Assembly (NCBI RefSeq): GCF_003626655.1
Contig: NZ_RBAN01000004.1
Coordinates: 620,001 to 684,000 of the forward strand
DNA length: 64,000 nucleotides
Reading direction: 5' to 3'
Source: Micromonospora costi
Lineage (GTDB): Bacteria; Actinomycetota; Actinomycetes; Mycobacteriales; Micromonosporaceae
Positions 1 to 64,000 of the stretch are shown here, piece after piece. The notes below the pieces were generated by a model. That model was not told the DNA's origin and ran no database searches. It was given only the letters and a program-made list of their open reading frames with translations. Each line of letters begins with the position of its first letter. Within the stretch, counting starts at the first letter, position 1. Both the position numbers and the translations under genes were made by a program.

Positions 1-236
1 CCGAGCCCCGCCTCCGGCACCGGCCCGGCACCCGGGCTCAGCGCCGCGGTCAGCGACAGCACCACCGCGCCCGCGCCGGCCGACAGGCCCGTCGCGCCCA
101 GAGCGAGACCCCACCGCCGCCGACGGCGGTAGCGGACGCCCGCCGTGCGGGCCCCGGCGAGGAGCCGGTCGACGTGTACGTCATCGTCGGCAACCCGGGT
201 CAACGTCTCGTGCAGCGCCCGATCCAGGTCAGTCAT
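1..236 (-). CDS. Membrane protein downstream of a sigma factor, probable anti-sigma factor (5' part only)
   Basis: Only the first 78 residues lie in the window; the gene runs off the left edge. The visible part has an acidic, amphipathic N-terminal stretch (residues 1-30), an Arg-rich patch (about 36-42) and one hydrophobic, Gly/Ala-rich segment (about 44-66) that looks like a membrane helix. Its ATG overlaps the stop of the SigE-type sigma factor gene by 8 bp, so the two are very likely translationally coupled. Genes placed this way behind SigE-type factors usually code for membrane-anchored partners of the sigma factor. The anti-sigma role is inferred from position and topology, as no conserved zinc-finger motif is visible in this portion. 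Confidence 0.6.
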   Translation of the reverse strand, partial: MTDLDRALHETLTRVADDDVHVDRLLAGARTAGVRYRRRRRWGLALGATGLSAGAGAVVLSLTAALSPGAGPVPEAGL

Positions 237-732
237 CGCGTCCTCCCGTTGGTGTCAGCGCCACATCAGCACCCACCTTGCCCCGCAACGTCGCAAGCGC
301 GCGCTTCACCTGCGTACGCACGGTCACCGTCGAGCAGCTGAGCAAGGCGGCTATCGACGCATCGTCAAGATCCTCGTAATAGCGCAGCACGATTGCCGCC
401 CGTTGCTTGGCGGGCAACTGCCGCACGTGACGCCACAGGGCGTCACGTTCCACAAACTCCGATTCGAGGTCCCGGCGGCTAGCGGGATCGCCGGTGTCAG
501 CTACGACGATCTCGCGGCTCGACAGTCGCCTCCAGCGGGTGATCGACGCGTTGACCAGCATCCGGCGCAGATACGCCTCAGGGTTCGCGGCCGAGATCCG
601 GTTCCACCGCGCGAACGCCCGCGCCAGCACCTCCTGTGCCAGGTCCTCACCGCGATGCCGGTCGCCGGTCAACAGCCGCGCGAGCCGCACCAGCGCCGCG
701 CCTCGCGCTCGTACGTAGTCGTCGAAATCCAA
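229..732 (-). CDS. SigE-family ECF RNA polymerase sigma factor
   Basis: 167-aa ECF sigma factor. Region 2 is seen at about residues 10-70, including the GDRHRGEDLAQEVLARAF helix and the YLRRMLVNASITRWRR segment. Region 4 is at about 100-155, with the LPAKQRAAIVLRYYEDL helix followed by a helix-turn-helix ending in VRTQVKRALATLR. The length and the pattern match the actinobacterial SigE family (M-x-F-x-x-Y-V-R-A-R start). Translation starts at TTG 732 with a GGTGG/AGAGG purine stretch just upstream; no better in-frame ATG exists. The next gene overlaps by 8 bp and probably encodes its membrane anti-sigma partner. It should direct core RNA polymerase to a stress regulon that cannot be read from the sequence. 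Confidence 0.9.
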   Translation of the reverse strand: MDFDDYVRARGAALVRLARLLTGDRHRGEDLAQEVLARAFARWNRISAANPEAYLRRMLVNASITRWRRLSSREIVVADTGDPASRRDLESEFVERDALWRHVRQLPAKQRAAIVLRYYEDLDDASIAALLSCSTVTVRTQVKRALATLRGKVGADVALTPTGGRDD

Positions 733-911
733 ACCTCTGCCACCCTCCCCCGCCGCGCCGCACGCTCACACCGGGATACACGACTCGGGTACCGGCGTCT
801 GTTGCACGGCACAACAGGATTGCCCGAGCGGCCGATTCGCCATCGCACCGATTCGCAGGAGGGTGACCGCAAGACGATCGTCGACTGAACGCCGCAACGA
901 AAGGAGCCCCG

Positions 912-1616
912 ATGGGCTCACTCAGGAGGACCGCGCTGGTCGCGGGCGTGTTCTACGTGCTCACCTTCGTCTCGATTCCGACCGTCGCCCTGTACGGTCC
1001 GGTGCACGACGCGGACTACCTCGTCGGCACGACGTCGGAGACCCCCGTCGTCATCGGCGGCGTCCTCGAGGTGATCGTTGCCCTCTCCTGCATCGGCACC
1101 GCCGTCGTGCTGTACCCGGTGGTCAAGCGGCAGGGCGCAGCCCGAGCGCTGGGCTTCGTGAGCGCCCGGGTCCTCGAAGCGGCCGGCATCTTCGTCGGCG
1201 TCGCGAGCCTCCTGACGCTCGTGGCCCTGCGGCGAGCCGAAGCCGGAGCCGACGCCCTGGTCACCGGACAGGCGCTGGTCGCCTTCTACGACTCGATCTT
1301 CCTACTCAGCCAAAGCCTCATCCCGGCCGTGAACGCCCTGTTGCTGGGTTCCCTGCTGTACCAGTCACGGCTCGTGCCGCGCGTCCTCCCCGTGCTCGGG
1401 CTCGTCGGAGCGCCCCTGCTCGTCGTGGCCGACGCCGGCACTCTGTTCGGGCTCTGGGATCGGCTGTCCCCGGTGGCGGCGATCGCGGCCGTCCCGATCG
1501 CGGTGTGGGAGTTCTCGCTGGGCGTCTATCTGATCGTCAAAGGCTTCAAGCCCTCCCCGGTCACCGCAGAAATGGTGGCCGCCGGGGCCCGGCACCCCGA
1601 GGGCGCCAGCGTCTGA
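912..1616 (+). CDS. DUF4386 family integral membrane protein
   Basis: 234 aa with about six hydrophobic segments spaced along the chain (first at residues 7-27, others near 48-70, 80-103, 124-148, 152-172 and 182-205). The overall pattern, including the N-terminal LVAGVFYVLTFVSIP and an LVGxxLYxSRLVPR-like segment in the middle, is that of the DUF4386 family, which has no established function. A GGAGC ribosome-binding site precedes the ATG by a few bases. It stands alone, convergent with the next gene, with a 180-bp upstream gap shared with the divergent sigma factor gene. Function unknown. Confidence 0.8.
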   Translation: MGSLRRTALVAGVFYVLTFVSIPTVALYGPVHDADYLVGTTSETPVVIGGVLEVIVALSCIGTAVVLYPVVKRQGAARALGFVSARVLEAAGIFVGVASLLTLVALRRAEAGADALVTGQALVAFYDSIFLLSQSLIPAVNALLLGSLLYQSRLVPRVLPVLGLVGAPLLVVADAGTLFGLWDRLSPVAAIAAVPIAVWEFSLGVYLIVKGFKPSPVTAEMVAAGARHPEGASV

Positions 1617-1688
1617 GCGTCGACGACACGGCCGGGTTGGCGTAGCCCGAGAGTTGGTGGAAGGCGCCGACCGCGTCAGCGGTGACAC

Positions 1689-2273
1689 TCAGGAATCCGC
1701 TGGTACACCGGCTTCCAGCTGGCCGATCATCGGGGCGAGGAGCTCGTTGAGTTCGCGGGCCAGCACCGTGACCGCTCGACGCGCCGCGGGAGCTACGGAC
1801 GCGTCCGGGCCGTCAGGGGCCGGAGGCAGATCATCGAGGGGAAGCGGCGCCTCGACCTGCAACACCGCCCGCAGGTGGGGGCTGCGCGTCACGTCCTGGT
1901 CCGACGGTGTCGTGTACTGGCCGAACAGCTGCGGCCAGTCCCGCCAACCCCGGTCGCGCTGCCACTGCCTGGTCCACGTGAGCTCGGCGGGCCACCGGGA
2001 GATCATCGACACGGCGCAGGTCATGCTCCCGTCCCACGGGCTCGCCAGGCAGGTCGCGGAGATGATCCGCCGGTGCCAGCGTACGTAGCCAGGTGACAGT
2101 TCGGAGGCCAGTCGCCACGCTGTGGCCGCGAAGGTGACGGGCGCGATGTGCCCCCACGTGTCGGCGAACTCGTCGATGCGCCTCACGACCTCCGCCTCGT
2201 AGCGACCGCGCCCGTCCGCGCCGTGCTCACGGTCGAAGGGCTCATCGATCCAGAAGGCGCGCGGTCCAGGCAT
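1689..2273 (-). CDS. Hypothetical protein, soluble
   Basis: 194-aa protein with no family I recognise. It is rich in Trp (including WRLASEL, RWHRR, WPAELTW and WRDWPQLF) and charged residues, and has no signal peptide or membrane segment. The second of two close ATG codons (2273) is preferred because GGAG sits 6 nt upstream of it, whereas it directly abuts the first. It is transcribed leftward and converges with the DUF4386 gene (72-bp gap). The upstream TauE gene ends 53 bp away on the same strand, so read-through from the sulfur operon is possible, but nothing in the product ties it to sulfur chemistry. Confidence 0.65.
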   Translation of the reverse strand: MPGPRAFWIDEPFDREHGADGRGRYEAEVVRRIDEFADTWGHIAPVTFAATAWRLASELSPGYVRWHRRIISATCLASPWDGSMTCAVSMISRWPAELTWTRQWQRDRGWRDWPQLFGQYTTPSDQDVTRSPHLRAVLQVEAPLPLDDLPPAPDGPDASVAPAARRAVTVLARELNELLAPMIGQLEAGVPADS

Positions 2274-2326
2274 GTGCATCTCCTACGAGCGGCGGTTCAC
2301 GACGTCGTCCTCACCATGGCGGTCTA

Positions 2327-3226
2327 TCACGAACGCGGTCGGCTGTCCGTCCGGCGCGCGAGGCGGACACCGACGCACCCCGGGCGCGCGAGGCACACCG
2401 ACGCGCCCCCGAGCGCCGCCACCGCGGCCACGCCGACCGCGGCCCACAGCACGGGACTGGTGCTCACCTGGTGGGGCAACTGCTGGGCGAGGACGAACAC
2501 GCCCATCACCACGACGAACCAGCCGAACGCCGTACGCAGCGCGTTCTCGGGAATCCGGCCGGCGAGCCGGCCACCGAGCAGGCTGCCGATCACGGCGGCC
2601 GTGGTGACGGCGGCGGCCAGGCCCCAGTCGATGCTGACGCTGGAGAGGTAGCCGGCGAGGCCGGCGAAGGACTTCATCGCGATGACGACCAGTGAGGTGC
2701 CCACGGCGACGGGCATCGGCAGGCCGCCGAGCAGGGCCAGTGCCGGTACCACCAGGAAGCCGCCGCCGGCGCCGACCAGGCCCGTGACCAGGCCGACCAC
2801 GACGCCGTCGATGATGACCCGCAGGATGGGCAGCTCGTGCGGCACCGGCCGGGTCTCCGCGGCGCGGCGGCCGCGAATCATCGCGATGGCGGTGGCGAGC
2901 ATCATCAGGGCGAAGCCGGTCAGCAGCACACCGGCGGGAATGAACCCGGCCAGGCGGCCGCCGGTGTAGGCGCCGGCCATGCCGGCGACGCCGAAGATCA
3001 GCCCGGTGCGCCACCGGACGCGTCCGGCCCGGGCGTGCGGCAGGACGCCGACGGCACTCGTGACGCCGACGACGAGCAGCGAGGTGGCGATGGCTTCCTT
3101 GGCCGGCAGGTCGGCGACGTAGACGAGCAGCGGTACGGCCAGGATCGAACCGCCGCCGCCGAGCAGGCCGAGGCTGACTCCGATCAGGACGGCCAGACCG
3201 ACGGTGAGGGCGAGACTGCCGGTCAT
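2327..3226 (-). CDS. TauE/SafE family sulfite/sulfur-anion exporter
   Basis: 299-aa membrane permease with about eight hydrophobic helices in two homologous halves. The first half opens with LTVGLAVLIGVSLGLLGGGGS and the second with VVGLVTGLVGAGGGFLVVPAL, the duplicated Gly-rich entrance motifs of the TauE/SafE family. Its ATG overlaps the stop of the rhodanese gene by 4 bp (ATGA), making it the third gene of a persulfide-detoxification operon. In such operons the permease is thought to export sulfite or thiosulfate made by the upstream dioxygenase and rhodanese. The exact anion cannot be read from sequence. The last ~30 residues are Arg-rich and probably cytoplasmic. Confidence 0.88.
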   Translation of the reverse strand: MTGSLALTVGLAVLIGVSLGLLGGGGSILAVPLLVYVADLPAKEAIATSLLVVGVTSAVGVLPHARAGRVRWRTGLIFGVAGMAGAYTGGRLAGFIPAGVLLTGFALMMLATAIAMIRGRRAAETRPVPHELPILRVIIDGVVVGLVTGLVGAGGGFLVVPALALLGGLPMPVAVGTSLVVIAMKSFAGLAGYLSSVSIDWGLAAAVTTAAVIGSLLGGRLAGRIPENALRTAFGWFVVVMGVFVLAQQLPHQVSTSPVLWAAVGVAAVAALGGASVCLARPGCVGVRLARRTDSRPRS

Positions 3227-3825
3227 GCCGGCCGACGGGCCGCCGACTCACCACCCAGCTGGCCGATGACGGTGCCCAGGTCGCAGGTGGCGCCACGGTT
3301 GTAGGGAAGCTTGGCGAGCAGCATGCCCATGGCGCAGGTGTTGGTCAGCGCCGCGACGGTGAGACCGGCGCCGATGAAGCCGGCGACCCACTTCAGGCCG
3401 GGTACGAACACCGAGGCGACGACGCTGGCCAGGACGATGGCACCGGCGACCAGGCGGACCTGACGCTCGAGGTCCCAGCGGGGCCTGCCCTGGCTGATCG
3501 GCGCGTGACCCGCCTGCCAGGCCATGATGCCTCCGTCGAGTACGCGGAGGTTGGGTAGGCCGACGTCGGCGAGGGCCCGCCGGGCCTGGGCGGCGCGGGC
3601 GCCGGAGCGGCAGATCAGGACGACGTCCTCGTCGAGGTGGCGGCGCAGTTCCTCGCGGTGTTCCGTGAGCAGGTCCAGCGGCACGTTGTAGGAGCCCGGG
3701 ATGTGCGAGGTCTCGAACTCGCCGGGGGTGCGGACGTCGAGCAGCCGGGGTGTCCGGCCGGCGGCGATCAGCTCGCGCAGGGTCGCCGTGTCGAGCGTGC
3801 CGGGGCTGGTCGGGGTCGTGGTCAT
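3223..3825 (-). CDS. Rhodanese domain fused to DUF2892 membrane domain
   Basis: 200 aa. Residues 12-110 are a rhodanese domain with catalytic Cys72 in the loop CRSGAR, ready to carry a persulfide. Residues 120-200 form two hydrophobic helices of the DUF2892 type, ending with a NTCAMGMLLAKLPYN segment that brings one more cysteine to the membrane side. A good AAAGGA site lies 6 nt before the ATG. The gene begins 10 bp after the metallo-beta-lactamase/rhodanese fusion gene and overlaps the TauE gene by 4 bp. The protein probably moves sulfane sulfur between thiol carriers at the membrane, feeding or clearing substrate for the neighbours. Confidence 0.9.
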   Translation of the reverse strand: MTTTPTSPGTLDTATLRELIAAGRTPRLLDVRTPGEFETSHIPGSYNVPLDLLTEHREELRRHLDEDVVLICRSGARAAQARRALADVGLPNLRVLDGGIMAWQAGHAPISQGRPRWDLERQVRLVAGAIVLASVVASVFVPGLKWVAGFIGAGLTVAALTNTCAMGMLLAKLPYNRGATCDLGTVIGQLGGESAARRPA

Positions 3826-3835
3826 GTGCGTCCTT

Positions 3836-5239
3836 TCAGGAGGTGGGAGCCATCCGCACGCCGGCCTGTTCGGCCCGGCCGAACATGTCGTCGATCAGGA
3901 CGACCTCGCGGCCGGTGTTGGCCAGCAGCGACGCGGCGGCGGTGGCGCGGTAGCCGGAGCCGCAGTGCACCCAGACGGTGCCGGCTGGTACGTCGCGGAG
4001 GCGCTTGGGCAGGTCGGGCAGCGGGATGTGCACGGCGCCGTCGATGTGGCCGGCGGTCCACTCGTTGGTCATCCGCACGTCCAGCACGACGTGCGGGTCA
4101 GGCAGGCCGACCGGGGTGTCCCCGGCCTGCGCGGCCGCGAGGGCCGCGAAGTCGGCGACGCTCAGCTCGCGGAGATCCGACCGGTCGGTCGCCCAGTCCT
4201 CGGGGTCGCCGCTGGACTGGGCGGCGGGTCGGTCGATGCCGATCCGGACCAGCTCACGCTGCGCGGCGGCGACCTGCTGCGGTGTCTCGGCGAGCAGTGT
4301 GATCGGCGTACCCCAGTCGATGAGCCAGCCCAGCCAGGTGGACATCGGCCCGTCGAGGCCGAGGCCGACCGTGCCGGCCAGGTGCGCTGAGGCGTACGCC
4401 CTGCGGTGTCGCAGATCGACCACCCACTCGCCGGCGGCGATCCGTCGGCGCAGTTCGTCGGCGTCGGCCCGGTTGATCGGGGTGAGGTCGACCGGCGCCG
4501 GGCCTGCCGCGTTGGCGACGCCCATGTGGGCGTAGTAGGCCGGGTAGGCGTCCAAGCCGGCCAGGGTCTCGGTGACGAACCGGTCCGCGGCGAGTCGGAA
4601 CACGGGGTTGGCCTGTTTCTCCCGCCCGATGGTCGACTCGGGCGCGTCGGCCTGGCTGGCCGAGCAGAAGCTGCCGAATCCGTGGGTGGGCCAGACCTGT
4701 GTGCCGTCGGGCAGGAGGTCGGCGAGCCGCTGGGCGGAGGCGTGCTGATGCTGGGCCAGCTCGTGCGCATGCTGCTGGCCGAGCAGATCGGTGCGGCCGG
4801 TGGTGCCGAACAGCAGCGAGCCGCCGGTGAACACACCGACCGGGACCCAGCCGTCGCCGTCGCCGGCCTCGTCGAGCACGTACGACAGGTGGTGGAACGT
4901 GTGGCCCGGCGTGCCGACGACCCGGAGGCGCAGCGCGTCGGACACGTCGACGACGTCGCCGTCCGAGACCGGAGTCCGGTGGAACGTCACGCTGTCCGCG
5001 GCCGCGACGAGGTACTCGGCGCCGGTCAGCCGGGCCAGTTGCAGGCCGCCGGAGACGTAGTCGTTGTGCATGTGCGTCTCCACCACGTGGGTGATGCGCA
5101 CGCCCTTCTCCCCCGCGAGATACACGACCCGGTCGATGTCCCGCTGTGGGTCCACCACCACCGCCACACGGCCGTCCGTCGCCAGGTAGCTGCGGTCACC
5201 CAGGGACGAGGTCGCGATCACCGACACCTGCACCGTCAT
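3836..5239 (-). CDS. Metallo-beta-lactamase/rhodanese fusion, persulfide-dioxygenase-like
   Basis: 467 aa. Residues about 1-245 are a metallo-beta-lactamase hydrolase of the ETHE1/glyoxalase-II branch: ETHMHNDYVSGG supplies the HxHxD metal ligands, GHTFHH and the acidic FGTTGRTDLLG loop follow, and WPTHGFG provides the last His. Two rhodanese modules complete the protein. The first (about 265-345) lacks a catalytic Cys, while the second (about 365-467) has Cys426 in CGSGYR. The likely job is oxidation of glutathione- or mycothiol-type persulfide to sulfite plus sulfur transfer. The ATG at 5239 is chosen because GGAG lies 8-9 nt upstream and a CstR-type operator sits between it and any earlier start. 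It is the first gene of the operon. Confidence 0.9.
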   Translation of the reverse strand: MTVQVSVIATSSLGDRSYLATDGRVAVVVDPQRDIDRVVYLAGEKGVRITHVVETHMHNDYVSGGLQLARLTGAEYLVAAADSVTFHRTPVSDGDVVDVSDALRLRVVGTPGHTFHHLSYVLDEAGDGDGWVPVGVFTGGSLLFGTTGRTDLLGQQHAHELAQHQHASAQRLADLLPDGTQVWPTHGFGSFCSASQADAPESTIGREKQANPVFRLAADRFVTETLAGLDAYPAYYAHMGVANAAGPAPVDLTPINRADADELRRRIAAGEWVVDLRHRRAYASAHLAGTVGLGLDGPMSTWLGWLIDWGTPITLLAETPQQVAAAQRELVRIGIDRPAAQSSGDPEDWATDRSDLRELSVADFAALAAAQAGDTPVGLPDPHVVLDVRMTNEWTAGHIDGAVHIPLPDLPKRLRDVPAGTVWVHCGSGYRATAAASLLANTGREVVLIDDMFGRAEQAGVRMAPTS

Positions 5240-5259
5240 CCGTCTGCTCCTTCTCACAT

Positions 5260-5275
5260 ATACCCCGGGGGGTAT
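5260..5275. promoter_or_regulatory. CsoR/CstR-type operator of the sulfur operon
   Basis: ATACCCC-GG-GGGGTAT, a 7-2-7 inverted repeat 20 bp upstream of the fusion gene start. This is the C-tract/G-tract palindrome bound by CsoR-fold repressors. The regulator gene nearby has a near-identical box in front of it, so both promoters are probably controlled by that protein. Confidence 0.8.
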
Positions 5276-5373
5276 GCCGGGAATAGTCGTCACCCCTGGT
5301 CGACATCGCACACGCGCTTACCCACCCGGGCGGCGGACACGCCGTCCGGGCGCGGAGCGTCAGGCTCGGCGGA

Positions 5374-5748
<375 letters not shown>

Positions 5749-5756
5749 CTACTCGC

Positions 5757-6101
5757 TCACGCCGTGGGCGCTTCGGACAGGTTGCGGTCGATGTGGTCGG
5801 CGTGGAACAGAGCCTGCCGGAGGAGCCGCCGGACGTGGTCGTCAGCAGCGGAGTAGTAGACGAATGTTCCCTCGCGGCGCCCCTTGACGAGGCCCGCGAG
5901 GCGCAGCTTGGCCAGATGCTGGCTGACCGCGGTGGGGGCGGCTCCGGCGAGCTCGGCGAGGCAGGCGACGGAGGACTCCCCCTGCAAGAGCGCCCACAGG
6001 ACCTTGACCCGGGTGGGATCGGCCAGGAGTCGGAACGTCTCGGCCGCGAGATGCACCTGCTCCTCGTTGGGCATGTCGAAGTCGGGCAGCGACGTGTGCA
6101 T
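5757..6101 (-). CDS. ArsR/SmtB-family metal-sensing repressor
   Basis: 114-aa winged-helix repressor. The recognition helix is in the segment APTAVSQHLAKLRLAGLV (residues 55-72), followed by the beta-wing GRREGTFVYYS. The C-terminal helix carries Asp87-x-His89, ten residues, His100-x2-His103, the exact alpha-5 metal-site pattern of the SmtB/CzrA/NmtR group (Zn, Co or Ni). The CxC alpha-3 site of cadmium and arsenic sensors is absent: the only Cys is Cys47. The gene is divergent from the P1B-4 ATPase gene with 65 bp between the start codons, so it very likely represses that exporter and itself until divalent metal binds. Confidence 0.92.
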   Translation of the reverse strand: MHTSLPDFDMPNEEQVHLAAETFRLLADPTRVKVLWALLQGESSVACLAELAGAAPTAVSQHLAKLRLAGLVKGRREGTFVYYSAADDHVRRLLRQALFHADHIDRNLSEAPTA

Positions 6102-6144
6102 GGGCCGAGCATACCGACCATTCCATTGCTTGCGTATCTGCGTG

Positions 6145-6158
6145 TATGCGCATATAAG
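6145..6158 (+). promoter_or_regulatory. Operator overlapping -10 box of the leaderless P-type ATPase gene
   Basis: TATGCGCATA (6145-6154) is a perfect 10-bp palindrome typical of ArsR/SmtB operators. It overlaps a -10-like TATAAG (6153-6158) that ends 8 nt before the GTG start at 6167. No Shine-Dalgarno sequence is present, so transcription probably begins at or next to the start codon (leaderless mRNA). Repressor bound here would block polymerase directly. Confidence 0.7.
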
Positions 6159-6166
6159 ATGCCCGG

Positions 6167-8149
6167 GTGACGACGAGCGTCGAGAACCCCTCCGCTGCCC
6201 AGCCCACAGCGCCGGCCACCAGCCGTCGAGCCGGCCAGCGGCGGACCGCCCTGTGGTCGCTGCCGGAGGTCCGCTGGGCCGCCGCCGCGACCGGCCTGTT
6301 CGTGCTCGGCCTGCTGGCCCACCTGTCCCCCGCGCCGAGCTGGGTGTGGTGGGCGTTGTACCTCGCCTGCTACGCCGCGGGCGGGTGGGAGCCGGGCTGG
6401 GCCGGGTTGCGGGCGCTGCGCGAGCGCAAACTCGACGTCGACCTTCTGATGGTCCTGGCGGCGATCGGCGCGGCGTCCATCGGCCAGGTCCTCGACGGGG
6501 CGCTGCTCATCGTCATCTTCGCCACCTCGGGCGCACTGGAAGCCGTCGCCACCACACGCACCGAGGACTCCGTCAGCGGTCTGCTGGACCTCGCACCCGA
6601 CACGGCCACCCGCCTCACCGCGACCGGCGAGGAGACCGTCGACGCCGCCGACCTGCACGTGGGAGACGTCATCCTGGTCCGTCCCGGAGAGCGGATCGGC
6701 GCCGACGGAGAGGTCACCGGCGGCGCGAGTGAGGTCGACCAGGCCACCATCACCGGCGAGCCGCTGCCCGTCGACAAGCACCCCGGCGACGAGGTGTTCG
6801 CGGGAACCCTCAACGGCACCGGTGCGCTCCGCATCCGTGTGACCCGGCCTGCCGGCGACACGGTCATCGCCCGGATCGTCGCCATGGTCGCCGAAGCCAG
6901 CGCCACCAAGGCGCGGGTGCAGTTGTTCATCGAGAAGGTCGAACAGCGCTACTCAATCGGCATGGTCGCCGCCACCGTCGCCCTGTTCGTGATCCCGCTG
7001 GTGCTGGGTGCCGAACTGCAACCGACGCTGCTGAGGGCGATGACTTTCATGATCGTCGCGTCGCCGTGCGCGGTGGTGCTGGCCACCATGCCGCCGCTGC
7101 TGTCCGCTATCGCCAACGCCGGCCGGCACGGCGTGCTGGTCAAGTCCGCCGTGGTGATGGAACACCTCGCCACCGCCACCCGGGTCGCCTTCGACAAGAC
7201 CGGCACCCTCACCGAAGGCGCCCCACACCTGACCGACATCCGGCTCCTCCCCCGCGCCAGCCTCAGCGAGCGCCAACTCCTCACGTTGGCCGCCGCTGCC
7301 GAGCGTTCCTCCGAACACCCGCTCGCACGGGCGGTGGTCACCGCCGCCCGTGAGGCGCAGCTCCCGCTATCCGCACCGGACGCCTTCACCTCGACTCCCG
7401 GGCGCGGCGTCACCGCCCAGGTCGAAGGCCACCGGGTCGACGTGGGCAGCCCTGCCGGATGGGAGACGGGCCACGACCGCGCACTGTGCGCTCTCGTCGA
7501 CGAACTGGAGCAGACGGGCCGAACAGCGGTCGTGGTCCAGGTCGACGGCGAACCCGTCGGCGTGCTGGGCCTGGCCGACAAGCTCCGCCCTGACGCCGCC
7601 GCAACGGTCGCCCACCTCACCGCGGTGACCGGAGTGCGCCCGGTGCTGCTGACCGGCGACAACGAACGCGCCGCCCGACGGCTCGCCGGCGAGGTCGGAA
7701 TCGCCGATGTCCGCGCCGGTCTGCTACCTCAGGACAAGGTCGCCGCGGTACGCGAGATGGAGAGCCGCGGAGACCGCGTGGTCCTGGTCGGCGACGGCGT
7801 CAACGACGCCCCCGCCCTGGCCGCCGCCCACGTCGGCATCGCCATGGGCCGCGCCGGCTCCGACCTCGCCCTCGACACCGCCGACACCGTCGTCACCCGC
7901 GACGAACTCGCCACCCTGCCCGCCGTCATCGAACTGGCCCGCCGCGCCCGCCGGCTCGTCATCGCGAACCTCACCATCGCCGCCACGTTCATCGCCGTAC
8001 TCGTCGCGTGGGACCTCATCGGCACCCTGCCCCTACCACTCGGAGTCGCCGGGCACGAAGGCTCCACCATCATCGTCGGCCTCAACGGACTCCGCCTGCT
8101 CCGCCGAGCCGCCTGGGTGCGGGCAGCAAGCATGGGACCAGCGACATGA
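6167..8149 (+). CDS. P1B-4 type heavy-metal exporting ATPase (Co/Zn/Fe class)
   Basis: 660-aa P-type ATPase. The order is: short Arg-rich N-terminus without an HMA domain, membrane helices, actuator loop with TGEPLPV, TM helix with Ser-Pro-Cys at 299-301, phosphorylation loop DKTGTLTEG (Asp near 343), nucleotide-binding SSEHPLARAV, hinge GDGVNDAPAL, and a last helix with HEGST near residue 630. SPC plus HEG(S/G)T is the P1B-4 signature of Co2+/Zn2+/Fe2+ exporters such as CoaT and mycobacterial CtpD/CtpJ, as opposed to CPC copper pumps. The start is a GTG with no ribosome site. Control by the divergent ArsR/SmtB-type sensor is strongly suggested by the intervening palindrome. Confidence 0.93.
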   Translation: MTTSVENPSAAQPTAPATSRRAGQRRTALWSLPEVRWAAAATGLFVLGLLAHLSPAPSWVWWALYLACYAAGGWEPGWAGLRALRERKLDVDLLMVLAAIGAASIGQVLDGALLIVIFATSGALEAVATTRTEDSVSGLLDLAPDTATRLTATGEETVDAADLHVGDVILVRPGERIGADGEVTGGASEVDQATITGEPLPVDKHPGDEVFAGTLNGTGALRIRVTRPAGDTVIARIVAMVAEASATKARVQLFIEKVEQRYSIGMVAATVALFVIPLVLGAELQPTLLRAMTFMIVASPCAVVLATMPPLLSAIANAGRHGVLVKSAVVMEHLATATRVAFDKTGTLTEGAPHLTDIRLLPRASLSERQLLTLAAAAERSSEHPLARAVVTAAREAQLPLSAPDAFTSTPGRGVTAQVEGHRVDVGSPAGWETGHDRALCALVDELEQTGRTAVVVQVDGEPVGVLGLADKLRPDAAATVAHLTAVTGVRPVLLTGDNERAARRLAGEVGIADVRAGLLPQDKVAAVREMESRGDRVVLVGDGVNDAPALAAAHVGIAMGRAGSDLALDTADTVVTRDELATLPAVIELARRARRLVIANLTIAATFIAVLVAWDLIGTLPLPLGVAGHEGSTIIVGLNGLRLLRRAAWVRAASMGPAT

Positions 8150-8379
8150 CACGCCTCCCGTCCGCCTCCGTCCAAGGCAGGCGGGCCCAACTCGTGAACC
8201 AGTGATCTATTCGGGGTGAAACAGGACGCCGCACCGACTCTCACCTGCGACAACGAGGAGCCGCAGGTGGGTGCAGTCTCCTGCAGGCGGAGCGCCCGTC
8301 CGCTGACGTCGACGCCTGGCCGGTGACCGGTGGCCTCACACGCTTCGGCGACGCGGCGAGCGGCGATGACGTGCATCAG

Positions 8380-8847
8380 TCAGAGGCAGCACCAGCAATA
8401 CAGGTCCTCACCCGCGTCTCGCGCGCGCTCGGCGAGGGCAGCGACTTCCTTGATGACAGGCACCATCTGGTCCTCCGGCAAGGGGCCATCCCACGCCAAC
8501 TCCTCGACCCGGCCCCACCGCGCCGACAACTCGAGCACTTGCGCGTCGTTGATCGAGGCGAGTGTGTCCCGCGTGACGCGGTCGAGGGACATCAGCCAAG
8601 GCCCTTCCTGCTCGTCCCCGCTCCACAGCAGCTTGAGACCGACCAGGTTCGCGTCCCAGTCGACGCCTCGAACGAAACTCACGAGCTTGCCGAGGGTCAC
8701 TGCCGGCTCGATGCCCTTGAGGTCAATCGCATCGGCAGTTGCGCCGCCACCGCCGCTGACGACGACCGGCCCGCCGTCGAGGTCCGCCATCAGGCCAACC
8801 GCCGCGGCATCATCCTTCGCCCGGAAGTAGTCGTACAGCACGCCCAT
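8380..8847 (-). CDS. Hypothetical protein, soluble
   Basis: 155 aa starting MGVLYDYFRAKDD. The ATG at 8847 is preferred over upstream ATGs (8877, 8961) because GGAG lies 8 nt before it and the residues upstream have low-complexity composition. The protein is acidic, without signal peptide or membrane helix. It ends in the Cys-rich tail DLYCWCCL, which is unusual. I recall similarly starting uncharacterised proteins in other actinomycetes but know no function. The gene stands alone, convergent with the ATPase gene. Confidence 0.65.
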   Translation of the reverse strand: MGVLYDYFRAKDDAAAVGLMADLDGGPVVVSGGGGATADAIDLKGIEPAVTLGKLVSFVRGVDWDANLVGLKLLWSGDEQEGPWLMSLDRVTRDTLASINDAQVLELSARWGRVEELAWDGPLPEDQMVPVIKEVAALAERARDAGEDLYCWCCL

Positions 8848-9292
8848 GGCAAGCACTCCACCATAGGCATACGACATCGCACCGACACCTGCCTCGCGCC
8901 GGACGAGGATGCCGGCGGACCGGAGGGGACTCCCGAACCTCGGTGGGGCATGGCACGCCATCGGCCCTCACGCACCATCGGCGTGCCCGGCGTAGAACTT
9001 CCGGCGACCCCACAGTTGGATGTCCAGGCAGCGTCCGAGTCCGATCTCAGCGGCAGAGAGTCCGCTCCCACCCACCCGCCCGGCCGGCCTCGCCGCCCTG
9101 GCCGACACCGTCGGGTCGGAAGTCTTCTCCCGGGAGTCGCGGGTCGCAGATCGCCTATCACAGACATCTGGCCCCCGAAGGGAAGAGCTGGATTCTGGCA
9201 ATCGGCATCCGTCATCCGTGGTTACCTGACATCGGGTCGCGCCCCACTTCACGAGCTGTTAACAGAAATCCACTTTCTGGGGGGGGATTCAG
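8848..9292. other. Intergenic region, 445 bp
   Basis: Divergent spacer between the hypothetical gene and the secreted-protein gene. I see no convincing coding frame on either strand. It must hold both promoters; a G-run just before 9293 is the ribosome site of the right-hand gene. No strong palindrome was found. Confidence 0.5.
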
Positions 9293-9769
9293 TTGGCCAA
9301 ACCATCGTTCACCCGCCTCGCGGGGGCCACCATGCTGGCCGCCGTGAGCAGCCTGGGCTTCGCCGCACCAGCGTGGGCTGGGGGTGGCACGACGATCACC
9401 ATCGATCCGGCGGACACCGGCACGACGGCGGCCGCGTTCGGCACTCACGTGTGCGACCCGAACCTCGGCGGTGGTCCCTTCCAGGCCGAGGACGTCTGGG
9501 TCTTCTCCCTGCCGGCTGCGACACAGCAGGGCAACTTCATCTCACTGACCATCGAGTTCGCCACGGAGGGTGGACCCGTCACGGAGACCATCACGACCAC
9601 GCCCGCCGCCGACCGTGCGATCGTCGGCGACAGGGCGTGGATCAGGACGCCAGCCGGCCTGTCGTCAACCGGCGAGTTGGTGAACCCGTTCGCCCTCACC
9701 AACGCCACGGCGTTGATCACCGGCACCGACGGAACATTCGACCTAGCGCAGACCTGCCCGGCGACCTGA
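9293..9769 (+). CDS. Small secreted protein
   Basis: 158 aa with a clear Sec signal peptide: basic start, hydrophobic core at about 8-24, and a probable signal-peptidase site after AAPAWA near residue 29. The mature part is Thr/Ala/Gly-rich and beta-like, with exactly two cysteines (near 54 and 155) that could form one disulfide. There is no LPxTG or membrane tail. The start is TTG at 9293 behind a G-rich ribosome site; an internal ATG (residue 14) would cut the signal peptide. No family recognised. A strong terminator follows at 9843. Confidence 0.75.
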   Translation: MAKPSFTRLAGATMLAAVSSLGFAAPAWAGGGTTITIDPADTGTTAAAFGTHVCDPNLGGGPFQAEDVWVFSLPAATQQGNFISLTIEFATEGGPVTETITTTPAADRAIVGDRAWIRTPAGLSSTGELVNPFALTNATALITGTDGTFDLAQTCPAT

Positions 9770-9842
9770 GCTGGTCCATCCGTACGCAGGGGGGCTGCCC
9801 CGGCAGAGCCGGGTCTGCCGGCGCCCATGGCTGGATCTGCCG

Positions 9843-9880
9843 CTGGCAGGCACCCGAGCGAGAGCTCGGGTGCCTGCCAG
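9843..9880. terminator. Strong hairpin terminator with GAGA tetraloop
   Basis: A perfect 17-bp stem (arms 9843-9859 and 9864-9880) closed by GAGA, a GNRA-type tetraloop. It lies between the ends of the secreted-protein gene and the leftward MFS gene and can serve both strands. No U-tract follows, as is usual in high-GC actinomycetes. Confidence 0.85.
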
Positions 9881-10057
9881 GGACTGCCGTCAGGTCAACT
9901 CCCACCTCGCCATCTCCCCCGACATCCGCAGATCAGGCCGAGGGCATTCCTGGCTGAGGATCTCGCGCACTAGGACGGTCGGTGGTGTGTCCATCCAACG
10001 TAGGTGACGATCTCAGGGTCGATGCGAACCGGCCGCGGGTTGAACCGATTCAGAGCC

Positions 10058-11650
10058 CTATTGGACGGTAGTTTCGCTCGTCGGATGCGCCTCGGTCGTG
10101 GAGGCGGGTGGGGTGCGCTGGGGACCTCGCGCAAGAACGTAGACCAACAAGATGGTCATGACGCCGACTCCTGCCCACATGGCCTGTTGCCAGCCGTCGA
10201 CGAAGGACTCCTGGGCGGCCCGGACAAGTGCCTGCGCCTGGGTGCCGGTGCCGCCGGCAGCGGCGAGGGCGTTGGCGACGCCTTCTCGGGCGGTGTCGGC
10301 GGTGTCGGCGGGGACTGCGTCGAGGCGGGAGTCGATGGCGTTGCGGTATCCGGCGGACAGGACGGCTCCGAGCAGCGCGACGCCGAGCGCGGTGCCGAAC
10401 TCCCTGGTCACATCGTTGAGTGCGGACGCGACACCTTGACGCTCAGGGGGCAGGGTGGAGGTGATGGCCTCGGTGGACGGGGTCTGCGTCATCCCCATGC
10501 CGAGTCCCATGGCGAGCATGCCCGGCAGGACGGAGAGGTAGCCGCCGTCCACGGAGACGAAGGTCGCCATGAGAGCCAGACCCACGCCCCCGAGAGAGAT
10601 TCCTGTTGCCATCGTCGAGCGGCTGCCGATGCGCGCGGCTACTCGCGGAGCGAGACCGGAGGCGAGCATCATCGTCACCGCCATCGGCATGAGTGCGAGG
10701 GTGGAGCGCAGGCCGGACCAGCCGAGCACCGCCTGGAAGTACGGGAAGAGGACGACGAAGATTCCCGCCTGTACGCCGAAGACCGCCAGAAGCGCCACGG
10801 AGCCGCTGGCGAGACTTCGCTCACGGAAAAGGCGGACGTCAAGCAGTGGAGCCGGCCGGCGCAGTTCCCACGCCACGAAGCCGATGGCGCCGATGACGCC
10901 GATCAGAAGGCTCAGGAGCGTCCCGGGGGCGGTCCAGCCCTGTACCGGGCCTTCGTGGAGGACGAAGATGAGTCCGACCGCGGCGATCAGGGACGCCAGC
11001 GAACCGACGGTGTCGAATCCGTGTTCCGACTTCTCGCGTGAGTTCGGAACGGATCGAAGTGCCGTGGTGATGGCCACGGTCACAAGTGCGACCGGCAGGA
11101 CGAACAGCCAGCGCCAACTGGCCAGGTCGACCAAGATCGCCGACAGGTACATCCCCAGGATGCCGCCACCGCCGGCGACGCCGGTCCACACGCCGATCGC
11201 TTTGGAGCGTTCCTCGTGCGGAAACGTCGAGGTGATGACGGCCAGCGTGACGGGCATGATCATCGCTGCACCGACGCCGCTGAGGAGGCGTGCTGCGATC
11301 ATGATTGCGGACGACGTGGCCAGGCCGGCGGCCGCGCTCGCCGTTCCGAAGATGATCAGGCCTGCGAGCAGTACCGGTCGACGGCCCCATCGGTCGCCCA
11401 AGGCGCCGAGCGGCAGGAGCAACGCGGCGAGGCTGATGGTGTAGGTGTTGATGATCCACAAGACGGTGTTCTGCGAGGCGCCGAACGCGACGGCGATTTC
11501 CTGCTGGGCGACGTTCAGCCCGGAGACGGAAGCGATGACTGCCATGAGGGCGATGCAGACCGCGATCAGGATCGAGCGGCGGCGGCGCGGGTCATGGATC
11601 GTCGTCGTGTCGGCGCCGCTCACCTGGAGAGACAGATCCGGGGAGATCAT
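10058..11650 (-). CDS. MFS drug exporter, DHA2 (14-helix) family
   Basis: 530-aa transporter with about 14 hydrophobic helices. The first cytoplasmic loop has GDRWGRRPVLLAG (MFS motif A), and LLSGVGAAMIMPVTLAVI matches motif C of drug/proton antiporters. The ATG at 11650 is chosen because AAAGGA sits 9 nt upstream; an upstream frame extension is Pro-rich and without a ribosome site. It follows the broken methyltransferase by 76 bp on the same strand and may be read from the flavoprotein promoter. The gene ends facing the GAGA-loop terminator. Substrate unknown; multidrug or dye efflux is the family norm. Confidence 0.88.
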   Translation of the reverse strand: MISPDLSLQVSGADTTTIHDPRRRRSILIAVCIALMAVIASVSGLNVAQQEIAVAFGASQNTVLWIINTYTISLAALLLPLGALGDRWGRRPVLLAGLIIFGTASAAAGLATSSAIMIAARLLSGVGAAMIMPVTLAVITSTFPHEERSKAIGVWTGVAGGGGILGMYLSAILVDLASWRWLFVLPVALVTVAITTALRSVPNSREKSEHGFDTVGSLASLIAAVGLIFVLHEGPVQGWTAPGTLLSLLIGVIGAIGFVAWELRRPAPLLDVRLFRERSLASGSVALLAVFGVQAGIFVVLFPYFQAVLGWSGLRSTLALMPMAVTMMLASGLAPRVAARIGSRSTMATGISLGGVGLALMATFVSVDGGYLSVLPGMLAMGLGMGMTQTPSTEAITSTLPPERQGVASALNDVTREFGTALGVALLGAVLSAGYRNAIDSRLDAVPADTADTAREGVANALAAAGGTGTQAQALVRAAQESFVDGWQQAMWAGVGVMTILLVYVLARGPQRTPPASTTEAHPTSETTVQ

Positions 11651-11726
11651 GCGCGGGTTCCTTTCGAATGGCGCAGGCGGGTATGGCGCCGGAACGGGAC
11701 GTTCCGGCGTCGGCGAAGTGGTGTGA

Positions 11727-12070
11727 TCAGTTGCGTCGTGTGGCACGCACGACGACGTCGTGCAGAGGGATCGCCCGGTCTCCGGGGCCGTGGACCGTAC
11801 GGAGCTGCTGTTCTGCGGTGGTGATCTCCCACCGAGTGCTGTCCAGGCCAGTGGTGATGTCTGCGAGGGCGACCGCTGCCTCGGCGGGCGGGTGGTGCCC
11901 GACAGCTCCTGAGGTGTGCAGGTGGCCGACGATCAGCAGGGTGCCGCCGGGCCCCCGGTCTCGCGGGCGAGACACGGGTTCGGCGGATTGCCGGCCATGG
12001 AGCCGGGATGGTCGCCGTGCGCCCGGTGCCAGTGCCGTTCCCCGTAGTTCTTGTCGAATCCGTGCGTCAT
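11727..12070 (-). pseudogene. Class I SAM-dependent methyltransferase, internally deleted and frameshifted
   Basis: The start overlaps the flavoprotein stop by 4 bp (ATGA). The first ~36 codons read MTHGFDKNYGERHWHRAHGD then ...MAGNPPNPCLARETG, the usual N-terminus of methyltransferases found behind or fused to thioredoxin-reductase-like proteins. The frame then hits a TGA. In a different frame the text resumes with PGGTLLIVGHLH and runs to ...VVVRATRRN, the C-terminal third of the same family. The whole SAM-binding core (about 90-100 residues) is missing, and the two pieces meet within a G/C-rich stretch near 11964-11975. The enzyme cannot be functional. Confidence 0.8.
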
Positions 12071-13026
12071 CGGACTGTCTCCGCACCGGAGCGCCGGGCG
12101 ACAGCCCGGTCGGTGTCCTCGGCGACGAGGTCGGCGTTGATGTGCGCCGCGGCGCGGGCGCCGTCCGCGGCGGCCGCGCCAACCTGGGCGGACAAATCGA
12201 CGGAGTTGCCCGCAACCCAGACCCCGGTCACAGACGTACGCCCGGTCGAGTCGGCGGCGATGAATGAGCCCGCCGGATGCGGGGTCGGCCGAATGCCGAT
12301 GTTCGCGAACACCTCGGCACGGGCGACCATCCGCGGCGCAACGGCCAGAGCTTCGACCTCGACGATGCGGTCGTCGTTCAGACGAACGCCGGTCAGGCGG
12401 TCGTCGACGATCTCCAGCCTCGAGACACCTCCGGGGATAACCGGGATGCCGAGCGCATCGAGCTTCGCCCGGTTCTGATCGCCGAGATCATGGTCGTTGG
12501 AGAAGAAGCGCACGTCGTCGCTCAACTGCCGGAACAGCAACGCCTGGTGCACCGACATCGGTCCGGTGGCGAGCACGCCGATCCGACGGTCGCGAACCTC
12601 CCACCCGTGGCAGTACGGGCAGTGGAGCACGTCGCGCCCCCACCGCTCCCGCAATGCCGGGATCTCCGGCAGTTCGTCAACCAGCCCGGTGGCGATCAGC
12701 AGCCGGCGACCGTGCAACACGCCGCCGTCACGCATCATCACCGCGAACCCCAGCGACGTGCACGACACGTCACTCACCTCGGCCGAGATGATCTCGCCGC
12801 CGTAGCGGGTGACCTCGTCGCGGCCACGCCTGAGCAGCTCCAGCGGGCTCAGCCCGTCGAGCGCCAGCAGTCCGTGCACACCCTCGGTGGACGCGTTCCT
12901 CGGTGCGCCGGCGTCCACGACCGTCACCCGGCGACGCGAGCGCGCCAGCGTCAGCGCCGCGCTCAGTCCCGCCGCGCCGCCACCAACGACGACCACGTCC
13001 CTCATGATCTCTGCCTGCTCGGCCAT
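12067..13026 (-). CDS. Thioredoxin-reductase-like NAD(P)/FAD flavoprotein
   Basis: 319 aa. The FAD-binding GGGAAG is at residues 15-20, the ATG (IATGLVDELP) motif near 111-120, and a redox pair Cys136-Pro-Tyr-Cys139 (CPYCHG) matches the CxxC region of thioredoxin-reductase-type oxidoreductases. A second-domain motif, VTGVWVAGNSVD, near residue 270 closes the FAD site. The ribosome site GAGGAG is 6 nt before the ATG. The gene is divergent from an XRE-cupin regulator across a 94-bp spacer holding a TTGGCAAA palindrome, and is coupled by a 4-bp overlap to the remains of a methyltransferase with which this family is often paired. A redox or toxic-compound defence role is inferred. Confidence 0.88.
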   Translation of the reverse strand: MAEQAEIMRDVVVVGGGAAGLSAALTLARSRRRVTVVDAGAPRNASTEGVHGLLALDGLSPLELLRRGRDEVTRYGGEIISAEVSDVSCTSLGFAVMMRDGGVLHGRRLLIATGLVDELPEIPALRERWGRDVLHCPYCHGWEVRDRRIGVLATGPMSVHQALLFRQLSDDVRFFSNDHDLGDQNRAKLDALGIPVIPGGVSRLEIVDDRLTGVRLNDDRIVEVEALAVAPRMVARAEVFANIGIRPTPHPAGSFIAADSTGRTSVTGVWVAGNSVDLSAQVGAAAADGARAAAHINADLVAEDTDRAVARRSGAETVR

Positions 13027-13084
13027 GTCCAGCTCCTCATCCGTGTCCGCAGGTCACCGCGATCCTGACTTCCTACTCGACGGA

Positions 13085-13113
13085 TTGGCAAAGCTATTTG
13101 CCAAATGGCAAAG
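13085..13113. promoter_or_regulatory. Operator between flavoprotein and XRE-cupin genes
   Basis: TTGGCAAA-gcta-TTTGCCAA (13085-13104) is a perfect 8-4-8 palindrome. A third half-site-like copy, ATGGCAAAG, follows at 13105-13113. It lies 8 bp before the XRE-cupin start and 59 bp from the flavoprotein start, so the regulator probably controls both divergent genes. Confidence 0.75.
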
Positions 13114-13120
13114 TGGTGGC

Positions 13121-13717
13121 ATGGACAAGAAACTGGACCGCAGGCTCGACGCCGTCGGGCCGAGGCTGAAGCAGCTTCGAGCCCGCCGCGACATCACGCT
13201 CACCGACCTGGCCGAGGAAACCGGCATTTCCGCCAGTACGCTGTCCCGGCTCGAGGGGGGCCTGCGGCGCCCCACGCTCGAGCAACTCCTCCCGCTCGCC
13301 CGCGCCTACGGTGTCACCCTCGACGAGCTCGTCGACGCGCCTCCCACCGGCGATCCCCGCATCAACCTGCGCCCCATCGCCTGCACCGACGGATCGACCA
13401 TCCTGCCCCTGACCCGCAGGCCCGGAGGCATCCAGGCCTACAAGTTCGTCCTCCCGGCCGGCCACGACGACCGCGAACCCGACCTGCGCACCCACGAGGG
13501 CTACGACTGGGTCTACGTCCTGAACGGCACGCTGCGCCTGGTCCTCGGCGAGCACAACCTCATCCTTGAACCCGGAGAAGCCGCCGAGTTCGACACCCGC
13601 ACCCCGCACTGGTTCGGGGCCACCAGCTCCGGTCCCGTCGAATACCTCAGCCTCATCGGCAGACAAGGCGAACGCGCACACGTCCGCGCCGCACCGAGAC
13701 AAGATCAGAATCGCTAG
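13121..13717 (+). CDS. XRE-type helix-turn-helix regulator with C-terminal cupin
   Basis: 198 aa. The helix-turn-helix spans about residues 15-70 (RLKQLRARRDITLTDLAEE, then ISASTLSRLEGGLRRP). The C-terminal half (about 100-190) is a cupin barrel with HEGYDWVYVLNGTLRLVLGE and EPGEAAEFDTRTPHW, the two cupin motifs that hold a ligand or metal. The ATG at 13121 is 8 bp from an 8-4-8 palindrome, pointing to autoregulation. Divergent partner is the thioredoxin-reductase-like gene. Similar regulators often repress a neighbouring oxidoreductase/methyltransferase/exporter set, which is what lies to the left here. Confidence 0.88.
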   Translation: MDKKLDRRLDAVGPRLKQLRARRDITLTDLAEETGISASTLSRLEGGLRRPTLEQLLPLARAYGVTLDELVDAPPTGDPRINLRPIACTDGSTILPLTRRPGGIQAYKFVLPAGHDDREPDLRTHEGYDWVYVLNGTLRLVLGEHNLILEPGEAAEFDTRTPHWFGATSSGPVEYLSLIGRQGERAHVRAAPRQDQNR

Positions 13718-13835
13718 CCAAACAGACAGCAGTTGCCGTCTGGTCAAGGGCACAGCGTTGCTCCCAACCTGCGCCCCGATCCGGGCCCCGGACCCCGCCG
13801 CCGCTCGCGGCCGCCTCACGCGACGCGCCCGGCTT

Positions 13836-14021
13836 ACAGGGCGCGGGCCAGCGAGGTACGCCTCATCGCCGACGGCCTGTCCAACGGCGAGATCACGGCA
13901 CGGCTGGGTAATCAGTCAGGAGACCGTCAAGACGTACGTGTCGCGCATCCTCACGAAGCTCGACCTGCGCGACCGCGTTCAGGCCGTGGTGTACGCCTAC
14001 CGCGCGGGTATGGTGACCTGA
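13836..14021 (+). pseudogene. LuxR-type HTH tail, truncated and frameshifted
   Basis: RASEVRLIADGLSNGEITARL reads in one frame up to about 13907. The rest of a LuxR/GerE helix-turn-helix, VISQETVKTYVSRILTKLD and then LRDRVQAVVYAYRAGMVT, reads in another to the stop at 14019-14021. Removing a single G from the GGG at about 13906-13908 restores one continuous NarL-type DNA-binding domain. No receiver domain is recognisable upstream, so this is the 3' remnant of a two-component response regulator, with one inserted base besides the 5' loss. Confidence 0.8.
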
Positions 14022-14168
14022 CGGGTGTCGAGGTCTGCGCCTCCGGCATCACCTGGCTCAGGGTCTGCGCCGACGTCGCTGGCCGGCCTGGATTCCTCGT
14101 CGCGCAGTCACCACCCGCGTCGTCGACCGTAAGACGCGTTGCCGGATCGGGCGTCGGCGCAGCATCAC

Positions 14169-14915
14169 CTACTGCGGCGTGCCGAGCAGTTCCGCTTTGG
14201 CGCCGCGGCGGACCAACCACAGGGTTGGCGGCCACGCGGCAAAGAAGCCGATAACCAACCCGATCTGGACGATGAGCCAGAACACCGGACTACTAGGCTG
14301 CAGGGTCTCATGGAAAACCGTGAGCTCCATCAGCGCCAGCCAACCCAATAGGGCGAACTCGAAGACGGACACGCTCAGCAGGTCTCCCCTGAGAAATCTC
14401 CGTATTGCGGCCCACAATCTTCGACCTCCCGTGTCAGCCTGGGCGGAGTAGCGGAATGCAAGGCCCACCAAGACTGCGGAAACGTAATCACCGATGAACT
14501 CGGGCCACAATCTCTTGTCAAAGATCTCGAAGCTGAAGCCGAAGACGAAGACCGTACCAATGATGGCACCCAGAACGCAGTGCGTCGCACAATGCAGGGT
14601 TTCGATTATCGTGACAGCATGTCGCGACCTCCTGGGCGGGGTGCGGTGCCGCTCCAGCCACCGGGGAGACTGGGGTCTACCCCACTGTCGGTAGGCCAGG
14701 ACAGCCACTGGGCCGAAGTAGAGGGCGGTTGTCGGCCAGACAACCTCCATGAGCTTGACCGGCTGACGATATCGAAGGACGAAGTGGTCAACAAGGATGG
14801 CCGCGGTGCTGGCAATGCCCACGAAGAGCCCAGCCCACGAGAGCACCACGAGCCATGGTGGTTGGGGCAGGGAGCGCGAAGCCCAGTCGAGCAGGGCCGA
14901 GGCCTCCTGATTCAC
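14169..14915 (-). CDS. DUF4396 family membrane protein
   Basis: 248 aa with an N-terminal pair of helices (about 18-42 and 55-77), a charged linker rich in Arg/Pro (78-100), then four more helices. The segment ETLHCATHCVLGAIIG (about 105-120) is the Cys/His-containing core of DUF4396, which in other members reads HCGAGCxLGDIxAE. The two cysteines and two histidines could bind a metal, but the family has no proven function. Its ATG overlaps the stop of the DUF417 gene by 4 bp, so the two proteins are co-translated. Confidence 0.8.
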   Translation of the reverse strand: MNQEASALLDWASRSLPQPPWLVVLSWAGLFVGIASTAAILVDHFVLRYRQPVKLMEVVWPTTALYFGPVAVLAYRQWGRPQSPRWLERHRTPPRRSRHAVTIIETLHCATHCVLGAIIGTVFVFGFSFEIFDKRLWPEFIGDYVSAVLVGLAFRYSAQADTGGRRLWAAIRRFLRGDLLSVSVFEFALLGWLALMELTVFHETLQPSSPVFWLIVQIGLVIGFFAAWPPTLWLVRRGAKAELLGTPQ

Positions 14916-15397
14916 AACGTACGCGGACAGTCAGCAGGGCGAGCCGCGCGAAGCGACTCGGCAGCTGTCAGGAGAGCAGCACTGATAAGCACCGTATCTT
15001 TCAACAGAAATTGCCCCAGCTGAGAAAGGCTCAATGGCCCCTGCCCTTCCTGCCGCGCCTCGGGCGTCGTGGCCAGGAAGCTGAGCGTGGTCAGGAACAT
15101 CCCGATCGCCCCGAAACTACCGATCGCCGACGCTCTGGGTGCAAGCGGCTTCGCGGCAATCAGGGAGCCCAGGGCGATCTCCGTGACCCCGATGAGTCGG
15201 TTGAGCCTTTGTGCGCCCAGCTTCGCGCGGAGCCGCGAGAACAGCGGACTCGAGGTGACCAAAGGCTCGTCGTTCTCGACCTCGTACTGCTTGAACTTGA
15301 GCACACCGATCCACACGATGTTCGTCGCCAGTGCGCAGCGCAGGGCCGAGAAGCCTACCGAGGCGAGGTCGTCGGCGGAGGCCTGTCGTGTGCCCAT
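14912..15397 (-). CDS. DUF417 (YkgB/RclC-like) membrane protein
   Basis: 161 aa with four hydrophobic segments. The motifs NIVWIGVLKFKQYEVENDEPLV and SFLATTPEA (broken by SFGAIGMFLTTL) are those of the YkgB/DUF417 family. Its best-known member, RclC of E. coli, is a membrane protein induced by hypochlorous acid. A role in oxidant or chlorine stress is therefore possible, but unproven for actinomycete members. The gene is the first of a two-gene operon with the DUF4396 gene (4-bp overlap), divergent from the APC permease. Confidence 0.85.
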   Translation of the reverse strand: MGTRQASADDLASVGFSALRCALATNIVWIGVLKFKQYEVENDEPLVTSSPLFSRLRAKLGAQRLNRLIGVTEIALGSLIAAKPLAPRASAIGSFGAIGMFLTTLSFLATTPEARQEGQGPLSLSQLGQFLLKDTVLISAALLTAAESLRAARPADCPRTL

Positions 15398-15656
15398 CGC
15401 TCGCTCCTAGTCGCAGGTGTCGACGGCCGGCGTGCCGGGGACCATTACCCGCTAGGACCGGCCACACGCACCAGGACGCGACTCCGCGCTCACGACATCC
15501 GAGGTGATCTCCGCGTCACTCGACACGCCCGGAGGAAGACACCCGGGCGTTCACGAGGTCGACGAGCGCGTGCCCTGCTGGCGATTAGGCTGTTTCCCAC
15601 CCATCATGCCCGCGGTGAGCTGGCGTCGCCGGGCGGCGTTCGGTTGAGGAGTGCGC

Positions 15657-16928
15657 ATGGAGGGGCCAACAGCTGCGGTGCCGGAGCAGCTGCGGCGGCG
15701 GCTGGGGATGTTCGATGCGGTGGTGATCGGGCTCGGCGCGATGATCGGCGCAGGGATCTTCTCCGCCCTCGCCCCAGCGGCACGGGCGGCCGGTTCCGGC
15801 CTTCTGGTCGGCCTCGCAGTCGCGGCGGTTGTCGCCTACTGCAACGCCACGTCGTCCGCACGGCTGGCCGCGCGGTACCCGGCGTCAGGCGGCACCTACG
15901 TCTACGGACGGGAACGGCTTGGCGACTTCTGGGGTTATCTGGCGGGCTGGGGGTTCGTGGTCGGCAAGATAGCCTCCTGTGCGGCGATCGCGCTCACCGT
16001 CGGCCTGTACGTCTGGCCCGACCAAGCTCACGCGGTGGCGGTGGCTGCCGTGGCGGCGTTGACGGCGGTGAACTACGTCGGGATCGAGAAGTCCGCCGTG
16101 GTGACGCGGGTGATCGTCGCTGCCGTGCTGGCTGTGCTGGCCATGGTGGTGGTCGCCACCCTCGGCTGGGGTTCGACCGAGGCCACCCGCCTGGATATCG
16201 GCGCGGATGCGAGCGCCGGCGGGATCCTGCAAGCGGCGGGCCTGCTGTTCTTCGCCTTCGCTGGGTACGCGCGCATCGCCACGCTTGGCGAAGAGGTTCG
16301 TGAACCCGCCCGCACCATCCCTCGCGCCATCCCGCTGGCACTGGGCATCACGCTGGGCGTCTACGGCATCGTGGCCGTCGCGGTGCTGCTGGTGCTCGGG
16401 CCACAGCGGCTGGCGGCCACGGCGGCACCACTGTCCGACGCCGTCGATGCTGCAGGCATGCACTGGCTTGCCCCGCTGGTACGCGCCGGTGCGGCCGTGG
16501 CCGCGCTGGGCTCCCTGCTGGCGCTCGTCCTCGGCGTCTCACGCACCACCCTGGCCATGGCCCGGGATCGGCACCTACCCCACGCCTTGGCGGCCGTGCA
16601 CCGCCGGTTCAAGGTGCCCCACCGAGCCGAACTGCTGGTGGGAGCTGTGGTCGCGGTGTTGGTGGCGACCACGGACCTGCGTTCGGCGATCGGCTTCTCG
16701 TCCTTCGCCGTCCTCGTCTATTACGCCATCGCGAACGTCTCGGCCTGGACCCTCACCCGCGCGGAGAACCGGCCGCCTCGGATCATCCCGATCGTCGGGC
16801 TGGCCGGCTGCCTGGCGCTCGCCTTCGCCCTGCCGATCTCCTCGGTGATCTCCGGAGCCTCGGTGCTCGCCGCCGGCGCTGCCGCGTACGGCATCCGGCG
16901 TCTGATCACCGCACGGCGGGGCACGTAA
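15657..16928 (+). CDS. APC-superfamily amino-acid permease
   Basis: 423 aa with about 12 hydrophobic helices. The first, FDAVVIGLGAMIGAGIFSAL, carries the G-A-M-I-G-A-G-I-F substrate-binding break typical of APC transporters, and YPASGGTYVYGRERLG follows helix 2. LLFFAFAGYARIATLGEEVREPARTIPRAI is the usual helix 6/loop 6-7 signature (positions near 200-228). ATG 15657 is preferred over a GTG at 15651 because GAGGAG lies 6 nt before the ATG but touches the GTG. It stands alone; substrate is not predictable beyond amino acids or amines. Confidence 0.88.
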   Translation: MEGPTAAVPEQLRRRLGMFDAVVIGLGAMIGAGIFSALAPAARAAGSGLLVGLAVAAVVAYCNATSSARLAARYPASGGTYVYGRERLGDFWGYLAGWGFVVGKIASCAAIALTVGLYVWPDQAHAVAVAAVAALTAVNYVGIEKSAVVTRVIVAAVLAVLAMVVVATLGWGSTEATRLDIGADASAGGILQAAGLLFFAFAGYARIATLGEEVREPARTIPRAIPLALGITLGVYGIVAVAVLLVLGPQRLAATAAPLSDAVDAAGMHWLAPLVRAGAAVAALGSLLALVLGVSRTTLAMARDRHLPHALAAVHRRFKVPHRAELLVGAVVAVLVATTDLRSAIGFSSFAVLVYYAIANVSAWTLTRAENRPPRIIPIVGLAGCLALAFALPISSVISGASVLAAGAAAYGIRRLITARRGT

Positions 16929-17018
16929 GCCGACTCCGGGCCGACTGGCTGCTGACCCACCGATACCGCGGGACCACCGCGGCAGTGCAGACGCCCCCGA
17001 CCGGACACGCCGCGGGCG

Positions 17019-17423
17019 TCACAGTCGACGGGCCATGCCGATCGATTCTGGCGCGGTCTCCGCGAACCCGTACTGGGCGTAGAGGTGGCGCGCGGCGCCG
17101 TCTGCGATGAGCGAGATGTAGGCGGTGCTCGGCGCGTGGTCGAGGAGTTGCTGCATCAGTGCAGCCATGATCCTCTTGCCGACCCCACGCGACTGGTGCT
17201 CGGGCAAGACGCACATGTCGACGATTTGGAAGGCGGTGCCGCCGTCGCCGATGACACGGCCCATACCTATCGGCTGTTCGTCGTGATACGCGACGACGGC
17301 GTGCCAGGTGCCGTGCAGTCCCGCGGCCGCTGCTGCGGCCGACTTGGGGCTCAGGCCGGCGGCGACCCGCAGGTGGCGGTAGACCTCGACCGAGGGTGTT
17401 TCTACTCGTACCTCATATGTCAT
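17019..17423 (-). CDS. GNAT-family N-acetyltransferase
   Basis: 134 aa. The acetyl-CoA-binding beta-alpha-beta element is clear: DMCVLPEHQSRGVGKRIMAALM (VLPxxxxxGxGxxL pattern, about residues 70-92), followed by YISLIADGAARHLYAQYGFAETAPESIGM, the usual C-terminal part. Substrate unknown. Convergent with the APC permease gene across 90 bp; its start lies immediately left of a decayed copper-ATPase remnant. Confidence 0.88.
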   Translation of the reverse strand: MTYEVRVETPSVEVYRHLRVAAGLSPKSAAAAAAGLHGTWHAVVAYHDEQPIGMGRVIGDGGTAFQIVDMCVLPEHQSRGVGKRIMAALMQQLLDHAPSTAYISLIADGAARHLYAQYGFAETAPESIGMARRL

Positions 17424-17461
17424 GACGTTTGAGGGCTCTCTCCGATATGACGCGTGTACCG

Positions 17462-17563
17462 CTATGGGTTGGTGGTGCGGAAGCAGCGCAGGCGGAGGCT
17501 GTTCGCGAGCCAGGATGAGGTCGGCCTGGGCGAGCGCGGCGGCGTCGTTGATCCCGTCGCCGT
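17462..17563 (-). pseudogene. Remnant of a copper P-type ATPase (CopA-like) 3' end
   Basis: On the minus strand YGDGINDAAALAQADL, the hinge motif of a P1B ATPase, reads from about 17563. After a deletion with frame change, LANSLRLRCFRTTNP and a stop (TAG, 17464-17462) follow, matching the extreme C-terminus of CopA proteins (SNSLRLRRF). The roughly 70 residues that normally separate these motifs (last two membrane helices) are gone. It sits beside the CopZ-like gene and CsoR, where copA is normally found. Confidence 0.75.
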
Positions 17564-17593
17564 ACGGGGTCGACCACTTGGCCGACCCCGTAC
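17562..17593. repeat. Inverted repeat at the deletion junction
   Basis: GTACGGGGTCG (17562-17572) is repeated in inverse as CGACCCCGTAC (17583-17593), a perfect 11-bp inverted repeat with a 10-nt loop. It lies exactly where the small membrane protein sequence passes into the CopA remnant, suggesting it took part in, or was made by, the rearrangement. Confidence 0.75.
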
Positions 17594-17655
17594 GCCGCGC
17601 CGAACACCGCCGCGAGGCCGAGGCCGAAACCGCTCAGCTTCGTCGCCGTGTTCAT
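17564..17655 (-). pseudogene. Truncated small membrane protein fused to the CopA remnant
   Basis: From ATG 17655 (GAGGTG 6 nt upstream) about 28 residues read MNTATKLSGFGLGLAAVFGA then AYGVGQVVDP, a membrane N-terminus like those of small proteins that accompany actinobacterial copper operons. The frame then runs into the CopA fragment and continues out of frame to 17413. It begins 37 bp after the CopZ-like gene, so it was the second gene of that operon before the deletion. Confidence 0.6.
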
Positions 17656-17691
17656 GAGTGGCACCTCGGGGGCCCTGGGAGTGAGGGGCTG

Positions 17692-17901
17692 TCAGGCGTT
17701 GACGAGGTCGTAGCCGGCCTCGTCCACCGCGGCCCGCACGGCCGCGGGGTCCAGCGGCGCTTCGCTGGTGACGGTGACCTGCCCGGAGGCGAGGTCGACC
17801 TGGACGTCACGGACGCCGGTGATGCCGCTGATCTCGGTGCTGACCGAGTTCACGCAGTGCCCGCAGGTCATGCCCTTTACCTGGTAGGTGGCGGTGGTCA
17901 T
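17692..17901 (-). CDS. CopZ-like copper chaperone (single HMA domain)
   Basis: 69 aa, one ferredoxin-like heavy-metal-associated domain. The metal-binding loop is GMTCGHC (Cys13 and Cys16), followed by the standard helix (VNSVSTEISGITGV) and strands. Such proteins carry Cu(I) in the cytoplasm to a CPx-ATPase or hold it safely. The gene is divergent from csoR with two CsoR-type boxes in the 148-bp spacer. Downstream the matching CopA gene is only a remnant, so this chaperone may now serve the CPH-type ATPase at 22.5-24.7 kb or act as a buffer. Confidence 0.92.
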   Translation of the reverse strand: MTTATYQVKGMTCGHCVNSVSTEISGITGVRDVQVDLASGQVTVTSEAPLDPAAVRAAVDEAGYDLVNA

Positions 17902-17982
17902 CAGAACGCTCCTTTCAACACCCTGGCCTGCTACCCGAGGGCTGCTGGGCCTCGGGTAGCGGCGCGGGTCGCCGAACAGGCG

Positions 17983-18033
17983 ATACCTGTAGGGGGTATG
18001 CCTTCAGGCACCGTAGCATACCCCCGAGGGGTA
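17983..18033. promoter_or_regulatory. Two CsoR-type operators between copZ-like gene and csoR
   Basis: TACCCCCGAGGGGTA (18019-18033) is a clean palindromic box 17 bp before csoR. ATACCTGTAGGGGGTAT (about 17983-17999) is a second, imperfect box nearer the CopZ-like gene. Together they can switch both divergent promoters. Confidence 0.82.
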
Positions 18034-18049
18034 CGCTATCCTTGTCGAC

Positions 18050-18346
18050 ATGACCACACCCACTCCGATCCGCGGATACACCGCCAGCAAGGACCAGCTG
18101 CTCGCGCGGCTCCGCCGCGTCGAGGGGCAGGTCCGCGGCGTCGAGAAGATGGTCGACGACGACCGCTACTGCATCGACGTGCTCACCCAGATCTCCGCGA
18201 TCCAGGCCGCGCTGGACAAGGTCGCCCTCGGCCTGCTCGACGGGCACGCCCGGCACTGCATGCACGAGGGAGCCGCCGAGGGCCGCGCCGACGAGATGGC
18301 CACCGAGATGATGGCTGCCGTCGGCCGCCTCATGAAGCGCGGCTGA
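18050..18346 (+). CDS. csoR: Copper-sensing repressor CsoR
   Basis: 98-aa four-helix DUF156 repressor. It has Cys41, His66 and Cys70: the pair of cysteines 29 residues apart with His four before the second is the complete Cu(I) trigonal site of CsoR. The segment RRVEGQVRGVEKMVDDDRYC then IDVLTQISAIQAALDKVAL is the classical family core. It has a palindromic TACCCC/GGGGTA box 17 bp upstream and similar boxes before the MFS, HMA and ATPase genes to the right, so it is the likely master of the copper island. In contrast to the paralogue at 5.4 kb it keeps the copper His. Confidence 0.95.
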   Translation: MTTPTPIRGYTASKDQLLARLRRVEGQVRGVEKMVDDDRYCIDVLTQISAIQAALDKVALGLLDGHARHCMHEGAAEGRADEMATEMMAAVGRLMKRG

Positions 18347-18533
18347 TCTCGCAGCGGTCGGCGACTCTTCCCCGCGGCACGGTCCAACCCCCGCCGGCTA
18401 CCCCGACACCCAGCGCGACGCAATGTCGGCCGATGCATGATCGGCCGGCATTGCCGTGCGCGTCTCACCCTGGCCGCAAGCGGCCGACAAGGCCGACGTC
18501 CCGGTGAATGGTCCTCATCCCTTGTCGGGGGTG

Positions 18534-19961
18534 TCAGCCGACCTGTACGTCCACGGTCTCCGCGACAGCCTGCGGACCAGCCGCGCGGGCCCGCAGAGTG
18601 AGCGCCGCGATGACGGCTCCGGCAGCGGCGATGACACCGGCGCCGACGAAGGCGGCGGAGTAGCCGGTGGTGAGAGCCGGCAGGTCACCGAGCCGGTCCG
18701 CGCCGTATGAGGCGGCGACCGCCGTCATCGCGGCCAGCCCGAGCGCCGAGCCCACCTGGTAGCTGGTGTTGACGATCCCGGAGGCGAGGCCACCCTCCTC
18801 CGGCCGGGCGCTGGAGATCGCCGTGCCCAACGACGGGATGAACGCCAGCGACATACCCAACGCCGCGACGAGGGAGGCGGGCAGGACGTCCACGGCGTAG
18901 TTGCCGTCCGGACGGACGAGAGCCAGCCAGCCGAGTCCTGCGGCCAGCACGGCCAGGCCCGCGACCACCATCGGCTTCGGGCCGAACCGGCCGATCGCCC
19001 GCGGCGCGAGCGCGATCATCCCCACCATGATGAGGACCGTCATGGGAAGCAGCGCGGCTCCGCTGGGGAAGGCGCTGTAGCCGAGGACCTGCTGCAGGTA
19101 GAGGTTGAGGTAGAACCACATCGGGATCCAGGCCGCGCCGAGTAGGAGCTGAGCGACGTTGGCGGCGGCGAGGTTCGGGGTGCGGAAGATCGACAGGCGC
19201 ATCAGCGGCTCCCGTCGGGCGGCCTGGATGGTTACGAACGCCGCCAACGCGGCGACCGCCCCGGCGAGGACGAGCCAGGTCTGTCCGGAGGTCCATCCGA
19301 TCTCGGGGGCCCGGACGATCGCGTAGACCGCGGCGCCGAGACCGGCGGTGACGGTGAGTGTCCCGGCCACGTCGAGGGAACCTCGGCGGGCGCCGCCGGC
19401 GGGCATGAGCGCCGGGGTGGCCAGCACAGCGATCAGGGCGATGGGGATGTTGATGTAGAACACCCACGGCCAGCTGATGTACTCGGTGATGAGGCCGCCG
19501 AGGAAGACGCCGGCGGTGCCACCTGCGGGAGCGGCCGCGCCGTAGAGGGCAAGGGCCCGGGTGAGTTCTCGCGGCTGGGCGCCGAAGAGCATCATCAGCA
19601 GCGTCAGCGCTGACGGTGCGATGAGCGCGGCGCCGACGCCCTGGGTGGCGCGGGCGGCCAGTTCCACCGCGACGCTGTCGGCCAGCCCGGCGGCGGCCGA
19701 CCCGACCAGCAGGATCAGCCACCCGGCGGTGAACATGCGACGCGCGCCGAACAGGTCCGACAGCCGGCCGCCGAGCAGCAGCAGGCCACCGAAGGCGACC
19801 ACGTAGGCGTTGAACACCCACGAGAGGTTCTCCGGCGAGAAGCCGAGGTCGTGCTGCATGCGGGGTAAGGCGACCCCGATGATCGAGGTGTCCATGATGA
19901 CCATGAACTGGGCGAGCGCGATGAGTCCGAGGGCCCACCAGCGCTTGGATCCGTGTGACAT
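18534..19961 (-). CDS. MFS exporter, DHA2-like, under CsoR-type boxes
   Basis: 475 aa with about 14 helices. LGGRLSDLFGARRMFTAG is MFS motif A, and ATQGVGAALIAPSALTLL is the motif C region of proton antiporters. ATG 19961 is selected: AAGGAG sits 8 nt upstream, while the GTG three codons earlier would overlap that site. The upstream region (19976-20025) has two C-tract/G-tract palindromes of the CsoR type, so this exporter is probably copper-induced. The true substrate is unknown: a copper complex, metallophore or general toxicant are all possible. Confidence 0.88.
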   Translation of the reverse strand: MSHGSKRWWALGLIALAQFMVIMDTSIIGVALPRMQHDLGFSPENLSWVFNAYVVAFGGLLLLGGRLSDLFGARRMFTAGWLILLVGSAAAGLADSVAVELAARATQGVGAALIAPSALTLLMMLFGAQPRELTRALALYGAAAPAGGTAGVFLGGLITEYISWPWVFYINIPIALIAVLATPALMPAGGARRGSLDVAGTLTVTAGLGAAVYAIVRAPEIGWTSGQTWLVLAGAVAALAAFVTIQAARREPLMRLSIFRTPNLAAANVAQLLLGAAWIPMWFYLNLYLQQVLGYSAFPSGAALLPMTVLIMVGMIALAPRAIGRFGPKPMVVAGLAVLAAGLGWLALVRPDGNYAVDVLPASLVAALGMSLAFIPSLGTAISSARPEEGGLASGIVNTSYQVGSALGLAAMTAVAASYGADRLGDLPALTTGYSAAFVGAGVIAAAGAVIAALTLRARAAGPQAVAETVDVQVG

Positions 19962-19975
19962 CTCCACCACTCCTT

Positions 19976-20025
19976 ATGCCCCTAGGGGGTATCGGTATGC
20001 GCTAGAGGTGTACCCCCACGGGGTA
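19976..20025. promoter_or_regulatory. CsoR-type operators before the MFS gene
   Basis: ATGCCCCTAGGGGGTAT (19976-19992) lies just upstream of the MFS ribosome site. TACCCCCACGGGGTA (20011-20025) follows. Both fit the CsoR box and would make the exporter copper-responsive. Confidence 0.75.
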
Positions 20026-20093
20026 TATCGTGTCAAGCGACATCGTCCGCCAACTCGCGTCTCTCCCGCATCCGCACGCCTGGTTGATCCCTC

Positions 20094-20108
20094 TACCCCC
20101 TATGGGTA
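20094..20108. promoter_or_regulatory. CsoR-type operator before the second HMA gene
   Basis: TACCCCCTATGGGTA, an imperfect 15-bp box about 100 bp upstream of the HMA protein start and facing the opposite direction from the MFS boxes. Confidence 0.65.
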
Positions 20109-20207
20109 TATTCATCGTTCATCTGGGGTGTCCCCTCGCGGCTGAGCAGCCACACGCGTGCCCGCACCGCGAGCTGGCGTCCCGTGTCCTCGGATAGGAG
20201 CTTGCCC

Positions 20208-20492
20208 ATGTGCACCAGCGGATCCAGCTGCGGTTGCGCCACCGCGGCCGCCGACAGCGCACCGACCACCGTCGACGCCGCCAGCGGCGTCCTCGCCACC
20301 TACGCCGTATCGGGGATGACCTGCACCGGCTGCGCCAACAACGTCAGCAAGCAGGTCAGCAGTCTTGAGGGCGTGATCGGCGTCGAGATTGACGTGGCCT
20401 CGGGCACCGTGGCGGTCACCAGCGCGGCGCCGTTGGCAGTTACCGACGTCCGCGCGGCCGTCGAGAAGGCCGGCTACCAACTCGTGAGCTGA
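20208..20492 (+). CDS. HMA-domain copper-binding protein with Cys-rich N-terminus
   Basis: 94 aa. The N-terminal tail begins MCTSGSSCGC, three cysteines in nine residues, and is followed by an Ala/Thr linker and one HMA domain (about residues 28-94) with GMTCTGC as metal loop. ATG 20208 is chosen because GGAG is 7 nt upstream. It differs from the CopZ-like protein at 17.7 kb by this extra Cys cluster, which could add a second Cu site. It is divergent from the MFS exporter gene and has its own CsoR-type box. Confidence 0.88.
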   Translation: MCTSGSSCGCATAAADSAPTTVDAASGVLATYAVSGMTCTGCANNVSKQVSSLEGVIGVEIDVASGTVAVTSAAPLAVTDVRAAVEKAGYQLVS

Positions 20493-21020
20493 CCGCAGGA
20501 TCCGGCCGCGCCTGCCCGACTCGGCGGAGCGGGCGCGGTCGGCCGGTAAGAAATCCCTTTGTCCGGAAAACGGTGCCTCGGGCGCGTGAGCGTGTCGCTG
20601 GACATCCAGGCTGGCCGGTTCGCCCAGGCAGACCGACGTCCTTCACGGCCGATCTCGCGGGCTTCCGGCGACAGTCCGCGATGAACCCCGCGGAACGGCC
20701 GGTTGGCGCCTGGGCGGCGACGGCCAGACGCGGACGATGACCACCGCGGCAAGACCGACGAGGGCTGGCGCGCCAGTCGCGGCGAGTGGAAGCAGCAGAC
20801 GCGTCGGTGCGGTGCGAGTGCGGCAGGCGGCTTGCAGGTGGGGCGCGGCGGGTGATCGGTACCCACGGTATGGCGGCTGCTCATGGCCAGCCAGCAATGA
20901 TGCGCAAGCCGCTCACCCCACGCGGGCACGCTGCCGTGCTTGTCGCGAAGGACTCATTGCTTACCCGCTGGCTGCCGAGCCCGACTGGGTTGGGCCCGGC
21001 AGCACTGTCGCGGTTACTGA
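20493..21020. other. Intergenic region, 528 bp
   Basis: Convergent spacer between the HMA gene and the DUF305 gene. No frame on either strand has a credible start and family motif. A minus-strand stretch near 20700-20810 would encode a short hydrophobic segment (LLLPLAATGAPALVGLAAVV) and may be a trace of a lost membrane protein, but I cannot support it. Confidence 0.45.
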
Positions 21021-21692
21021 CTAGAGGCGGTCGAGAATCCTCTGGAGGGTCTTCACCTCGGCCTCTTGATCCGAGGCGATTTTCGCTGCCAGGGCTTTGG
21101 CAGCCGGGTTACTGCCCCGCTCTCGCTCGGTCTTGGCCATGTCGATGGCGCCGTTGTGGTGCGCGATCATCATCTGGGCGAACCTCTTGTCGAACTGGGC
21201 GCCCCGGGCGGCCCCTAGCTCCGCCATCTCTTGGTCGGACATCATCCCCGGCATGCCCGATCCGCCGGGCGTGGGTGAGCCCATGCCATGCATGTCCTGG
21301 GCGGGAGCAGGGCTCATCCCCGGCATGCTGTGGTGGGTTGGAGCCGCGGTGGGCCTACCCCAAGCCGTCAGCCAGCCCGTCATCGTGGTGATCTCAGGGT
21401 CCTGCGCGACCTTGATCTTCGCTGCGAGGTCCTTCAGCTCCGGGTCGCCGGCGCGCGCGGCAGCCAGGTCCGCCATCGCGACCGCCTGTCGGTGGTGCGG
21501 GGTCATCATCTGCGCGAACATGACGTCCGCGTTGTTGAAGGTCGCGGCGGCGGAGGCCGAGGAGCTGGCCGTCGGGCCGCCGTTGCTGCGGTCCATGCCC
21601 GCCATGTCGCTGCCGCTGCAGGCCGCGGTCACCAGGAGGGCGGACAGCGCCGCGCCGCCCAGGGCCGCGCGCCGCAGATTGGTGCGCTTCAT
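21021..21692 (-). CDS. DUF305 lipoprotein, copper-island associated
   Basis: 223 aa. The lipobox VTAAC gives a lipidated Cys25 after a basic, hydrophobic signal peptide, so it is anchored outside the membrane. Two DUF305 motifs follow: MFAQMMTPHHRQAVAMADL (about 59-77) and the AQMMIAHHNGAIDMAKTE repeat (about 173-190). A Met/His-rich stretch (HHSMPGMSPAPAQDMHGMG) lies between them, which is the type of sequence that binds Cu(I). The gene starts 82 bp after the DUF6153 gene on the same strand and has AAAGGA ahead of its ATG. Extracytoplasmic copper handling is inferred from composition and neighbours. Confidence 0.9.
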   Translation of the reverse strand: MKRTNLRRAALGGAALSALLVTAACSGSDMAGMDRSNGGPTASSSASAAATFNNADVMFAQMMTPHHRQAVAMADLAAARAGDPELKDLAAKIKVAQDPEITTMTGWLTAWGRPTAAPTHHSMPGMSPAPAQDMHGMGSPTPGGSGMPGMMSDQEMAELGAARGAQFDKRFAQMMIAHHNGAIDMAKTERERGSNPAAKALAAKIASDQEAEVKTLQRILDRL

Positions 21693-21774
21693 TGAGAGGG
21701 TCCTTTTCGGTCGGTGTCTGGCTCGGGTGGGAACTGTCGGTGGCAGGCCGTGTCTGGCCTACCCGCGACGACTC

Positions 21775-22218
21775 CTACGTCCGGGACACCGAAACCGCAG
21801 CTAACCGCAAACCGATCGGCGCCGGCGGCGGCCCGCGCCCTGCGCGCTGAGGCGCCGGTGTCGCGCCCGGAGGCCGGGCTTGGTCGCGAAGAAGGCGACC
21901 CGTTAGCGCTGCCCACAACAGGATGCTCACCGCGCCGAGCACGGCAAGGCAGACCGCGAACAGGTCCAGGTTCAGCCCGTGGCCCGGCGTCTGCTTGGAG
22001 CCGGGCGTGGCAGCAGGTTGACCACTGCCCGCGTGGGTCTGGGAAGCTGTCGCCTCGTCCATGTGGGTCGTGGCCGCAGGGGTCAGGTGGTGGCTGGTGT
22101 CACCGACGTGGCCGAGTGTGTGCATGCCGGCTACACCCAGCGCGAGCAGGACAAGCAGCATCAGCCGTGGAAGGCCCATATGCCGCACAGCCTCGACGAT
22201 GGCCTGCCGCACGCTCAT
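21775..22218 (-). CDS. DUF6153 family small membrane protein
   Basis: 147 aa with two hydrophobic segments: LPRLMLLVLLALGVAGMHTLGH (about 16-37) and LDLFAVCLAVLGAVSILLWAAL (about 84-105). Between them is a His/Thr-rich loop (HVGDTSHHLTPAATTHMDE). The LGVAGMHTLGH signature identifies DUF6153, a family seen in actinomycete copper clusters and without proven function. It is followed by the DUF305 lipoprotein gene and preceded by the CPH ATPase gene on the same strand; a hairpin at 22426 probably separates their transcripts. Confidence 0.8.
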   Translation of the reverse strand: MSVRQAIVEAVRHMGLPRLMLLVLLALGVAGMHTLGHVGDTSHHLTPAATTHMDEATASQTHAGSGQPAATPGSKQTPGHGLNLDLFAVCLAVLGAVSILLWAALTGRLLRDQARPPGATPAPQRAGRGPPPAPIGLRLAAVSVSRT

Positions 22219-22425
22219 TGTCCGAAGCCCCGGCTCCGTTCACCCGCCCCGATTCCACTCGGTGCCAATAGTAGGTCCACCGGAGGGGCGAGCGAGCGGT
22301 GGTCGGCGCGTTTCACCCGTAGGGGAAAGGCCAAGACCGGCCGCGCCGGATGGCACGTCGGGAAGCCGCGCCCGCTTCCCTGGCACCGAATCCGAAGCCA
22401 CACGATCATCGGGTGGAACCGCGAC

Positions 22426-22454
22426 GTGGTGGCGGCCCTGTCGGCCGCCACCAC
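22426..22454. terminator. Hairpin terminator of the CPH-type ATPase gene
   Basis: GTGGTGGCGGCC-ctgtc-GGCCGCCACCAC is a perfect 12-bp stem with a 5-nt loop, 14 bp past the ATPase stop codon. Confidence 0.8.
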
Positions 22455-22467
22455 CTCCTTATCGGGA

Positions 22468-24723
22468 CTACGGGGTCAGGCGAACTCGCCGCAGGAGCTG
22501 GGCATTGAGCGCCACCACGATGGTGGAGACCGACATCAGCACCGCGCCGATCGCGGGGCTGAGGCTGATCCCCGCCCAGGCGAGGACGCCGGCGGCGAGC
22601 GGAATCGCCACGACGTTGTAGCCGGCGGCCCAGATCAGGTTCTGGATCATTTTTCGGTACGACGCCCGGGACAGACGGATCACACCGGTCACACCGCGCG
22701 GGTCCGACGAGGCGAGGATAACCCCGGCGGACTCGATGGCGACATCCGTGCCCGCACCGATGGCGAGTCCGACGTCGGCGCGGGCCAGGGCGGGCGCGTC
22801 GTTGACGCCGTCCCCGACCATCGCGACGGTCAGCCCTCGGGCCTGCAGGTCGGCCACCGCCTGGTCCTTGTCGGCGGGCAGCACCTCGGCGAAGACCTCG
22901 TCGACCTCGGGACGGAAGCCCAGGTCCGCGGCGACGGCCTCGGCGACCGGCCGAGCGTCACCGGTGATCATGACGATCTTCCGCACGCCCTGCTCCCGCA
23001 GCTGCGCGATGGCCTCCCGGGCCTCGGGGCGGATCTCGTCCTCCAACGCGAACGCCCCGATCGCCTCCGCGCGGCCCCCGTCGGGTAGCCGGACCAGATG
23101 GAGCACCGCCGCGCCACGCGCCGACCAACCCTTCGCGACCGTCGCCAGTTCGTCCGGCACACTCGCTCCCACCTCACGAAGCAGGGCGGGACCGCCGACG
23201 GCGTAGGCGGTGCCGTCCACCACGGCCTGCACGCCCCGACCGGTCAACGACCGGAAACCATGGGCGCTCGCCCCCAGCCCCCGATCCCGAGCCACGGTCA
23301 CCAGCGCCTTGGCGAGGGGGTGCTCACTGTCCGCCTCGACCGCGCCGGCGATGCGCAACACCTCGTCCTCGACGACACCGGCAGCGGCGGCAGTGGCCGT
23401 TACGGTGTGTGCGCCCTTGGTCAGGGTGCCGGTCTTGTCGAACAGCACCGCGTCGACGGTGCGCATCCGCTCCAGGGCGAGGCGATCCTTGACGAGGATG
23501 CCCGCCTTTGCCGAGACCGCGGTCGAGAGCGCGATCACCAGCGGGATGGCCAACCCGAGGGCGTGGGGGCAGGCGATCACGAGGACCGTGACCGTGCGGA
23601 CGACGGACTCGTCGAGGTCGCCCAGCGCCCACCAGACGCCGAAGGTGACGAGCGCGGCGGCGGCCGCGACGTAGAACAGCATCGCCGCGAACCGGTCGGC
23701 GAGCACCTGGGCGCGGCCGGCGGACGCCTGCGCCTGGGCGACGAGCCGCCCGATGCCGGCCAGCGCGGTGTCGTCGCCGACGGCGTCCACGCGCAGCCGC
23801 AGAGCCGAGTCGGTTGCCACGGTGCCGGCTACCACCCGGTCTCCGACGCCGCGGGAGACCGGTCGGGACTCCCCCGTGATCATCGACTCGTCCAGTTCGG
23901 CGGCGCCCTCGACGATCCGGCCGTCTGCCGGCACCCGGGCGCCGGAGCGGACCAGAACGACGTCACCGACCCGCAGGTCGCTCACCGGGACGCGGTGCGG
24001 CTCACCGTTGTCGTCGATCCGCTCGGCGTCGTCGGGCAGCAGCGCCGCCAGAGCGGCAAGCGCGCCCTGCGCCTGGCCGATCGCCTTCATCTCCTGCCAG
24101 TGCCCCAGCAGCATGATGGTTACCAGCGCGGCGAGTTCCCACCAGAAGTCCAGGTCGAACAGACTCACGCTGGTCGCGAGGGAGGCCGCGTAGGCGACCG
24201 TGACGGCCATCGAGATCAGCAGCATCATCCCCGGGGCTCGGTCGCGGATCTCACGGACGCCGCCGACCAGGAACGGCCATCCGCCGTAGAAGAAGACCAC
24301 CGAGCCGAGGATCGGGCCGACCAGCTTCATGCCTGGGAAGTCCAGGGAGTAGCCGAACCAGTCCATCACCATGTGGCTGGTCACCACGATCGGCAGTGTC
24401 AGGGCGAGGCTGAGCCAGAACTTTCGACGGAACTGCTCCGGGTCGTGGCCGGCGTGCTTGTCATGCCCCCCATGCCCGGCGTGGCCGTGATCATCTGCGT
24501 GGTGGTGCCCGTCATGTCCGCCGGCGCTCACGTTCGGCTGTCGTAGCTGCGCGGCGGTCGATCGGGCCGAGCCGCTGTCGTGGTGGGCCGTCAGGGGATG
24601 GGGGGCAACCGGGGCCGCACCGTGGTGGGGATCCACCGCGTGGGCATTGCCCGCGTGGAAGCGCTCACGCGCCGCCACGTCGACGTGCCTCGCGTCGTCA
24701 TGCCTGCTGTGTTCGTGTCTCAT
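22468..24723 (-). CDS. CopB-type (P1B-3) copper ATPase with His-rich N-terminus
   Basis: 751 aa. The first ~100 residues are unusually rich in His (HDGHHHADDHGHAGHGGHDK and other clusters) and replace HMA domains. Then come the membrane helices, actuator motif TGESRPV, Cys385-Pro-His387 in the sixth helix (IACPHALGLAIP), phosphorylation site DKTGTLTKG with Asp429, DSEHPLAKAL and the hinge GDGVNDAPALARADVG. CPH is the mark of P1B-3/CopB pumps. ATG 24723 has GGAGGTG 7 nt upstream; 33 codons upstream are open but cover the operator. Two CsoR-type boxes precede it. It probably is the main copper exporter here, since the neighbouring CopA is a remnant. Confidence 0.92.
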   Translation of the reverse strand: MRHEHSRHDDARHVDVAARERFHAGNAHAVDPHHGAAPVAPHPLTAHHDSGSARSTAAQLRQPNVSAGGHDGHHHADDHGHAGHGGHDKHAGHDPEQFRRKFWLSLALTLPIVVTSHMVMDWFGYSLDFPGMKLVGPILGSVVFFYGGWPFLVGGVREIRDRAPGMMLLISMAVTVAYAASLATSVSLFDLDFWWELAALVTIMLLGHWQEMKAIGQAQGALAALAALLPDDAERIDDNGEPHRVPVSDLRVGDVVLVRSGARVPADGRIVEGAAELDESMITGESRPVSRGVGDRVVAGTVATDSALRLRVDAVGDDTALAGIGRLVAQAQASAGRAQVLADRFAAMLFYVAAAAALVTFGVWWALGDLDESVVRTVTVLVIACPHALGLAIPLVIALSTAVSAKAGILVKDRLALERMRTVDAVLFDKTGTLTKGAHTVTATAAAAGVVEDEVLRIAGAVEADSEHPLAKALVTVARDRGLGASAHGFRSLTGRGVQAVVDGTAYAVGGPALLREVGASVPDELATVAKGWSARGAAVLHLVRLPDGGRAEAIGAFALEDEIRPEAREAIAQLREQGVRKIVMITGDARPVAEAVAADLGFRPEVDEVFAEVLPADKDQAVADLQARGLTVAMVGDGVNDAPALARADVGLAIGAGTDVAIESAGVILASSDPRGVTGVIRLSRASYRKMIQNLIWAAGYNVVAIPLAAGVLAWAGISLSPAIGAVLMSVSTIVVALNAQLLRRVRLTP

Positions 24724-24749
24724 GCCGTCCACCTCCGCGTAGCACCATA

Positions 24750-24794
24750 TACCCCCTAGGGGTATGTTGCAAGTACCCCTGCCCCTCAGGGGTA
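24750..24794. promoter_or_regulatory. CsoR-type operators before the CPH ATPase gene
   Basis: TACCCCCTAGGGGTA (24750-24764) is a perfect palindromic box 27 bp upstream of the start. TACCCC...GGGGTA with a longer spacer (24774-24794) is a second one. They tie the ATPase to the CsoR regulon. Confidence 0.82.
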
Positions 24795-24840
24795 TGAGGC
24801 GGACGGAACTCGCCATGTTCACCCGAGCACCAGCTGGCGT

Positions 24841-26271
24841 CTACGGTGATGCGGCCACGTCCCACAGCGGTCCTGCGACGACGCCTGCCGCGAGACTGAG
24901 GGCGGCAGCGGTCACGGCGAGCCTCGCCGACCACCGTCTCCCCGCCCTGTCGTCCGCTGGCGGATGATCGCTGCCCGGCGGGGTGGGCGCGGGCTCGCGG
25001 TAGGTCGGCATGATCCAGCGCAGGTAGTAGAACAGGCTGGCCAGCGTGTTCATGAAGACGACGACCGCGAGCCAGGCGTAACCTCCGTCCCACGCGGCGG
25101 TCGCGGTCGTGAGCTTGCCGACGAACACGGCGGTGGGTGGGGTCCCCACCAGGCCGAGCAGCGCCACCAGCAGCGCGGCCGCCAACCACGGCCGCTGGCC
25201 TGCCACGCCCCGCCAGTGGGCGAGGTCCCGGCCCGCGGGCAGCGCCGCGGTGGCGGCGAACGCGGCGATGTTCGTGACGACGTAGCCGGTGAGATACACC
25301 AGCAGCGAGGGCAGGGCGAGGTCGCTGCGGCCGGCGGCCACGACCGGGACGAGGAGGAACCCGACCTGGCTGACGGTGGACCAGCCGAGCAGACGCCTCG
25401 GGTCCGCCTGCCAGTAGGCCGCGAGGTTGCCCAACGTCATGCTCGCCGTGGCGACCGCGGCGAGCATGACCGGCCACGGCGTCGGGTCGGGCAGCATCAC
25501 GACGAACCGGTAGACCGCGATCAGCGCGCCGATCTTGGGCACCGTGGTGACGAAGGTCGCCGCGAGGGCCGTTGAGCCCTGCGCGGCGTCCGGGATCCAG
25601 AAGTGCGCCGGGACGGCGCCGGCCTTGAACAGCAGGCCGGCGATGGCCGCGACCGCGGCGAGGGTGACCGCGGCCTGCGGCGCCTCGGGCATGCGGTCGG
25701 CGAGTTGCGTGTAGCCGGTGGTGCCCGTGAGCCCGGACAGGATGCTCACTCCGAGCAGGAGCAGGATGCCGAACAACGCTCCCAGCAGGTACGTCTTCAC
25801 GGACGCCTCGGCGCTGGCGGCGCTCATCGCGAGGCCGATCAGCGCGTAGAGCGGGATGCTGGCGAGCAGGAAGCCGACGGCGAGGACCAGCAGGTCGGTG
25901 GCGCCGGCGAGGAGGACGGCGCCGGCGGTGGCGAAGAGCAGCAGCGCGTACGTCTCGCTCTCCCGCGCTGTCCCGGCGATCTCGTCAGCGGCGATCGCGA
26001 GGATGAGCAGGGCGCCTGCCGCGGCGAGGACCCGGGCGACGCCGGTTGCGGTGTCGACCGTAAAGGAGTCGTTGAAGGCGGTGGTGGCGGGCCGGGCCAG
26101 TTGGAGTGACGCGGTGACGATCACGGCGAGGAGCACGGCAACGGTGAGGCCACGGATGATCCATTGCCGGCGGCGCGGCGTGAAGGAGCCGCCTATCAGC
26201 GCGGTGAGAGCGCCGCCGGCGAGCAGCATCTCGGGCAGCAGCAGCCCGGGCCGCATCATCTCCGTCTCCAC
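24841..26271 (-). CDS. nuoN: Complex I membrane subunit NuoN-like
   Basis: 476 aa with about 14 helices, antiporter-like subunit. GLLFKAGAVPAHFWIPDAAQG carries the channel Lys, and TTVPKIGALIAVYR the second Lys. The helix-5 segment reads VGFLLASIPLYALIG, where canonical NuoN has a conserved Glu (LGLELMSLPLY-like); here it is Leu. Last gene of the operon, 3 bp after nuoM. It would sit in the membrane between NuoM and NuoK/J. The missing Glu suggests altered or lost proton pumping at this unit. Confidence 0.9.
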   Translation of the reverse strand: METEMMRPGLLLPEMLLAGGALTALIGGSFTPRRRQWIIRGLTVAVLLAVIVTASLQLARPATTAFNDSFTVDTATGVARVLAAAGALLILAIAADEIAGTARESETYALLLFATAGAVLLAGATDLLVLAVGFLLASIPLYALIGLAMSAASAEASVKTYLLGALFGILLLLGVSILSGLTGTTGYTQLADRMPEAPQAAVTLAAVAAIAGLLFKAGAVPAHFWIPDAAQGSTALAATFVTTVPKIGALIAVYRFVVMLPDPTPWPVMLAAVATASMTLGNLAAYWQADPRRLLGWSTVSQVGFLLVPVVAAGRSDLALPSLLVYLTGYVVTNIAAFAATAALPAGRDLAHWRGVAGQRPWLAAALLVALLGLVGTPPTAVFVGKLTTATAAWDGGYAWLAVVVFMNTLASLFYYLRWIMPTYREPAPTPPGSDHPPADDRAGRRWSARLAVTAAALSLAAGVVAGPLWDVAASP

Positions 26272-26274
26272 CGC

Positions 26275-27762
26275 TCACCGCCCGACGAGGTCGACGACGG
26301 TGTGGGCGGCCGGTTCGATGACGGCGAGCAGCGGGCGGGGCAGGATGCCGATCAGCAGGGACAGCAGCAGCAGTGGCCCGACCGACCATCGCTCGCTCGC
26401 CCGCAGGTCCGTGAAGCCGACGGACTGGCCGCGGGTCTCTCCGGTGAACACGCGTTGCAGCGCGCGGAGGAACAGCGCGGCGGTCACCAGGATGCCCAGC
26501 AGCGCGATCGCCGAGACGGGGGCGGCGGCGACGCTGCCGGTGAAGATCTGGAACTCGGCGATGAACCCGGAGAACGCGGGCAGGCCCAGCGAGGCGAACG
26601 CGCCGACGGCGAAGAGGGTCGCGAAGGCCGGTGCGGGGGCGGCGAGGCCGCCGTACTCGCGCATGTCGTAGGTGCCGGCCCGGTTGCGCAGCACACCGGC
26701 GAGGAGGAACAGCGCGGCGGTGATCAGACCGTGGCTGACCATCTGGGTGACAGCGCCGGTGACCGCCACCGACCGGGTCTGCGCGGTGCCGGCGGTCAGG
26801 CCGGCGACGCCGACGGCGAGGACGATGTAGCCCATGTGGTTGACCGACGTGTAGGCGACCATCCGTTTGAGGTTGGACTGGGCCAGCGCGACAAGCGCGC
26901 CGTAGATGACCGAGACGACCCCGACGGTGATGATCACCCAGGCCCAGGCACGCCACGCCGTTGGCAGCATCGGCATGGCGATGCGCACGAACCCGTAGGT
27001 GCCCATCTTCAGCAGCACCCCGGCCAGGACCGCCGAGCCGACGGCGGGCGCGTCGGTGTGAGCCGGTGGCAGCCACGTGTGGAACGGCACCGTCGGCGTC
27101 TTGACCGCCAGACCGAGCAGGATGGCGGCGAGCACCAGCCCGCCGAGGAGGGGCCGTCCGGCCAGCGGGGGCGCGGCGGTGAGGTCGAGCATGTCGAAGG
27201 TGTGCGGGTCAGCGGCGACGTAAAAGCCGATGAACCCGACGAGCAACGCCAGCGACCCGAGGAACGTGTAGAGGAAGAACTTCAGCGCCGAGTGGCGCCG
27301 GTCGCCGTGCCCCCAACCGGCGATGACGAAGAACATGCCGACGATGGACAGGTCGAAGAAGACGAAGAACAGGATCAGGTCGGCCGCCACGAACAGGCCG
27401 AGGCTGACGCTCTGCAGGAACAGGAACAGCGCGGCCTGCGCACGTGGCCGGTGCTGCTCGCGCAGCGCGTACATCGCGCAGGCCAGGAAGATCACCGCGG
27501 TCATCGCCACCAGCGGCAGCGACAACCCGTCCACTCCGACGTGGTAGCTGCTGTTCACCCCCGGTATCCACGCCACCCGCTCCTCGTAGGCCAGCTCCCC
27601 CGCCGCCGGGCTGTCGTAGCGCGCCCACAGGATCGCGATGAGGGCGAGGTCGACGGCAGCTACGGCCACCCACAGTGCGCGGGCGGCTGTGTCGCCCACA
27701 CGTGGCACGGCGACCAACGCCACCGCTGCGGCCAGTGGGAGGAAGACGATCACGCTGAGCAC
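26275..27762 (-). CDS. nuoM: Complex I membrane subunit NuoM-like
   Basis: 495 aa, about 14 helices. VKTPTVPFHTWLPPAHTDAP and VLLKMGTYGFVRI give the two conserved Lys sites, and SGFIAEFQIFTG the last typical loop. The helix-5 motif, normally with Glu (EWEMMLVPM-like), is LFFVFFDLSIVGMFFVIAGWG, i.e. Asp in place of Glu. The gene starts 3 bp after nuoL and ends 3 bp before nuoN. All landmarks of an antiporter-like pump are otherwise retained. Confidence 0.93.
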   Translation of the reverse strand: MLSVIVFLPLAAAVALVAVPRVGDTAARALWVAVAAVDLALIAILWARYDSPAAGELAYEERVAWIPGVNSSYHVGVDGLSLPLVAMTAVIFLACAMYALREQHRPRAQAALFLFLQSVSLGLFVAADLILFFVFFDLSIVGMFFVIAGWGHGDRRHSALKFFLYTFLGSLALLVGFIGFYVAADPHTFDMLDLTAAPPLAGRPLLGGLVLAAILLGLAVKTPTVPFHTWLPPAHTDAPAVGSAVLAGVLLKMGTYGFVRIAMPMLPTAWRAWAWVIITVGVVSVIYGALVALAQSNLKRMVAYTSVNHMGYIVLAVGVAGLTAGTAQTRSVAVTGAVTQMVSHGLITAALFLLAGVLRNRAGTYDMREYGGLAAPAPAFATLFAVGAFASLGLPAFSGFIAEFQIFTGSVAAAPVSAIALLGILVTAALFLRALQRVFTGETRGQSVGFTDLRASERWSVGPLLLLSLLIGILPRPLLAVIEPAAHTVVDLVGR

Positions 27763-27765
27763 GGA

Positions 27766-29607
27766 TCAGCCCGCCGCCACGAGGACGACCACAGCGACCA
27801 CGAGCACCACGATGGCCTGCCGGTAGTACTGGTGCACCTGGCCACTCTGGGGCCGGCGCGCCAGCTGCCCCAACCGGCGCATTCCGGCGGCGAACCGCTC
27901 CACCGTGCCGTCGACCCACCGGTCGTCGAGCACCGCCGCCCGACGCGCGGCATGGGCCGATGCGGCTGCCACGCGCTCCACGGCACGGTCGAGCACCCTG
28001 TCGTCGAAGCGAGCGAGCAGGTCGGCGAGCCGCACGGTCGGACGGGCGACCAGCGCGTGGGCGGCGTTCTGCAGTCCGAGCCAGCGCAGCGCCCACCGCG
28101 GCTCGGGGACGGGTCGGCGGGCCACCAGCAGCACGACGGCCACGGCGAGGGCCGCCGACGCGGCCAGCTCGAGCAGCGACGCGGAGACCGCGTCGCGCTC
28201 ATCGACGGCTCGGGCGAGCATGGCGGCTGCTGGCGGGAGGGCCAGCACCCCGGCGGATGCGGAGGCCAGCGCGAGCACCACCAGTGGCGCCTGCTCCAGT
28301 CGGGTTATCGCGCGTTGCGGGGCCCGCTCCCGGTCGCCGTCGCGGTCGGCGGTCGGCCGCCGCCAGATGACCATGAGCAGCTTCCCCGCGTACGCGGCCG
28401 ACAGCAGCGACGCCGCCAATCCCACGACGTACAGCACCGGTGAGTGCCGCAGCACGCCGGTGAGGACGGCGTCCTTGGTCGCCCACAGCGACAGCGGCGG
28501 AATCCCGGCCAGCGCGAGCGCTCCGACAGTGGCCGACCAGCCGACCAGTCGCCATCGGCCGACAACGCCGCGCAACTCGGCGAGCTGCTGGGTGCCCAGC
28601 GTGGACAGCCAGGCGCCCGCACCGAGGAACAGCAGCGCTTTCGTCGCGGCATGCGCGACCAGGTGCGCAGCGCCCCCGGCGACCGTGCCCGCGCCGGCGG
28701 CCATGACGACGAACCCGAGTTGGGCGCAGGTCGAGGCGGCGAGGAGCTGCTTGACGTCGCGCTGCGCGACCGCGACGGCGCCGATCAGCAACGCGGTCAG
28801 GGCTCCCACCCACATGGCCACCGGGCCGGCCCAGCCGGTCGCGGCGAGCAGCGGCTGCACCCGCAGCAGCAGGTAGCCGCCCATGGCCACCATCGCCGCC
28901 GAGTGCAGCAGCGCGCTGACCGGGCTCGGGCCGGCCATCGCGCGGGACAGCCAGAACGACACCGGCAGCTGCGCCGCCTTGCCCAGCGCCGCCGCGAGGA
29001 TCCCGGCGGCAATCACGTGCCGCCATCCCGTAACGGCAGCGGGCAGGTCAGTCAGGGCCAGACCCGCGCCGCCCGCGAGCGCCGCCGCGGCGGCGACGTA
29101 CAGGCCCAGGTCGGTGGCGCGGGTGGTGAGGAACGCGGTCAGGCCAGCGGACACCCGGTCGGTGTCGCGCCACCAGAATCCGATCAGCGCGTACGAGGCG
29201 GCGCCCATGATCTCCCAGGCGAACAGCAGAGTGGGCAGGGTCGTCGCGGTCACGGTCACCGCGACGGAGGCGACGAACAGCAGCATCAGGCCATGGAATC
29301 GGGCCTGGGCGTGGCGGATCTGTCCGGTGGCGGCGAGCAGCACCAGCAGACTGACCACGGTCAGCGTGGGCAGTGTCAGCGCGGCGAGCGCGTCCACGGC
29401 CAGGCCGAAGGGCGCGTTCGCCACGAACGCGACGGCCACGCTGGGCCGCTCCACCGCGACCAGCAGCGACAGCCCCACCGACAGCGCGGCGACCGCCATC
29501 GAGACGGGCACGGCGACACGGTCAGCCCGCCAGGTCAGGGCCAGCAGAGCTCCCGCTCCCGCCGGCAGGGCGACCAGCGACCACAGCGCCACCTGCCCGA
29601 GACTCAT
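27766..29607 (-). CDS. nuoL: Complex I membrane subunit NuoL-like
   Basis: 613 aa. The ATG at 29607 overlaps the nuoK stop by 4 bp. Channel residues are intact: Glu in LLFAWEIMGAASYALIGFW, Lys in ALGKAAQLPVSFWLSRAMAG, SPVSALLHSAAMVAMGGY, and Lys in ATKALLFLGAGAWLS. The C-terminal part has the extra region expected for the lateral helix: a charged amphipathic stretch (about 490-590), then a final hydrophobic helix (AIVVLVVAVVVLVAAG). It is the distal pump of the membrane arm. Confidence 0.93.
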   Translation of the reverse strand: MSLGQVALWSLVALPAGAGALLALTWRADRVAVPVSMAVAALSVGLSLLVAVERPSVAVAFVANAPFGLAVDALAALTLPTLTVVSLLVLLAATGQIRHAQARFHGLMLLFVASVAVTVTATTLPTLLFAWEIMGAASYALIGFWWRDTDRVSAGLTAFLTTRATDLGLYVAAAAALAGGAGLALTDLPAAVTGWRHVIAAGILAAALGKAAQLPVSFWLSRAMAGPSPVSALLHSAAMVAMGGYLLLRVQPLLAATGWAGPVAMWVGALTALLIGAVAVAQRDVKQLLAASTCAQLGFVVMAAGAGTVAGGAAHLVAHAATKALLFLGAGAWLSTLGTQQLAELRGVVGRWRLVGWSATVGALALAGIPPLSLWATKDAVLTGVLRHSPVLYVVGLAASLLSAAYAGKLLMVIWRRPTADRDGDRERAPQRAITRLEQAPLVVLALASASAGVLALPPAAAMLARAVDERDAVSASLLELAASAALAVAVVLLVARRPVPEPRWALRWLGLQNAAHALVARPTVRLADLLARFDDRVLDRAVERVAAASAHAARRAAVLDDRWVDGTVERFAAGMRRLGQLARRPQSGQVHQYYRQAIVVLVVAVVVLVAAG

Positions 29608-29906
29608 CGGGACAGGTCCCGGGCCAGGTCGGTCATGTCCACGCGTCGCACGCGGTGCAACATCGTCGCCACCGCGAAGCCCATTGCCATCTCCACGGTC
29701 ATCGCGGCGATGATGACCAGCAGCAGCACCTGCCCCGACGGGTCCGGGGCGAGGAACCACCAGAAGCCGGCGGCGGCGAGGATCAGCCCGTTGAGCATCA
29801 GCTCGAGCCCCATCATCACCATGACCACCACCTGCTGGGAAAGCGCGCCGTAGAGGCCGACGCTGAACAGCGCCGCCGCCACCAGCAGCACCATCTGCAG
29901 CGTCAC
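29604..29906 (-). CDS. nuoK: Complex I membrane subunit NuoK-like
   Basis: 100 aa with three helices. The two conserved membrane Glu residues are kept: VMVMMGLELMLNGLILAA (helix 2) and AAMTVEMAMGFAVATM (helix 3). Start overlaps the nuoJ stop by 4 bp and the stop overlaps nuoL by 4 bp. Standard length for the family. Confidence 0.92.
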   Translation of the reverse strand: MTLQMVLLVAAALFSVGLYGALSQQVVVMVMMGLELMLNGLILAAAGFWWFLAPDPSGQVLLLVIIAAMTVEMAMGFAVATMLHRVRRVDMTDLARDLSR

Positions 29907-30466
29907 CTGCCGACACCCCCCGGCTGCGGGTCGTCAGCGGGGCGGCGGCGCAGGTCGTCGCCGAACCGGTCGTAGCGGGTCTGGTGCGCGGCCAGCACGA
30001 CGCCGGCGACGATGGTGGCCGCCATGACCACGCCGACGGCGGCCATGACGAGCATCTTCGGGCCCATCAGCTCCTCCCCCAGCGTCATCGTCACGTCGGC
30101 GGGCGGCGTGCCGCGGCGGGTGGGCCAGGGCACGATCAGCGTCCCGGCGGCCAGCAGCACGAACACGCCGATCGACACGGCCAGGGCATGACGCTTGTCG
30201 TGGACCATGCTCATCGGCATCAGCGCCGGGTTCATGCCCATGAACATGATCATGTAGACGGCCATGACGGCCATCTCCATGACCATCATCAGGATCGTCA
30301 CCACGCCGACGTAGTTCTGCTGGAGCAGCAGCACCTGCAGGCCGACGCCGATGAAGGAGACAGCGAGGGCGTAACTGGCGCGGGCCATCGAGTTCACGAT
30401 GAACACGGCCGCACCGGCGAGGACCGCTACGACCGCCAGGACCCAGAACGCCACGTGGCTGACCAT
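29903..30466 (-). CDS. nuoJ: Complex I membrane subunit NuoJ-like
   Basis: 187 aa with five hydrophobic segments, among them FWVLAVVAVLAGAAVFIVNS (helix 1) and the Met-rich VTILMMVMEMAVMAVYMIMFMG (helix 3), where canonical NuoJ has the pi-bulge. ATG 30466 lies 2 bp after the nuoH stop; the frame is open further upstream but inside nuoH. The very high Met content (about a dozen in 40 residues) is unusual but plausible for a membrane subunit. Confidence 0.88.
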   Translation of the reverse strand: MVSHVAFWVLAVVAVLAGAAVFIVNSMARASYALAVSFIGVGLQVLLLQQNYVGVVTILMMVMEMAVMAVYMIMFMGMNPALMPMSMVHDKRHALAVSIGVFVLLAAGTLIVPWPTRRGTPPADVTMTLGEELMGPKMLVMAAVGVVMAATIVAGVVLAAHQTRYDRFGDDLRRRPADDPQPGGVGR

Positions 30467-30468
30467 CG

Positions 30469-31410
30469 TCAGCTCCTCGCGAGGGCGATACCGGCGACGA
30501 GCAGGTCCTGCAGCAGCACGGCGGGCAACAGCACCACCCAGCCGATCTCCATGAACAGGTCCGGGCGCACCACGGGCAGGCGGCGGCGCAGCCACACGAG
30601 CGCGGCCAGCAGGGCGAGGGTCTTCACCAGCACCCACAGCCAGGCCGGCAGCAGCGGGCCGGCGCCGCCACCGAGGAACATCGGCACCGCGAACGCCGCA
30701 CCCGCGGCCAGCAGCGCGTATCGGCCGCCCAGGAACAGCAGTCGGTCGACGCCGGACAGCTCCGCACTCACCCCGCCCGCCACGTCAGGTGCCACGGCTG
30801 CGGAGAACGGCCCCCACATCGCGATCGCCAGCACGCCCATGCAGAAGACCAGGAAGGCGAGCGGCATCCACGTCACGAACCACAGGCCCTGCTGGGCGGC
30901 CGCGATCGTGCCGACGTTGAGGCTCGAGGCGGCCACCGCGGGCGCCACCAGCGCGAACATCAGAGGCAGCTCGTAGGCGAGCCCATAGGCGAGGAAGCGG
31001 TACCCGCCGACCAGCGCATGCGCCGAGTTGGCGCCCCAGCCGGTCAGCCACACGAACGCCCACGCCAGGACATCCATTGCGTTGAACCACACGACCCCGA
31101 CGTCCAGGTCGAACAGCGTCCACGCTCCCAGCGGCACCACCGTGACGATCATCAGCGCCATCACCAGCAGCCCCGCACCGCCGGTACGCCACAGCAGGGT
31201 GTCCGCCGCGACGGTGGCCCGACGCCGCTGCCACATCAGCCGGGCCACCTCCCCCGCCGGCCGACTCCACCCGGTGCCGGCGGCGGCGCCGGCTGCTCGC
31301 GCGGACAGGAGCCCATCGACGATCGCGGCAACCGAAGCGAGCAGGCCCAGCAGACCGGCCGCGCCCAGCGCCCAGAACGCGGGAACGACCGTCACGGAGG
31401 GGTCAGACAC
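30469..31410 (-). CDS. nuoH: Complex I membrane subunit NuoH-like, diverged quinone loop
   Basis: 313 aa with about eight helices. GWGANSAHALVGGYRFLAYGLAYELPLMFAL is the conserved GWxxNxxxALxGxxR...YExP element. The next loop, where ordinary NuoH has RxPFDLPEAExELVxGY lining the quinone cavity, reads GPFSAAVAPDVAGGVSAELSG then VDRLLFLGGRYALLA: the acidic motif is largely gone. Overlaps the upstream NuoB/D-like gene by 8 bp. It would anchor any peripheral module, but its quinone pocket is probably changed. Confidence 0.88.
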   Translation of the reverse strand: MSDPSVTVVPAFWALGAAGLLGLLASVAAIVDGLLSARAAGAAAGTGWSRPAGEVARLMWQRRRATVAADTLLWRTGGAGLLVMALMIVTVVPLGAWTLFDLDVGVVWFNAMDVLAWAFVWLTGWGANSAHALVGGYRFLAYGLAYELPLMFALVAPAVAASSLNVGTIAAAQQGLWFVTWMPLAFLVFCMGVLAIAMWGPFSAAVAPDVAGGVSAELSGVDRLLFLGGRYALLAAGAAFAVPMFLGGGAGPLLPAWLWVLVKTLALLAALVWLRRRLPVVRPDLFMEIGWVVLLPAVLLQDLLVAGIALARS

Positions 31411-32566
31411 GGCTCACCTCGCGGGCCGGGGCCGCGGCATCCAGGTCGAGGCTGGCGACGATCAGTCGCGCAGTCGCAAGATCCCAGCCCCGCACCAGCT
31501 CCGCCACCGCCTCCACCGGCACCGTCGGCTGCCCGGTTGCCCGGTGACTGCTCTCCTCTGCCACTGCCCGCGACGCGCGATCGAGCATGCCCAGCAGCCG
31601 GTCATGGGCATCACCCTCGAGCGTGTCCGGCAGGTCGCGGTTCACCAGATCCGACCGACTGAGCGAACCGAGCCGCCTCAGGGACCAGCGCAGCAACCAG
31701 GAGCGGCGCACCGTCCGGGTCAACCGAGCCAGCCGTGCCGGCGCATCGGCCGCGCCGTCCGGGTCCAGCAGTATGTCGCGGACCTGGCGAGCACCGGACG
31801 CGGCGTCATGGGCGCCGGCCAGCGCCAGCAGGCTGGCCGCGTTGTCGCACCGCCGGGCCGCGAACAGACGCCCGCTGCGGCTCGCACTGTCGTGCTCCGG
31901 GGTCCTGTGGCTGGGGTCGGTGAGGCTGGCTTGCGCGTCGACGATCACATCGCCGGAGAGGGTGCAGCGCAGGACCAGGCCGGCAGGCCAGTACGCCAAC
32001 ACGGGGCCAAGTCGTACGTGCAGGACGTCCAGTTCGAGGCCGTCGCGGTCCTCCCCGCGGTTGGCGAGCGGGATACCGGCCGGCGCCATGTCCATGTCGC
32101 CGTGCGCCACACCGGCGTGCCCGGCGTGCCCGGCATGCTCGTCGCCGCCCTTCGCATGATCCCCGTGGGGTCCATGACCACCGGTCGGGTGGCCGTCCGG
32201 GCGCGTTTGATCACCGCGGCCCCCTCGGCGCACACGGCTGTCGGTCTGCTGCCGGGTGATGTCCCGCAGATCCGCTTCGGCGATGTCGAGGGCGTGGCGC
32301 ACCTGCTCCGGCGATTCGATGCCGATGCGGACCCGCGGTCCGGGCATTTGCTGCCACAGCCGGTCCGCCACCGTGGCCAACTCGACGCCCGGCGTGCCGC
32401 ACACGGCCAGGACGTCGGCGTCCGCCGGGGACTGAGCCAGCCGCCATCCTCGGTCCAGAAGGTGATGTTCGGCCGCGACTCTCGTGAGCCAGTGCCCCGG
32501 TGTCTCCACCAGCAGGACGTGCGCGTGGCGGGCTGCCAGCCGGTGCAGCATGCTGGTCAGACCCAT
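31403..32566 (-). CDS. NuoB/NuoD-like protein without cluster ligands, His-rich linker
   Basis: 387 aa. The N-terminal third resembles NuoB (SPADADVLAVCGTPGVELAT and then RLWQQMPGPRVRIGIE match the ADxLxVxGxVTxxM...LYxQMPxPxxVI pattern), but the four Cys that hold cluster N2 are absent. A His/Gly/Asp linker follows (residues about 118-155, GGHGPHGDHAKGGDEHAGHA and on). The part from about 165, DVLHVRLGPVLAYWPAGLVL then RCTLSGDVIVDAQ, faintly recalls the start of NuoD. The C-terminal 200 residues are helical and unknown. It overlaps nuoA by 10 bp and nuoH by 8 bp, taking the place where nuoB-C-D normally stand. It cannot carry out iron-sulfur electron transfer as far as I can see. Confidence 0.7.
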   Translation of the reverse strand: MGLTSMLHRLAARHAHVLLVETPGHWLTRVAAEHHLLDRGWRLAQSPADADVLAVCGTPGVELATVADRLWQQMPGPRVRIGIESPEQVRHALDIAEADLRDITRQQTDSRVRRGGRGDQTRPDGHPTGGHGPHGDHAKGGDEHAGHAGHAGVAHGDMDMAPAGIPLANRGEDRDGLELDVLHVRLGPVLAYWPAGLVLRCTLSGDVIVDAQASLTDPSHRTPEHDSASRSGRLFAARRCDNAASLLALAGAHDAASGARQVRDILLDPDGAADAPARLARLTRTVRRSWLLRWSLRRLGSLSRSDLVNRDLPDTLEGDAHDRLLGMLDRASRAVAEESSHRATGQPTVPVEAVAELVRGWDLATARLIVASLDLDAAAPAREVSRV

Positions 32567-32901
32567 CGCAGGGCCCCTTCGCGCCAGGCCCACAGCACGG
32601 CCACGAAGACGCCGCCGAGGAAGATGAACATCTCGACGAGCGCCGTGGCCCCCATCTGGGCGACCACGACCGCCCACGGGTACATGAACAGCATCTCCAC
32701 GTCGAACGCGAGAAACAGCAGGGTCGCCAGATACCACCGCACGTGGTGGCGCGAGAGCGCATGTTCCTCAGGGGGCCACCCGGATTGGAAGGGCAGGCAG
32801 GTCAGCGGCGCGGCGACGATCGCCAGCGCACGGTGAGCCAGGTAGAGGCCGGCAACGATCAGCACCGCCACCAGAGCCATTCCGACAGCGCCCGCGTACA
32901 T
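32557..32901 (-). CDS. nuoA: Complex I membrane subunit NuoA-like
   Basis: 114 aa, three helices. VRWYLATLLFLAFDVEMLFMYPWAVV is the hallmark helix 2 with the conserved acidic DVE. The loop before it, normally YECG(I/F), is PFQSGWPPEEHALSRHH, so the functional Cys is lost. First gene of the operon, with GGGAG ahead of the ATG; the upstream spacer to the same-strand GH3 gene is only 87 bp, and it must hold the operon promoter if transcription is independent. Confidence 0.9.
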   Translation of the reverse strand: MYAGAVGMALVAVLIVAGLYLAHRALAIVAAPLTCLPFQSGWPPEEHALSRHHVRWYLATLLFLAFDVEMLFMYPWAVVVAQMGATALVEMFIFLGGVFVAVLWAWREGALRWV

Positions 32902-32988
32902 TCCGCTCCCGTCCTGACGCCTGACACACGTACCTGTCTGATGCTGCTGCTCTGTGTCACCGTTGCTGGCTGGCCCGCGGCGCGACGG

Positions 32989-34155
32989 TCAGCGCTTGGG
33001 ACGGAGGGCGTCGACCCTGGCGACGGACTGGTCGATGCGAGCCTCGGTCAGCTGGCCTCGGCGGACCAGATCAACCACGGTGTCCAGCGTCTTGTCGACG
33101 ACGTTCGGGTCATACACCTGCTGGTTGGCAAAGACGAGGAGGTCGACACCCGCCTGCAGCGCCAGGTGGACCGCCTCGGCGGAGCCGAAGCGGCGAGTGA
33201 TGGCGACGGCCTGCATGTCGTCGGTGACGACTGGTCCCTGCCAGCCAAGCTCGTTGCGGAGCACGTTCGTCACCACCGCCCCCGACAGGGACGCCGGCCG
33301 GTTCGGGTCCAGCTGTTTGTTCAGCACGTGCGCGGCCATCACCGAGTCCGCGAGGCCGGCCCGTATCAGTCGTCGAAACGGCTCCAGCTCGATCGGCCGC
33401 CACGTGTCGCTGACGTCGACGACCTCGAAGTCGGTGTTACCGGCGGCGCTGCCGGAACCCGGAAAGTGTTTCAGCACGGTCTTCACACCGGCAGCCCGGT
33501 GGATCTGGATCTCTTCGGTCGCGTTGCTGACGACGACATCGGGATCAGCGGAGAAGCTGCGGTCCAGCCGTCCGATCGCACGGCTCTCGGGGTTGACGTT
33601 CAGGTCCACCACCGGCGTGTAATTGAGGTTGACGCCGATGCGCGTCAGGCTGTCGACCAGGCCTCGTGCCCACTCCCGCGTCGCCGACGCGGAGTTCTCC
33701 GCGCCGATCTCCGCCTGCGATTTTGTCGCCGGGAACCCGTTGCTCGGATTGAGCCGGCTGGTCTGGCCCCCTTCCTGATCGATCGACACGATGAGCCGGC
33801 CCGACGAGGCAGACTTGAGGTCATTGATCAGAGCGGTAACCTGCTGCGGGGAGCGGATGTTGCGCTCGGACCTGGTTTCCAGGTCGCGGTCGAACAGGAT
33901 CACTCCACCGAGGCCCGCTCTGATGGCTCTGACGATCCAGTCGTTGCGGCTCACTCGGTCTCCGCGGAAACCCACGACCAGCAGGCTGGCAATCTTCCGC
34001 CGCAGCGCCGCCTCATCCGCCCGTCCGCTAGGGGGGCGAACGACGCGGCTGGTCGGCGCCGACGTGGGCACGGCAGCTTGGCCGGTGCAGGCGGTGAGTG
34101 CGGCCACAGCGGCCGAACCAGCCCCGGCGAGCACCAGCCGGCGAGGCAGACGCAC
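32989..34155 (-). CDS. Glycoside hydrolase family 3 lipoprotein (beta-N-acetylhexosaminidase-like)
   Basis: About 388 aa. With GTG 34155 as start the N-terminus is a textbook lipoprotein signal (RLPRRLVLAGAGSAAVAALT and lipobox LTAC); an ATG at 34221 would give an atypically long one. Family 3 landmarks: IVSIDQEGGQTSRL, KHFPGSGSAAGNTDFE and the nucleophile region VVTDDMQAV (Asp). In bacterial NagZ the KHFPGHGD..DSH loop has a catalytic Asp-His pair; here the His is replaced (KHFPGSGS), as in a distinct actinobacterial subgroup. It probably trims cell-wall or chitin sugars outside the cell. Confidence 0.85.
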   Translation of the reverse strand: MRLPRRLVLAGAGSAAVAALTACTGQAAVPTSAPTSRVVRPPSGRADEAALRRKIASLLVVGFRGDRVSRNDWIVRAIRAGLGGVILFDRDLETRSERNIRSPQQVTALINDLKSASSGRLIVSIDQEGGQTSRLNPSNGFPATKSQAEIGAENSASATREWARGLVDSLTRIGVNLNYTPVVDLNVNPESRAIGRLDRSFSADPDVVVSNATEEIQIHRAAGVKTVLKHFPGSGSAAGNTDFEVVDVSDTWRPIELEPFRRLIRAGLADSVMAAHVLNKQLDPNRPASLSGAVVTNVLRNELGWQGPVVTDDMQAVAITRRFGSAEAVHLALQAGVDLLVFANQQVYDPNVVDKTLDTVVDLVRRGQLTEARIDQSVARVDALRPKR

Positions 34156-34347
34156 CCTGTTCACACCCCGCACGCTAGGGACCGTCACGCACCGGGAGCT
34201 GTGCGAACGCGTAGCCCTCACTCGTTCGATGCCCAGGGCGCCGTCGACAGCACGTGCTTCCCGCGAGGAGCACCGAGGCGGCGACCCGACTCGGCCGGAG
34301 CCGCCGCCGACGCGCCGCGCACGCTGCCGTGTCAGCCTGTGGCGTCG

Positions 34348-34935
34348 TCAGCTGCCCGGCTCGGCGTAGGCGGCCAGGATCGTCTTGGCGATGAATCGGG
34401 CGGCGTCCGCGCCGTCTAGTCGCCCCTTGGCCACGTCGATGGCCGCGCCGTGGATGACGTGGTGCAGGACGCTGGTCAGCCACTCCGCGGGCAGGTCCGC
34501 CCGGAACGCTCCTTCCGCCTGGCCGCGGCGGATGAGATCGTCAACGCGCTGCGCCGGTTTGGCGTGCAGTTCCTGCACCCGCCCCGACGGCAACGCCTCC
34601 TGCGCCGCCTCCAGTACGGCGGTCCACTGGGCGACCAGCAACCAGCTGGACGTGATCAGGGCCTCGAGTGCGTCACGGGGATCACCGGTCAGGTCGAGGT
34701 TTCCCAGGACGGCCTCCCCCTCGGCCAGCGCTCGGGTGAGCGCGGCCTCCACCAGCGCTTCGCGGGACGGGAAGTGCCCGTAGAGCGTGACTCGCCCCAC
34801 CCCGGCAGCTCTGGCGATGTCACTGACGCTCGCGCCCGCGTCACGGCTCAGGCAGGCCACGGCCGCGTCCAGGATCTTCGCGACGTTCTGCTCGGCGTCG
34901 GCTCTGCGGGTCGGCCTGGCCGGCGGGTGAGACAT
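34348..34935 (-). CDS. TetR-family repressor
   Basis: 195 aa. N-terminal helix-turn-helix: ILDAAVACLSRDAGASVSDIARAAGVGRVTLYGHFPSREALVEAAL (HTH about residues 18-62). The C-terminal all-helical ligand domain is diverged. ATG 34935 has AGGGAG 6 nt upstream; an upstream open extension overlaps the operator. It is divergent from a DHA2 drug exporter over a 93-bp spacer with a GAACA-TGTTC palindrome, the standard layout of a self-regulated efflux unit. Confidence 0.92.
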   Translation of the reverse strand: MSHPPARPTRRADAEQNVAKILDAAVACLSRDAGASVSDIARAAGVGRVTLYGHFPSREALVEAALTRALAEGEAVLGNLDLTGDPRDALEALITSSWLLVAQWTAVLEAAQEALPSGRVQELHAKPAQRVDDLIRRGQAEGAFRADLPAEWLTSVLHHVIHGAAIDVAKGRLDGADAARFIAKTILAAYAEPGS

Positions 34936-34989
34936 GTAACTCCCTAACTCATACAGCCCTGTTCGGGTTATGGTAGCTCCCCACAACTC

Positions 34990-35003
34990 GAACACTACTG
35001 TTC
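34990..35003. promoter_or_regulatory. TetR-type operator
   Basis: GAACA-ctac-TGTTC palindrome, 26 bp before the MFS start. A related half-site CTGTTCGGG lies near 34961-34970. Likely bound by the divergent TetR protein. Confidence 0.65.
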
Positions 35004-35028
35004 AACTTACGGAAGGAGGTCGACCGTC

Positions 35029-36420
35029 ATGGCCGAACCCATGACCGTCACCACCGCGCCCCCTCATCCCCACCCCCAGCGCTGGAAGATCCTGGGCCTC
35101 GTCGGGGTCGCGCAACTGATGCTGATCCTGGACGTCACCGTTGTCGCGATCGCCCTGCCGCACATGGGCGCGGACCTTGGGCTGAAGCGGGAGGCCCTCA
35201 CCTGGGTGGTCAGCGGGTACACCCTCACCTTCGGGGGCCTGCTGCTGCTCGGCGGTCGCGCCGCCGACCTGTTCGGCGCCCGTCGCCTGGTCCTCGCCGG
35301 GCTCCTGCTGTTCACCGCCGCGTCCCTCACCGCCGGACTCGCGAACAGCGGCACCATGCTGTTGGGCGGTCGCATCGCGCAGGGCCTGGCCGCGGCGATC
35401 CTCTCCCCCGCCGCGCTGTCGCTGATCGTCACCATCTTCGACGGCGAAGAACGCAACAGGGCCCTCGGAATCTGGTCGGCCCTCGGTGGCGGGGGCGCCG
35501 CCGTCGGTGTCCTTCTCGGCGGCCTGCTGACCGCCGGGCCCGGCTGGCCCTGGGCGTTCTTCATCAACGTCCCCGTGGGGCTCGTCCTCCTGCTCACCCT
35601 CCGCACGCAGCTTCCGACGCAGCCTCGACCCGTCGCCGGCGGTCGGCTTGACGTGCCGGGCGCGGTGCTGGTGACGGCCGCTACCGGGTCGCTGATCTAC
35701 GCCCTGATCCAGGCCGGAGACCGAGGCTGGGCCGCGCCAGCCACCGCGATCCTGCTGGTCGCGGCAGTGGTGCTCTACGCGGCGTTCGTCGTCCGCCAGC
35801 GCCTCGCCGCCAGCCCTCTCATGGATGTGCGACTTCTCCTCCGCCGGCCGGTGGCCGCCGGAACGCTGCTCATCCTCGTCGCGACCGCTCTGATGATCAG
35901 CGTCTTCTTCCTCGGCACGTTCTACTTCCAGAACCATCGAGGGTACGGCGCGCTGCACACCGGGCTGCTCTTCCTTCCCGTGGCGCTCGCGACCATGCTC
36001 GGCGCGAACGCCACCGGTCGCATCATCGGTCGTGCGGGCGCCCGGGCCTGCGCTGTTCTGGGACTTCTCCTCGCGGCAGTCGGTATGGCGACCCCCGCCC
36101 TCTGGGCCGGAACGCTGGCCATGGTGGTCGGGGTGGGCGTCGCCTCCGCCGGCACCGGCGCCGTCTTTGTCGTCGCCTCCGCGACCGCGCTCGGCCAGGT
36201 CCAGCCGCACGAGTCCGGTCTCGCGTCCGGAATCGTCAGCACCTCCCACGAGTTCGGCGCCTCACTCGGCGCGGCCGTCGTGTCCAGCGTCGCCGCGGCA
36301 AGCATCGCCGGCACCAGCACCGCCGGCTTCGAACACGGCTTCACGACCGGCGCCGTCATCGCCGCCACCGCGGCGGTCCTCGCCTTCATCCTCATCCCGA
36401 GCGCACGCTCCCGCCAGTGA
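35029..36420 (+). CDS. MFS multidrug exporter, DHA2 (EmrB/QacA-like)
   Basis: 463 aa with about 14 helices. LILDVTVVAIALPHMGADLG (motif D1), LGGRAADLFGARRLVLAG (motif A) and GRIAQGLAAAILSPAALSLI (motif C) are all present. GGAAGGAGGT lies 9 nt before the ATG. Divergent TetR gene and operator indicate drug-induced expression. A near-perfect hairpin terminator follows at 36430. Confidence 0.92.
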   Translation: MAEPMTVTTAPPHPHPQRWKILGLVGVAQLMLILDVTVVAIALPHMGADLGLKREALTWVVSGYTLTFGGLLLLGGRAADLFGARRLVLAGLLLFTAASLTAGLANSGTMLLGGRIAQGLAAAILSPAALSLIVTIFDGEERNRALGIWSALGGGGAAVGVLLGGLLTAGPGWPWAFFINVPVGLVLLLTLRTQLPTQPRPVAGGRLDVPGAVLVTAATGSLIYALIQAGDRGWAAPATAILLVAAVVLYAAFVVRQRLAASPLMDVRLLLRRPVAAGTLLILVATALMISVFFLGTFYFQNHRGYGALHTGLLFLPVALATMLGANATGRIIGRAGARACAVLGLLLAAVGMATPALWAGTLAMVVGVGVASAGTGAVFVVASATALGQVQPHESGLASGIVSTSHEFGASLGAAVVSSVAAASIAGTSTAGFEHGFTTGAVIAATAAVLAFILIPSARSRQ

Positions 36421-36429
36421 ACCCCGGCG

Positions 36430-36459
36430 TCCCGGCGGGCGGTCACCCGCCTGCCGGGA
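36430..36459 (+). terminator. Hairpin terminator after the MFS gene
   Basis: Arms 36430-36442 (TCCCGGCGGGCGG) and 36447-36459 (CCGCCTGCCGGGA) pair over 13 bp with one G-T position, closed by a 4-nt loop, 10 bp past the stop codon. Confidence 0.75.
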
Positions 36460-36592
36460 GCGTCGGCACCAGCTCACAGACATGCCGTACGGCCGGCCGA
36501 CCGGGCAACCTTCGCGTGCCGCGGTGCTCCTACCTGACGGCGCCCACATGAGCGGTGTGCTGCCCGCCTTCGCGGCATGCGCTGGTTCTGGT

Positions 36593-37123
36593 TCAGCCGG
36601 CTGCTGACGGCGGCTTCACCAGCTGATACATGACGTGGTCCTGCCACCGGCCGGCGATGTTGAGGTATTCCGGCGCCATACCGAACCGCACGAACCCGTT
36701 GCGTTCCAGCACCCGCTGCGATCTGACGTTGTGCAGCAGGGTCTCGGCCTGCACGCGATGCAGCCCCAGGTCCTCGAAGGCCACCCGCACCATCTCGCAG
36801 ACCGCCTTGGTCGCGACCCCTCGGCCGTTGTGGCTGGCGCTCACCCAGTAGCCCATGGAGCACGACTGGAACGGGCCCCGAACGATGCCGTTGAGCGTGA
36901 TGCGGCCGCTCACGCCACCGGAGTCGTCGAGGATCACGTGCGGCAGCTTCGATCCACGCTCGTACTGTTCAAGGTCGGCTTCGATGACGGCGCGCTGCCC
37001 ATCCGCCGTGAAGTAGTCCTCGCTCCGGACCGGTTCCCACGGCGCGAGGAACTCGCGGTTGACACGGAGCAACTCGGCCAGGGCCGGCGCGTCCTCCAGC
37101 GTGACGAGTCGGGTGATGTTCAC
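36593..37123 (-). CDS. GNAT acetyltransferase, RimJ/RimL type
   Basis: 176 aa. MGYWVSASHNGRGVATKAVCEMVRVAFEDL is the acetyl-CoA loop and HRVQAETLLHNVRSQRVLERNGF the C-terminal strand-helix, both typical of ribosomal-protein Ser/Ala N-acetyltransferases. Arrangement LAPWEPVRSEDYF at the N-terminal third is also usual for the group. Substrate not known; single gene. Confidence 0.9.
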   Translation of the reverse strand: MNITRLVTLEDAPALAELLRVNREFLAPWEPVRSEDYFTADGQRAVIEADLEQYERGSKLPHVILDDSGGVSGRITLNGIVRGPFQSCSMGYWVSASHNGRGVATKAVCEMVRVAFEDLGLHRVQAETLLHNVRSQRVLERNGFVRFGMAPEYLNIAGRWQDHVMYQLVKPPSAAG

Positions 37124-37195
37124 CCAACCATCGTCCCAGTAGCGCAGGTCCCCCTGCTCGCCAGGCCGGACGGGCCGCCGCCGACGCCGGGGCCG

Positions 37196-37591
37196 TTACG
37201 GCTTCTCGACCCACTGCACGATGGTGGGCCGTAGGCCGGTACGGAGGAATTCGTGGGCGGCCTGTCGGGCCACGTCTTCGCTGATCTCGAAGGGTTCGGC
37301 GTTCCTGGCGGCGAACCACGGGTCGGCGAACGCGTCCTCGGCGTCGTCGAAGGTCTGACCGGGTGGGGCGCCGGGCGGCAGCGGCCCCCAACTGAGCAGG
37401 ATGTCGGTCGCGTCCTCCCACGTCAGCCCGGACTGGTGGCCGGCAAGGTTGACGAACAGGGTCTGCACGCCGTCTTCGCTGACCAGCGACATGCCGTTAC
37501 TCGGTACGCGGTCGAGGACGGCGTCGAGGTCGGCGGGGCCGGCCACGATGGTGCACGTGTCGCCGATCCAGGCCTGCAGCGGCGCGTTCAT
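37196..37591 (-). CDS. Imm1-like immunity protein (orphan)
   Basis: 131 aa, soluble. The C-terminal pattern, ISEDVARQAAHEFLRTGLRPTIVQWVEKP, and the central LTWEDATDILLSWGPLPPG are like those of the Imm1 family, immunity proteins of polymorphic toxins. No toxin gene is next to it on either side in this window; the upstream open frame (37592-37750) has no recognisable toxin motif. The ATG at 37591 has only a weak ribosome site. The assignment is from motif resemblance only. Confidence 0.5.
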   Translation of the reverse strand: MNAPLQAWIGDTCTIVAGPADLDAVLDRVPSNGMSLVSEDGVQTLFVNLAGHQSGLTWEDATDILLSWGPLPPGAPPGQTFDDAEDAFADPWFAARNAEPFEISEDVARQAAHEFLRTGLRPTIVQWVEKP

Positions 37592-37872
37592 CGGCTGCCG
37601 ACTGGCGGTGGGGTTGCACAGCCGTTCCGGTGGCACGGAGAGCAGGTCGCCGACCAGCTTCCCGCCTTGGCTGACTCCAGCATCACGACCTGCTCCAGCG
37701 GTGGGCCTCGGCTTCCGGGGCCACGAGCCTAGCCGCTGCCGGAGCGACACGTGGTACCCGTGGCCGTCGACCTGATCAGGAATCGAGAAGCAGCCCGAGT
37801 GCCGTCCGGCCTAGCCTTTCTTCCAGACGGCCGGCACGTCGCCGAGCCTGGACCATCGAAAGGCAGCCCGCG

Positions 37873-38322
37873 ATGCCCGCGAAGACCTCCACGACAGAAT
37901 CCCACGGCTTCAGCGCCGACGAGCGCGCCGCCATGAAGGCGCGCGCCGCCGAGCTGCGCACCCAGGGCAAGAAGGGCACCAAGAAGGCGGACGATCTGCA
38001 AGCGGCACTCGACAGCATCGCGAAGATGGCGCCGGAGGATCGTGCGCTCGCCGAGCGCGTACACGTGGCGGTGACCACTGCCGCTCCGGACCTGTCGCCG
38101 AAGACCTGGTACGGGATGCCCGCCTACGCCAACGCCGACGGCAAGATCGTGGTCGCCTTCAAGAACTCGGGCAAGTTCAACACCCGCTACTCGACCCTGG
38201 AGTTCCAGGACGCGGCCACCCTCGACGACGGCGACCTGTGGCCGGTGTCGTACGCGATCCAGACGTGGAGCCCGGCGGTCGAGAAGAAGATCATGGAGTT
38301 GATGGAGGCCGCGGTCTCCTGA
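37873..38322 (+). CDS. DUF1801 family protein
   Basis: 149 aa. A Lys/Ala-rich N-terminal helix (20-45) precedes the DUF1801 core: LAERVHVAVTTAAPDLSPKTWYGMPAY...GKIVVAFKNSGKFNTRYSTLEF. The motif TWYGMPAY is diagnostic. Members are small cytoplasmic proteins sometimes called iron-chaperone-like, but a function has not been shown. AAAGG lies about 9 nt before ATG. Confidence 0.8.
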   Translation: MPAKTSTTESHGFSADERAAMKARAAELRTQGKKGTKKADDLQAALDSIAKMAPEDRALAERVHVAVTTAAPDLSPKTWYGMPAYANADGKIVVAFKNSGKFNTRYSTLEFQDAATLDDGDLWPVSYAIQTWSPAVEKKIMELMEAAVS

Positions 38323-38392
38323 CCGTCGCCGCGACCCCGGGCGCGCCTCGAGGGGACCCTGCCGGGCGCAGTCCAGCCGCTACTCTGCTGCC

Positions 38393-39103
38393 GTGGGACT
38401 GCGGTTCACGACGCGAGCGTCCGATTCGCCGTGGGTCGACACCGTGTGGACCTGCGCGAGCGAGCAGGTCACGCAGATGACTTCCGTCGCGACGGCGCAC
38501 TGGGGCCTCGTGTTCTGGACGCAGGAGGGCGGGGCGTACGCGGCGGTCTCCGGCCCCGAGACCGGCGCCGGCGTCGCGCCCGTGCCGGTGGACGCGACGT
38601 TCGTCGGCATCGAGTTCTCGCTCGGCACGTCACTGCGGGTCGTTCCCACGCCGGCCCTGGTCGACGCGGGCGCGGAACTGCCCGACGCCACGGCTCGGAC
38701 CTTCCGGTTGGACGGCGCGCGTTGGGAGACACCCGGCCCGGACGACGCCGAGGCCCTGGTCGACCGTCTTGTCCGCTGGGGAGCCGTGGTCCGGGATCCG
38801 CTGGTCACCGAGGTTCGCCGGGGCGCCTGCCCGTCGGTGTCGGCTCGCACCGTCGAACGCCGGTTCCGCGCCGCGACCGGGCTGACCCAGGGCGCCGTAC
38901 GGCAGATCGAACGCGCCCGCGAGGCCGCGGCGCTGCTGGCCGGCGGCCTCGCGGTCGCCGACGTCGTCAGCCGGCTCGCATACTTCGACGAGCCGCACCT
39001 GGCCCGGTCGTTGCAACGGTACGTGGGACGCACGGCACGGCAGCTGCGGGAGGGGGCCGGCGGCGCCATCGCCCTGGATCTGGTTCAGCCGGCGACGTCG
39101 TAG
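38393..39103 (+). CDS. AraC-family regulator
   Basis: 236 aa starting with GTG. The C-terminal half has the AraC DNA-binding domain: SVSARTVERRFRAATGLTQGAVRQIERAREAAALL, then VADVVSRLAYFDEPHLARSLQRYVGRTARQLR. The N-terminal half is a diverged cupin-like ligand domain with the segment THFxGxEF-like (ATFVGIEFSLGT). Its 3' end overlaps the convergent dihydrofolate-reductase-like gene by 19 bp. Confidence 0.9.
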   Translation: MGLRFTTRASDSPWVDTVWTCASEQVTQMTSVATAHWGLVFWTQEGGAYAAVSGPETGAGVAPVPVDATFVGIEFSLGTSLRVVPTPALVDAGAELPDATARTFRLDGARWETPGPDDAEALVDRLVRWGAVVRDPLVTEVRRGACPSVSARTVERRFRAATGLTQGAVRQIERAREAAALLAGGLAVADVVSRLAYFDEPHLARSLQRYVGRTARQLREGAGGAIALDLVQPATS

Positions 39104-39663
39104 ATCAGCTTCACCACGCCGTTCGGGTAGGCGGCGAAGTCCCGCAGGCGCAGCACCTGCTTCTCCTTGTCCGAGGTGCTGAACACGCTCTTCCCGGCGC
39201 CGAGCAGGGCGGGGAACACAAGCAGGTGGTAACGGTCGATCAGGCCCGCGTCCGACAGGCGCCGGGTCAGCTCGGCGCTGCCGTGGATGAAGATCGCGCC
39301 GCCCTCGCTCTTCTTCAGATCGAGGACGTCGTCGGTGGAACGCAGGATCGTCGTCGGGCCCCAACCGTCGACCAGGGCGTCCTCGGACAGCGTGCTCGAC
39401 AGGACGTACTTGGGCAGGTCCTTGTAGGCGGCGTGGTCCTCCGAGTCACGCCAGACCGGCGCGAACACCTCGTAGCTGCGGCGGCCGAACAGCAGCGCGC
39501 TGGTCTCGGCGAGCTCCTCCCCCTTGAGAGCGAAGGCCTCGGGCAGGACGTCGACGTCCTTGAACACCCAGCCACCGCTGCGGTGCTCCTCCCCCGGCCC
39601 ACCGCCGGGCGAGTCCACCACGCCGTCGAGCGACATGAACCCCGTGTAGACCAGCTGACGCAT
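39085..39663 (-). CDS. Dihydrofolate reductase family protein (RibD C-terminal fold)
   Basis: 192 aa. It has the usual start MRQLVYTGFMSLDGVVDSPGG, the LLFGRRSYEVFAPVW nucleotide region and IFIHGSAELTRRLSDAGLIDRYHLLVFPALLGAGKS. The domain is that of RibD C-terminal/YyaP reductases, which use NADPH; the true substrate is unknown and it lacks features of folate-specific DHFR. It overlaps the AraC regulator tail-to-tail by 19 bp. Confidence 0.9.
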   Translation of the reverse strand: MRQLVYTGFMSLDGVVDSPGGGPGEEHRSGGWVFKDVDVLPEAFALKGEELAETSALLFGRRSYEVFAPVWRDSEDHAAYKDLPKYVLSSTLSEDALVDGWGPTTILRSTDDVLDLKKSEGGAIFIHGSAELTRRLSDAGLIDRYHLLVFPALLGAGKSVFSTSDKEKQVLRLRDFAAYPNGVVKLIYDVAG

Positions 39664-39836
39664 GCGCCTTCTCTCCTCTTCGTCGGAACACCGGCGCCCA
39701 TGCTAGGAGGCGGCCATAGCGATGGTCTTGTACAGAAACGACAAGCCCCCGACCCGCCACCCCATCACCGCTACACGATGCTCGGCGCACTAGCATTGCC
39801 GCGCGGTCCGGGATGGTGCGGTGGAAACGAGGCGCG

Positions 39837-40553
39837 ATGGATTGGCTCCGGCGGTTGCTGGGCGGCGGCGGGCGGGTCCACCTCGATCCGCAGCGGCAGC
39901 AGGCGTTGCTACGGGACGTCCAGCACCGGTACGGCGCCGCCACGCGGGTCCGGTTTCCGGAGCAGGTCGACGCGGTCACCAGCACGTTGGACGGTGACGA
40001 CGGCCTGGTGGTGGCGGCCCGGATTCTCTGTCAGGTCGCCGACGAGGCCCACGCGGACCTGCAGGCCCAGGCCCACGACATACACGTCCGGACGGGCCGG
40101 CGACTCCTGGTGCACCGCCGGAACTACCGGCCGTTGTGGAGGGAGGCCGGGCCCGCGCTGCGGTGGCCGCTGTTCGCGTTGCCGAGCGGCTTTCATCCGT
40201 ACGTGCAGGTGGCCGCCGCCGTCACGGTGGCCGGCAGCCAGGCGTCCCGGCTCGACCGGGTGACCGACCCGAACCCGCTGCTGGTCCACCTGTTCGAGGT
40301 GCTCGACCTCACCACCGCGGGCTGGGAGTACGGACGGGTGCGGGTGGACACCGATGCCGCGGCCCTGGCCGACCGGATGATCACGACCGCCGGGCAGGTT
40401 CTCGCCGCCATGGACGACCCGCCCCGGCTGCCACCTGCGATGCGCGAGTTGATGCGCCGCAACAACACGCTCGACGTCCACGATCCGAGCGGCCCTCGGG
40501 TGGTCGGTGGGTTCAACCTGGGCGCGAGGCTGCGGGAGCAGTTGCTGGTTTGA
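39837..40553 (+). CDS. Hypothetical protein, soluble
   Basis: 238 aa with no recognised family. It begins MDWLRRLLGGGGRVHLDPQ and is rich in Arg and Leu; a central segment SGFHPYVQVAAAVTVAGSQ is hydrophobic but too polar for a clear membrane helix. ATG 39837 is preferred (GAGG 5 nt upstream) over one at 39813. The AraC-type gene follows 9 bp later on the same strand, so they may be one transcript. Confidence 0.7.
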   Translation: MDWLRRLLGGGGRVHLDPQRQQALLRDVQHRYGAATRVRFPEQVDAVTSTLDGDDGLVVAARILCQVADEAHADLQAQAHDIHVRTGRRLLVHRRNYRPLWREAGPALRWPLFALPSGFHPYVQVAAAVTVAGSQASRLDRVTDPNPLLVHLFEVLDLTTAGWEYGRVRVDTDAAALADRMITTAGQVLAAMDDPPRLPPAMRELMRRNNTLDVHDPSGPRVVGGFNLGARLREQLLV

Positions 40554-40562
40554 AGCGAGGCC

Positions 40563-41429
40563 GTGCGCCGCGCGGGTGGCTCGTACCATGACCGTGTGCG
40601 ACCTGGCGGGCCGGTTCGTGTCGCGGGGGCCGTGGTGGACATCGCGGTCCCCGCACGGCCGAGCCGCGTGACGGGGGTCCGCATGGCGGGGTTCCGCGGT
40701 CGGGCGGAGGGACCCGTCGAGCTTCAGATGGTTCCGCACCCGGCGCTCACGGTGTTCGTCGATCTCGGCGACGCGCTGGTCGTGGATGGCGCCAGCGGCG
40801 GGCGGAAGCGAGGCAGCGTCGTCGTCGGTCTGGCTCCGGGCCGCGTACGAGGGTGCGGACGGGACGCCGACCTTCTGCAGCTACGGCTTTCGCCGGTGCT
40901 CGCCCATTCGGTGTTGGGGGACTCGCACGATTGGGGCACCGGCGTGATCGCGCTCGATGATCTCTGGGGGCGCGACGCCGAGCGGGTCCGGGAGCAACTG
41001 CGCGCTACGGGGTCGTGGCAGGACCGATTCGCGGTCGTGGAGGCCGCGCTCGCCCGACGGCAGGACGCGGGCCGGGCGGTGGATCCGGAGGTCGCCGTCA
41101 GTTGGGGGCGGATCGTCCGCAGCCGCGGGCGGGTACGGGTCGAGCGACTGGCGGCGGAGGTGGGCTGGAGCCGCAAACGGCTGTGGTCCCGGTTCCGGTC
41201 CCAGATCGGTCTCACGCCGAAACGCGCCGCGATGGTGGTCCGGTTCGACCACGTGGCGCACCGCCTCGCCGGCGGACGGGGTGTCGCTCAGGTCGCGGCG
41301 GAGAGTGGTTTCGCCGATCAATCCCACCTCTGCCGGGATGTCATGGCCATCGCAGGTATGACGCCCCGGGCCGTGGCGGTTGCGCCGTGGCTCGCGGTCG
41401 ACGACGTCGCGTGGCCCACGCGGGCGTGA
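40563..41429 (+). CDS. AraC-family regulator
   Basis: 288 aa. The C-terminal domain, VRVERLAAEVGWSRKRLWSRFRSQIGLTPKRAAMVVRFDHVAHRL followed by VAQVAAESGFADQSHLCRDVMAIAGMTP, is a clear AraC double HTH. The N-terminal part (about 20-170) resembles the non-cupin DUF6597-like ligand domain of many actinomycete AraC proteins. The start is uncertain; a GTG at 40596 is an alternative and would remove 11 residues. It follows the hypothetical gene by 9 bp. Confidence 0.88.
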   Translation: MRRAGGSYHDRVRPGGPVRVAGAVVDIAVPARPSRVTGVRMAGFRGRAEGPVELQMVPHPALTVFVDLGDALVVDGASGGRKRGSVVVGLAPGRVRGCGRDADLLQLRLSPVLAHSVLGDSHDWGTGVIALDDLWGRDAERVREQLRATGSWQDRFAVVEAALARRQDAGRAVDPEVAVSWGRIVRSRGRVRVERLAAEVGWSRKRLWSRFRSQIGLTPKRAAMVVRFDHVAHRLAGGRGVAQVAAESGFADQSHLCRDVMAIAGMTPRAVAVAPWLAVDDVAWPTRA

Positions 41430-41609
41430 GCACCGCAACGGTGACGGGTGCTCCCGCCACTGGCTGGCAGGGCGGAACATTTCTCCAAGACACTCGCTGA
41501 TCCGCCAGCGATGCTGACCGTCATCCGGCAGACGCACGGTGGCCCTGAGTCACGTGACGGACGGTAGGAGGCGGCCGATGGCACAGCACGCGCCCGGGTC
41601 GGGGACGAC

Positions 41610-42569
41610 ATGAGGGGCAGAGCCCCGCTGGGCACCCGCATGCTCCGGGACGCCCGGAACTGGGAGGCCATGACCGACGACCAGGTGATCGCCGCTCGCG
41701 ACGAGGCGAACCGTGCGGGATCGTCCCGTGCCGCGCGCATCGTCACCGGCCTGCCGGACCGGCGCGCCCGCATCGACGAAGCCGCGATCGACCTTCCGGG
41801 TCGTCGGCTGATGCTGCGGGTGCACCGCCCGAGGGCGGCGCCTCGACGGCTGCCGCTGATCCTCTCGTTCCATGGTGGAGGTTTCATCGCGGGCACCGCC
41901 GCGCAGAACGACTGGCTCAACAGCCACCTCGCGGCCCGTTGTCCGGCGGTGGTCGTGTCGGTGGAGTACCGCCTCGCGCCGCAGCACCCGCTGCCCCGCC
42001 CGATCGAGGACGGCTACGACACGCTCGTACGGCTTGTCGCTGACCCCGCCCGCTGGGGCATCGACCCGGCGACCGTCGCGGTGATGGGCGAGAGCGCCGG
42101 CGGCATGATCGCGGCCCTCATCGCGTTGCGTGCCCGTACGGACGGCCCGCCGCTGCGCGCCCAGGTGTTGAACTATCCGAGCACGGACTGGACCGAGAAC
42201 ATGACCGACTACCCGTCGGTCACGGCGAACGCCGACAACCCCACGCTTCCGCTGTCCAGGTTGCGTGCCAGCCGCAATCTGAGCGTGCCGCCGACCCTCG
42301 ACCCGCGCAGCGTGTCCCCGATCGCGTTCGGCAGCCTCGCCGGCCTGCCGCCGGCGCTGGTCGTCACCGCTGGGTTGGACCCTCTGGCCGACCACGGGCA
42401 CCGGTACGTCGAACGTCTCCGCGAGGACGGCACCGATGCCCGCCTGGCGTGCTACCCGAAGGCCACCCACACCTTTCTCAGCACGCCCGGCCTCGTACCG
42501 GCCGCCCGCCCGGCGCGCCGGGAGATCCTCGCCTTCCTGCGCGGCCACCTTCTGGCAGATCAGCCGTGA
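41610..42569 (+). CDS. Alpha/beta hydrolase, hormone-sensitive-lipase type
   Basis: 319 aa. Oxyanion-hole motif HGGG (88-91), nucleophile Ser162 in GESAGG, then TAGLDPLADHG with the catalytic Asp and CYPKATHTFLS with the His. VVVSVEYRLAPQHPLPRPIEDGYD is typical of the HSL family. Expected to hydrolyse short acyl esters in the cytoplasm. The patatin gene follows 53 bp downstream. Confidence 0.92.
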   Translation: MRGRAPLGTRMLRDARNWEAMTDDQVIAARDEANRAGSSRAARIVTGLPDRRARIDEAAIDLPGRRLMLRVHRPRAAPRRLPLILSFHGGGFIAGTAAQNDWLNSHLAARCPAVVVSVEYRLAPQHPLPRPIEDGYDTLVRLVADPARWGIDPATVAVMGESAGGMIAALIALRARTDGPPLRAQVLNYPSTDWTENMTDYPSVTANADNPTLPLSRLRASRNLSVPPTLDPRSVSPIAFGSLAGLPPALVVTAGLDPLADHGHRYVERLREDGTDARLACYPKATHTFLSTPGLVPAARPARREILAFLRGHLLADQP

Positions 42570-42577
42570 TGCACTAA

Positions 42578-42598
42578 ACTGCGTACACTGTTCGCAGT
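42578..42598. promoter_or_regulatory. Inverted repeat before the patatin gene
   Basis: ACTGCG-9 nt-CGCAGT surrounds a -10-like TACACT (42584-42589). It lies 24 bp before the start and looks like an operator, although no regulator gene adjoins. Confidence 0.5.
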
Positions 42599-42622
42599 AA
42601 CCGAACTCGAAGTGAGGTACTG

Positions 42623-43480
42623 ATGACGAACGATGCGTGCCCGGTGTGGGTGCTCGGTGGCGGTGGGGTGGCGGGCATCGCCTGGGAGGTGGGGCTCCTC
42701 GCCGGGCTCGCGGACGAGGGGGTGACCGTGACCCCGGACGCCGTACTCCTCGGCACCAGTGCGGGTGCCGTCGTGGGCGCCCAGGTGGCCAGCGGAACCC
42801 CGGTGGCGGAGCTCTACGAACGCCAGCACCAGGGCGTCGCCCACGAGACGGCGACCGGACTGGGTTTCTCCGACCTCCTCCGGCTCGCGCGGGCGCAACT
42901 GTTCACCCGCGGCCCGGAGCACGCGGCCCGCCGCATCGGCCGACTCGCTCTCGCCGCGACCATCCACGACCCGTCGCAGCACCGCCGCATCGCCGAGGCC
43001 CGGTTGCCGGACCACACCTGGAAGGAGGCGGACCTCCGCATCGTCACGGTGGACGCCGAATCCGGTAGAAGCCGGATCATCACGAGGCACGACGGCGTAC
43101 CCCTCGTGGATGCCGTCGCCGCGAGTTGCGCCATGCCGCTCTCCGCCGCTCCGGTGAGCATCGATGGCCACCGCCACATGGACGGAGGCATGCGGTCGAC
43201 CCTCAACCTCGATCTCGCGCCCGGCAACGGCCCGGTGGTCGCGCTCGCACCGAGCACCGCCGCCATCGGACCGTGGGCGCGCATCGGGAGGCAGCGCGCC
43301 GCGCTGGGGTCGGATCGACGGGTGGAGCTGCTGCTGCCGGACCGGGCCTCCAGACGAGCGCGGGGAAGAAACGTGATGGACAGGTCGGTCGTGCCGGCAC
43401 TCGTGGCCGCCGCGCGCGACCAGGGCCGGCACGAGGCGTCACGGGTCGCCGCCGCGCTCTCGGCGGCCAGCCTTCCCTAG
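42623..43480 (+). CDS. Patatin-like phospholipase
   Basis: 285 aa. LGGGGVAGIAWEVGLLAGLA (11-30) is the oxyanion hole, GTSAG with Ser46 the nucleophile, and HMDGGMRS gives the catalytic Asp of the Ser-Asp dyad. SCAMPLSAAPVSIDG is the usual approach to that Asp. Soluble, without signal peptide. Its last 4 bp overlap the end of the convergent hydrolase pseudogene. Confidence 0.92.
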   Translation: MTNDACPVWVLGGGGVAGIAWEVGLLAGLADEGVTVTPDAVLLGTSAGAVVGAQVASGTPVAELYERQHQGVAHETATGLGFSDLLRLARAQLFTRGPEHAARRIGRLALAATIHDPSQHRRIAEARLPDHTWKEADLRIVTVDAESGRSRIITRHDGVPLVDAVAASCAMPLSAAPVSIDGHRHMDGGMRSTLNLDLAPGNGPVVALAPSTAAIGPWARIGRQRAALGSDRRVELLLPDRASRRARGRNVMDRSVVPALVAAARDQGRHEASRVAAALSAASLP

Positions 43481-44043
43481 CTGACCGGACCGTCCGGACC
43501 GATCGCCGCGGCCACCTCGCTGAGGTCGTTGCCCAGCTGGTGATCGCGCCCGGGTAGCCGGTGCACCCGCGCCTGCGGGATGGCGCGGGCGTACCGGTCG
43601 GCGTGCGACGGTGGGGCCGTCTCGTCCTGGAGCCCGTGGAACACATGCACCGGCACGCCGTGCGGCAGCCTCGCGCCGAGGTCGTGCGGCAGTGTGAACT
43701 CGTCGCCGGCCCAGCCGCCGGCGCCGACGAACGGAGCGGCGATCAGCACGATCGCCGTGAGCTTTCGCTCCGGTGACCGCTCGGCGAGTGTGTTGATGAG
43801 GATCGTCCCGCCCACCGAGTGGCCCGCGACGACCGCGCCGTCGTCCAGCGCCGCCATCTCCCGCCGGATGGCCGCGCTTCACCGGGGGTAGCTCGGGTCG
43901 CCCTCGTCGGGCATACGCGGGTAGCGGACCTCGTACCCGTTCCCGAGCTTCCGCCTCAGACTGTCGACAAGCTTGTCGTCCCAGTCGTCGTGCGTACCCG
44001 CGCCGCCGCCCTGGATGAACAGGACCTGCCGGGTTCCCGTCAT
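43477..44043 (-). pseudogene. Alpha/beta hydrolase interrupted by an in-frame stop
   Basis: From ATG 44043 (GGGAGGG upstream) the reading frame gives MTGTRQVLFIQGGGAGTHDD to ...DEGDPSYPR, then TGA at 43881-43879. The same frame continues without shift into SAAIRREMAALDDGAVVAGHSVGGT and to the end at 43477. TGA stands where the family usually has Trp (YPRW-type), so one G-to-A change from TGG explains it. The full protein would be 188 aa with nucleophile Ser in GHSVGG, an Asp in HGLQDETAPP, and a terminal His in LPGRDHQLGNDLSEVA. Either a recent pseudogene, a sequencing error or readthrough. Confidence 0.8.
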
Positions 44044-44114
44044 GACGCCCTCCCCCGCGCGCTCGCGACGATCCCCATCCTCCCTGACGGGTCCGACGGT
44101 CCCCGTGGCCTCGG

Positions 44115-45149
44115 CTACCTGATCGCCGTGGCGCGGCGCCGCAGTGACGCGTCGAGCAGGGCGGGCGGCGTGTCGAACTTCTCGTGTGCGGCGAGGTCGA
44201 CGCCCGGAGCGACGATCGCGTCGATCGCGTCGAGCACGTCGGCGGTGAGCACGGTTTCCGCTGCGGCGAGCTGCGAGTGCAGGTGGTCGAGCGTGCGGGG
44301 GCCGATGATCGCGCTGGTGACGGCGGGGTGCGCGGTGACGAAGCCCAGCGCGAGCTGGATCATGGTCAGGCCGGCGTCGTCGGCGACCGTGGCCAGTCGC
44401 TCCACGGCGTCGAGCCGGGCCCGGTTGGAGGGGATGGTGGTGTCGAAGCGCTCCGGCATGAACGTGGAGCGGTTGGTGGCGATCTGGCGGCCCTCGCGTA
44501 CCGCGCCGGACAGCCATCCGGAGGCCAAGGGGCTCCACGCGAGGACACCCATTCCGTACTGCTCGGTCACGGGCAGGACGTGGGCCTCGATGCCGCGTTG
44601 GAGGATCGAGTAGCTGGGCTGCTCGGTGACGTAGCGGCTCAGGTGGTGGTCGCGGGCGGCCCACTGGGCCTGCACGATGCGGTAGGCCGGGAAGGTCGAC
44701 GAGCCGAAGTACCGGATCTTCCCCGACCGCTGCAGGTCCGTGAGCGCCGACAGCGTCTCCTCGTCGCTGGTGTCGGGGTCCCAGCGGTGGATCTGGTAGA
44801 GGTCGACGTGGTCGACGCCGAGGCGGCGCAGGCTGTCGTCCAGCGCGGTGACCAGCCAGCGGCGGGAGCTGCCCCGATGGTTGCGCTCGTCGCCCATGGG
44901 CATCGTCGCCTTGGTCGCCAGCACGATGTCGTCGCGGCGGCCGGCGATGGCCTTGCCGACGATGTCCTCGGACTGGCCGTTGCTGTACATGTCGGCGGTG
45001 TCGATGAGGTTGATCCCGGCGTCGAGGGCGGCATCGACGATGGCCGTGGCTTCGTCCTGGGTGGTGTTGCCGATCCTGCCGAAGTTCATGGCGCCGAGCG
45101 CGAGGGTGCTGACCTGGACGCCGGTGCGGCCCAAGGTGCGGTACTGCAT
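44115..45149 (-). CDS. Aldo/keto reductase
   Basis: 344 aa. The catalytic tetrad is visible: Asp and Tyr in NLIDTADMYSNGQSE, Lys in IVLATKATMPMG and His in DLYQIHRWDP. The C-terminal NADP region has SAIIGPRTLDHLHSQL. GGAGG lies 8 nt before ATG 45149. It is divergent from a TetR gene with two GGAAC...GTTCC palindromes between, so likely controlled by it. NADPH-dependent reduction of aldehydes or ketones; substrate unknown. Confidence 0.93.
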   Translation of the reverse strand: MQYRTLGRTGVQVSTLALGAMNFGRIGNTTQDEATAIVDAALDAGINLIDTADMYSNGQSEDIVGKAIAGRRDDIVLATKATMPMGDERNHRGSSRRWLVTALDDSLRRLGVDHVDLYQIHRWDPDTSDEETLSALTDLQRSGKIRYFGSSTFPAYRIVQAQWAARDHHLSRYVTEQPSYSILQRGIEAHVLPVTEQYGMGVLAWSPLASGWLSGAVREGRQIATNRSTFMPERFDTTIPSNRARLDAVERLATVADDAGLTMIQLALGFVTAHPAVTSAIIGPRTLDHLHSQLAAAETVLTADVLDAIDAIVAPGVDLAAHEKFDTPPALLDASLRRRATAIR

Positions 45150-45226
45150 GTGGGTTCCCTCCGAAGGTGGAGCGGGTCGGGGTGCACGTGGTCGCGGATC
45201 GCGGGCTCGTGGCATCATGAGCAAGC

Positions 45227-45266
45227 GGAACCGCGTTCCGTTAACCAACATACGGAACAGCGTTCC
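45227..45266. promoter_or_regulatory. Pair of TetR-type operators
   Basis: GGAACCGCGTTCC (45227-45239) and GGAACAGCGTTCC (45254-45266) are two near-identical 13-bp palindromes, 27 bp apart, in the aldo/keto reductase-TetR spacer. Two dimers could bind side by side. Confidence 0.85.
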
Positions 45267-45300
45267 GGTTAGCAAGGTGAGTGACGGAGGTAACGGCGCC

Positions 45301-45894
45301 GTGGCCGACATCGACAGCGGATCAGCCCAGGCGGCCCCGCGGAAGCGCGCCGACGCGCTGCGCAACCAGCAGAGACTGTTGGACGCGGCCGCCGCGGCGT
45401 TCGTCGCCGCGGGCGTCGACGCGCCCGTGCGCGACATCGCCGCCAGGGCCGGCGTCGGTGTGGGCACGATCTACCGCCACTTCCCGACGCGGGCCGATCT
45501 CATCGTCGCCGTCTACCGGCACCAGGTGGAGGCATGTGCCGCGGCCGGCCCCGCGCTGCTGGCGACCAGCGGCACACCGCACGCCGCCCTGGCAGGCTGG
45601 ATCGGCCTGTTCGTCGACTTCCTGGTCACCAAGCACGGCCTCGCCGAGGCGTTGCAGTCCGACGCTGCCGCCTTCGAGACCCTGCACGCCTACTTCCTCG
45701 ACCGCCTCGTCCCTGTGTGCGCCCAGCTTCTCGACGCGGCTGCCACGGCCGGCGAGATCCGCTCCGACATCGACGCCTACGCCCTGCTGCGCGGCATCGG
45801 CAATCTCTGTGTCGGCGCGGGCAACGACCCGCGCTACGACGCCCGCCGCATGGTCGGGCTCCTCGTCGCGGGACTGCGCCTCGACCACGACTGA
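45301..45894 (+). CDS. TetR-family repressor of the aldo/keto reductase unit
   Basis: 197 aa. HTH at about 15-65: RLLDAAAAAFVAAGVDAPVRDIAARAGVGVGTIYRHFPTRADLIVAVY. The C-terminal part (LQSDAAAFETLHAYFLDRLVPVCAQLLDAA) is of the SbtR-like TetR C-terminal type. The start is GTG 45301 with GGAGGT 9 nt upstream. Divergent from the aldo/keto reductase, with a pair of operators in the spacer. Confidence 0.92.
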   Translation: MADIDSGSAQAAPRKRADALRNQQRLLDAAAAAFVAAGVDAPVRDIAARAGVGVGTIYRHFPTRADLIVAVYRHQVEACAAAGPALLATSGTPHAALAGWIGLFVDFLVTKHGLAEALQSDAAAFETLHAYFLDRLVPVCAQLLDAAATAGEIRSDIDAYALLRGIGNLCVGAGNDPRYDARRMVGLLVAGLRLDHD

Positions 45895-45922
45895 GCCGGC
45901 GGCGACGCGGGGGTTCCTCGGG

Positions 45923-46315
45923 TCACGATGCGTCCGGTGGGTTGGCCGGCTGCTGTCCCGGCCAGAACGGCCACTCCTCGAACGAGCGGCAGCGCCCGTC
46001 GTCGGCGAATCGCATGATCCACAGGTCGCGGTACTCCTGGTCGACCGGGTCGCCGTAGCGGACCTCCAGGCGCGCCACCGCTGTGTCCCCCTCGACCGCG
46101 ACGATCTCACTGGTCAGATCGAACACCTCGTCGGGGCCCTTGCGCTGCTGCTCCCACATCCGGCCGATGGCCGGCAGCCCGACGACGGGTGTCCAGTACG
46201 GCCCCTGCTGGTAGCTCGCATCCTCGGTGAAGAGCGCGACCAGCGTGTCCGTGCCCGGTGTCCGCCACGCCCGCTCGTAGGCGGCGAGCCAGCCGGCGAC
46301 CTGTGTCCTGTCCAT
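45923..46315 (-). CDS. SnoaL-like/NTF2-fold protein
   Basis: 130 aa. AYERAWRTPGTDTLVALFTEDASYQQGPY and VARLEVRYGDPVDQEYRDLWIMRFADDGRCRSFEEWPFWPGQ are hallmarks of the NTF2-like SnoaL fold used for small ligands. ATG 46315 with GGAGG is selected over an ATG six codons upstream. No catalytic prediction can be made. Confidence 0.8.
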   Translation of the reverse strand: MDRTQVAGWLAAYERAWRTPGTDTLVALFTEDASYQQGPYWTPVVGLPAIGRMWEQQRKGPDEVFDLTSEIVAVEGDTAVARLEVRYGDPVDQEYRDLWIMRFADDGRCRSFEEWPFWPGQQPANPPDAS

Positions 46316-46407
46316 GGACCTCCACCTTGCCATTCCCGGGCGGTCGGCGGCGCGGATCGGCCGGGCGCGGTGGCCGTGTGCGGGACCGGCGTCACCGTCG
46401 GGGACCG

Positions 46408-46875
46408 CTACGACGTCCGTGGGTCGAGCAGGCGGTCGAAGATCAGCCCCGTGGCCTGGGCCTGGACGTACTTGTCGACGAGGTCGACGATCCAGTCCCG
46501 CGCGGACCACCGTGTCGGTCGGTACAGCCCCAGCGCGGTGTTGAGGAGGAGGTCGCCGGTGTAGACGGTGGCGAACACGACGTTCACCGCCGTCTGTCCG
46601 CGCAGACCGGCGCGGGCGGCGAGACCGTAGGCGGTGCCCCACATGCCACCCAGAGCGAAGTGGGTGGCGTAGTTGAGTTGCTTGCGCGCCTTGGCGCTGG
46701 TCGCCCGGACCGGGAGGACCCGTTCGGCGAAGTCCGCGGGCGCGTAGCTGTCCGCACGGCCGGTCACCGGCATCTCGACCAGTTTCTGGAACGCGGTCAT
46801 CACGGCGGTGCCAGCGACACCGGCGGCGATGCCTCGCCCCACGTTCGTCACCGTGCTTTGTGTCGCCAGGGTCAT
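46408..46875 (-). CDS. Hypothetical membrane-associated protein
   Basis: 155 aa. Three moderately hydrophobic segments: GRGIAAGVAGTAVMTAFQKL (13-32), NYATHFALGGMWGTAYGLAARAG (68-90) and TAVNVVFATVYTGDLLLNTALGL (94-116). Resembles small uncharacterised DUF1440/YagU-type membrane proteins in outline, but I am not certain. Single gene upstream of the YvlB-like operon terminator. Confidence 0.65.
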   Translation of the reverse strand: MTLATQSTVTNVGRGIAAGVAGTAVMTAFQKLVEMPVTGRADSYAPADFAERVLPVRATSAKARKQLNYATHFALGGMWGTAYGLAARAGLRGQTAVNVVFATVYTGDLLLNTALGLYRPTRWSARDWIVDLVDKYVQAQATGLIFDRLLDPRTS

Positions 46876-46992
46876 GCAACCCGCTACCCACCCGCCGGGC
46901 GGACAAACGCCGGCGCGGCGAGGCCGACGAGACGTCAGGGCCCGCAGCGCCGCGCGGCGATCGGTTACGGACGGTGCGACGCCCGGTGCACC

Positions 46993-47027
46993 CGGCGCCC
47001 GCCGGCCCCGTGGCCCGGCGGGCGCCG
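46993..47027. terminator. Hairpin terminator of the DUF2089 operon
   Basis: Arms CGGCGCCCGCCGG (46993-47005) and CCGGCGGGCGCCG (47015-47027) form a perfect 13-bp stem with a 9-nt loop, 9 bp past the end of the SHOCT-like gene. Confidence 0.8.
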
Positions 47028-47035
47028 CCGCTGGG

Positions 47036-47461
47036 TCACTCGCAGAACACCTGCACCTTGGCGTCGGGCTGGTCGACGTCGATGGTGATGTCGTCGAGGT
47101 GCTCGATGAGCTCCTCGATGTGCTGCGGCTTGAGCTGCGTGAGGTCGATCGGTACGCCCGACCTGCGCAGCTCCGCGTTGGCCTGGGTGAGCGCCTGCGG
47201 AGGGATGAGGCTCGTGAGCCGGACCCCGGCGCGCAGCAGTTGCAGCGGGACCCGGACGTTGATCCGGCCCGGCCCGTCGAAGTCGTCCTCCGAGGTCACG
47301 AGCACGCGCAGGTACTTCGGTCGGGGCTTCGGGCGGGAGGTGGCTCCCGGCGGCGATTCGGGCTGGTCCCGTTCGAGGGCGTTGATGAGCCGTTCGGCCT
47401 CGTCAGCGGTGATCTTGCCCTCGACCAGCATCTGCAGGATCTGGCGGCGCTGTTCGTTCAT
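47036..47461 (-). CDS. SHOCT-like (YvlB/LiaX N-terminal type) protein
   Basis: 141 aa. The start MNEQRRQILQMLVEGKITADEAERLINALE is the helical SHOCT-like domain of YvlB/LiaX proteins, involved in membrane-stress signalling in Firmicutes. The remaining 100 residues contain RVLVTSEDDFDGPGRINVRVPLQLLRAGVRLTSLIPPQA, a strand-rich region typical for the same group. Third gene of an operon with the DUF2089 regulator. A cell-envelope stress role is only an inference from the family. Confidence 0.8.
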   Translation of the reverse strand: MNEQRRQILQMLVEGKITADEAERLINALERDQPESPPGATSRPKPRPKYLRVLVTSEDDFDGPGRINVRVPLQLLRAGVRLTSLIPPQALTQANAELRRSGVPIDLTQLKPQHIEELIEHLDDITIDVDQPDAKVQVFCE

Positions 47462-47482
47462 TGTTGTTCCTCCCCCTCCGAT

Positions 47483-47743
47483 TCACCTGACGCTTACCAG
47501 CACGGCCGTGCGGCCCTGCTCAACCTCGATCCGGGTGCCGGGCAGCGCCCACAGCAGGTGCCCGGTGCCGCGCAGTGCGCCCAGCGGGCTCACCCGCGTG
47601 GCGAGGCACGCGACCAGTCCGCCGAGCACGGCGATCAGCAGCAACGGCGAGAGCACCAGCAGGATCGGCAGGACGGGGACGTACAGCCGCAGCCTGCGGC
47701 CGTCGCGACGGCGATAACCCACGGTCACCAGCTGCGGAATCAT
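47483..47743 (-). CDS. Small membrane protein of the DUF2089 operon
   Basis: 86 aa with one long hydrophobic segment, LPILLVLSPLLLIAVLGGLVAC (about 25-47), followed by a short basic and strand-like tail. Overlaps the DUF2089 stop by 4 bp, and precedes the SHOCT-like gene by 21 bp. No family name known to me. Confidence 0.75.
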   Translation of the reverse strand: MIPQLVTVGYRRRDGRRLRLYVPVLPILLVLSPLLLIAVLGGLVACLATRVSPLGALRGTGHLLWALPGTRIEVEQGRTAVLVSVR

Positions 47744-48102
47744 CGAGAGCCCTCCAACTCGGCCAGCGCCTCCTGGACGCTGATCTCTCCCCGTCGCAGG
47801 CGGTCGACGACGTCGGCTCCGGTGGGCGCCGGATCGGTGTCGACGAAGTCCAGCTGCTCGGCGATCCGGTTGAGCCGGGACTTGATCGTCGGGTAGCTCA
47901 CCCCGAAGATCCGCTCCATCTCCTTGATCGAGCCGTGGGACCGCACGAACGCGGCAACGAACACCTGGTCGTCGGCGCTGAGCTGAGCCAACTGCGGCGG
48001 CTCGAACTGGCCCTCGATTACCACGCCGCTGCCGGCGAGCCGGACCCGCTCGACCGTGAACGGCCGCCCCTGCGTCAGGTCCGTCAGCTCCTGCCAGTCC
48101 AC
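47740..48102 (-). CDS. DUF2089 family transcription regulator
   Basis: 120 aa starting with GTG 48102 (GGGGGA just upstream). The core LSADDQVFVAAFVRSHGSIKEMERIFGVSYPTIKSRLNRIAEQL is a sigma-70-region-4-like HTH and defines DUF2089. The C-terminal DVVDRLRRGEISVQEALAELEGS is again SHOCT-like, matching the operon's third product. Canonical -35/-10 boxes and TTGACC repeats lie upstream. First gene of a three-gene operon. Confidence 0.88.
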   Translation of the reverse strand: MDWQELTDLTQGRPFTVERVRLAGSGVVIEGQFEPPQLAQLSADDQVFVAAFVRSHGSIKEMERIFGVSYPTIKSRLNRIAEQLDFVDTDPAPTGADVVDRLRRGEISVQEALAELEGSR

Positions 48103-48140
48103 GCTGTCCCCCTTGCTCCCGTCGTCCCGCCTGCCGTTTA

Positions 48141-48169
48141 TTTGTATCTTGACTTTCTTAAGGGGTCAA
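48141..48169 (-). promoter_or_regulatory. Consensus sigma-70-type promoter of the DUF2089 operon
   Basis: On the minus strand TTGACC (48169-48164), 17 nt, TACAAA (48146-48141), 38 bp before the GTG. The surrounding 48140-48215 is strikingly A/T-rich for this genome. TTGACC/GGTCAA half-sites occur several times (48164-48205) and could be bound by the DUF2089 protein. Confidence 0.75.
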
Positions 48170-48295
48170 CGGTCAAGGCTTAATTTTTCTTAGTTGACCT
48201 TGAACTAATTGATACGGGCCAGCGGACGACGCCCACCTACATCGCGTCAACGGGGGTCCGCGACGTCCCCTGATCGACACGGTTTGGTCCCACCG

Positions 48296-48326
48296 CGAGC
48301 GTGATGCCTCTGAGGCATCACGCTCG
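48296..48326. terminator. Hairpin terminator
   Basis: CGAGCGTGATGCC-tctga-GGCATCACGCTCG, a perfect 13-bp stem with 5-nt loop (15 bp if the loop closes to one base). It lies 150 bp beyond the alcohol dehydrogenase gene end, in the 372-bp gap that otherwise holds only the DUF2089 promoter. Confidence 0.75.
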
Positions 48327-48474
48327 TGAGGGGACCCGCCCTCGGCGCGGCCGACCGGAGCGACCATGGCCGCGCAGGCGCTCGCCGTGACGCCCGGCTC
48401 GTGGAAGAGGGGCTCGCGCAACCGGCATGCCGCAGCCCCGCACGTCGGCGACGGCCGCGCGGGGTGGCGGTTGG

Positions 48475-49497
48475 TCAGGGCTTGAGGAGGACCTTGATGG
48501 CGCGGCGTTCGTCCATGGCCTGGTAGCCCTCGGCGGCCTGCGCGAGCGGAAGGGTGAGGTCGAAGACCCGGCCCGGGTCGATCTGCCGGTTCCAGATCAG
48601 GTCGATCAGCTCGGGCAGGAAGCGGCGCACCGGAGCGGGACCGCCGTGCAGGTGGACATGGGAGAAGAACAGCTCCCTACCGGGCAGCTGGACGTCGTGG
48701 GCGACCCCGACGTAACCGACGTGCCCGCCGGCCCGGGTGGAGCGGATGGCCTGCATCATCGATTCCTGCGTGCCGACCGCCTCGATGACCGAGTGCGCGC
48801 CCAGCCCGTCGGTGAGGTCCTTGATCCGTGCCACGCCGGCGTCGCCGCGTTCGGTGACGATGTGGGTCGCGCCGTAGTGGGCGGCGAGTTTCTGGCGGGG
48901 CTCGTGCCGGCTCATCGCGATGATGCGTTCGGCGCCAAAGTGCCGGGCCGCGAGCACGGCGTGCAGGCCGACCGCGCCGTCACCGACGACGGCGACGGTC
49001 TTGCCGGGACCCACGCCGGCGGCGACCGCCCCGAACCAGCCGGTGCCGAGCACGTCAGAGGCGGCCAGCAGGTCCGGGATCAGATCGTCCGAGGGCATGT
49101 CCGGGGTGGCGACGAGTGTGCCGTCGGCCAGGGGGACGCGCAGGTACTCGGCCTGGGCGCCGAGCCCGCCGATGGGTTCCCGGTGGATGCAGGAGCTCTG
49201 GTAGCCCGCACGGCAGATGGGGCAGGTGTTGTCGGACGCGAAGAAGGAGCCGACGACGAACTGGCCGGGCTTGATGTTCGTGACCTCGCTGCCGACCTCC
49301 TGGACGACGCCGACGTACTCGTGGCCCATCGGGGACGGTCCGTTGACCGCATCGACGCCCCGGTAGGGCCAGAGGTCGGAGCCGCAGACGCAGGCGGCGG
49401 ACAGGCGGATGATCGCGTCGGTCGGGAGGAGGATCCGGGGATCCTCGCGCTCCTCGACGCGGACGTCGCCGGGAGCGTGCAGAACGGCACCACGCAT
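48475..49497 (-). CDS. Zinc-dependent alcohol dehydrogenase (MDR family)
   Basis: 340 aa. Catalytic zinc ligands: Cys in AACVCGSDLWPYRG and His-Glu in MGHEYVG. The structural zinc lobe is only partial (CPICRAGYQSSC, three Cys). The coenzyme motif is VAVVGDGAVGLHAVLAARHFGAERIIAMSRH, ending in Arg/His rather than Asp, which favours NADP. ATG 49497 is preferred to one six codons earlier. Divergent from an MmyB-type regulator with a GGTGTAC palindrome between. Confidence 0.92.
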   Translation of the reverse strand: MRGAVLHAPGDVRVEEREDPRILLPTDAIIRLSAACVCGSDLWPYRGVDAVNGPSPMGHEYVGVVQEVGSEVTNIKPGQFVVGSFFASDNTCPICRAGYQSSCIHREPIGGLGAQAEYLRVPLADGTLVATPDMPSDDLIPDLLAASDVLGTGWFGAVAAGVGPGKTVAVVGDGAVGLHAVLAARHFGAERIIAMSRHEPRQKLAAHYGATHIVTERGDAGVARIKDLTDGLGAHSVIEAVGTQESMMQAIRSTRAGGHVGYVGVAHDVQLPGRELFFSHVHLHGGPAPVRRFLPELIDLIWNRQIDPGRVFDLTLPLAQAAEGYQAMDERRAIKVLLKP

Positions 49498-49624
49498 CAG
49501 GGTCTTCCTTCCCACTGTGACGGCTGAGGCGACGGCCCTCGCCCAGGCCGAGCGGAGCGGACCGATGACTCATCGGCTACCCAGATAACCGCGACACGGC
49601 CCGCGCAGGGAGTTCCCGCTGTGA

Positions 49625-49643
49625 GGTGTACCGGTAGTACACC
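49625..49643. promoter_or_regulatory. Operator between alcohol dehydrogenase and MmyB-type regulator
   Basis: GGTGTAC-cggta-GTACACC, a perfect 7-5-7 palindrome 33 bp before the regulator start. It likely serves both divergent genes. Confidence 0.7.
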
Positions 49644-49676
49644 CCACCGTGCGGCCGCGCCACGTACCGTCGAGGC

Positions 49677-50561
49677 GTGGACAACCGCAGGGAGGTCCGC
49701 GAGTTCCTCGTCTCGCGGCGAGCCAAGATCAGCCCCGAGCAGGCGGGGGTGCCGGCCGGCACGAACCGCCGGGTCCCCGGCCTACGCCGCGCAGAGGTCG
49801 CCGTACTGGCCGGCGTGAGCATCGAGTACTACGCGAAACTCGAACGCGGCGCCCTCGCCGGGGTGTCGCCGTCGGTGTTGACGGCGATCGCGCGGGCGTT
49901 GCAGCTCGACGACGCGGAGCGGGCACACCTGTTCAACCTGGCGCGCGCCGCGGACGGCAGTAGCGCGCTCATCCGGCCCCGGCGGCGCACGGCGAGGTCC
50001 TGGTCGGTGCGTCCCAGCCTCCAGTGGACGCTCGACGCGGTCACCCACGGCCCCGCCTTCGTGCGCAACGGCCGCATGGACCTGCTCGCCGCGAACCGGC
50101 TGGGACGGGCGTTCTACGCCGAGGCGTACGCCGACGCGCAGCGTCCCGCCAACATCGCGCGGTTCACGTTCCTCGACGACAGGGCACACCGTTTCTACCC
50201 CGAGTGGGACCTGGCGGCCGACGTCTGCGTCGCCATCCTGCACACCGAGGCCGGCCGCGATCCGCACGACAAGGAACTGCACGATCTCGTCGGCGAGCTC
50301 TCCACTCGCAGCAACGAGTTCCGCGCACGCTGGGGCGCCCACGACGTGCGGCACCACGGCACCGGCGTCAAGAAATACCGTCATCACGTGGTCGGGGACC
50401 TGACCCTCGCCTACGAGGGGCTGGAGATGGCCGCCGAGCCGGGCCTCACCCTCACCATCTACACCGCCGAGCCCGGCTCGACGTCCGAGGACGCGTTACG
50501 CCTGCTCGCCTCCTGGGCCGCCTCCCAGGACGCCGAAGCGCGAACGCTCCTCGCCGACTGA
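49677..50561 (+). CDS. XRE-type regulator with MmyB-like ligand domain
   Basis: 294 aa starting with GTG. HTH: PGLRRAEVAVLAGVSIEYYAKLERGALAGVSPSVLTAIARALQL (about 33-78). The C-terminal part (about 105-285) is the MmyB ligand-binding PAS-like domain (RNGRMDLLAANRLGRAFYAEAY; RFTFLDDRAHRFYPEWDLAAD). The set regulator plus divergent oxidoreductase is common in actinomycetes; such regulators usually repress the neighbour. Confidence 0.93.
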   Translation: MDNRREVREFLVSRRAKISPEQAGVPAGTNRRVPGLRRAEVAVLAGVSIEYYAKLERGALAGVSPSVLTAIARALQLDDAERAHLFNLARAADGSSALIRPRRRTARSWSVRPSLQWTLDAVTHGPAFVRNGRMDLLAANRLGRAFYAEAYADAQRPANIARFTFLDDRAHRFYPEWDLAADVCVAILHTEAGRDPHDKELHDLVGELSTRSNEFRARWGAHDVRHHGTGVKKYRHHVVGDLTLAYEGLEMAAEPGLTLTIYTAEPGSTSEDALRLLASWAASQDAEARTLLAD

Positions 50562-50626
50562 CACCATGGGCCGCCGCCGCACCCACCGAGATCGTCGAGG
50601 CGATCACGCATTGGCCAAGCAGACCT

Positions 50627-51190
50627 TCAAGGCCTGACCGGCGACTGGCGCTGGGACCGCCAGTCGGATGCCAGGACCGCCCACACCTGCTTGTCGTAGC
50701 GCACACCCGCGTACGGCCATGCCTCGCGGCGCACACCCTCCAGCGTCATGCCGAGCCGCTTGGCCACCGCCGAGCTGCGGTCGTTGTCGGCCCGGCAGTG
50801 CCACTCGGCCCGGTGCAGCCCCCGGGACGTGAACGCCCAGTCCAACAACACGTCACACGCCTGCATGACAAGCCCGTGGCCCTCGGCCGACGGTTCGAGC
50901 CAGCAACCGATCTCGCACGAGCCCACGGTGGCGTCGAAGCTGGTGAACATCACCCCGCCGACCAGCACGCCCTCCCGCCAAATTCCGTACAGGCGGGCGC
51001 CGTCGTCGGCCTGGCGGTGGGCGTACCGCGTGAGCGTGGCCCGCGCCCCGTCCACGTCGTCGGTGACGAAGGCGGCGCCGACCCAGGGCCGGATGTGCTC
51101 GCGGGCCCGGTCGAGATGGTCGGCGAACTCCCCGGCGTGCCAGACCTCCAGCGGCCCGAGGCGAGCACCGCGCAGCGGCAGCGAGAACAT
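50627..51190 (-). CDS. GNAT acetyltransferase, RimJ/RimL type
   Basis: 187 aa. CEIGCWLEPSAEGHGLVMQACDVLLDWAF is the acyl-CoA loop, and LHRAEWHCRADNDRSSAVAKRLGMTLEG the C-terminal element. ATG 51190 has GGAGG 5-6 nt upstream. Divergent from a TetR gene with TAACaagcGTTA between the starts. Confidence 0.9.
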   Translation of the reverse strand: MFSLPLRGARLGPLEVWHAGEFADHLDRAREHIRPWVGAAFVTDDVDGARATLTRYAHRQADDGARLYGIWREGVLVGGVMFTSFDATVGSCEIGCWLEPSAEGHGLVMQACDVLLDWAFTSRGLHRAEWHCRADNDRSSAVAKRLGMTLEGVRREAWPYAGVRYDKQVWAVLASDWRSQRQSPVRP

Positions 51191-51207
51191 GGGAGCCTCC
51201 ATTCACA

Positions 51208-51219
51208 TAACAAGCGTTA
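51208..51219. promoter_or_regulatory. Short palindrome between GNAT and TetR genes
   Basis: TAAC-aagc-GTTA, a 12-bp palindrome midway in the 49-bp divergent spacer, the expected operator position for the TetR protein. Confidence 0.6.
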
Positions 51220-51239
51220 CGGCAATGTACCGTGGCGGC

Positions 51240-51830
51240 ATGCCACGCACCAAGGGAGATCACGAGGCTCGCCGGCGCGATGTCTCCGAAGCGGTCTGGC
51301 AGGTCATGGCCGCCCGGGGCTTCGCCGGCCTGACCCTGCGCGCCGTCGCCGCCGAACTCGACGCGACCACCGGCCTGCTCACGCACTACTTCCCCACCAA
51401 ACAGGCCCTCGTGCGGTACGCCCTCGACCTGCTCGACCAGCGCACCGCCTCCCGCCCCCGCCGTCACACCGGTGCCGGCCTGGCCGCCCTCAGGGACGCG
51501 CTGCTGGACATCCTTCCGCTGACCCCCGAGGCGACCGACAGCAACCGGATCTGGGTCTCCTCCTGGGACACCGCACTCTCCGATCCCGACCTGAGCACGG
51601 ACTACGGCCGCAAGTACGCGAACGGCCGCGCCAGGCTGACCGAGCGGGTGGCCGCAGCCCAGGAACTCGGGGAACTGCCTCCCGGCGACCCCGCCCGCAT
51701 CGCCGCTGGCGCGCAGTCCTTTGTCCTCGGGCTGGTGGTCCAGGCCCTGTTCGATCCGGCGGCGTTTCCGCCGCAACGGCAGGTGGAGATGCTGGACGAC
51801 TACCTGGCCACCCTGAGCGCCGCGCGCTGA
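51240..51830 (+). CDS. TetR-family repressor
   Basis: 196 aa. HTH: VSEAVWQVMAARGFAGLTLRAVAAELDATTGLLTHYFPTKQALVRYAL (about 15-62). The C-terminal part fits the BetI-like C-terminal group (WVSSWDTALSDPDLSTDYGRKYANGR). The spacer to the divergent acetyltransferase is only 49 bp. Likely represses itself and the acetyltransferase. Confidence 0.92.
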   Translation: MPRTKGDHEARRRDVSEAVWQVMAARGFAGLTLRAVAAELDATTGLLTHYFPTKQALVRYALDLLDQRTASRPRRHTGAGLAALRDALLDILPLTPEATDSNRIWVSSWDTALSDPDLSTDYGRKYANGRARLTERVAAAQELGELPPGDPARIAAGAQSFVLGLVVQALFDPAAFPPQRQVEMLDDYLATLSAAR

Positions 51831-51867
51831 CGGACGACGTCGGCCACACGCGCCTACTATCCGAGGA

Positions 51868-51893
51868 TATACTCTCGGCGTATACTCTCGGCG
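51868..51893. repeat. Exact tandem 13-bp repeat before a secreted hydrolase gene
   Basis: TATACTCTCGGCG occurs twice head-to-tail (51868-51880, 51881-51893), with a partial third, TGTAG, after it, and CCGAG just before. It lies 28 bp upstream of the hydrolase start. CCGAG..CTCGG also makes a short inverted repeat, so it could be a tandem operator array. A -10-like TATACT is present in each unit. Confidence 0.75.
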
Positions 51894-51920
51894 TGTAGTT
51901 GGACCGACCGAGGGAGGGCC

Positions 51921-53123
51921 ATGACCACCACAGGCGTCAACCAGCGGCAGCTCATCACACGCCGCCGCGCACTCGCCGCCGCACTGGCCGCCGGCGTGGC
52001 CGCGCCGATCGGCGCCGCAGGCCGGGCGAGTACGGCTGCGGCCACGCCGGACCCGGTGCGCCCCACACTCCCCCCGCCCACCGGGCCGTTTCCGGTGGGC
52101 ACGGTGTCGCTGCATCTGGTCGACCGGTCGCGTCCGGATCCGGCGGCCGGCCCCGGGCGGTACCGCGAGCTGATGACCAGCGTCTGGTACCCGGCCCGGA
52201 ACACCTGGCGGTACCCGCTCGCGCGGTGGATGCCGCCGGCCCCGCTCCGCGAACTCCTCACGGTCGCCGGGTTCGGCGCCGACGCGGCGGTGGCGCCACT
52301 CACGGCCGGGCACGAGGGTGCGCCGGTACGACGACGCCGGGGTGAACGCCTGCCCGTCGTCGTCTTCTCGCACGGCGCGCACGACCACCGTTCCGACACC
52401 ACGATCGTCGTCCAGGAGCTGGCCAGTCACGGGTACGTGGTGGTCACGGTGGACCACACGCACGACGCGTTCAGCCAGTTCCCCGACGGCCGGGTCATCG
52501 TCCCGGTGAACGACCCGGCGCTGACACCGTGGGACTTCGCCGAGGACGTCCGGTTCGTGCTCGACCGGGTCGCCGACCTCGCCGCCGGGCGCAATCCCGA
52601 CGCCGGGCGCCGGCCGCTGCCGGCCGGCCTGGGCGCGGCCCTCGACCTGCGTCGCATCGGCATGTTCGGCTGGTCGAAGGGCGCGACGGCGACCGCTCTC
52701 GTCATGGCCGAGGACCGGCGCGTGCGGGCCGGGCTGAGTTTCGACGGCCCGATGCAGTCACAACCGCCGACCCGGGAGCTGGACCGGCCGTTCATGCTGA
52801 TGACGGCGGCGTTCACCCGGGCGGCGGAACCGAGCGTGGCCGAGTTCTGGTCGCGTCTGCGTGGGTGGCGGCTCACGGTCCAGGCCGAGGGTGCGGTCCA
52901 TTCGTCGTACTGCGACGTGCAGTGGCTGATCCCGCAGCTGGCGAGAGGCATCGGGATGAGCGACGACGAGCTGCGAGGTTTCATCGGGACGCTCGATCCC
53001 GCCCGTGCGGTTCGGATCCAGCAGGCGTACCCGCTCGCGTTCTTCGATCTGCACCTGCGGCAACGGGGGCATCTGCTGGACGGTCCGAGCGCGGCCTTCC
53101 CCGAGGTGACGTTCATTCCGTGA
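51921..53123 (+). CDS. Secreted alpha/beta hydrolase, PAF-acetylhydrolase type
   Basis: 400 aa. The N-terminus, ITRRRALAAALAAGVAAPIGAAG, is a twin-arginine-like signal (RRR, then hydrophobic core, A-x-A). The lipase core has VVVFSHGAHDHRS (oxyanion hole), Ser252 in GWSKGA as nucleophile, DGPMQS for Asp and EGAVHSSYCD for His. It is similar to bacterial PAF-acetylhydrolase-like esterases. A repeated 13-mer operator and a GAGGG ribosome site lie upstream, and a strong bidirectional terminator downstream. Confidence 0.88.
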   Translation: MTTTGVNQRQLITRRRALAAALAAGVAAPIGAAGRASTAAATPDPVRPTLPPPTGPFPVGTVSLHLVDRSRPDPAAGPGRYRELMTSVWYPARNTWRYPLARWMPPAPLRELLTVAGFGADAAVAPLTAGHEGAPVRRRRGERLPVVVFSHGAHDHRSDTTIVVQELASHGYVVVTVDHTHDAFSQFPDGRVIVPVNDPALTPWDFAEDVRFVLDRVADLAAGRNPDAGRRPLPAGLGAALDLRRIGMFGWSKGATATALVMAEDRRVRAGLSFDGPMQSQPPTRELDRPFMLMTAAFTRAAEPSVAEFWSRLRGWRLTVQAEGAVHSSYCDVQWLIPQLARGIGMSDDELRGFIGTLDPARAVRIQQAYPLAFFDLHLRQRGHLLDGPSAAFPEVTFIP

Positions 53124-53152
53124 CGCGAGGCGTACGAGCGACGTCGCGGTGA

Positions 53153-53193
53153 CACATCGGCTGCGGTGCCTGGTTGGCACCGCAGCCGATGTG
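53153..53193. terminator. Strong bidirectional hairpin terminator
   Basis: Arms 53153-53170 and 53176-53193 give a perfect 18-bp stem with TGGTT loop. It sits between the convergent hydrolase and M14 peptidase genes. Confidence 0.88.
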
Positions 53194-53225
53194 CTCGCGG
53201 GCAGGCCCGTGGACGGGCCACCGCC

Positions 53226-55880
53226 CTACCGGAACAGGCTGGCCAGTTGCTGCGCGGTCACGTCCTGGCCCGCGCCGTTGTACATGGCGTTCGTGACCAC
53301 GGTCCACGAGGCGCGCGGCCAGGTACGGAAGGTGATGTGGGCGCCGGCGATGGTGGCCTCACCCTTGCCGACGTCGAAGGTGGCGATGTTGGTGGCGCCG
53401 CCGATGGCGGAGGTGCCGTGGGCGTAGCCGCTCACGAGCAGGTTGTCCTCCTGGGGGTAGGTGGCCGCGATCTGAGCGTCGCCGGTCACCTTGAACGCCG
53501 CGTCGTTGTTGAACCACGTCGGCCACGACTCGGGCATGCCCCACGCCGCCGGCACGGCCGGGTCGTAGTTCTGCTTGAGCAGCGCGCCCGGCGCGCTGAA
53601 CGTGGTCCGATTGGTGGGCGTGACGTTCTGGACCGGCAGGCCGAGCGACGTGGCCGCGGTGCTCGACGCGCTGCCCAGCGCCACGAGGTTGCCGCCGGCC
53701 TCGACGAACTGCTTTAGCTTGTCCAGTCCGTCCGGAACGCCGCGGGCCCAGTGGAACTCCGGCGGGTTCTTGGCGGGGTCGAGACCGCGGGTGATGGTGT
53801 TCGCCGAGACACCGGGTGCGAGCACGATGGTGTCGTACTTGCTGCCCAGCCTGGCGTAGTCGTCCGCGGTGACGACCTCGTAGTTCACGCCGATCTGGTC
53901 GAACATCCACATCATCCACCCGCCGGGCATGTTGTTGGCCCCACGGATGAGACCCACCCGGGTGTGGTCCTTCAGCTTGACCGCGGCGACCGTGGGAACC
54001 GCGTTGGTGGCGTACACCGGCAGGCCCGTGTCCTGGCTGGCCTTGCTCAGCACCTGGCGGGCCGTGGAGTTGCCGGCCGGCACGAGCAGCGCGCCGGCGG
54101 GAAGGGTCCGACCGGCGACCGTGACGGCGGCCTTGGCCCGGTACGCCGGCACATTCGCGTCCTGCAGGTCGGCGATGACCTGGCCGAGACCGTAGGAGGT
54201 GGGGCTGAGGACGTAGGCGCCGTTCGGGCCGGGGTGGCCCGGCATCTGGTGCGTCGCCGGTTCGATGCCCCGAACCCGGGTGGTGGTCGCCGTGAAGGGC
54301 TTCGTGACGGCGTCGACGTCCACGCCCATGAACAGGGCGAGGTTGTCGGTGGTCTCGCTGTACGGCATGATCAGCGGGCATTCGGCGCACTTGCGGGCGG
54401 CGTCCGGGTAGGTGTCGATCCGGAGCAGCTGGTCGACCCAGCGGCCCATCGGCTGGTTCGTCCTGAGGATGTAGGAGCCCTCCGGGTACCTCTGGTCGCC
54501 CGCCGTGAACGGCCTCGTGGCCCGGTCGATCTCCACCTGGCCGAAGTCGAAGATCTTCAGCATGTCGTACACGGCGTAGGGGTCGCGCTGGTCCGCCGGA
54601 ACGACGTACGCGTACGGGCCGCCGGTCCAGGTCTCGCTGTTGGCGTTGGACAGGTAGAGGTTGTTGTACAGCCACGACGCGGGGTCGCTGGCCACCGTCT
54701 TCATGCCGGAGTAGGCCGCCGCGGCCCCGTACTCGACGATCTGCTTGAGCGTCCAGGTCTTGCTGTCGTACGGCAGCACCGACCGCAGGGTCTTGTTCGC
54801 CGGCTCGAGGATCTTGTCAGAGGTGTAGGTGTAGGCGAGGTCCCGGACGGAGGCGATTTCCGTCAGCCAGGTCGACGTGCCGAGGAACGGGCTGTAGCCG
54901 ATGACGTCGGCGTTCCACAGGATGCCGTAGGCGTCGTTCCACTTCGAACCCTTCTTGCCCTCGGCCACGAGGTCCCGTTGCGTCTGCATGCCGATGGAGT
55001 TGGCCGCGGACACGACGATCGGGTCCAGCGTCTCGGACATCGGCTCGTCCCACGGCGGCGACCAGATCCGCGGCGACGTCGCTCCGGCCTGGTGCATGTA
55101 GTGCTGCGCGACCGGCCGGTACTTCTGTTCGAGCCGCACCCGGGTCTGCGACTCCTTCTGGGTCAGCATGAACCAGTCGCGGTTGTCGTCGTGGCCGGTG
55201 TAGTGGTGGTACAGGTCCGGGTAGACGCGGTCGTAGGCGGTGCCGGCCGTCTTGTTGAAGTGCTCGACGACCAGCTTCTGCCCGTCCGGGTTCTGCGAGG
55301 GGACGATGAGCAGGATCACGTTGTCGAGGACCTGCCGGGTGAAGTCGGAGTTCTCCGTCGCGAGCCGGTGTACGACGTTGACCAGAGATTGTGTGGGACC
55401 GACTTCCGTGGAGTGGATCGTCGCTTCGATGTAGTAGACCGGCAGGCTCTGGGAGACGAGTTTCCTGGCGTATTCGTCGACCGGAACTCCGGCCCGCTTC
55501 GCCTCGGCCTTCATCACCCGCGGGTCGGACAGGCGCTTGTTGATGTCGAGAACCTGGTTGACCCGTTTGAGGTTGTGTTTGCTGCTCATCAACAGAATCG
55601 GGTAGTCGTTGCCGAGGGTCGTGCGGTCCACGACCTGGTACTCGGCCTCGTCGGAGCGGTCCGCGATGAGCTTGAAATAGCGCTTGATGCTGTCGAAGTG
55701 GGCCAGGTTGCCCTCATCGCCCATCTCGAAGCCGAAGAACTCCTTGGGCGTCGGCACGCCCTTGACCTTGACGCCGACCTGGGTTGATGGCCGATCGAGC
55801 ACCCGGGCCTGCACGGGTACCGATACGAGTCCCACCATGGCCGTGGCTAGCGCCACGGCCGCTACGTGCCGTAACCTCAT
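53226..55880 (-). CDS. Secreted M14 zinc carboxypeptidase
   Basis: 884 aa, exported (signal peptide 1-25, ending PVQA). Zinc ligands His-x2-Glu lie in ATIHSTEVGPTQ (near 155-160), with a further His in the region LYHHYTGHDDNRDWFML, which also bears the substrate-binding Asn-Arg pair. The remaining 600 residues form a large C-terminal region, partly with a GATase1-like fold (NMPGGWMMWMFDQIGVNYEVVT and DKLKQFVEAGGNLVALG). The length is usual for the actinobacterial large M14 group. Likely trims peptides outside the cell. Stand-alone gene. Confidence 0.92.
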   Translation of the reverse strand: MRLRHVAAVALATAMVGLVSVPVQARVLDRPSTQVGVKVKGVPTPKEFFGFEMGDEGNLAHFDSIKRYFKLIADRSDEAEYQVVDRTTLGNDYPILLMSSKHNLKRVNQVLDINKRLSDPRVMKAEAKRAGVPVDEYARKLVSQSLPVYYIEATIHSTEVGPTQSLVNVVHRLATENSDFTRQVLDNVILLIVPSQNPDGQKLVVEHFNKTAGTAYDRVYPDLYHHYTGHDDNRDWFMLTQKESQTRVRLEQKYRPVAQHYMHQAGATSPRIWSPPWDEPMSETLDPIVVSAANSIGMQTQRDLVAEGKKGSKWNDAYGILWNADVIGYSPFLGTSTWLTEIASVRDLAYTYTSDKILEPANKTLRSVLPYDSKTWTLKQIVEYGAAAAYSGMKTVASDPASWLYNNLYLSNANSETWTGGPYAYVVPADQRDPYAVYDMLKIFDFGQVEIDRATRPFTAGDQRYPEGSYILRTNQPMGRWVDQLLRIDTYPDAARKCAECPLIMPYSETTDNLALFMGVDVDAVTKPFTATTTRVRGIEPATHQMPGHPGPNGAYVLSPTSYGLGQVIADLQDANVPAYRAKAAVTVAGRTLPAGALLVPAGNSTARQVLSKASQDTGLPVYATNAVPTVAAVKLKDHTRVGLIRGANNMPGGWMMWMFDQIGVNYEVVTADDYARLGSKYDTIVLAPGVSANTITRGLDPAKNPPEFHWARGVPDGLDKLKQFVEAGGNLVALGSASSTAATSLGLPVQNVTPTNRTTFSAPGALLKQNYDPAVPAAWGMPESWPTWFNNDAAFKVTGDAQIAATYPQEDNLLVSGYAHGTSAIGGATNIATFDVGKGEATIAGAHITFRTWPRASWTVVTNAMYNGAGQDVTAQQLASLFR

Positions 55881-56294
55881 CGCCCCTCCTACCCTGGAAA
55901 ACCGGTGGCGACAGGGTCACGGCGGGATCACGAGATGGTCAACGATTACCAATCGGTAAGATCAAAGTGAAGACGATCTTCTCATGGCCGATCGTTTGGA
56001 GAACCATTCGTCCGTCGAGTGGCGTCAATTTATGCATTTGATCCACGCCGATGTGGGATCCGGCACCGGGATGTCGGATCACCAGTCGTGACCACGGTGC
56101 CGGAACAATGGCCGGTGCAGCCTAGCGTGACGCGTTCCCGGTTCCGTGACGGCGGTTCGGCGTCGACCCGCGACAGGACGGAGGGCGAGCGGACCGACCG
56201 GCCCGGCCCCAGGGCCGATGTTGACGAGGTTGGCTAATCCAGTTAGCCTGTAGCTAACACACTTAGCCAACCAGCAACGTTCCTGGAGGTCCGG
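55881..56294. other. Intergenic region, 414 bp
   Basis: Divergent spacer between the M14 peptidase and an alpha/beta hydrolase. The left half (55930-56045) is relatively A/T-rich and likely contains the peptidase promoter. The right end holds the operator/promoter listed separately. No gene seen. Confidence 0.55.
56221..56272 (+). promoter_or_regulatory. Promoter with nested palindromic operator
   Basis: -35 TTGACG (56221), 17 nt, -10 TAGCCT (56244). Nested palindromes cover it: outer GGTTGGCTAA (56228-56237) with TTAGCCAACC (56263-56272), and inner GTTAGC-ctgta-GCTAAC (56242-56258). Four TTAGC-type half-sites suggest two repressor dimers. No regulator gene is adjacent. Confidence 0.75.
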
Positions 56295-57137
56295 GTGACC
56301 GACTACCTGACCGTCGACGGCGGCACGATCGCGTACGAGGTGACCGGTGAGGGGCCGCTGGTCGTCCTGGCTCACGGCATGGGCAACAGCCGCGACGCGT
56401 ACCGGTTCGTCGCGCCGCTCCTGGCGGCCTCCGGCTACCGGGTGGCCGCGGTCGACCTGCGGGGCTGCGGCGAGTCGAGCGCGCACTGGCCCTCTTTCAC
56501 CCGCACCGACATCGCCGGCGACCTGCTTGCCGTGATCCGCCACCTCGGCGGCCCGGCCGTGCTGGTCGGGCACTCGATCTCCGGCGGCTCGGCCACCATC
56601 GCGGCCGCCCAGGCACCCGACCTGATCAGCGCCATCGTCGAGCTGGCGCCGTTCACCCGCGAGCAGGCGATGAAGCTGGGCGACCTGCGCGTCGCCTCCT
56701 ACCGCAAGGGGGCGCTGCGGCTGGCGGGCACCATGATGGGCAGCCTGTCGTCCTGGCGGGGCTACCTCGACCTCGCCTACCCCGGGCGGAAGCCCGCCGA
56801 CTGGACCGTCCGTCTTGCGGAGATCGACGCCATGCTGCGCGAGCCCGGCCGGATGACGGCGCTGCGGAAGATGATGCAGTCGACGCCGGCCGACGCCGGA
56901 GCCCAGCTGGGCAACGTCCGCTGCCCGGCCCTGATCATCGAGGGCTCGCTGGACCCGGACTGGGTCGACCCGCGGGCCGAGGGCGAGGCGATCGTGACCG
57001 CGATGCCGGCCGGCCTGGCCCGGCTCGAGGTCATCAAGGGCGCGGGTCACTACCCGCACGTCCAGTACCCCGACGAGGTGGTGTCGCTGATGCTGCCGTT
57101 CCTTCACGCGAACGCTCGCGCCTCGTCGAAGCCCTGA
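56295..57137 (+). CDS. Alpha/beta hydrolase
   Basis: 280 aa starting with GTG (GGAGG upstream). HGMGNSRDAYRFVAPLL is the oxyanion region, DLRGCGESS the usual turn, Ser in GHSISGG the nucleophile, EGSLDPDWVD the Asp and GAGHYPHVQYP the His. Esterase or haloperoxidase-type fold; substrate unknown. A nested palindromic operator sits on its promoter. The DUF4260 gene follows after 42 bp on the same strand. Confidence 0.92.
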   Translation: MTDYLTVDGGTIAYEVTGEGPLVVLAHGMGNSRDAYRFVAPLLAASGYRVAAVDLRGCGESSAHWPSFTRTDIAGDLLAVIRHLGGPAVLVGHSISGGSATIAAAQAPDLISAIVELAPFTREQAMKLGDLRVASYRKGALRLAGTMMGSLSSWRGYLDLAYPGRKPADWTVRLAEIDAMLREPGRMTALRKMMQSTPADAGAQLGNVRCPALIIEGSLDPDWVDPRAEGEAIVTAMPAGLARLEVIKGAGHYPHVQYPDEVVSLMLPFLHANARASSKP

Positions 57138-57179
57138 TCACCGACCAGCTCGCACCGCTCCAGCCCCCGGAGGACAGAC

Positions 57180-57611
57180 ATGACCACCGCCCATCCCGTC
57201 ACGAACACCACGGCACCGGCGACCGACGGCGTCACCGGCGTGGTCACCGGCCGGCCACTGGCCTGGCTGCGAATCGAAGGCCTCGCCGTCGCCGGCGGCG
57301 GGCTCGCCATCTTCGCCGGCACGGGTCAGCCCTGGTGGCTGATCCCGGCGCTGTTCCTCGTCCCCGACCTGTCGTGGTTCGCCTACCTCGCCGGGCCGCG
57401 GATCGGCGCCTGGGTCTACAACCTCGCGCACACCGCGCCCCTACCGCTGGCCCTGCTCGCGGCGGGAGCCGGATGGCACAACAGCGCGCTCACCGTCGCG
57501 GGCGCCGTCGGCCTGCTCCACCTCGGCCTCGACCGCCTCATGAAGTACGGCGTCAAGTACGACCACAGCTTCGGAGTCACCCATCTGGGCGTGCACGGCC
57601 GCCACAAATGA
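57180..57611 (+). CDS. DUF4260 family membrane protein
   Basis: 143 aa. RIEGLAVAGGGLAIFAGTGQPWWLIPALFLVPDLSWFAYLAGPRIGAWVYNLAHT and GLLHLGLDRLMKYGVKYDHSFGVTHLG are characteristic of DUF4260, in which the L-G-x-D-R...G-x-K-Y...F-x-x-T-H-L-G end is invariant. Three to four membrane helices. Function unknown. Possibly co-transcribed with the upstream hydrolase. Confidence 0.85.
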   Translation: MTTAHPVTNTTAPATDGVTGVVTGRPLAWLRIEGLAVAGGGLAIFAGTGQPWWLIPALFLVPDLSWFAYLAGPRIGAWVYNLAHTAPLPLALLAAGAGWHNSALTVAGAVGLLHLGLDRLMKYGVKYDHSFGVTHLGVHGRHK

Positions 57612-57639
57612 TCGACGCGCCCGACGACGGGAGGAGTCC

Positions 57640-58095
57640 TCAGTCGGTCCGGGTGCGGAGGCTCCGCGCCAGGGTGGGGATCATCACCGCGGCGGGGACG
57701 AGGTGTAGCGCGAGGAGGGCGGCGGTGGTGGCGGTGTTCGCCCCGGAGATGAGGGGCGGGACCAGCGAGATCGCGGTCAGCGACACTGCCGTCCACAGGA
57801 ATCGCTCGGCGGGGCGCGCGCTCCACCGGAGAAGAGCGACGGCAATGACGATGCCTACGACCGAGAAGAAGCCAGTCACCACGGCGAACCCGGGCAAGGG
57901 GATCGCCTCGCCACCATCGGGAACCTCGAAGTCGACGCCGACCGCCTGGGCGAGCGCGGCGGCGAGGGTGGTGGCCACCATCGCCGCGAGCGTGGCGATG
58001 ACGCCGGTGACGGCGAGCCCGCGCAGTCGGTGGGTGTGGCTGGTGTGACGCGACGCCGGGCGTGCGACGATCCCGGTGTCATCCATGCTGTCCAT
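57640..58095 (-). CDS. DUF6069 family membrane protein
   Basis: 151 aa. Four hydrophobic helices, e.g. LAVTGVIATLAAMVATTLAAALAQAVGVDFEVP (28-60), GFAVVTGFFSVVGIVIAVAL and LLALHLVPAAVMIPTLARSL. The pattern A-x-A-x-A-Q-A-x-G-V-D-F-E-V-P...G..I is that of DUF6069. ATG 58095 has GGAGGAG close upstream. Reads the same way as the ECF sigma gene, starting 122 bp after it, so the sigma factor could transcribe through. Confidence 0.82.
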   Translation of the reverse strand: MDSMDDTGIVARPASRHTSHTHRLRGLAVTGVIATLAAMVATTLAAALAQAVGVDFEVPDGGEAIPLPGFAVVTGFFSVVGIVIAVALLRWSARPAERFLWTAVSLTAISLVPPLISGANTATTAALLALHLVPAAVMIPTLARSLRTRTD

Positions 58096-58217
58096 GACGC
58101 TCCTCCGTCGTTCGGTACTGGCGTACGGGCTGTGTGTCCTGACCGCGGGGGTGGCGACACCGCACCCGCGACCACCCCGAGACGCGCGCCACCGCGTAGC
58201 GCGCGTCCGCGTGGGGA

Positions 58218-59216
58218 CTACTCCGTGCCGTCCGCCGGCAGGCGCTCCGGCAGCCCGAGCCGCGGGAACTGGTCGTCGTGGAAGATGACGATCTCGGTGA
58301 TCGCCCCGCCGGTGACGCGCAGGACGTCGATCGTCAGCGGCAGGTACGCACCCTCCTCCTGCCGCCAGAGGTAGAAGGCGACGGCGGGCTGCCGGTTCAC
58401 GGAGGTCGCGACGCCGCGCAGGCCCTTCAGGTCCCCGAAGCCGTCCTCGATCCAGTCCTTCACCACCGCGTCGCGGCCGACCTGCAGGCCCGGGGTGGGC
58501 GGCATCGAGCACCGGACGTCGTCCCGCAGCATCGCGGTCAGCGCCGGGATGTCCGTGGCCACGCTGGCGTCGGTGAAGCGGCGCACCAGCTCGCGCGTCC
58601 CGGCGTCCTCCCCGCCGCCGGTCCAGTCCTGCCGCTCGGCGGGCAGGTGCTCCCGCATGCCGGCGCGGGCCCGCTGCAGCGCGCTGTTCACCGAGTTGAC
58701 GGAGTCGCCGAGCAGCTCCGCGACGTCCTTCGCCGGCCAGCCGAGCACGTCCCGCAGGATCAGCACGGCCCGCGGGCGCGGCGCGAGATGCTGGACCGCG
58801 ACCAGGTACGCCAGTTCGATCGTCTCCCGCGCGACGGCGACGGTCTCCGGCTCGTCCGCGTCGCCCGCGGGCAGCTCGTCGAGCAGCCGGTCCGGATAGG
58901 GCTGCAGCCACGGCACCTCGCCGCCCGTCGCCGGCTCCGGACGGCACTTGGCGAGCATGTCCAGGCAGGCGTTGGTGGCGATCCGGTACAGCCAGGCCCG
59001 GAACGTCGACCGCCCCTCGAAGGTCTCCCGCCGCCGCCAGGCACGCAGGAACGTCTCCTGCACGGTGTCCTCGGCATCCTCGAACGACCCGAGCATCCGG
59101 TAGCAGTGCACGTGCAGCTCCCGCCGGTGCCGCTCCGCCAGCCCCGAGAACGCCGGCTCGTCGACCTCGCCCAGACCGCCCACGCCCAGCTCACCCAGCC
59201 GCGTGTCCGCACCCAT
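58218..59216 (-). CDS. Large ECF sigma factor with SnoaL-like C-terminal domain
   Basis: 332 aa. Region 2 about 20-90 (LHVHCYRMLGSFEDAEDTVQETFLRAW; FRAWLYRIATNACLD), region 4 about 145-195 (LAPRPRAVLILRDVLGWPAKDVAELL; NSVNSALQRARAGMRE). A SnoaL/NTF2-like domain follows (205-325, TRELVRRFTDASVATDIPALTAMLRDDVRCSMPP). This layout is found in SigG/SigJ-like ECFs, where the extra domain replaces an anti-sigma factor. ATG 59216 is preferred (GGAAGGA about 9 nt upstream). Confidence 0.92.
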   Translation of the reverse strand: MGADTRLGELGVGGLGEVDEPAFSGLAERHRRELHVHCYRMLGSFEDAEDTVQETFLRAWRRRETFEGRSTFRAWLYRIATNACLDMLAKCRPEPATGGEVPWLQPYPDRLLDELPAGDADEPETVAVARETIELAYLVAVQHLAPRPRAVLILRDVLGWPAKDVAELLGDSVNSVNSALQRARAGMREHLPAERQDWTGGGEDAGTRELVRRFTDASVATDIPALTAMLRDDVRCSMPPTPGLQVGRDAVVKDWIEDGFGDLKGLRGVATSVNRQPAVAFYLWRQEEGAYLPLTIDVLRVTGGAITEIVIFHDDQFPRLGLPERLPADGTE

Positions 59217-59296
59217 CACGTCATCCTTCCGCCTCGTCGTGTCCCGTCCTAGGTATGACGGGCGCGGGCGCGACAACTCATCACTCGGACCATGGG

Positions 59297-59716
59297 TCAG
59301 GACGCGAACCTCAGCGATGCCTGGCGTAGAGATGGCGGCATCCGCTCGTAGCGGGTGGACGGTACGGAGACGACGGCAGGCGGCGGATAGCCGAAGAGCT
59401 GCCCGACCCCGGTCAGCGCAAGGACGCGCTGCGGGGTCCCGCCCGCGGCGCTGATGGTCACCTTCTGGCTGTTGGCAGAGGCGGCCTGTCTGACGGCCAC
59501 CAGTACGGCGAGCGCGGCGCAGTCGAGGTACCTCAGCAGGGTCAGGTCCAGAGCGAGGTGTACGACCCAGGCGGGGGCGAGCAGCCGCCCCAGGTCGCGC
59601 TCGAGTTGATCGGCGGTGGCGAGGTCGGCTTCACCGGTCAAGGTGACGTACCGCAGGCCTGGCCTCACGTCGTGGTGATCGCAGCGCAGCAGGCCGTGAT
59701 GGGCAGCATGGGTCAT
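59297..59716 (-). CDS. STAS-domain protein (anti-anti-sigma-like) without phospho-Ser
   Basis: 139 aa. A STAS fold: RYVTLTGEADLATADQLERDL (strand-helix) and VVHLALDLTLLRYLDCAALAVLVAV. In active anti-anti-sigma factors the loop is D-S-(S/T)-G and the Ser is phosphorylated; here it is Asp-Cys-Ala-Ala. It may thus act unphosphorylated or be regulated otherwise. It ends 80 bp from the ECF gene start on the same strand and could share its transcript. Confidence 0.85.
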   Translation of the reverse strand: MTHAAHHGLLRCDHHDVRPGLRYVTLTGEADLATADQLERDLGRLLAPAWVVHLALDLTLLRYLDCAALAVLVAVRQAASANSQKVTISAAGGTPQRVLALTGVGQLFGYPPPAVVSVPSTRYERMPPSLRQASLRFAS

Positions 59717-59825
59717 CGGAGGACTCGGTCCTCGCTCCGGCTAGGGGCGATCAGAGGGCCGGACGAGGGAGCCACCATCCATCCGGCGCCGGGGAGGACA
59801 AAGCGAACGCACGGCGAAGCCGACC

Positions 59826-59854
59826 TCGACGTGGCACACCGGGTGCCACGTCGA
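59826..59854. terminator. Orphan hairpin in the STAS-monooxygenase spacer
   Basis: TCGACGTGGCAC-accgg-GTGCCACGTCGA is a perfect 12-bp stem with 5-nt loop. It does not follow a recognised gene end, lying 110 bp upstream of the STAS gene within a 341-bp divergent spacer (59717-60057), where nothing else is seen. It could be a terminator of a lost gene or part of a leader. Confidence 0.5.
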
Positions 59855-60057
59855 ACGCTACTCGCCCCGGCCGCTACCCGCTAGGCGATCAGTTCGGGCC
59901 TCGCGCTCCCGCTCCATCTTGCGTGGCGGCCATAGCGCTTCCTGAATCGGCAGGATCGTGCAAGGGCGGGCGAGCATCCGCCTATCGTCTGCGCTGGTTG
60001 AGCAGCAGGATTGGGTGCGCAGAGGAAATGTCATGCAACCCACGATGGGAAGATCTG

Positions 60058-60363
60058 ATGACCGTCAACCACGGTTTCCACGCCACGATGACCGCGCGGC
60101 CGGGCAAGGCGGACGAGCTGATCGAGCTGCTGCTCGACGCGCCGTCGCTCCCGCACCCGGACTGCGTCGTCTTCCTGGTCGGCCGCTCGGCCGGCAATCC
60201 CGACGTCGTCCACGTCACCGAGGGCTGGACCAGCCCGGAGGCCCACGCCGCGTTCTTCGGCACCGAGCAGGCGCAGGCGCTGGTCGCGGCTCTTGCGCCG
60301 CTGCTGCTGGGCGAGTCGCAGTACGTCGACGAGGTGCCGGTCGGCGGCAAGGCCGCGTTCTGA
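60058..60363 (+). CDS. Antibiotic-biosynthesis monooxygenase (ABM/quinol monooxygenase-like)
   Basis: 101 aa, a single ferredoxin-like ABM domain: FHATMTARPGKADELIELLLDA, then VHVTEGWTSPEAHAAFFGTEQAQALVAALAPLL. Such small enzymes need no cofactor and often oxidise quinols or act as heme-binding proteins. GGGA is about 6 nt before ATG 60058. It is followed by a hydrolase gene 35 bp downstream, likely the same operon. Confidence 0.85.
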   Translation: MTVNHGFHATMTARPGKADELIELLLDAPSLPHPDCVVFLVGRSAGNPDVVHVTEGWTSPEAHAAFFGTEQAQALVAALAPLLLGESQYVDEVPVGGKAAF

Positions 60364-60398
60364 ACACCCCTGAAGACCTTCCGAAAGGACTCCTCACG

Positions 60399-61361
60399 AT
60401 GACGGCACGACCCGACTTCGACCCCGACCTGCGCGCGTTGCTCGCCGGCATGCCCGTTCCCCAGCTCAACGCCGAGGTGCTCGCCCAGGTCCGCCGGTTC
60501 GCGACGCAGCCGGTCGAGTCGCTGCTCGACGGCCGCGCGGTGGAGCGGCGCGAGATCACCGTCCCCGCTGCGGACGGCGCGCGGATCCTCCTGTCGATCC
60601 TGCGCCCCACCGGGACCACCCGCAGCGGCCCGGCGCCGTGCGTCTACTGGATCCACGGCGGCGGGATGGTCATGGGAGACCGCTACTCGCAGATCGACAT
60701 CCCGCTCGACTGGCTGGACCTGTTGGGTGCCGTGGTGATCTCGGTGGACTACCGGCTGGCGCCGGAGGTCGGCGGTACGACGCTGGTCGACGACTGCTAC
60801 CACGGCCTGACCTGGGTCGCCGAGCACGCGGCCGAGCTGGGCATCGATCCCGGGCGCATCGTCGTGGCGGGGGCGAGCGCCGGCGGTGGCCTCGCCGCCG
60901 GGGTCACGCTGATGGCGCGCGACCGCGGTACCCCGGCGATCGCGGCCCAGGTGCTCATCGGGCCGATGCTCGACCACCGCAACGGCACCACCTCCAGTCG
61001 GCAGTACGCCGGCGGTCCGGGTGTCTGGACGGCCGAGATGAACGAGTTCGGCTGGCGCTGCGTGCTCGCGGGTCTCGACGGCGAGGTGCCCGCGTACGTC
61101 TCAGCGGCGCTGGCCGACGACCTCTCCGGCCTGCCGCCGACCTACATCGACGCGGGGTCAGCCGAGGTCTTCCGCGACGAGGACGTGGACTACGCCACCC
61201 GCATCTGGGCCGCCGGTGGTCACGCCGACCTGCACGTGTGGGCGGGCGGCTGCCACGGTTTCGACGCCCTGTATCCGACGGCTCCTCTGTCGGCCGCGGC
61301 ACGTCGGACCCGTAGCGACTGGCTGGCCCGCCTTCTCGGCGCGGCTCTGGTCCCGGCGTAG
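60399..61361 (+). CDS. Alpha/beta hydrolase, hormone-sensitive-lipase type
   Basis: 320 aa. WIHGGGMVMGD is the HGGG oxyanion motif and GASAGGG bears the Ser. DAGSAEVFRDEDVDYATR holds the Asp and WAGGCHGFDALYP the His. VISVDYRLAPE is the usual HSL feature. AAAGGA is about 10 nt before ATG 60399. Second gene of a pair with the ABM-domain protein; divided from the AraC gene by a short convergent gap. Confidence 0.92.
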   Translation: MTARPDFDPDLRALLAGMPVPQLNAEVLAQVRRFATQPVESLLDGRAVERREITVPAADGARILLSILRPTGTTRSGPAPCVYWIHGGGMVMGDRYSQIDIPLDWLDLLGAVVISVDYRLAPEVGGTTLVDDCYHGLTWVAEHAAELGIDPGRIVVAGASAGGGLAAGVTLMARDRGTPAIAAQVLIGPMLDHRNGTTSSRQYAGGPGVWTAEMNEFGWRCVLAGLDGEVPAYVSAALADDLSGLPPTYIDAGSAEVFRDEDVDYATRIWAAGGHADLHVWAGGCHGFDALYPTAPLSAAARRTRSDWLARLLGAALVPA

Positions 61362-61423
61362 CGCTGGCGGGGTCTCCGGTGGAGGGTCCGTCAGCCCGGC
61401 GGGCTCCGGGCGAGCGCCGCCGG

Positions 61424-62365
61424 TCACACGACCGCCGGCACGGTGGCGCGGGTCATGCCGCGCAAACGGGCGGCGTCCTGGCTGGGCGGGGCGCCGAACT
61501 GGCGACGATACTCACGGCTGAACTGCGACAGGCTCTCGTAGCCGACGCGCACACCCACACCGGTGATGTCGTTGGCGTGTGTGGCGAGCAGGAGCCGAGC
61601 CTCCTGCAGCCGGATCTGCTTCTGGAACTGGATCGGGCTCATCGAGGTCACGGCCTGGAAGTTGCGGTAGAACGCGGACACGCTCATTCCGCACCGGCGG
61701 GCCACATCCTCCACCCGGAACGACTCCGCGTAGTGCTCGCGGATCCACGTCACGGCCCGGGCGATGTGGCTGAGGCTGCTGTCGGCCAGGCCGAGTTGCC
61801 GGACGGCGCCGCTCTGTTCCCCGGTGAGCAGCAGCCAGAGGATCTCCCGTTTGATCAGCGGGGCGAGCACCGCGCGGTCGCGGGGTCGGTCCAGCAGCCG
61901 CAGCATGCGGATCACCGCGTCGCCGAGTTCGTCGGGGGCGTCGCTGACCACCATCCCCGACGGCGTTCCGGCGGGAGCGGGCGGGAGGTCGCCCGGGGCG
62001 GCCTGCAACAGCAGTTCCGCGATCATGGACGGCTGCAGCACCAGCCCGAAGCCCAGGGCGGGCGCGTCGACGCTGGCCCGGGTGAACCGGCCGGTGACCG
62101 GCAGGTCGACGGAGGCGACGAGGTACTGACCGGCGCGGTACTCGTAGACGCGGTCGCCCAACGCGATCTGCTTCGCGCCCTGGGCGATGAGCGCCATCAC
62201 CGTGCCGGACATGGACGTCGTCGGCGGAGTGCGCTGCTCGACCTTCGAGATCAGCACTCCCTCGATGGCCGTGCTCATGTCGGGTCGGGCGTGGCGGGCC
62301 AGCAGCGCCCGCAGCTCGGCGAGGTCCACGGCCCGATTGAAGCACAGGACCGATCCTCGCTCCAA
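61424..62365 (-). CDS. AraC-family regulator with AraC_N ligand domain
   Basis: 313 aa. The C-terminal double HTH: FRVEDVARRCGMSVSAFYRNFQAVTSMSPIQFQKQIRLQEARLLL and ITGVGVRVGYESLSQFSREYRRQFG. The N-terminal domain (about 40-190) has MALIAQGAKQIALGDRVYEYRAGQYLVASVDLPV, a signature of the AraC_N family (YqhC-like). It converges with the ABM/hydrolase operon end and is divergent from the nucleotidyltransferase gene. Confidence 0.93.
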   Translation of the reverse strand: MERGSVLCFNRAVDLAELRALLARHARPDMSTAIEGVLISKVEQRTPPTTSMSGTVMALIAQGAKQIALGDRVYEYRAGQYLVASVDLPVTGRFTRASVDAPALGFGLVLQPSMIAELLLQAAPGDLPPAPAGTPSGMVVSDAPDELGDAVIRMLRLLDRPRDRAVLAPLIKREILWLLLTGEQSGAVRQLGLADSSLSHIARAVTWIREHYAESFRVEDVARRCGMSVSAFYRNFQAVTSMSPIQFQKQIRLQEARLLLATHANDITGVGVRVGYESLSQFSREYRRQFGAPPSQDAARLRGMTRATVPAVV

Positions 62366-62406
62366 CGATAGGATCAGGCAACACCGCGCCGAGGCCGGCG
62401 TACCAT

Positions 62407-62423
62407 CTTCGCTGGTAGCGAAG
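62407..62423. promoter_or_regulatory. Palindrome in the AraC-nucleotidyltransferase spacer
   Basis: CTTCGCT-ggt-AGCGAAG, a perfect 7-3-7 inverted repeat in the 106-bp divergent spacer; a candidate binding site. Confidence 0.55.
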
Positions 62424-62471
62424 GTCTCGCGGACGACGCGTCCTCCCGCGAGTCGACCGAAGGGTGCTCGG

Positions 62472-63038
62472 ATGGGCGGTCCGTCCCGGGTTCCGCGCCG
62501 CGTCGCCGGGCTGATCCTGGCCGCCGGGGCGGGTCGCCGCTACGGCGGCCCCAAGGCACCGGTGTTTCTCGGGCCGGCGCTGCGCGTGCTTCGCGACGGC
62601 GGCTGCGACCCGCTCGTCGCGGTCCTCGGTGCCGGCGCCCGCGAAACCCGGGCGGCCGTCGACCTGGACGGTGTACGGGTGGTCGACAATCCGGGTTGGG
62701 CCGAGGGTATGGCCTCGTCGTTACGGCTCGGCCTGGCCACCGCCGCCGGCATGAACGGGGTCTCGGCGGTGTGCGTACACCTGGTGGACATGCCCGGGGT
62801 CTCCCCGGCGGCGGTGGCCCGGCTGCTGGCGCGGGCCCACCCCGGATGCCTGGTGCGGGCCTGCTACGACGGCGAGCCGGGACATCCGGTCGTGGTGGGC
62901 CGCGACCACTGGGCGGCGATCATCCCGACCCTGCGCGGCGACCAGGGCGCGCGGGCGTACCTGCGCCAGCACGCCGCGCAGGTGACCCTCGTCGAGTGCG
63001 GCGACGTGGCCGCCGGTCACGACGTCGACGAACGGTGA
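62472..63038 (+). CDS. MobA-like nucleotidyltransferase
   Basis: 188 aa. The N-terminal LILAAGAGRRYGGPKAPVFLG is the NTP-binding LxLAAGxGxRxGxxK signature of MobA/MocA-type enzymes. VRVVDNPGWAEGMASSLRLGL and VCVHLVDMPGVSPAAVARLL (DMP metal site) follow. The family transfers CMP or GMP to molybdopterin; here a neighbour with molybdenum is lacking, so the acceptor is uncertain. ATG 62472 with AGGG upstream. Confidence 0.9.
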   Translation: MGGPSRVPRRVAGLILAAGAGRRYGGPKAPVFLGPALRVLRDGGCDPLVAVLGAGARETRAAVDLDGVRVVDNPGWAEGMASSLRLGLATAAGMNGVSAVCVHLVDMPGVSPAAVARLLARAHPGCLVRACYDGEPGHPVVVGRDHWAAIIPTLRGDQGARAYLRQHAAQVTLVECGDVAAGHDVDER

Positions 63039-63111
63039 CCGTCCAGAGAGCTGTCAGCAACGGCTGATCTGCTCGATCGTCCTCATTCCGCGGAAGTCGG
63101 CCGCCCTGGCC

Positions 63112-64000
63112 CTACGCCTCCTTCGGTGCGGGCCAGGGCGGTTGCGTGCCGGGAGCGGTCTGGCTGTTCAGCTTGGCCCGCAAGGCGGAAGCACCGGCGT
63201 AACCGAGCGGTTCGACGATGGCCAGCGCGTCCGTCCAGGCGGCCCGCGCGGCTTCCCCCGCACCGACCGCGGCGTGGGCGTCACCGAGGTGGTCGAGCAC
63301 CTCGGCCTCGTCGAGCCGGGCGCCGATCGTGCGGAACAGCCCGAGGGCGCGTTCGTAGTGCCGGATCGCGTCCGCGTGACGGCCCTGCCGGTGAAAGGCG
63401 TAGCCGAGGCTGTCCAGCGCGTTCGCCTCACCGGCGCGGTTGCCCTGCCGCCGGTGCAGGTGGAGGGCGCGCTGGGAGTAGTCGACCGCCTCCGTGTACT
63501 GGTCGAGCAGCGTGTGGTACCACCCGGCCTGGTTGAGAGCTTCGGCCTGGGCGTGCTCGGTCCCGGCCTTCGCGGTGAGTGCCAGCGCTTCCCGCGCGTG
63601 ACGCAGCGCGTCGGTGTAGCGGTCCCGGCATTCGTTGAGCCACGCGAGGTGGCGATGGGTTTGTGCCTGGGAGTCGATGTCCCCGACCGTCGTGAACAGG
63701 GTGAGAGCCGAGAGGTAGTTGTCCTCGGCGTCGTCGTGGCGGCCGATCGGGGTCAGCGCGTGGCCGATGAGCAGACGCGCCCGCGCCTCGCCGGCCACGT
63801 GGCCCAGCTCGCGAGACGCCCGCAGCGCCGCCTCCTGGACAGCGAGCTGCTCCGCCCAGTAGCCCCGGCGGTAGAGGAAGGTGCTCATGGCGTCGGCGAG
63901 CTGCGGCACGTACGTCGTGAGTGCGCGAGTGCGGCCCGCCCGCTCGACCGCCCCCGTCAGGTGGGTCAGCTCGCGGCTGAACCAGTCGAACGCGTCATCC
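63112..64000 (-). CDS. TPR-repeat C-terminal part of an AfsR/SARP-type regulator (5' end outside window)
   Basis: The frame is open to the right edge, so at least 295 residues belong to a longer protein. Tetratricopeptide repeats are clear: GEARARLLIGHALTPIGRHDDAEDNYLSALTLF, ALNQAGWYHTLLDQYTEAVDYSQRALHLHRRQG, and ANALDSLGYAFHRQGRHADAIRHYERALGLF plus one more. The region upstream, AFDWFSRELTHLTGAVERA, is the usual lead-in of TPR arms in NB-ARC/SARP regulators. The DNA-binding and ATPase parts must lie outside; assignment to the AfsR type is by resemblance. Confidence 0.75.
   Translation of the reverse strand, partial: DDAFDWFSRELTHLTGAVERAGRTRALTTYVPQLADAMSTFLYRRGYWAEQLAVQEAALRASRELGHVAGEARARLLIGHALTPIGRHDDAEDNYLSALTLFTTVGDIDSQAQTHRHLAWLNECRDRYTDALRHAREALALTAKAGTEHAQAEALNQAGWYHTLLDQYTEAVDYSQRALHLHRRQGNRAGEANALDSLGYAFHRQGRHADAIRHYERALGLFRTIGARLDEAEVLDHLGDAHAAVGAGEAARAAWTDALAIVEPLGYAGASALRAKLNSQTAPGTQPPWPAPKEA

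Follow-up and report, generated by a model that had tools for sequence, protein, structure and literature searches.

A partial NDH-1 operon, nuoAHJKLMN, is described from Salinispora, Streptomyces and Kocuria in the passages covered of four papers, where it is interpreted as a sodium or proton pump serving marine or osmotic adaptation (PMC3314556, PMC4018334, PMC6002675, PMC6676996). In the part of PMC6676996 covered, the order is given as nuoA, a hypothetical protein and nuoH-J-K-L-M-N. The passages covered of these papers contain no analysis of the eighth gene and propose no copper role, and the main texts of PMC3314556 and PMC4018334 do not contain the word "copper". No link between the operon and copper was found in the open-access literature, covered mostly at the level of titles and abstract beginnings. 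The operon examined here is the same one by gene content and order, as described in those passages, with the published sequences themselves outside the comparison; six Salinispora loci carry the fusion protein and the NuoJ of the family reported below. New here are the conserved methionines of NuoJ, NuoK and NuoA, the linker or heavy-metal-binding domain (HMBD) of the fusion protein, the copper neighbourhood and the CsoR-like boxes.

The eight-gene operon and its recurrence

In the window, the whole stretch of 64,000 nucleotides of Micromonospora costi that was analysed, we identified eight tightly overlapping genes on the minus strand in the order A-BD-H-J-K-L-M-N, each frame being open with one stop. 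The first encodes a NuoA-like subunit (32557–32901, 114 aa; PF00507, E 1.5e-23) and the second a fusion, here called BD, of a NuoB-like part, a putative metal-binding linker and a NuoD-like part (31403–32566, 387 aa). These are followed by the NuoH-like (30469–31410, 313 aa; PF00146, E 2.4e-42), NuoJ-like (29903–30466, 187 aa; PF00499, E 9.9e-10) and NuoK-like (29604–29906, 100 aa; PF00420, E 1.4e-12) subunits. The last three, NuoL-like (27766–29607, 613 aa), NuoM-like (26275–27762, 495 aa; TIGR01972 above its cut-off) and NuoN-like (24841–26271, 476 aa), share the antiporter domain PF00361. Pfam thus recognised all seven membrane proteins, and together with the coordinates it agrees with an earlier note on this DNA, which had listed tightly overlapping membrane-arm genes for NuoA, H, J, K, L, M and N. 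As that note had also stated, nuoC, E, F, G and I are missing at the operon; none lies within its eight-gene order.

The same genome carries a complete-looking nuoA-N operon elsewhere (C1), with its own full membrane arm, as well as some genes of a further nuo set (C3) and a cluster resembling hydrogenase-4 (C5), the subunits at all three being partly assigned by eye. The earlier note had called for a whole-genome search for a separate complete nuo operon, and had held that peripheral genes found elsewhere with matching phylogeny would point to an ordinary split complex I. The search did find such an operon, and its possession of a membrane arm of its own speaks against the split.

The eight-gene order recurs, as far as the contigs reach, in 80 named loci, one of which (L110) has broken BD and J frames, and within contig limits in 20 more distant actinobacterial and 17 gammaproteobacterial loci. 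The recurrence in the 80 named loci is far beyond chance. Searching the 80 named loci by blastp with the canonical NuoB, C, D, E, F, G and I of the same genome returned nothing except one G-like match (L092). Likewise, no NuoC, E, F, G or I was found in the 20 distant and 17 gammaproteobacterial loci, some of them short, whereas a canonical locus (L279) showed all five. The neighbourhood survey proposed in the earlier note therefore reveals the same peripheral subunits missing recurrently. Carriers include plasmids of soil and human isolates, and this methionine-rich complex I relative is a bacterial membrane machine that is widespread yet has been overlooked.

The BD fusion protein and the methionines of the membrane arm

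Pfam gave no domain match on BD of the window, and NCBIfam matched NuoB only, far under the curated cut-offs and over residues about 31–85 (TIGR01957, E 2.8e-4, residues 38–82). A profile built from 24 BD relatives matched solved NuoB chains with a best E of 7.4e-6. The protein, whose AlphaFold model has a mean pLDDT of 85.1, comprises a NuoB-like half (residues about 1–117; 32216–32566, minus strand), a disordered linker rich in His, Met and Asp (residues about 118–160; 32087–32215, minus strand; pLDDT about 50) and a shortened NuoD-like half (residues about 166–382; 31421–32071, minus strand), the last assigned by fold and by alignment through distant relatives. Residues 180–382 of the model matched the NuoD chain 8e9g_D (Z 17.3, rmsd 3.1, 202 aligned), other NuoD chains and the formate hydrogenlyase large subunit 7z0s_E scoring within Z 1 of it. 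Lower in the Foldseek list was the NuoB chain 7arc_B (rmsd 2.9 over 134 columns, E 8.4e-3). Aligned directly to two canonical NuoD sequences by hhalign, the BD family gave only a weak match (53 columns, 7.9% probability); the proposed kinship with NuoD draws instead on the fold and on the Pfam NuoD matches of distant relatives, detected in 8 of 9 with a best E of 2.2e-16. Their NuoB matches all fell under the Pfam cut-off, 6 of the 9 reaching E <= 1.

BD has no ligands for FeS clusters, and its NuoB-like half is without the cluster-N2 cysteines. The alignment of 49 sequences (48 of the 80 loci plus the window; a further alignment, A3, comprised 31 of 78 loci plus the window) contains no invariant or near-invariant cysteine column, and the CC pair of the N-terminal half is found in 0 of 49. 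Where NuoD has GPQHPSTHG, BD of the window reads GPVLAYWPAG, and the segment GYLHTGIEK is lost, as judged from an alignment of the window with 8 distant relatives; we take the HP-THG and GYLHTG segments of NuoD to be the quinone site. The profile and structure checks advised in the earlier note thus yielded NuoB profile matches and a NuoD fold, and together with the alignment they bear out its description of a single 387-aa NuoB/NuoD-like protein without cluster cysteines. Restoration of the cysteine ligands in homologues, which it had named as counter-evidence, is not seen in the relatives aligned.

The linkers of the 49 sequences, with bounds set roughly, have a median His plus Met content of 22%, versus 4% elsewhere in the protein. 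Of 9 distant BDs scanned with Pfam, 5 matched HMBD itself (PF19335, E 1.5e-12 to 2e-14), placed ahead of the NuoD match and behind the NuoB match, the latter being under the cut-off or missing. Its motif is shared by 7 actinobacterial BDs and 10 gammaproteobacterial ones.

In the membrane arm, NuoJ of the window shows a ladder of methionines (30200–30289, minus strand) at positions 63, 64, 66, 68, 71, 75, 77, 79, 81, 86, 88 and 90, followed by H92; numbering starts from the codon at 30475, and 3 is to be subtracted for the ATG at 30466. Methionines of NuoJ, NuoK and NuoA are invariant or nearly so in about 115 sequences from two phyla. NuoJ M30, M63, M64, M68, M71, M75, M79, M81, M88, M90, M141 and H92 are found in all 79 or 80 near sequences (mostly out of 79, as NuoJ of L110 is split) and in at least 35 of 36–37 distant ones. 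NuoK M29, M31 and M69 are kept likewise in near and distant families; M32 is also conserved, but it is common to canonical NuoK. NuoA M70 and M73 (80/80 near, 34/34 distant) and H53 (78/80 near, 34/34 distant) are not found in canonical NuoA, judged from a panel of 2; the canonical panels for these residue counts in A, J, K and H held 2–3 sequences, and a larger NuoJ panel was used for methionine columns. In that panel, 31 canonical actinobacterial rows that include NuoJ of the same genome twice, one column was at least 80% Met, versus 13 in 108 sequences of the methionine-rich family. Columns of this family conserved at 90% or more comprised 12 of 17 Met columns, versus 5 of 21 for Leu and 1 of 34 for Val.

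M64, M68, M71, M75 and M79 of NuoJ form one helical stripe within a predicted helix at 54–79, taken from an AlphaFold model of low confidence (pLDDT 65) that was used for helix boundaries only. M81–M90 and H92 fall beyond this helix, which counts against the translocator proposed below, as does the fact that NuoJ M66, M86 and M144 and NuoK H84 are not kept in distant members, M66 and M86 being conserved in the near family only. In a NuoJ tree of 90 rows, methionine-rich and canonical types separate in 74% of the bootstrap trees; the support, 70/79, is not decisive, and a single origin of the former is not proven by the tree.

The antiporter-like subunits keep their charges. Conserved are E132, K210, K286 and K378 in NuoL (77 sequences), D137 (canonical Glu), K221, K252 and E403 in NuoM (75 sequences) and E155, K159, K246 and K386 in NuoN (75 sequences); retention of the charged residues of the predicted proton path in all three is thereby shown at the level of alignment.

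Copper genes around the operon

Downstream of nuoN in the window lies a P-type ATPase gene (22468–24822, minus strand; PF00122, E 1.4e-48), classed by eye as of heavy-metal type from its His-rich N-terminus and probably starting at an ATG near 24720. Between it and nuoN we detected the palindrome TACCCCCTAGGGGTA (24750–24764), which we take to be a CsoR-like motif. Further genes encode a DUF305 protein (21021–21692, minus strand; PF03713, E 7.6e-52), a CopZ-like heavy-metal-associated (HMA) protein (20184–20492, plus strand; PF00403, E 2.7e-16) with CsoR-like boxes at 20011 and 20094, and a CsoR-like repressor (18050–18346, plus strand), its family assigned by eye from the translation and a CsoR-like box at 18019.

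Across genomes, DUF305 lay within 15 kb of BD at 19 of 59 loci versus 1.04 expected, and DUF326 at 14 of 59 versus 0.34, the expectation being slightly low because the weakest matches of one search fall outside its listing. These counts use the BD places and family matches listed from whole-genome searches; where one locus was in two pieces the second was omitted, as was one doubtful row (G193, with 98 residues and two stops). Genes of copper type were present at 11 of 18 distant loci and at 1 of 20 control stretches elsewhere in the genomes of that set. Among full-length named loci the figures were 35 of 56 and 0 of 20. The control stretches, cut at round positions from chosen long contigs, came from 10 genomes in the distant set and 14 in the near one. 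For the 80 named loci the count involves some circularity, the query set having been clustered from the same loci, and the independent tests are the whole-genome family counts and the distant loci with their control stretches.

At 31 of the 80 named loci, including all six of Salinispora and some short contigs, no copper-type gene from the query list was found, and plasmid loci of Rhodococcus and Gordonia had none among the genes listed for about 12 kb on the upstream and 10 kb on the downstream side. Gammaproteobacterial flanks were weaker, the copper set being matched at 5 of 17 loci; among their flank proteins (121 of 234 ORFs scanned; first 25 of 138 families) Cu-oxidase families matched 3 and CopB 2. 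On a plasmid of Arthrobacter FB24, genes for a sulfocyanin-like protein, a DUF305 protein and a multicopper oxidase precede the operon. Across the loci, many neighbours are of resistance or sequestration type (Csp-like, CopZ, CsoR, metal ATPase). Copper-resistance genes thus occur near the operon far above chance, though not everywhere. Copper handling calls for metal-binding motifs in the protein, which the distant HMBD and the His/Met linkers supply as putative binding sites, and for a genomic association above chance, which is observed, though not at all loci.

In about 330 nt at the nuoA start, a CsoR-like box was exact at 9 of 78 loci and present with at most one mismatch at 14 of 78, versus 55 of 4000 random windows. 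Even with one mismatch it was absent before nuoA at 64 of the 78 loci, and none lies ahead of nuoA in the window. The earlier note had left out the metal link as a whole: the methionine ladder, the His/Met linker or HMBD and the copper islands.

Proposed function and comparison with known systems

The operon very probably encodes a copper- or soft-metal-linked, non-redox relative of complex I. A role in metal handling is proposed because the methionine ladder, the His/Met linker or HMBD, and the copper islands coincide; judged from the alignments and gene neighbourhoods, loss of redox function and a link to copper are both well supported. The repurposed module suggested in the earlier note is strongly supported by the eight-gene order, the FeS-less BD, the absence of peripheral genes and the separate complex I. 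That note had left its electron input as different or none. A different one finds no recurrent redox partner and a NuoD quinone motif that is gone, and none fits better; among the flank clusters examined (for gammaproteobacteria, the first 25 of 138 families), nothing widely recurrent replaces the missing subunits apart from multicopper oxidases.

We give about an even chance to a proton-driven copper (soft-metal) translocator that evolved from complex I and exports its substrate. The BD linker would capture cytoplasmic Cu(I) (or Ag(I)), with BD docked on NuoH, A, J and K at the place of NuoB and NuoD. The metal would then pass along the methionine ladder of NuoJ TM3 and NuoK, via the former E-channel, driven outward by protons that enter through L, M and N, the coupling being the charge and conformational chain of complex I used in the opposite sense. 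In the envelope, the multicopper oxidase and other copper proteins would receive the exported metal. That metal is transported, and in which direction, is inferred, and the substrate is most likely Cu(I), with Ag or another soft metal as the alternative.

Perhaps copper instead feeds a redox pump, in which BD or the ladder takes electrons from Cu(I) to quinone or oxygen, copper oxidation replaces NADH and the membrane arm pumps protons. Copper-binding and pump parts are both retained and multicopper oxidases are common neighbours; this is nevertheless unlikely, as the FeS ligands are gone, the HP-THG and GYLHTG segments are replaced or lost, and no other redox partner recurs widely in the flank clusters examined (the same 25 of 138 families in gammaproteobacteria). 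The published view of a sodium or proton pump or antiporter for marine or osmotic life draws on the marine actinomycetes reported to carry nuoAHJKLMN (passages covered of PMC3314556, PMC4018334, PMC6002675 and PMC6676996), and the kept antiporter charges and the Salinispora loci without copper genes nearby agree with it. It leaves the ladder, HMBD and copper islands unexplained, and is rather improbable also in view of plasmid carriers from soil and human isolates and of carriers from copper-rich sites, namely K. marina SO9-6 (PMC6002675) and S. albidoflavus SM254 (PMC6676996), as given in the parts covered.

We rate as equally improbable a proton channel or sensor that copper on BD and the ladder would switch, no metal being transported: the same anatomy and the kept proton-path charges would permit gating, but a long ladder on one face of a helix looks more like a path than a single sensor site. 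Copper import, or supply of Cu(I) to envelope cuproproteins rather than cytoplasmic detoxification, would suit the multicopper oxidase and sulfocyanin-like genes close by; many neighbours are of resistance or sequestration type, which makes it a poor candidate. An ordinary split complex I that borrows its peripheral arm from the complete-looking nuo operon is very improbable and largely refuted, since that operon has its own membrane arm and BD fills the NuoB and NuoD places without ligands in the relatives aligned; the separation of the two NuoJ kinds (74% of bootstrap trees, 70/79, not decisive) points the same way.

Proton-driven export may, at slightly less than even chances, define a new class of metal pump: an electron-less complex I that carries Cu(I) or Ag(I) on a methionine ladder, is loaded by a NuoB-HMBD-NuoD protein and has travelled on plasmids and islands through both Actinomycetota and Gammaproteobacteria. 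The coupling of events at the NuoB/D/H/J/K end to proton movement is the main open question of complex I, and the operon, if so read, would be a natural experiment on how that end acts on the protons of L, M and N without redox chemistry. Copper resistance, too, would gain a machine of a new type, which environmental and some clinical actinobacteria carry on mobile plasmids, and the recurrent partial NDH-1 operon would no longer be read as a marine adaptation.

With respiratory complex I the operon shares homologous A, H, J, K, L, M and N subunits, the NuoB and NuoD folds within BD and the proton-path charges; it differs in being without C, E, F, G, I, FeS ligands and quinone-site motif and in its added methionine ladder and putative metal-binding linker. 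Mrp antiporters have related L/M/N-type subunits, whereas the operon has only eight genes and includes NuoA, NuoH and the BD fusion; an Mrp antiporter proper, an MrpA-G unit without NuoH, NuoB and NuoD, is ruled out by NuoH and BD. We also rejected a relative of the membrane-bound [NiFe] hydrogenases, which have an FeS small subunit and NiFe cysteines in the large one, as BD is without conserved cysteines in the 49 sequences aligned despite its fold tie to a hydrogenase-type large subunit. Ctr1 and CusA are methionine-based Cu(I) transporters with repeated membrane methionines, including MxxxM spacing; they have an unrelated fold and are not multi-subunit relatives of complex I. HMBD (PF19335) itself occurs in BD of the distant clade, and here it sits between the NuoB-like and NuoD-like parts of one polypeptide.

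The eight-gene module in M. costi and beyond

The operon consists of nuoA, BD, nuoH, J, K, L, M and N (window 32901-24841, minus strand), at which adjoining genes overlap or abut. Here BD denotes the 387-aa NuoB-like/NuoD-like fusion between nuoA and nuoH; Pfam recognised the seven membrane proteins and gave no match in BD. Elsewhere, the M. costi genome has a complete-looking nuoA-N operon (place C1, ~2.136-2.152 Mb), a hydrogenase-4-like cluster (C5) and, at C3, portions of a second nuo set, so the window module is an extra, not the cell's sole complex I. The second set (G000:C3 650000-658200 and 968000; loci L120 and L121), with a NuoD-like gene ~310 kb away from nuoH/J/L/M, is perhaps a split second complex I. 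The C5 cluster (G000:C5 285000-300000; L122) encodes a small-subunit protein with CNGCEIE, and an open frame of 954 aa in it matches the NuoD/HycE family.

A search of 298 genomes of the order matched BD in 53, with G193 as a doubtful case, and a contig search confirmed 275 BD relatives. The best 80 of these 275, examined as named loci, come from Micromonospora, Salinispora, Dietzia, Janibacter, Nocardioides, Mycolicibacterium, Kocuria, Arthrobacter, Brevibacterium, Rhodococcus and other genera, plus two Lysobacter. All 80 kept the order A-BD-H-J-K-L-M-N, contig ends aside, and one (L110) had broken frames of BD and J. Queries with canonical B, C, D, E, F, G and I found none in these best 80 loci, save a G-like match in L092.

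A NuoJ query matched 35 of 396 Actinomycetota genomes, and 20 loci from this search showed the same gene order up to contig limits. In some of them the BD model gave a weak signal or none, and the gene was picked out by the query with canonical NuoD instead; in L163 both missed it, and Pfam detected NuoD there. Within Gammaproteobacteria, the class of Lysobacter, 18 of 369 genomes matched. Among the 18 loci fetched, 17 belonged to the window's type of module, and the weakest match, L279, which serves as internal control, was a canonical complex I with peripheral genes present and the conserved methionines of NuoJ, NuoK and NuoA (the Met ladder) absent. The eight-gene module is thus a fixed, widespread unit. 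Met-family NuoJ was also found on 14 of 72,556 plasmids, 11 of the 14 typed as mobilizable or conjugative; in Mycobacterium avium and M. intracellulare, several human isolates among them, it is plasmid-borne and annotated as NADH-quinone oxidoreductase subunit J.

As far as the excerpts of the earlier papers go, the operon was published as a "partial NDH-1", nuoAHJKLMN, of a marine-adaptation set (PMC3314556, PMC4018334, PMC6002675, PMC6676996), with mention of a hypothetical protein after nuoA (PMC6676996). Two carriers from copper-rich sites, K. marina SO9-6 (PMC6002675) and S. albidoflavus SM254 (PMC6676996), were interpreted there as hyperosmotic. Since the open-access literature searched, mostly titles and abstract starts, gave neither the identity of BD, nor the ladder, the heavy-metal-binding domain (HMBD) fusion or a copper role, we class the operon as an unreported variant within the complex I superfamily.

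BD as a fused NuoB-NuoD

A profile of 24 BD relatives matched solved NuoB chains at residues 36-83 (best E 7.4e-6). In the AlphaFold model, built on a 49-row alignment (mean pLDDT 85.1), residues 180-382 aligned to mycobacterial complex I NuoD (8e9g_D; Z 17.3, rmsd 3.1, 202 aligned), with other NuoD chains and the formate hydrogenlyase large subunit (7z0s_E, Z 17.0) matching equally. The BD alignment had no conserved cysteine columns, and none of the 49 sequences had a CC pair in the N-half. GPVLAYWPAG stands in place of the GPQHPSTHG of canonical NuoD, distant relatives connecting both forms, and alignment through these relatives showed that GYLHTGIEK is absent; both canonical segments are quinone-site elements. 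BD is predicted to be a fused, redox-dead NuoB-NuoD.

The disordered linker between the halves has a median His+Met content of 22%, against 4% elsewhere, reaching at least 15% in 40 of 49 linkers. In a distant clade, occurring in both phyla, one chain holds a NuoB-like part (under the Pfam cut-off), then HMBD (PF19335, E 1.5e-12 to 2e-14), then Complex1_49kDa (best E 2.2e-16). Pfam found HMBD in 5 of 9 distant BDs scanned, and its motif was present in 7 actinobacterial and 10 gammaproteobacterial BDs. Two unlike metal-binding solutions at the same place lend strong support to a putative role of the module in metal handling.

Copper-type neighbourhood

Around the window operon lie a CsoR-like repressor (18050, family by eye), a CopZ-like HMA protein, DUF305, DUF6153 and a P-type ATPase. 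The window holds 6 CsoR-like palindromes (0.15 expected by block shuffling), among them those at 18019, 20011, 20094 and 24750; none precedes its own nuoA. Exact CsoR-like boxes were found at nuoA in 9 of 78 loci (0.74 expected from locus density), and boxes with at most one mismatch in 14 of the 78, compared with 55 of 4000 random windows.

Within 15 kb of 59 BD loci (52 genomes), DUF305 occurred at 19 (1.04 expected) and DUF326 at 14 (0.34 expected). Copper-type genes lay beside 11 of 18 distant loci and in 1 of 20 control stretches of the same genome set (Fisher p 2.4e-4, which overstates independence as the loci are kin); the figures for full-length named loci from the best 80, 35 of 56 versus 0 of 20 controls, are partly circular. 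On the conjugative plasmid of Arthrobacter FB24, a multicopper oxidase gene lies immediately before the operon, and just ahead of it are F510_1955, DUF305 and a gene for a sulfocyanin-like copper protein. On the other hand, copper-type genes of the query set were absent at 31 of the best 80 loci, all six Salinispora among them, and at two plasmid loci, and gammaproteobacterial flanks were weaker (5 of 17 loci).

The F510_1955-type "glycosylhydrolase" recurs as a copper-island neighbour in the flanks of 15 named loci from the best 80 and in NC_008537.1. Further off in the window, a sulfur-type cluster (2330-5673, minus strand) encodes permease-like, rhodanese-like and metallo-hydrolase/rhodanese-like proteins and a CsoR/CstR-like repressor, all assigned by eye; CsoR-like boxes accompany it at positions 5261 and 5675. 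A divergent ArsR-like regulator and P-type ATPase (5760-8146) would be a second metal-resistance unit of the region, their families again judged by eye.

The Met ladder and a putative export mechanism

NuoJ M30, 63, 64, 68, 71, 75, 79, 81, 88, 90, 141 and H92 were kept in 79/79 or 80/80 near sequences (best 80 of 275) and in no fewer than 35 of 36-37 distant ones. Conservation of NuoK M29, 31, 69 and of NuoA M70, 73, H53 was nearly as strict in both groups. The two canonical sequences aligned had no Met (or His) at these positions. M64-68-71-75-79 form a single helical stripe within predicted helix 54-79 (low-confidence model), and M66, M86 and M144 of near-family NuoJ are not conserved in distant members.

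Only 1 NuoJ column reached 80% Met in 31 canonical rows, compared with 13 in 108 Met-family members. Part of this gap is explained by Met-family rows being more alike (mean identity 0.56, distant 0.50, versus 0.37 for canonical rows), which leaves unexplained that Met is their best conserved residue class (at least 90% in 12 of 17 columns; Leu 5 of 21, Val 1 of 34). Methionines in membranes are normally exchangeable with Leu or Ile, yet these are strictly retained across two phyla, which points to coordination of a soft metal by the ladder.

The NuoL-like (E132, K210, K286, K378), NuoM-like (D137, Glu in canonical NuoM; K221, K252, E403) and NuoN-like (E155, K159, K246, K386) subunits retain proton-path residues, each of them at a position that is charged in the canonical subunit; proton conduction through L, M and N is thus likely intact. 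As redox input is absent, the simplest working model would be a complex I run backwards, in which metal at the former E-channel end would be moved by proton influx. The favoured direction is export, because the neighbours are of resistance type and BD would be cytoplasmic, like NuoB/NuoD. The window-type module may have a categorically new function. For soft-metal coordination by a Met ladder, Ctr1 and CusA are parallels.
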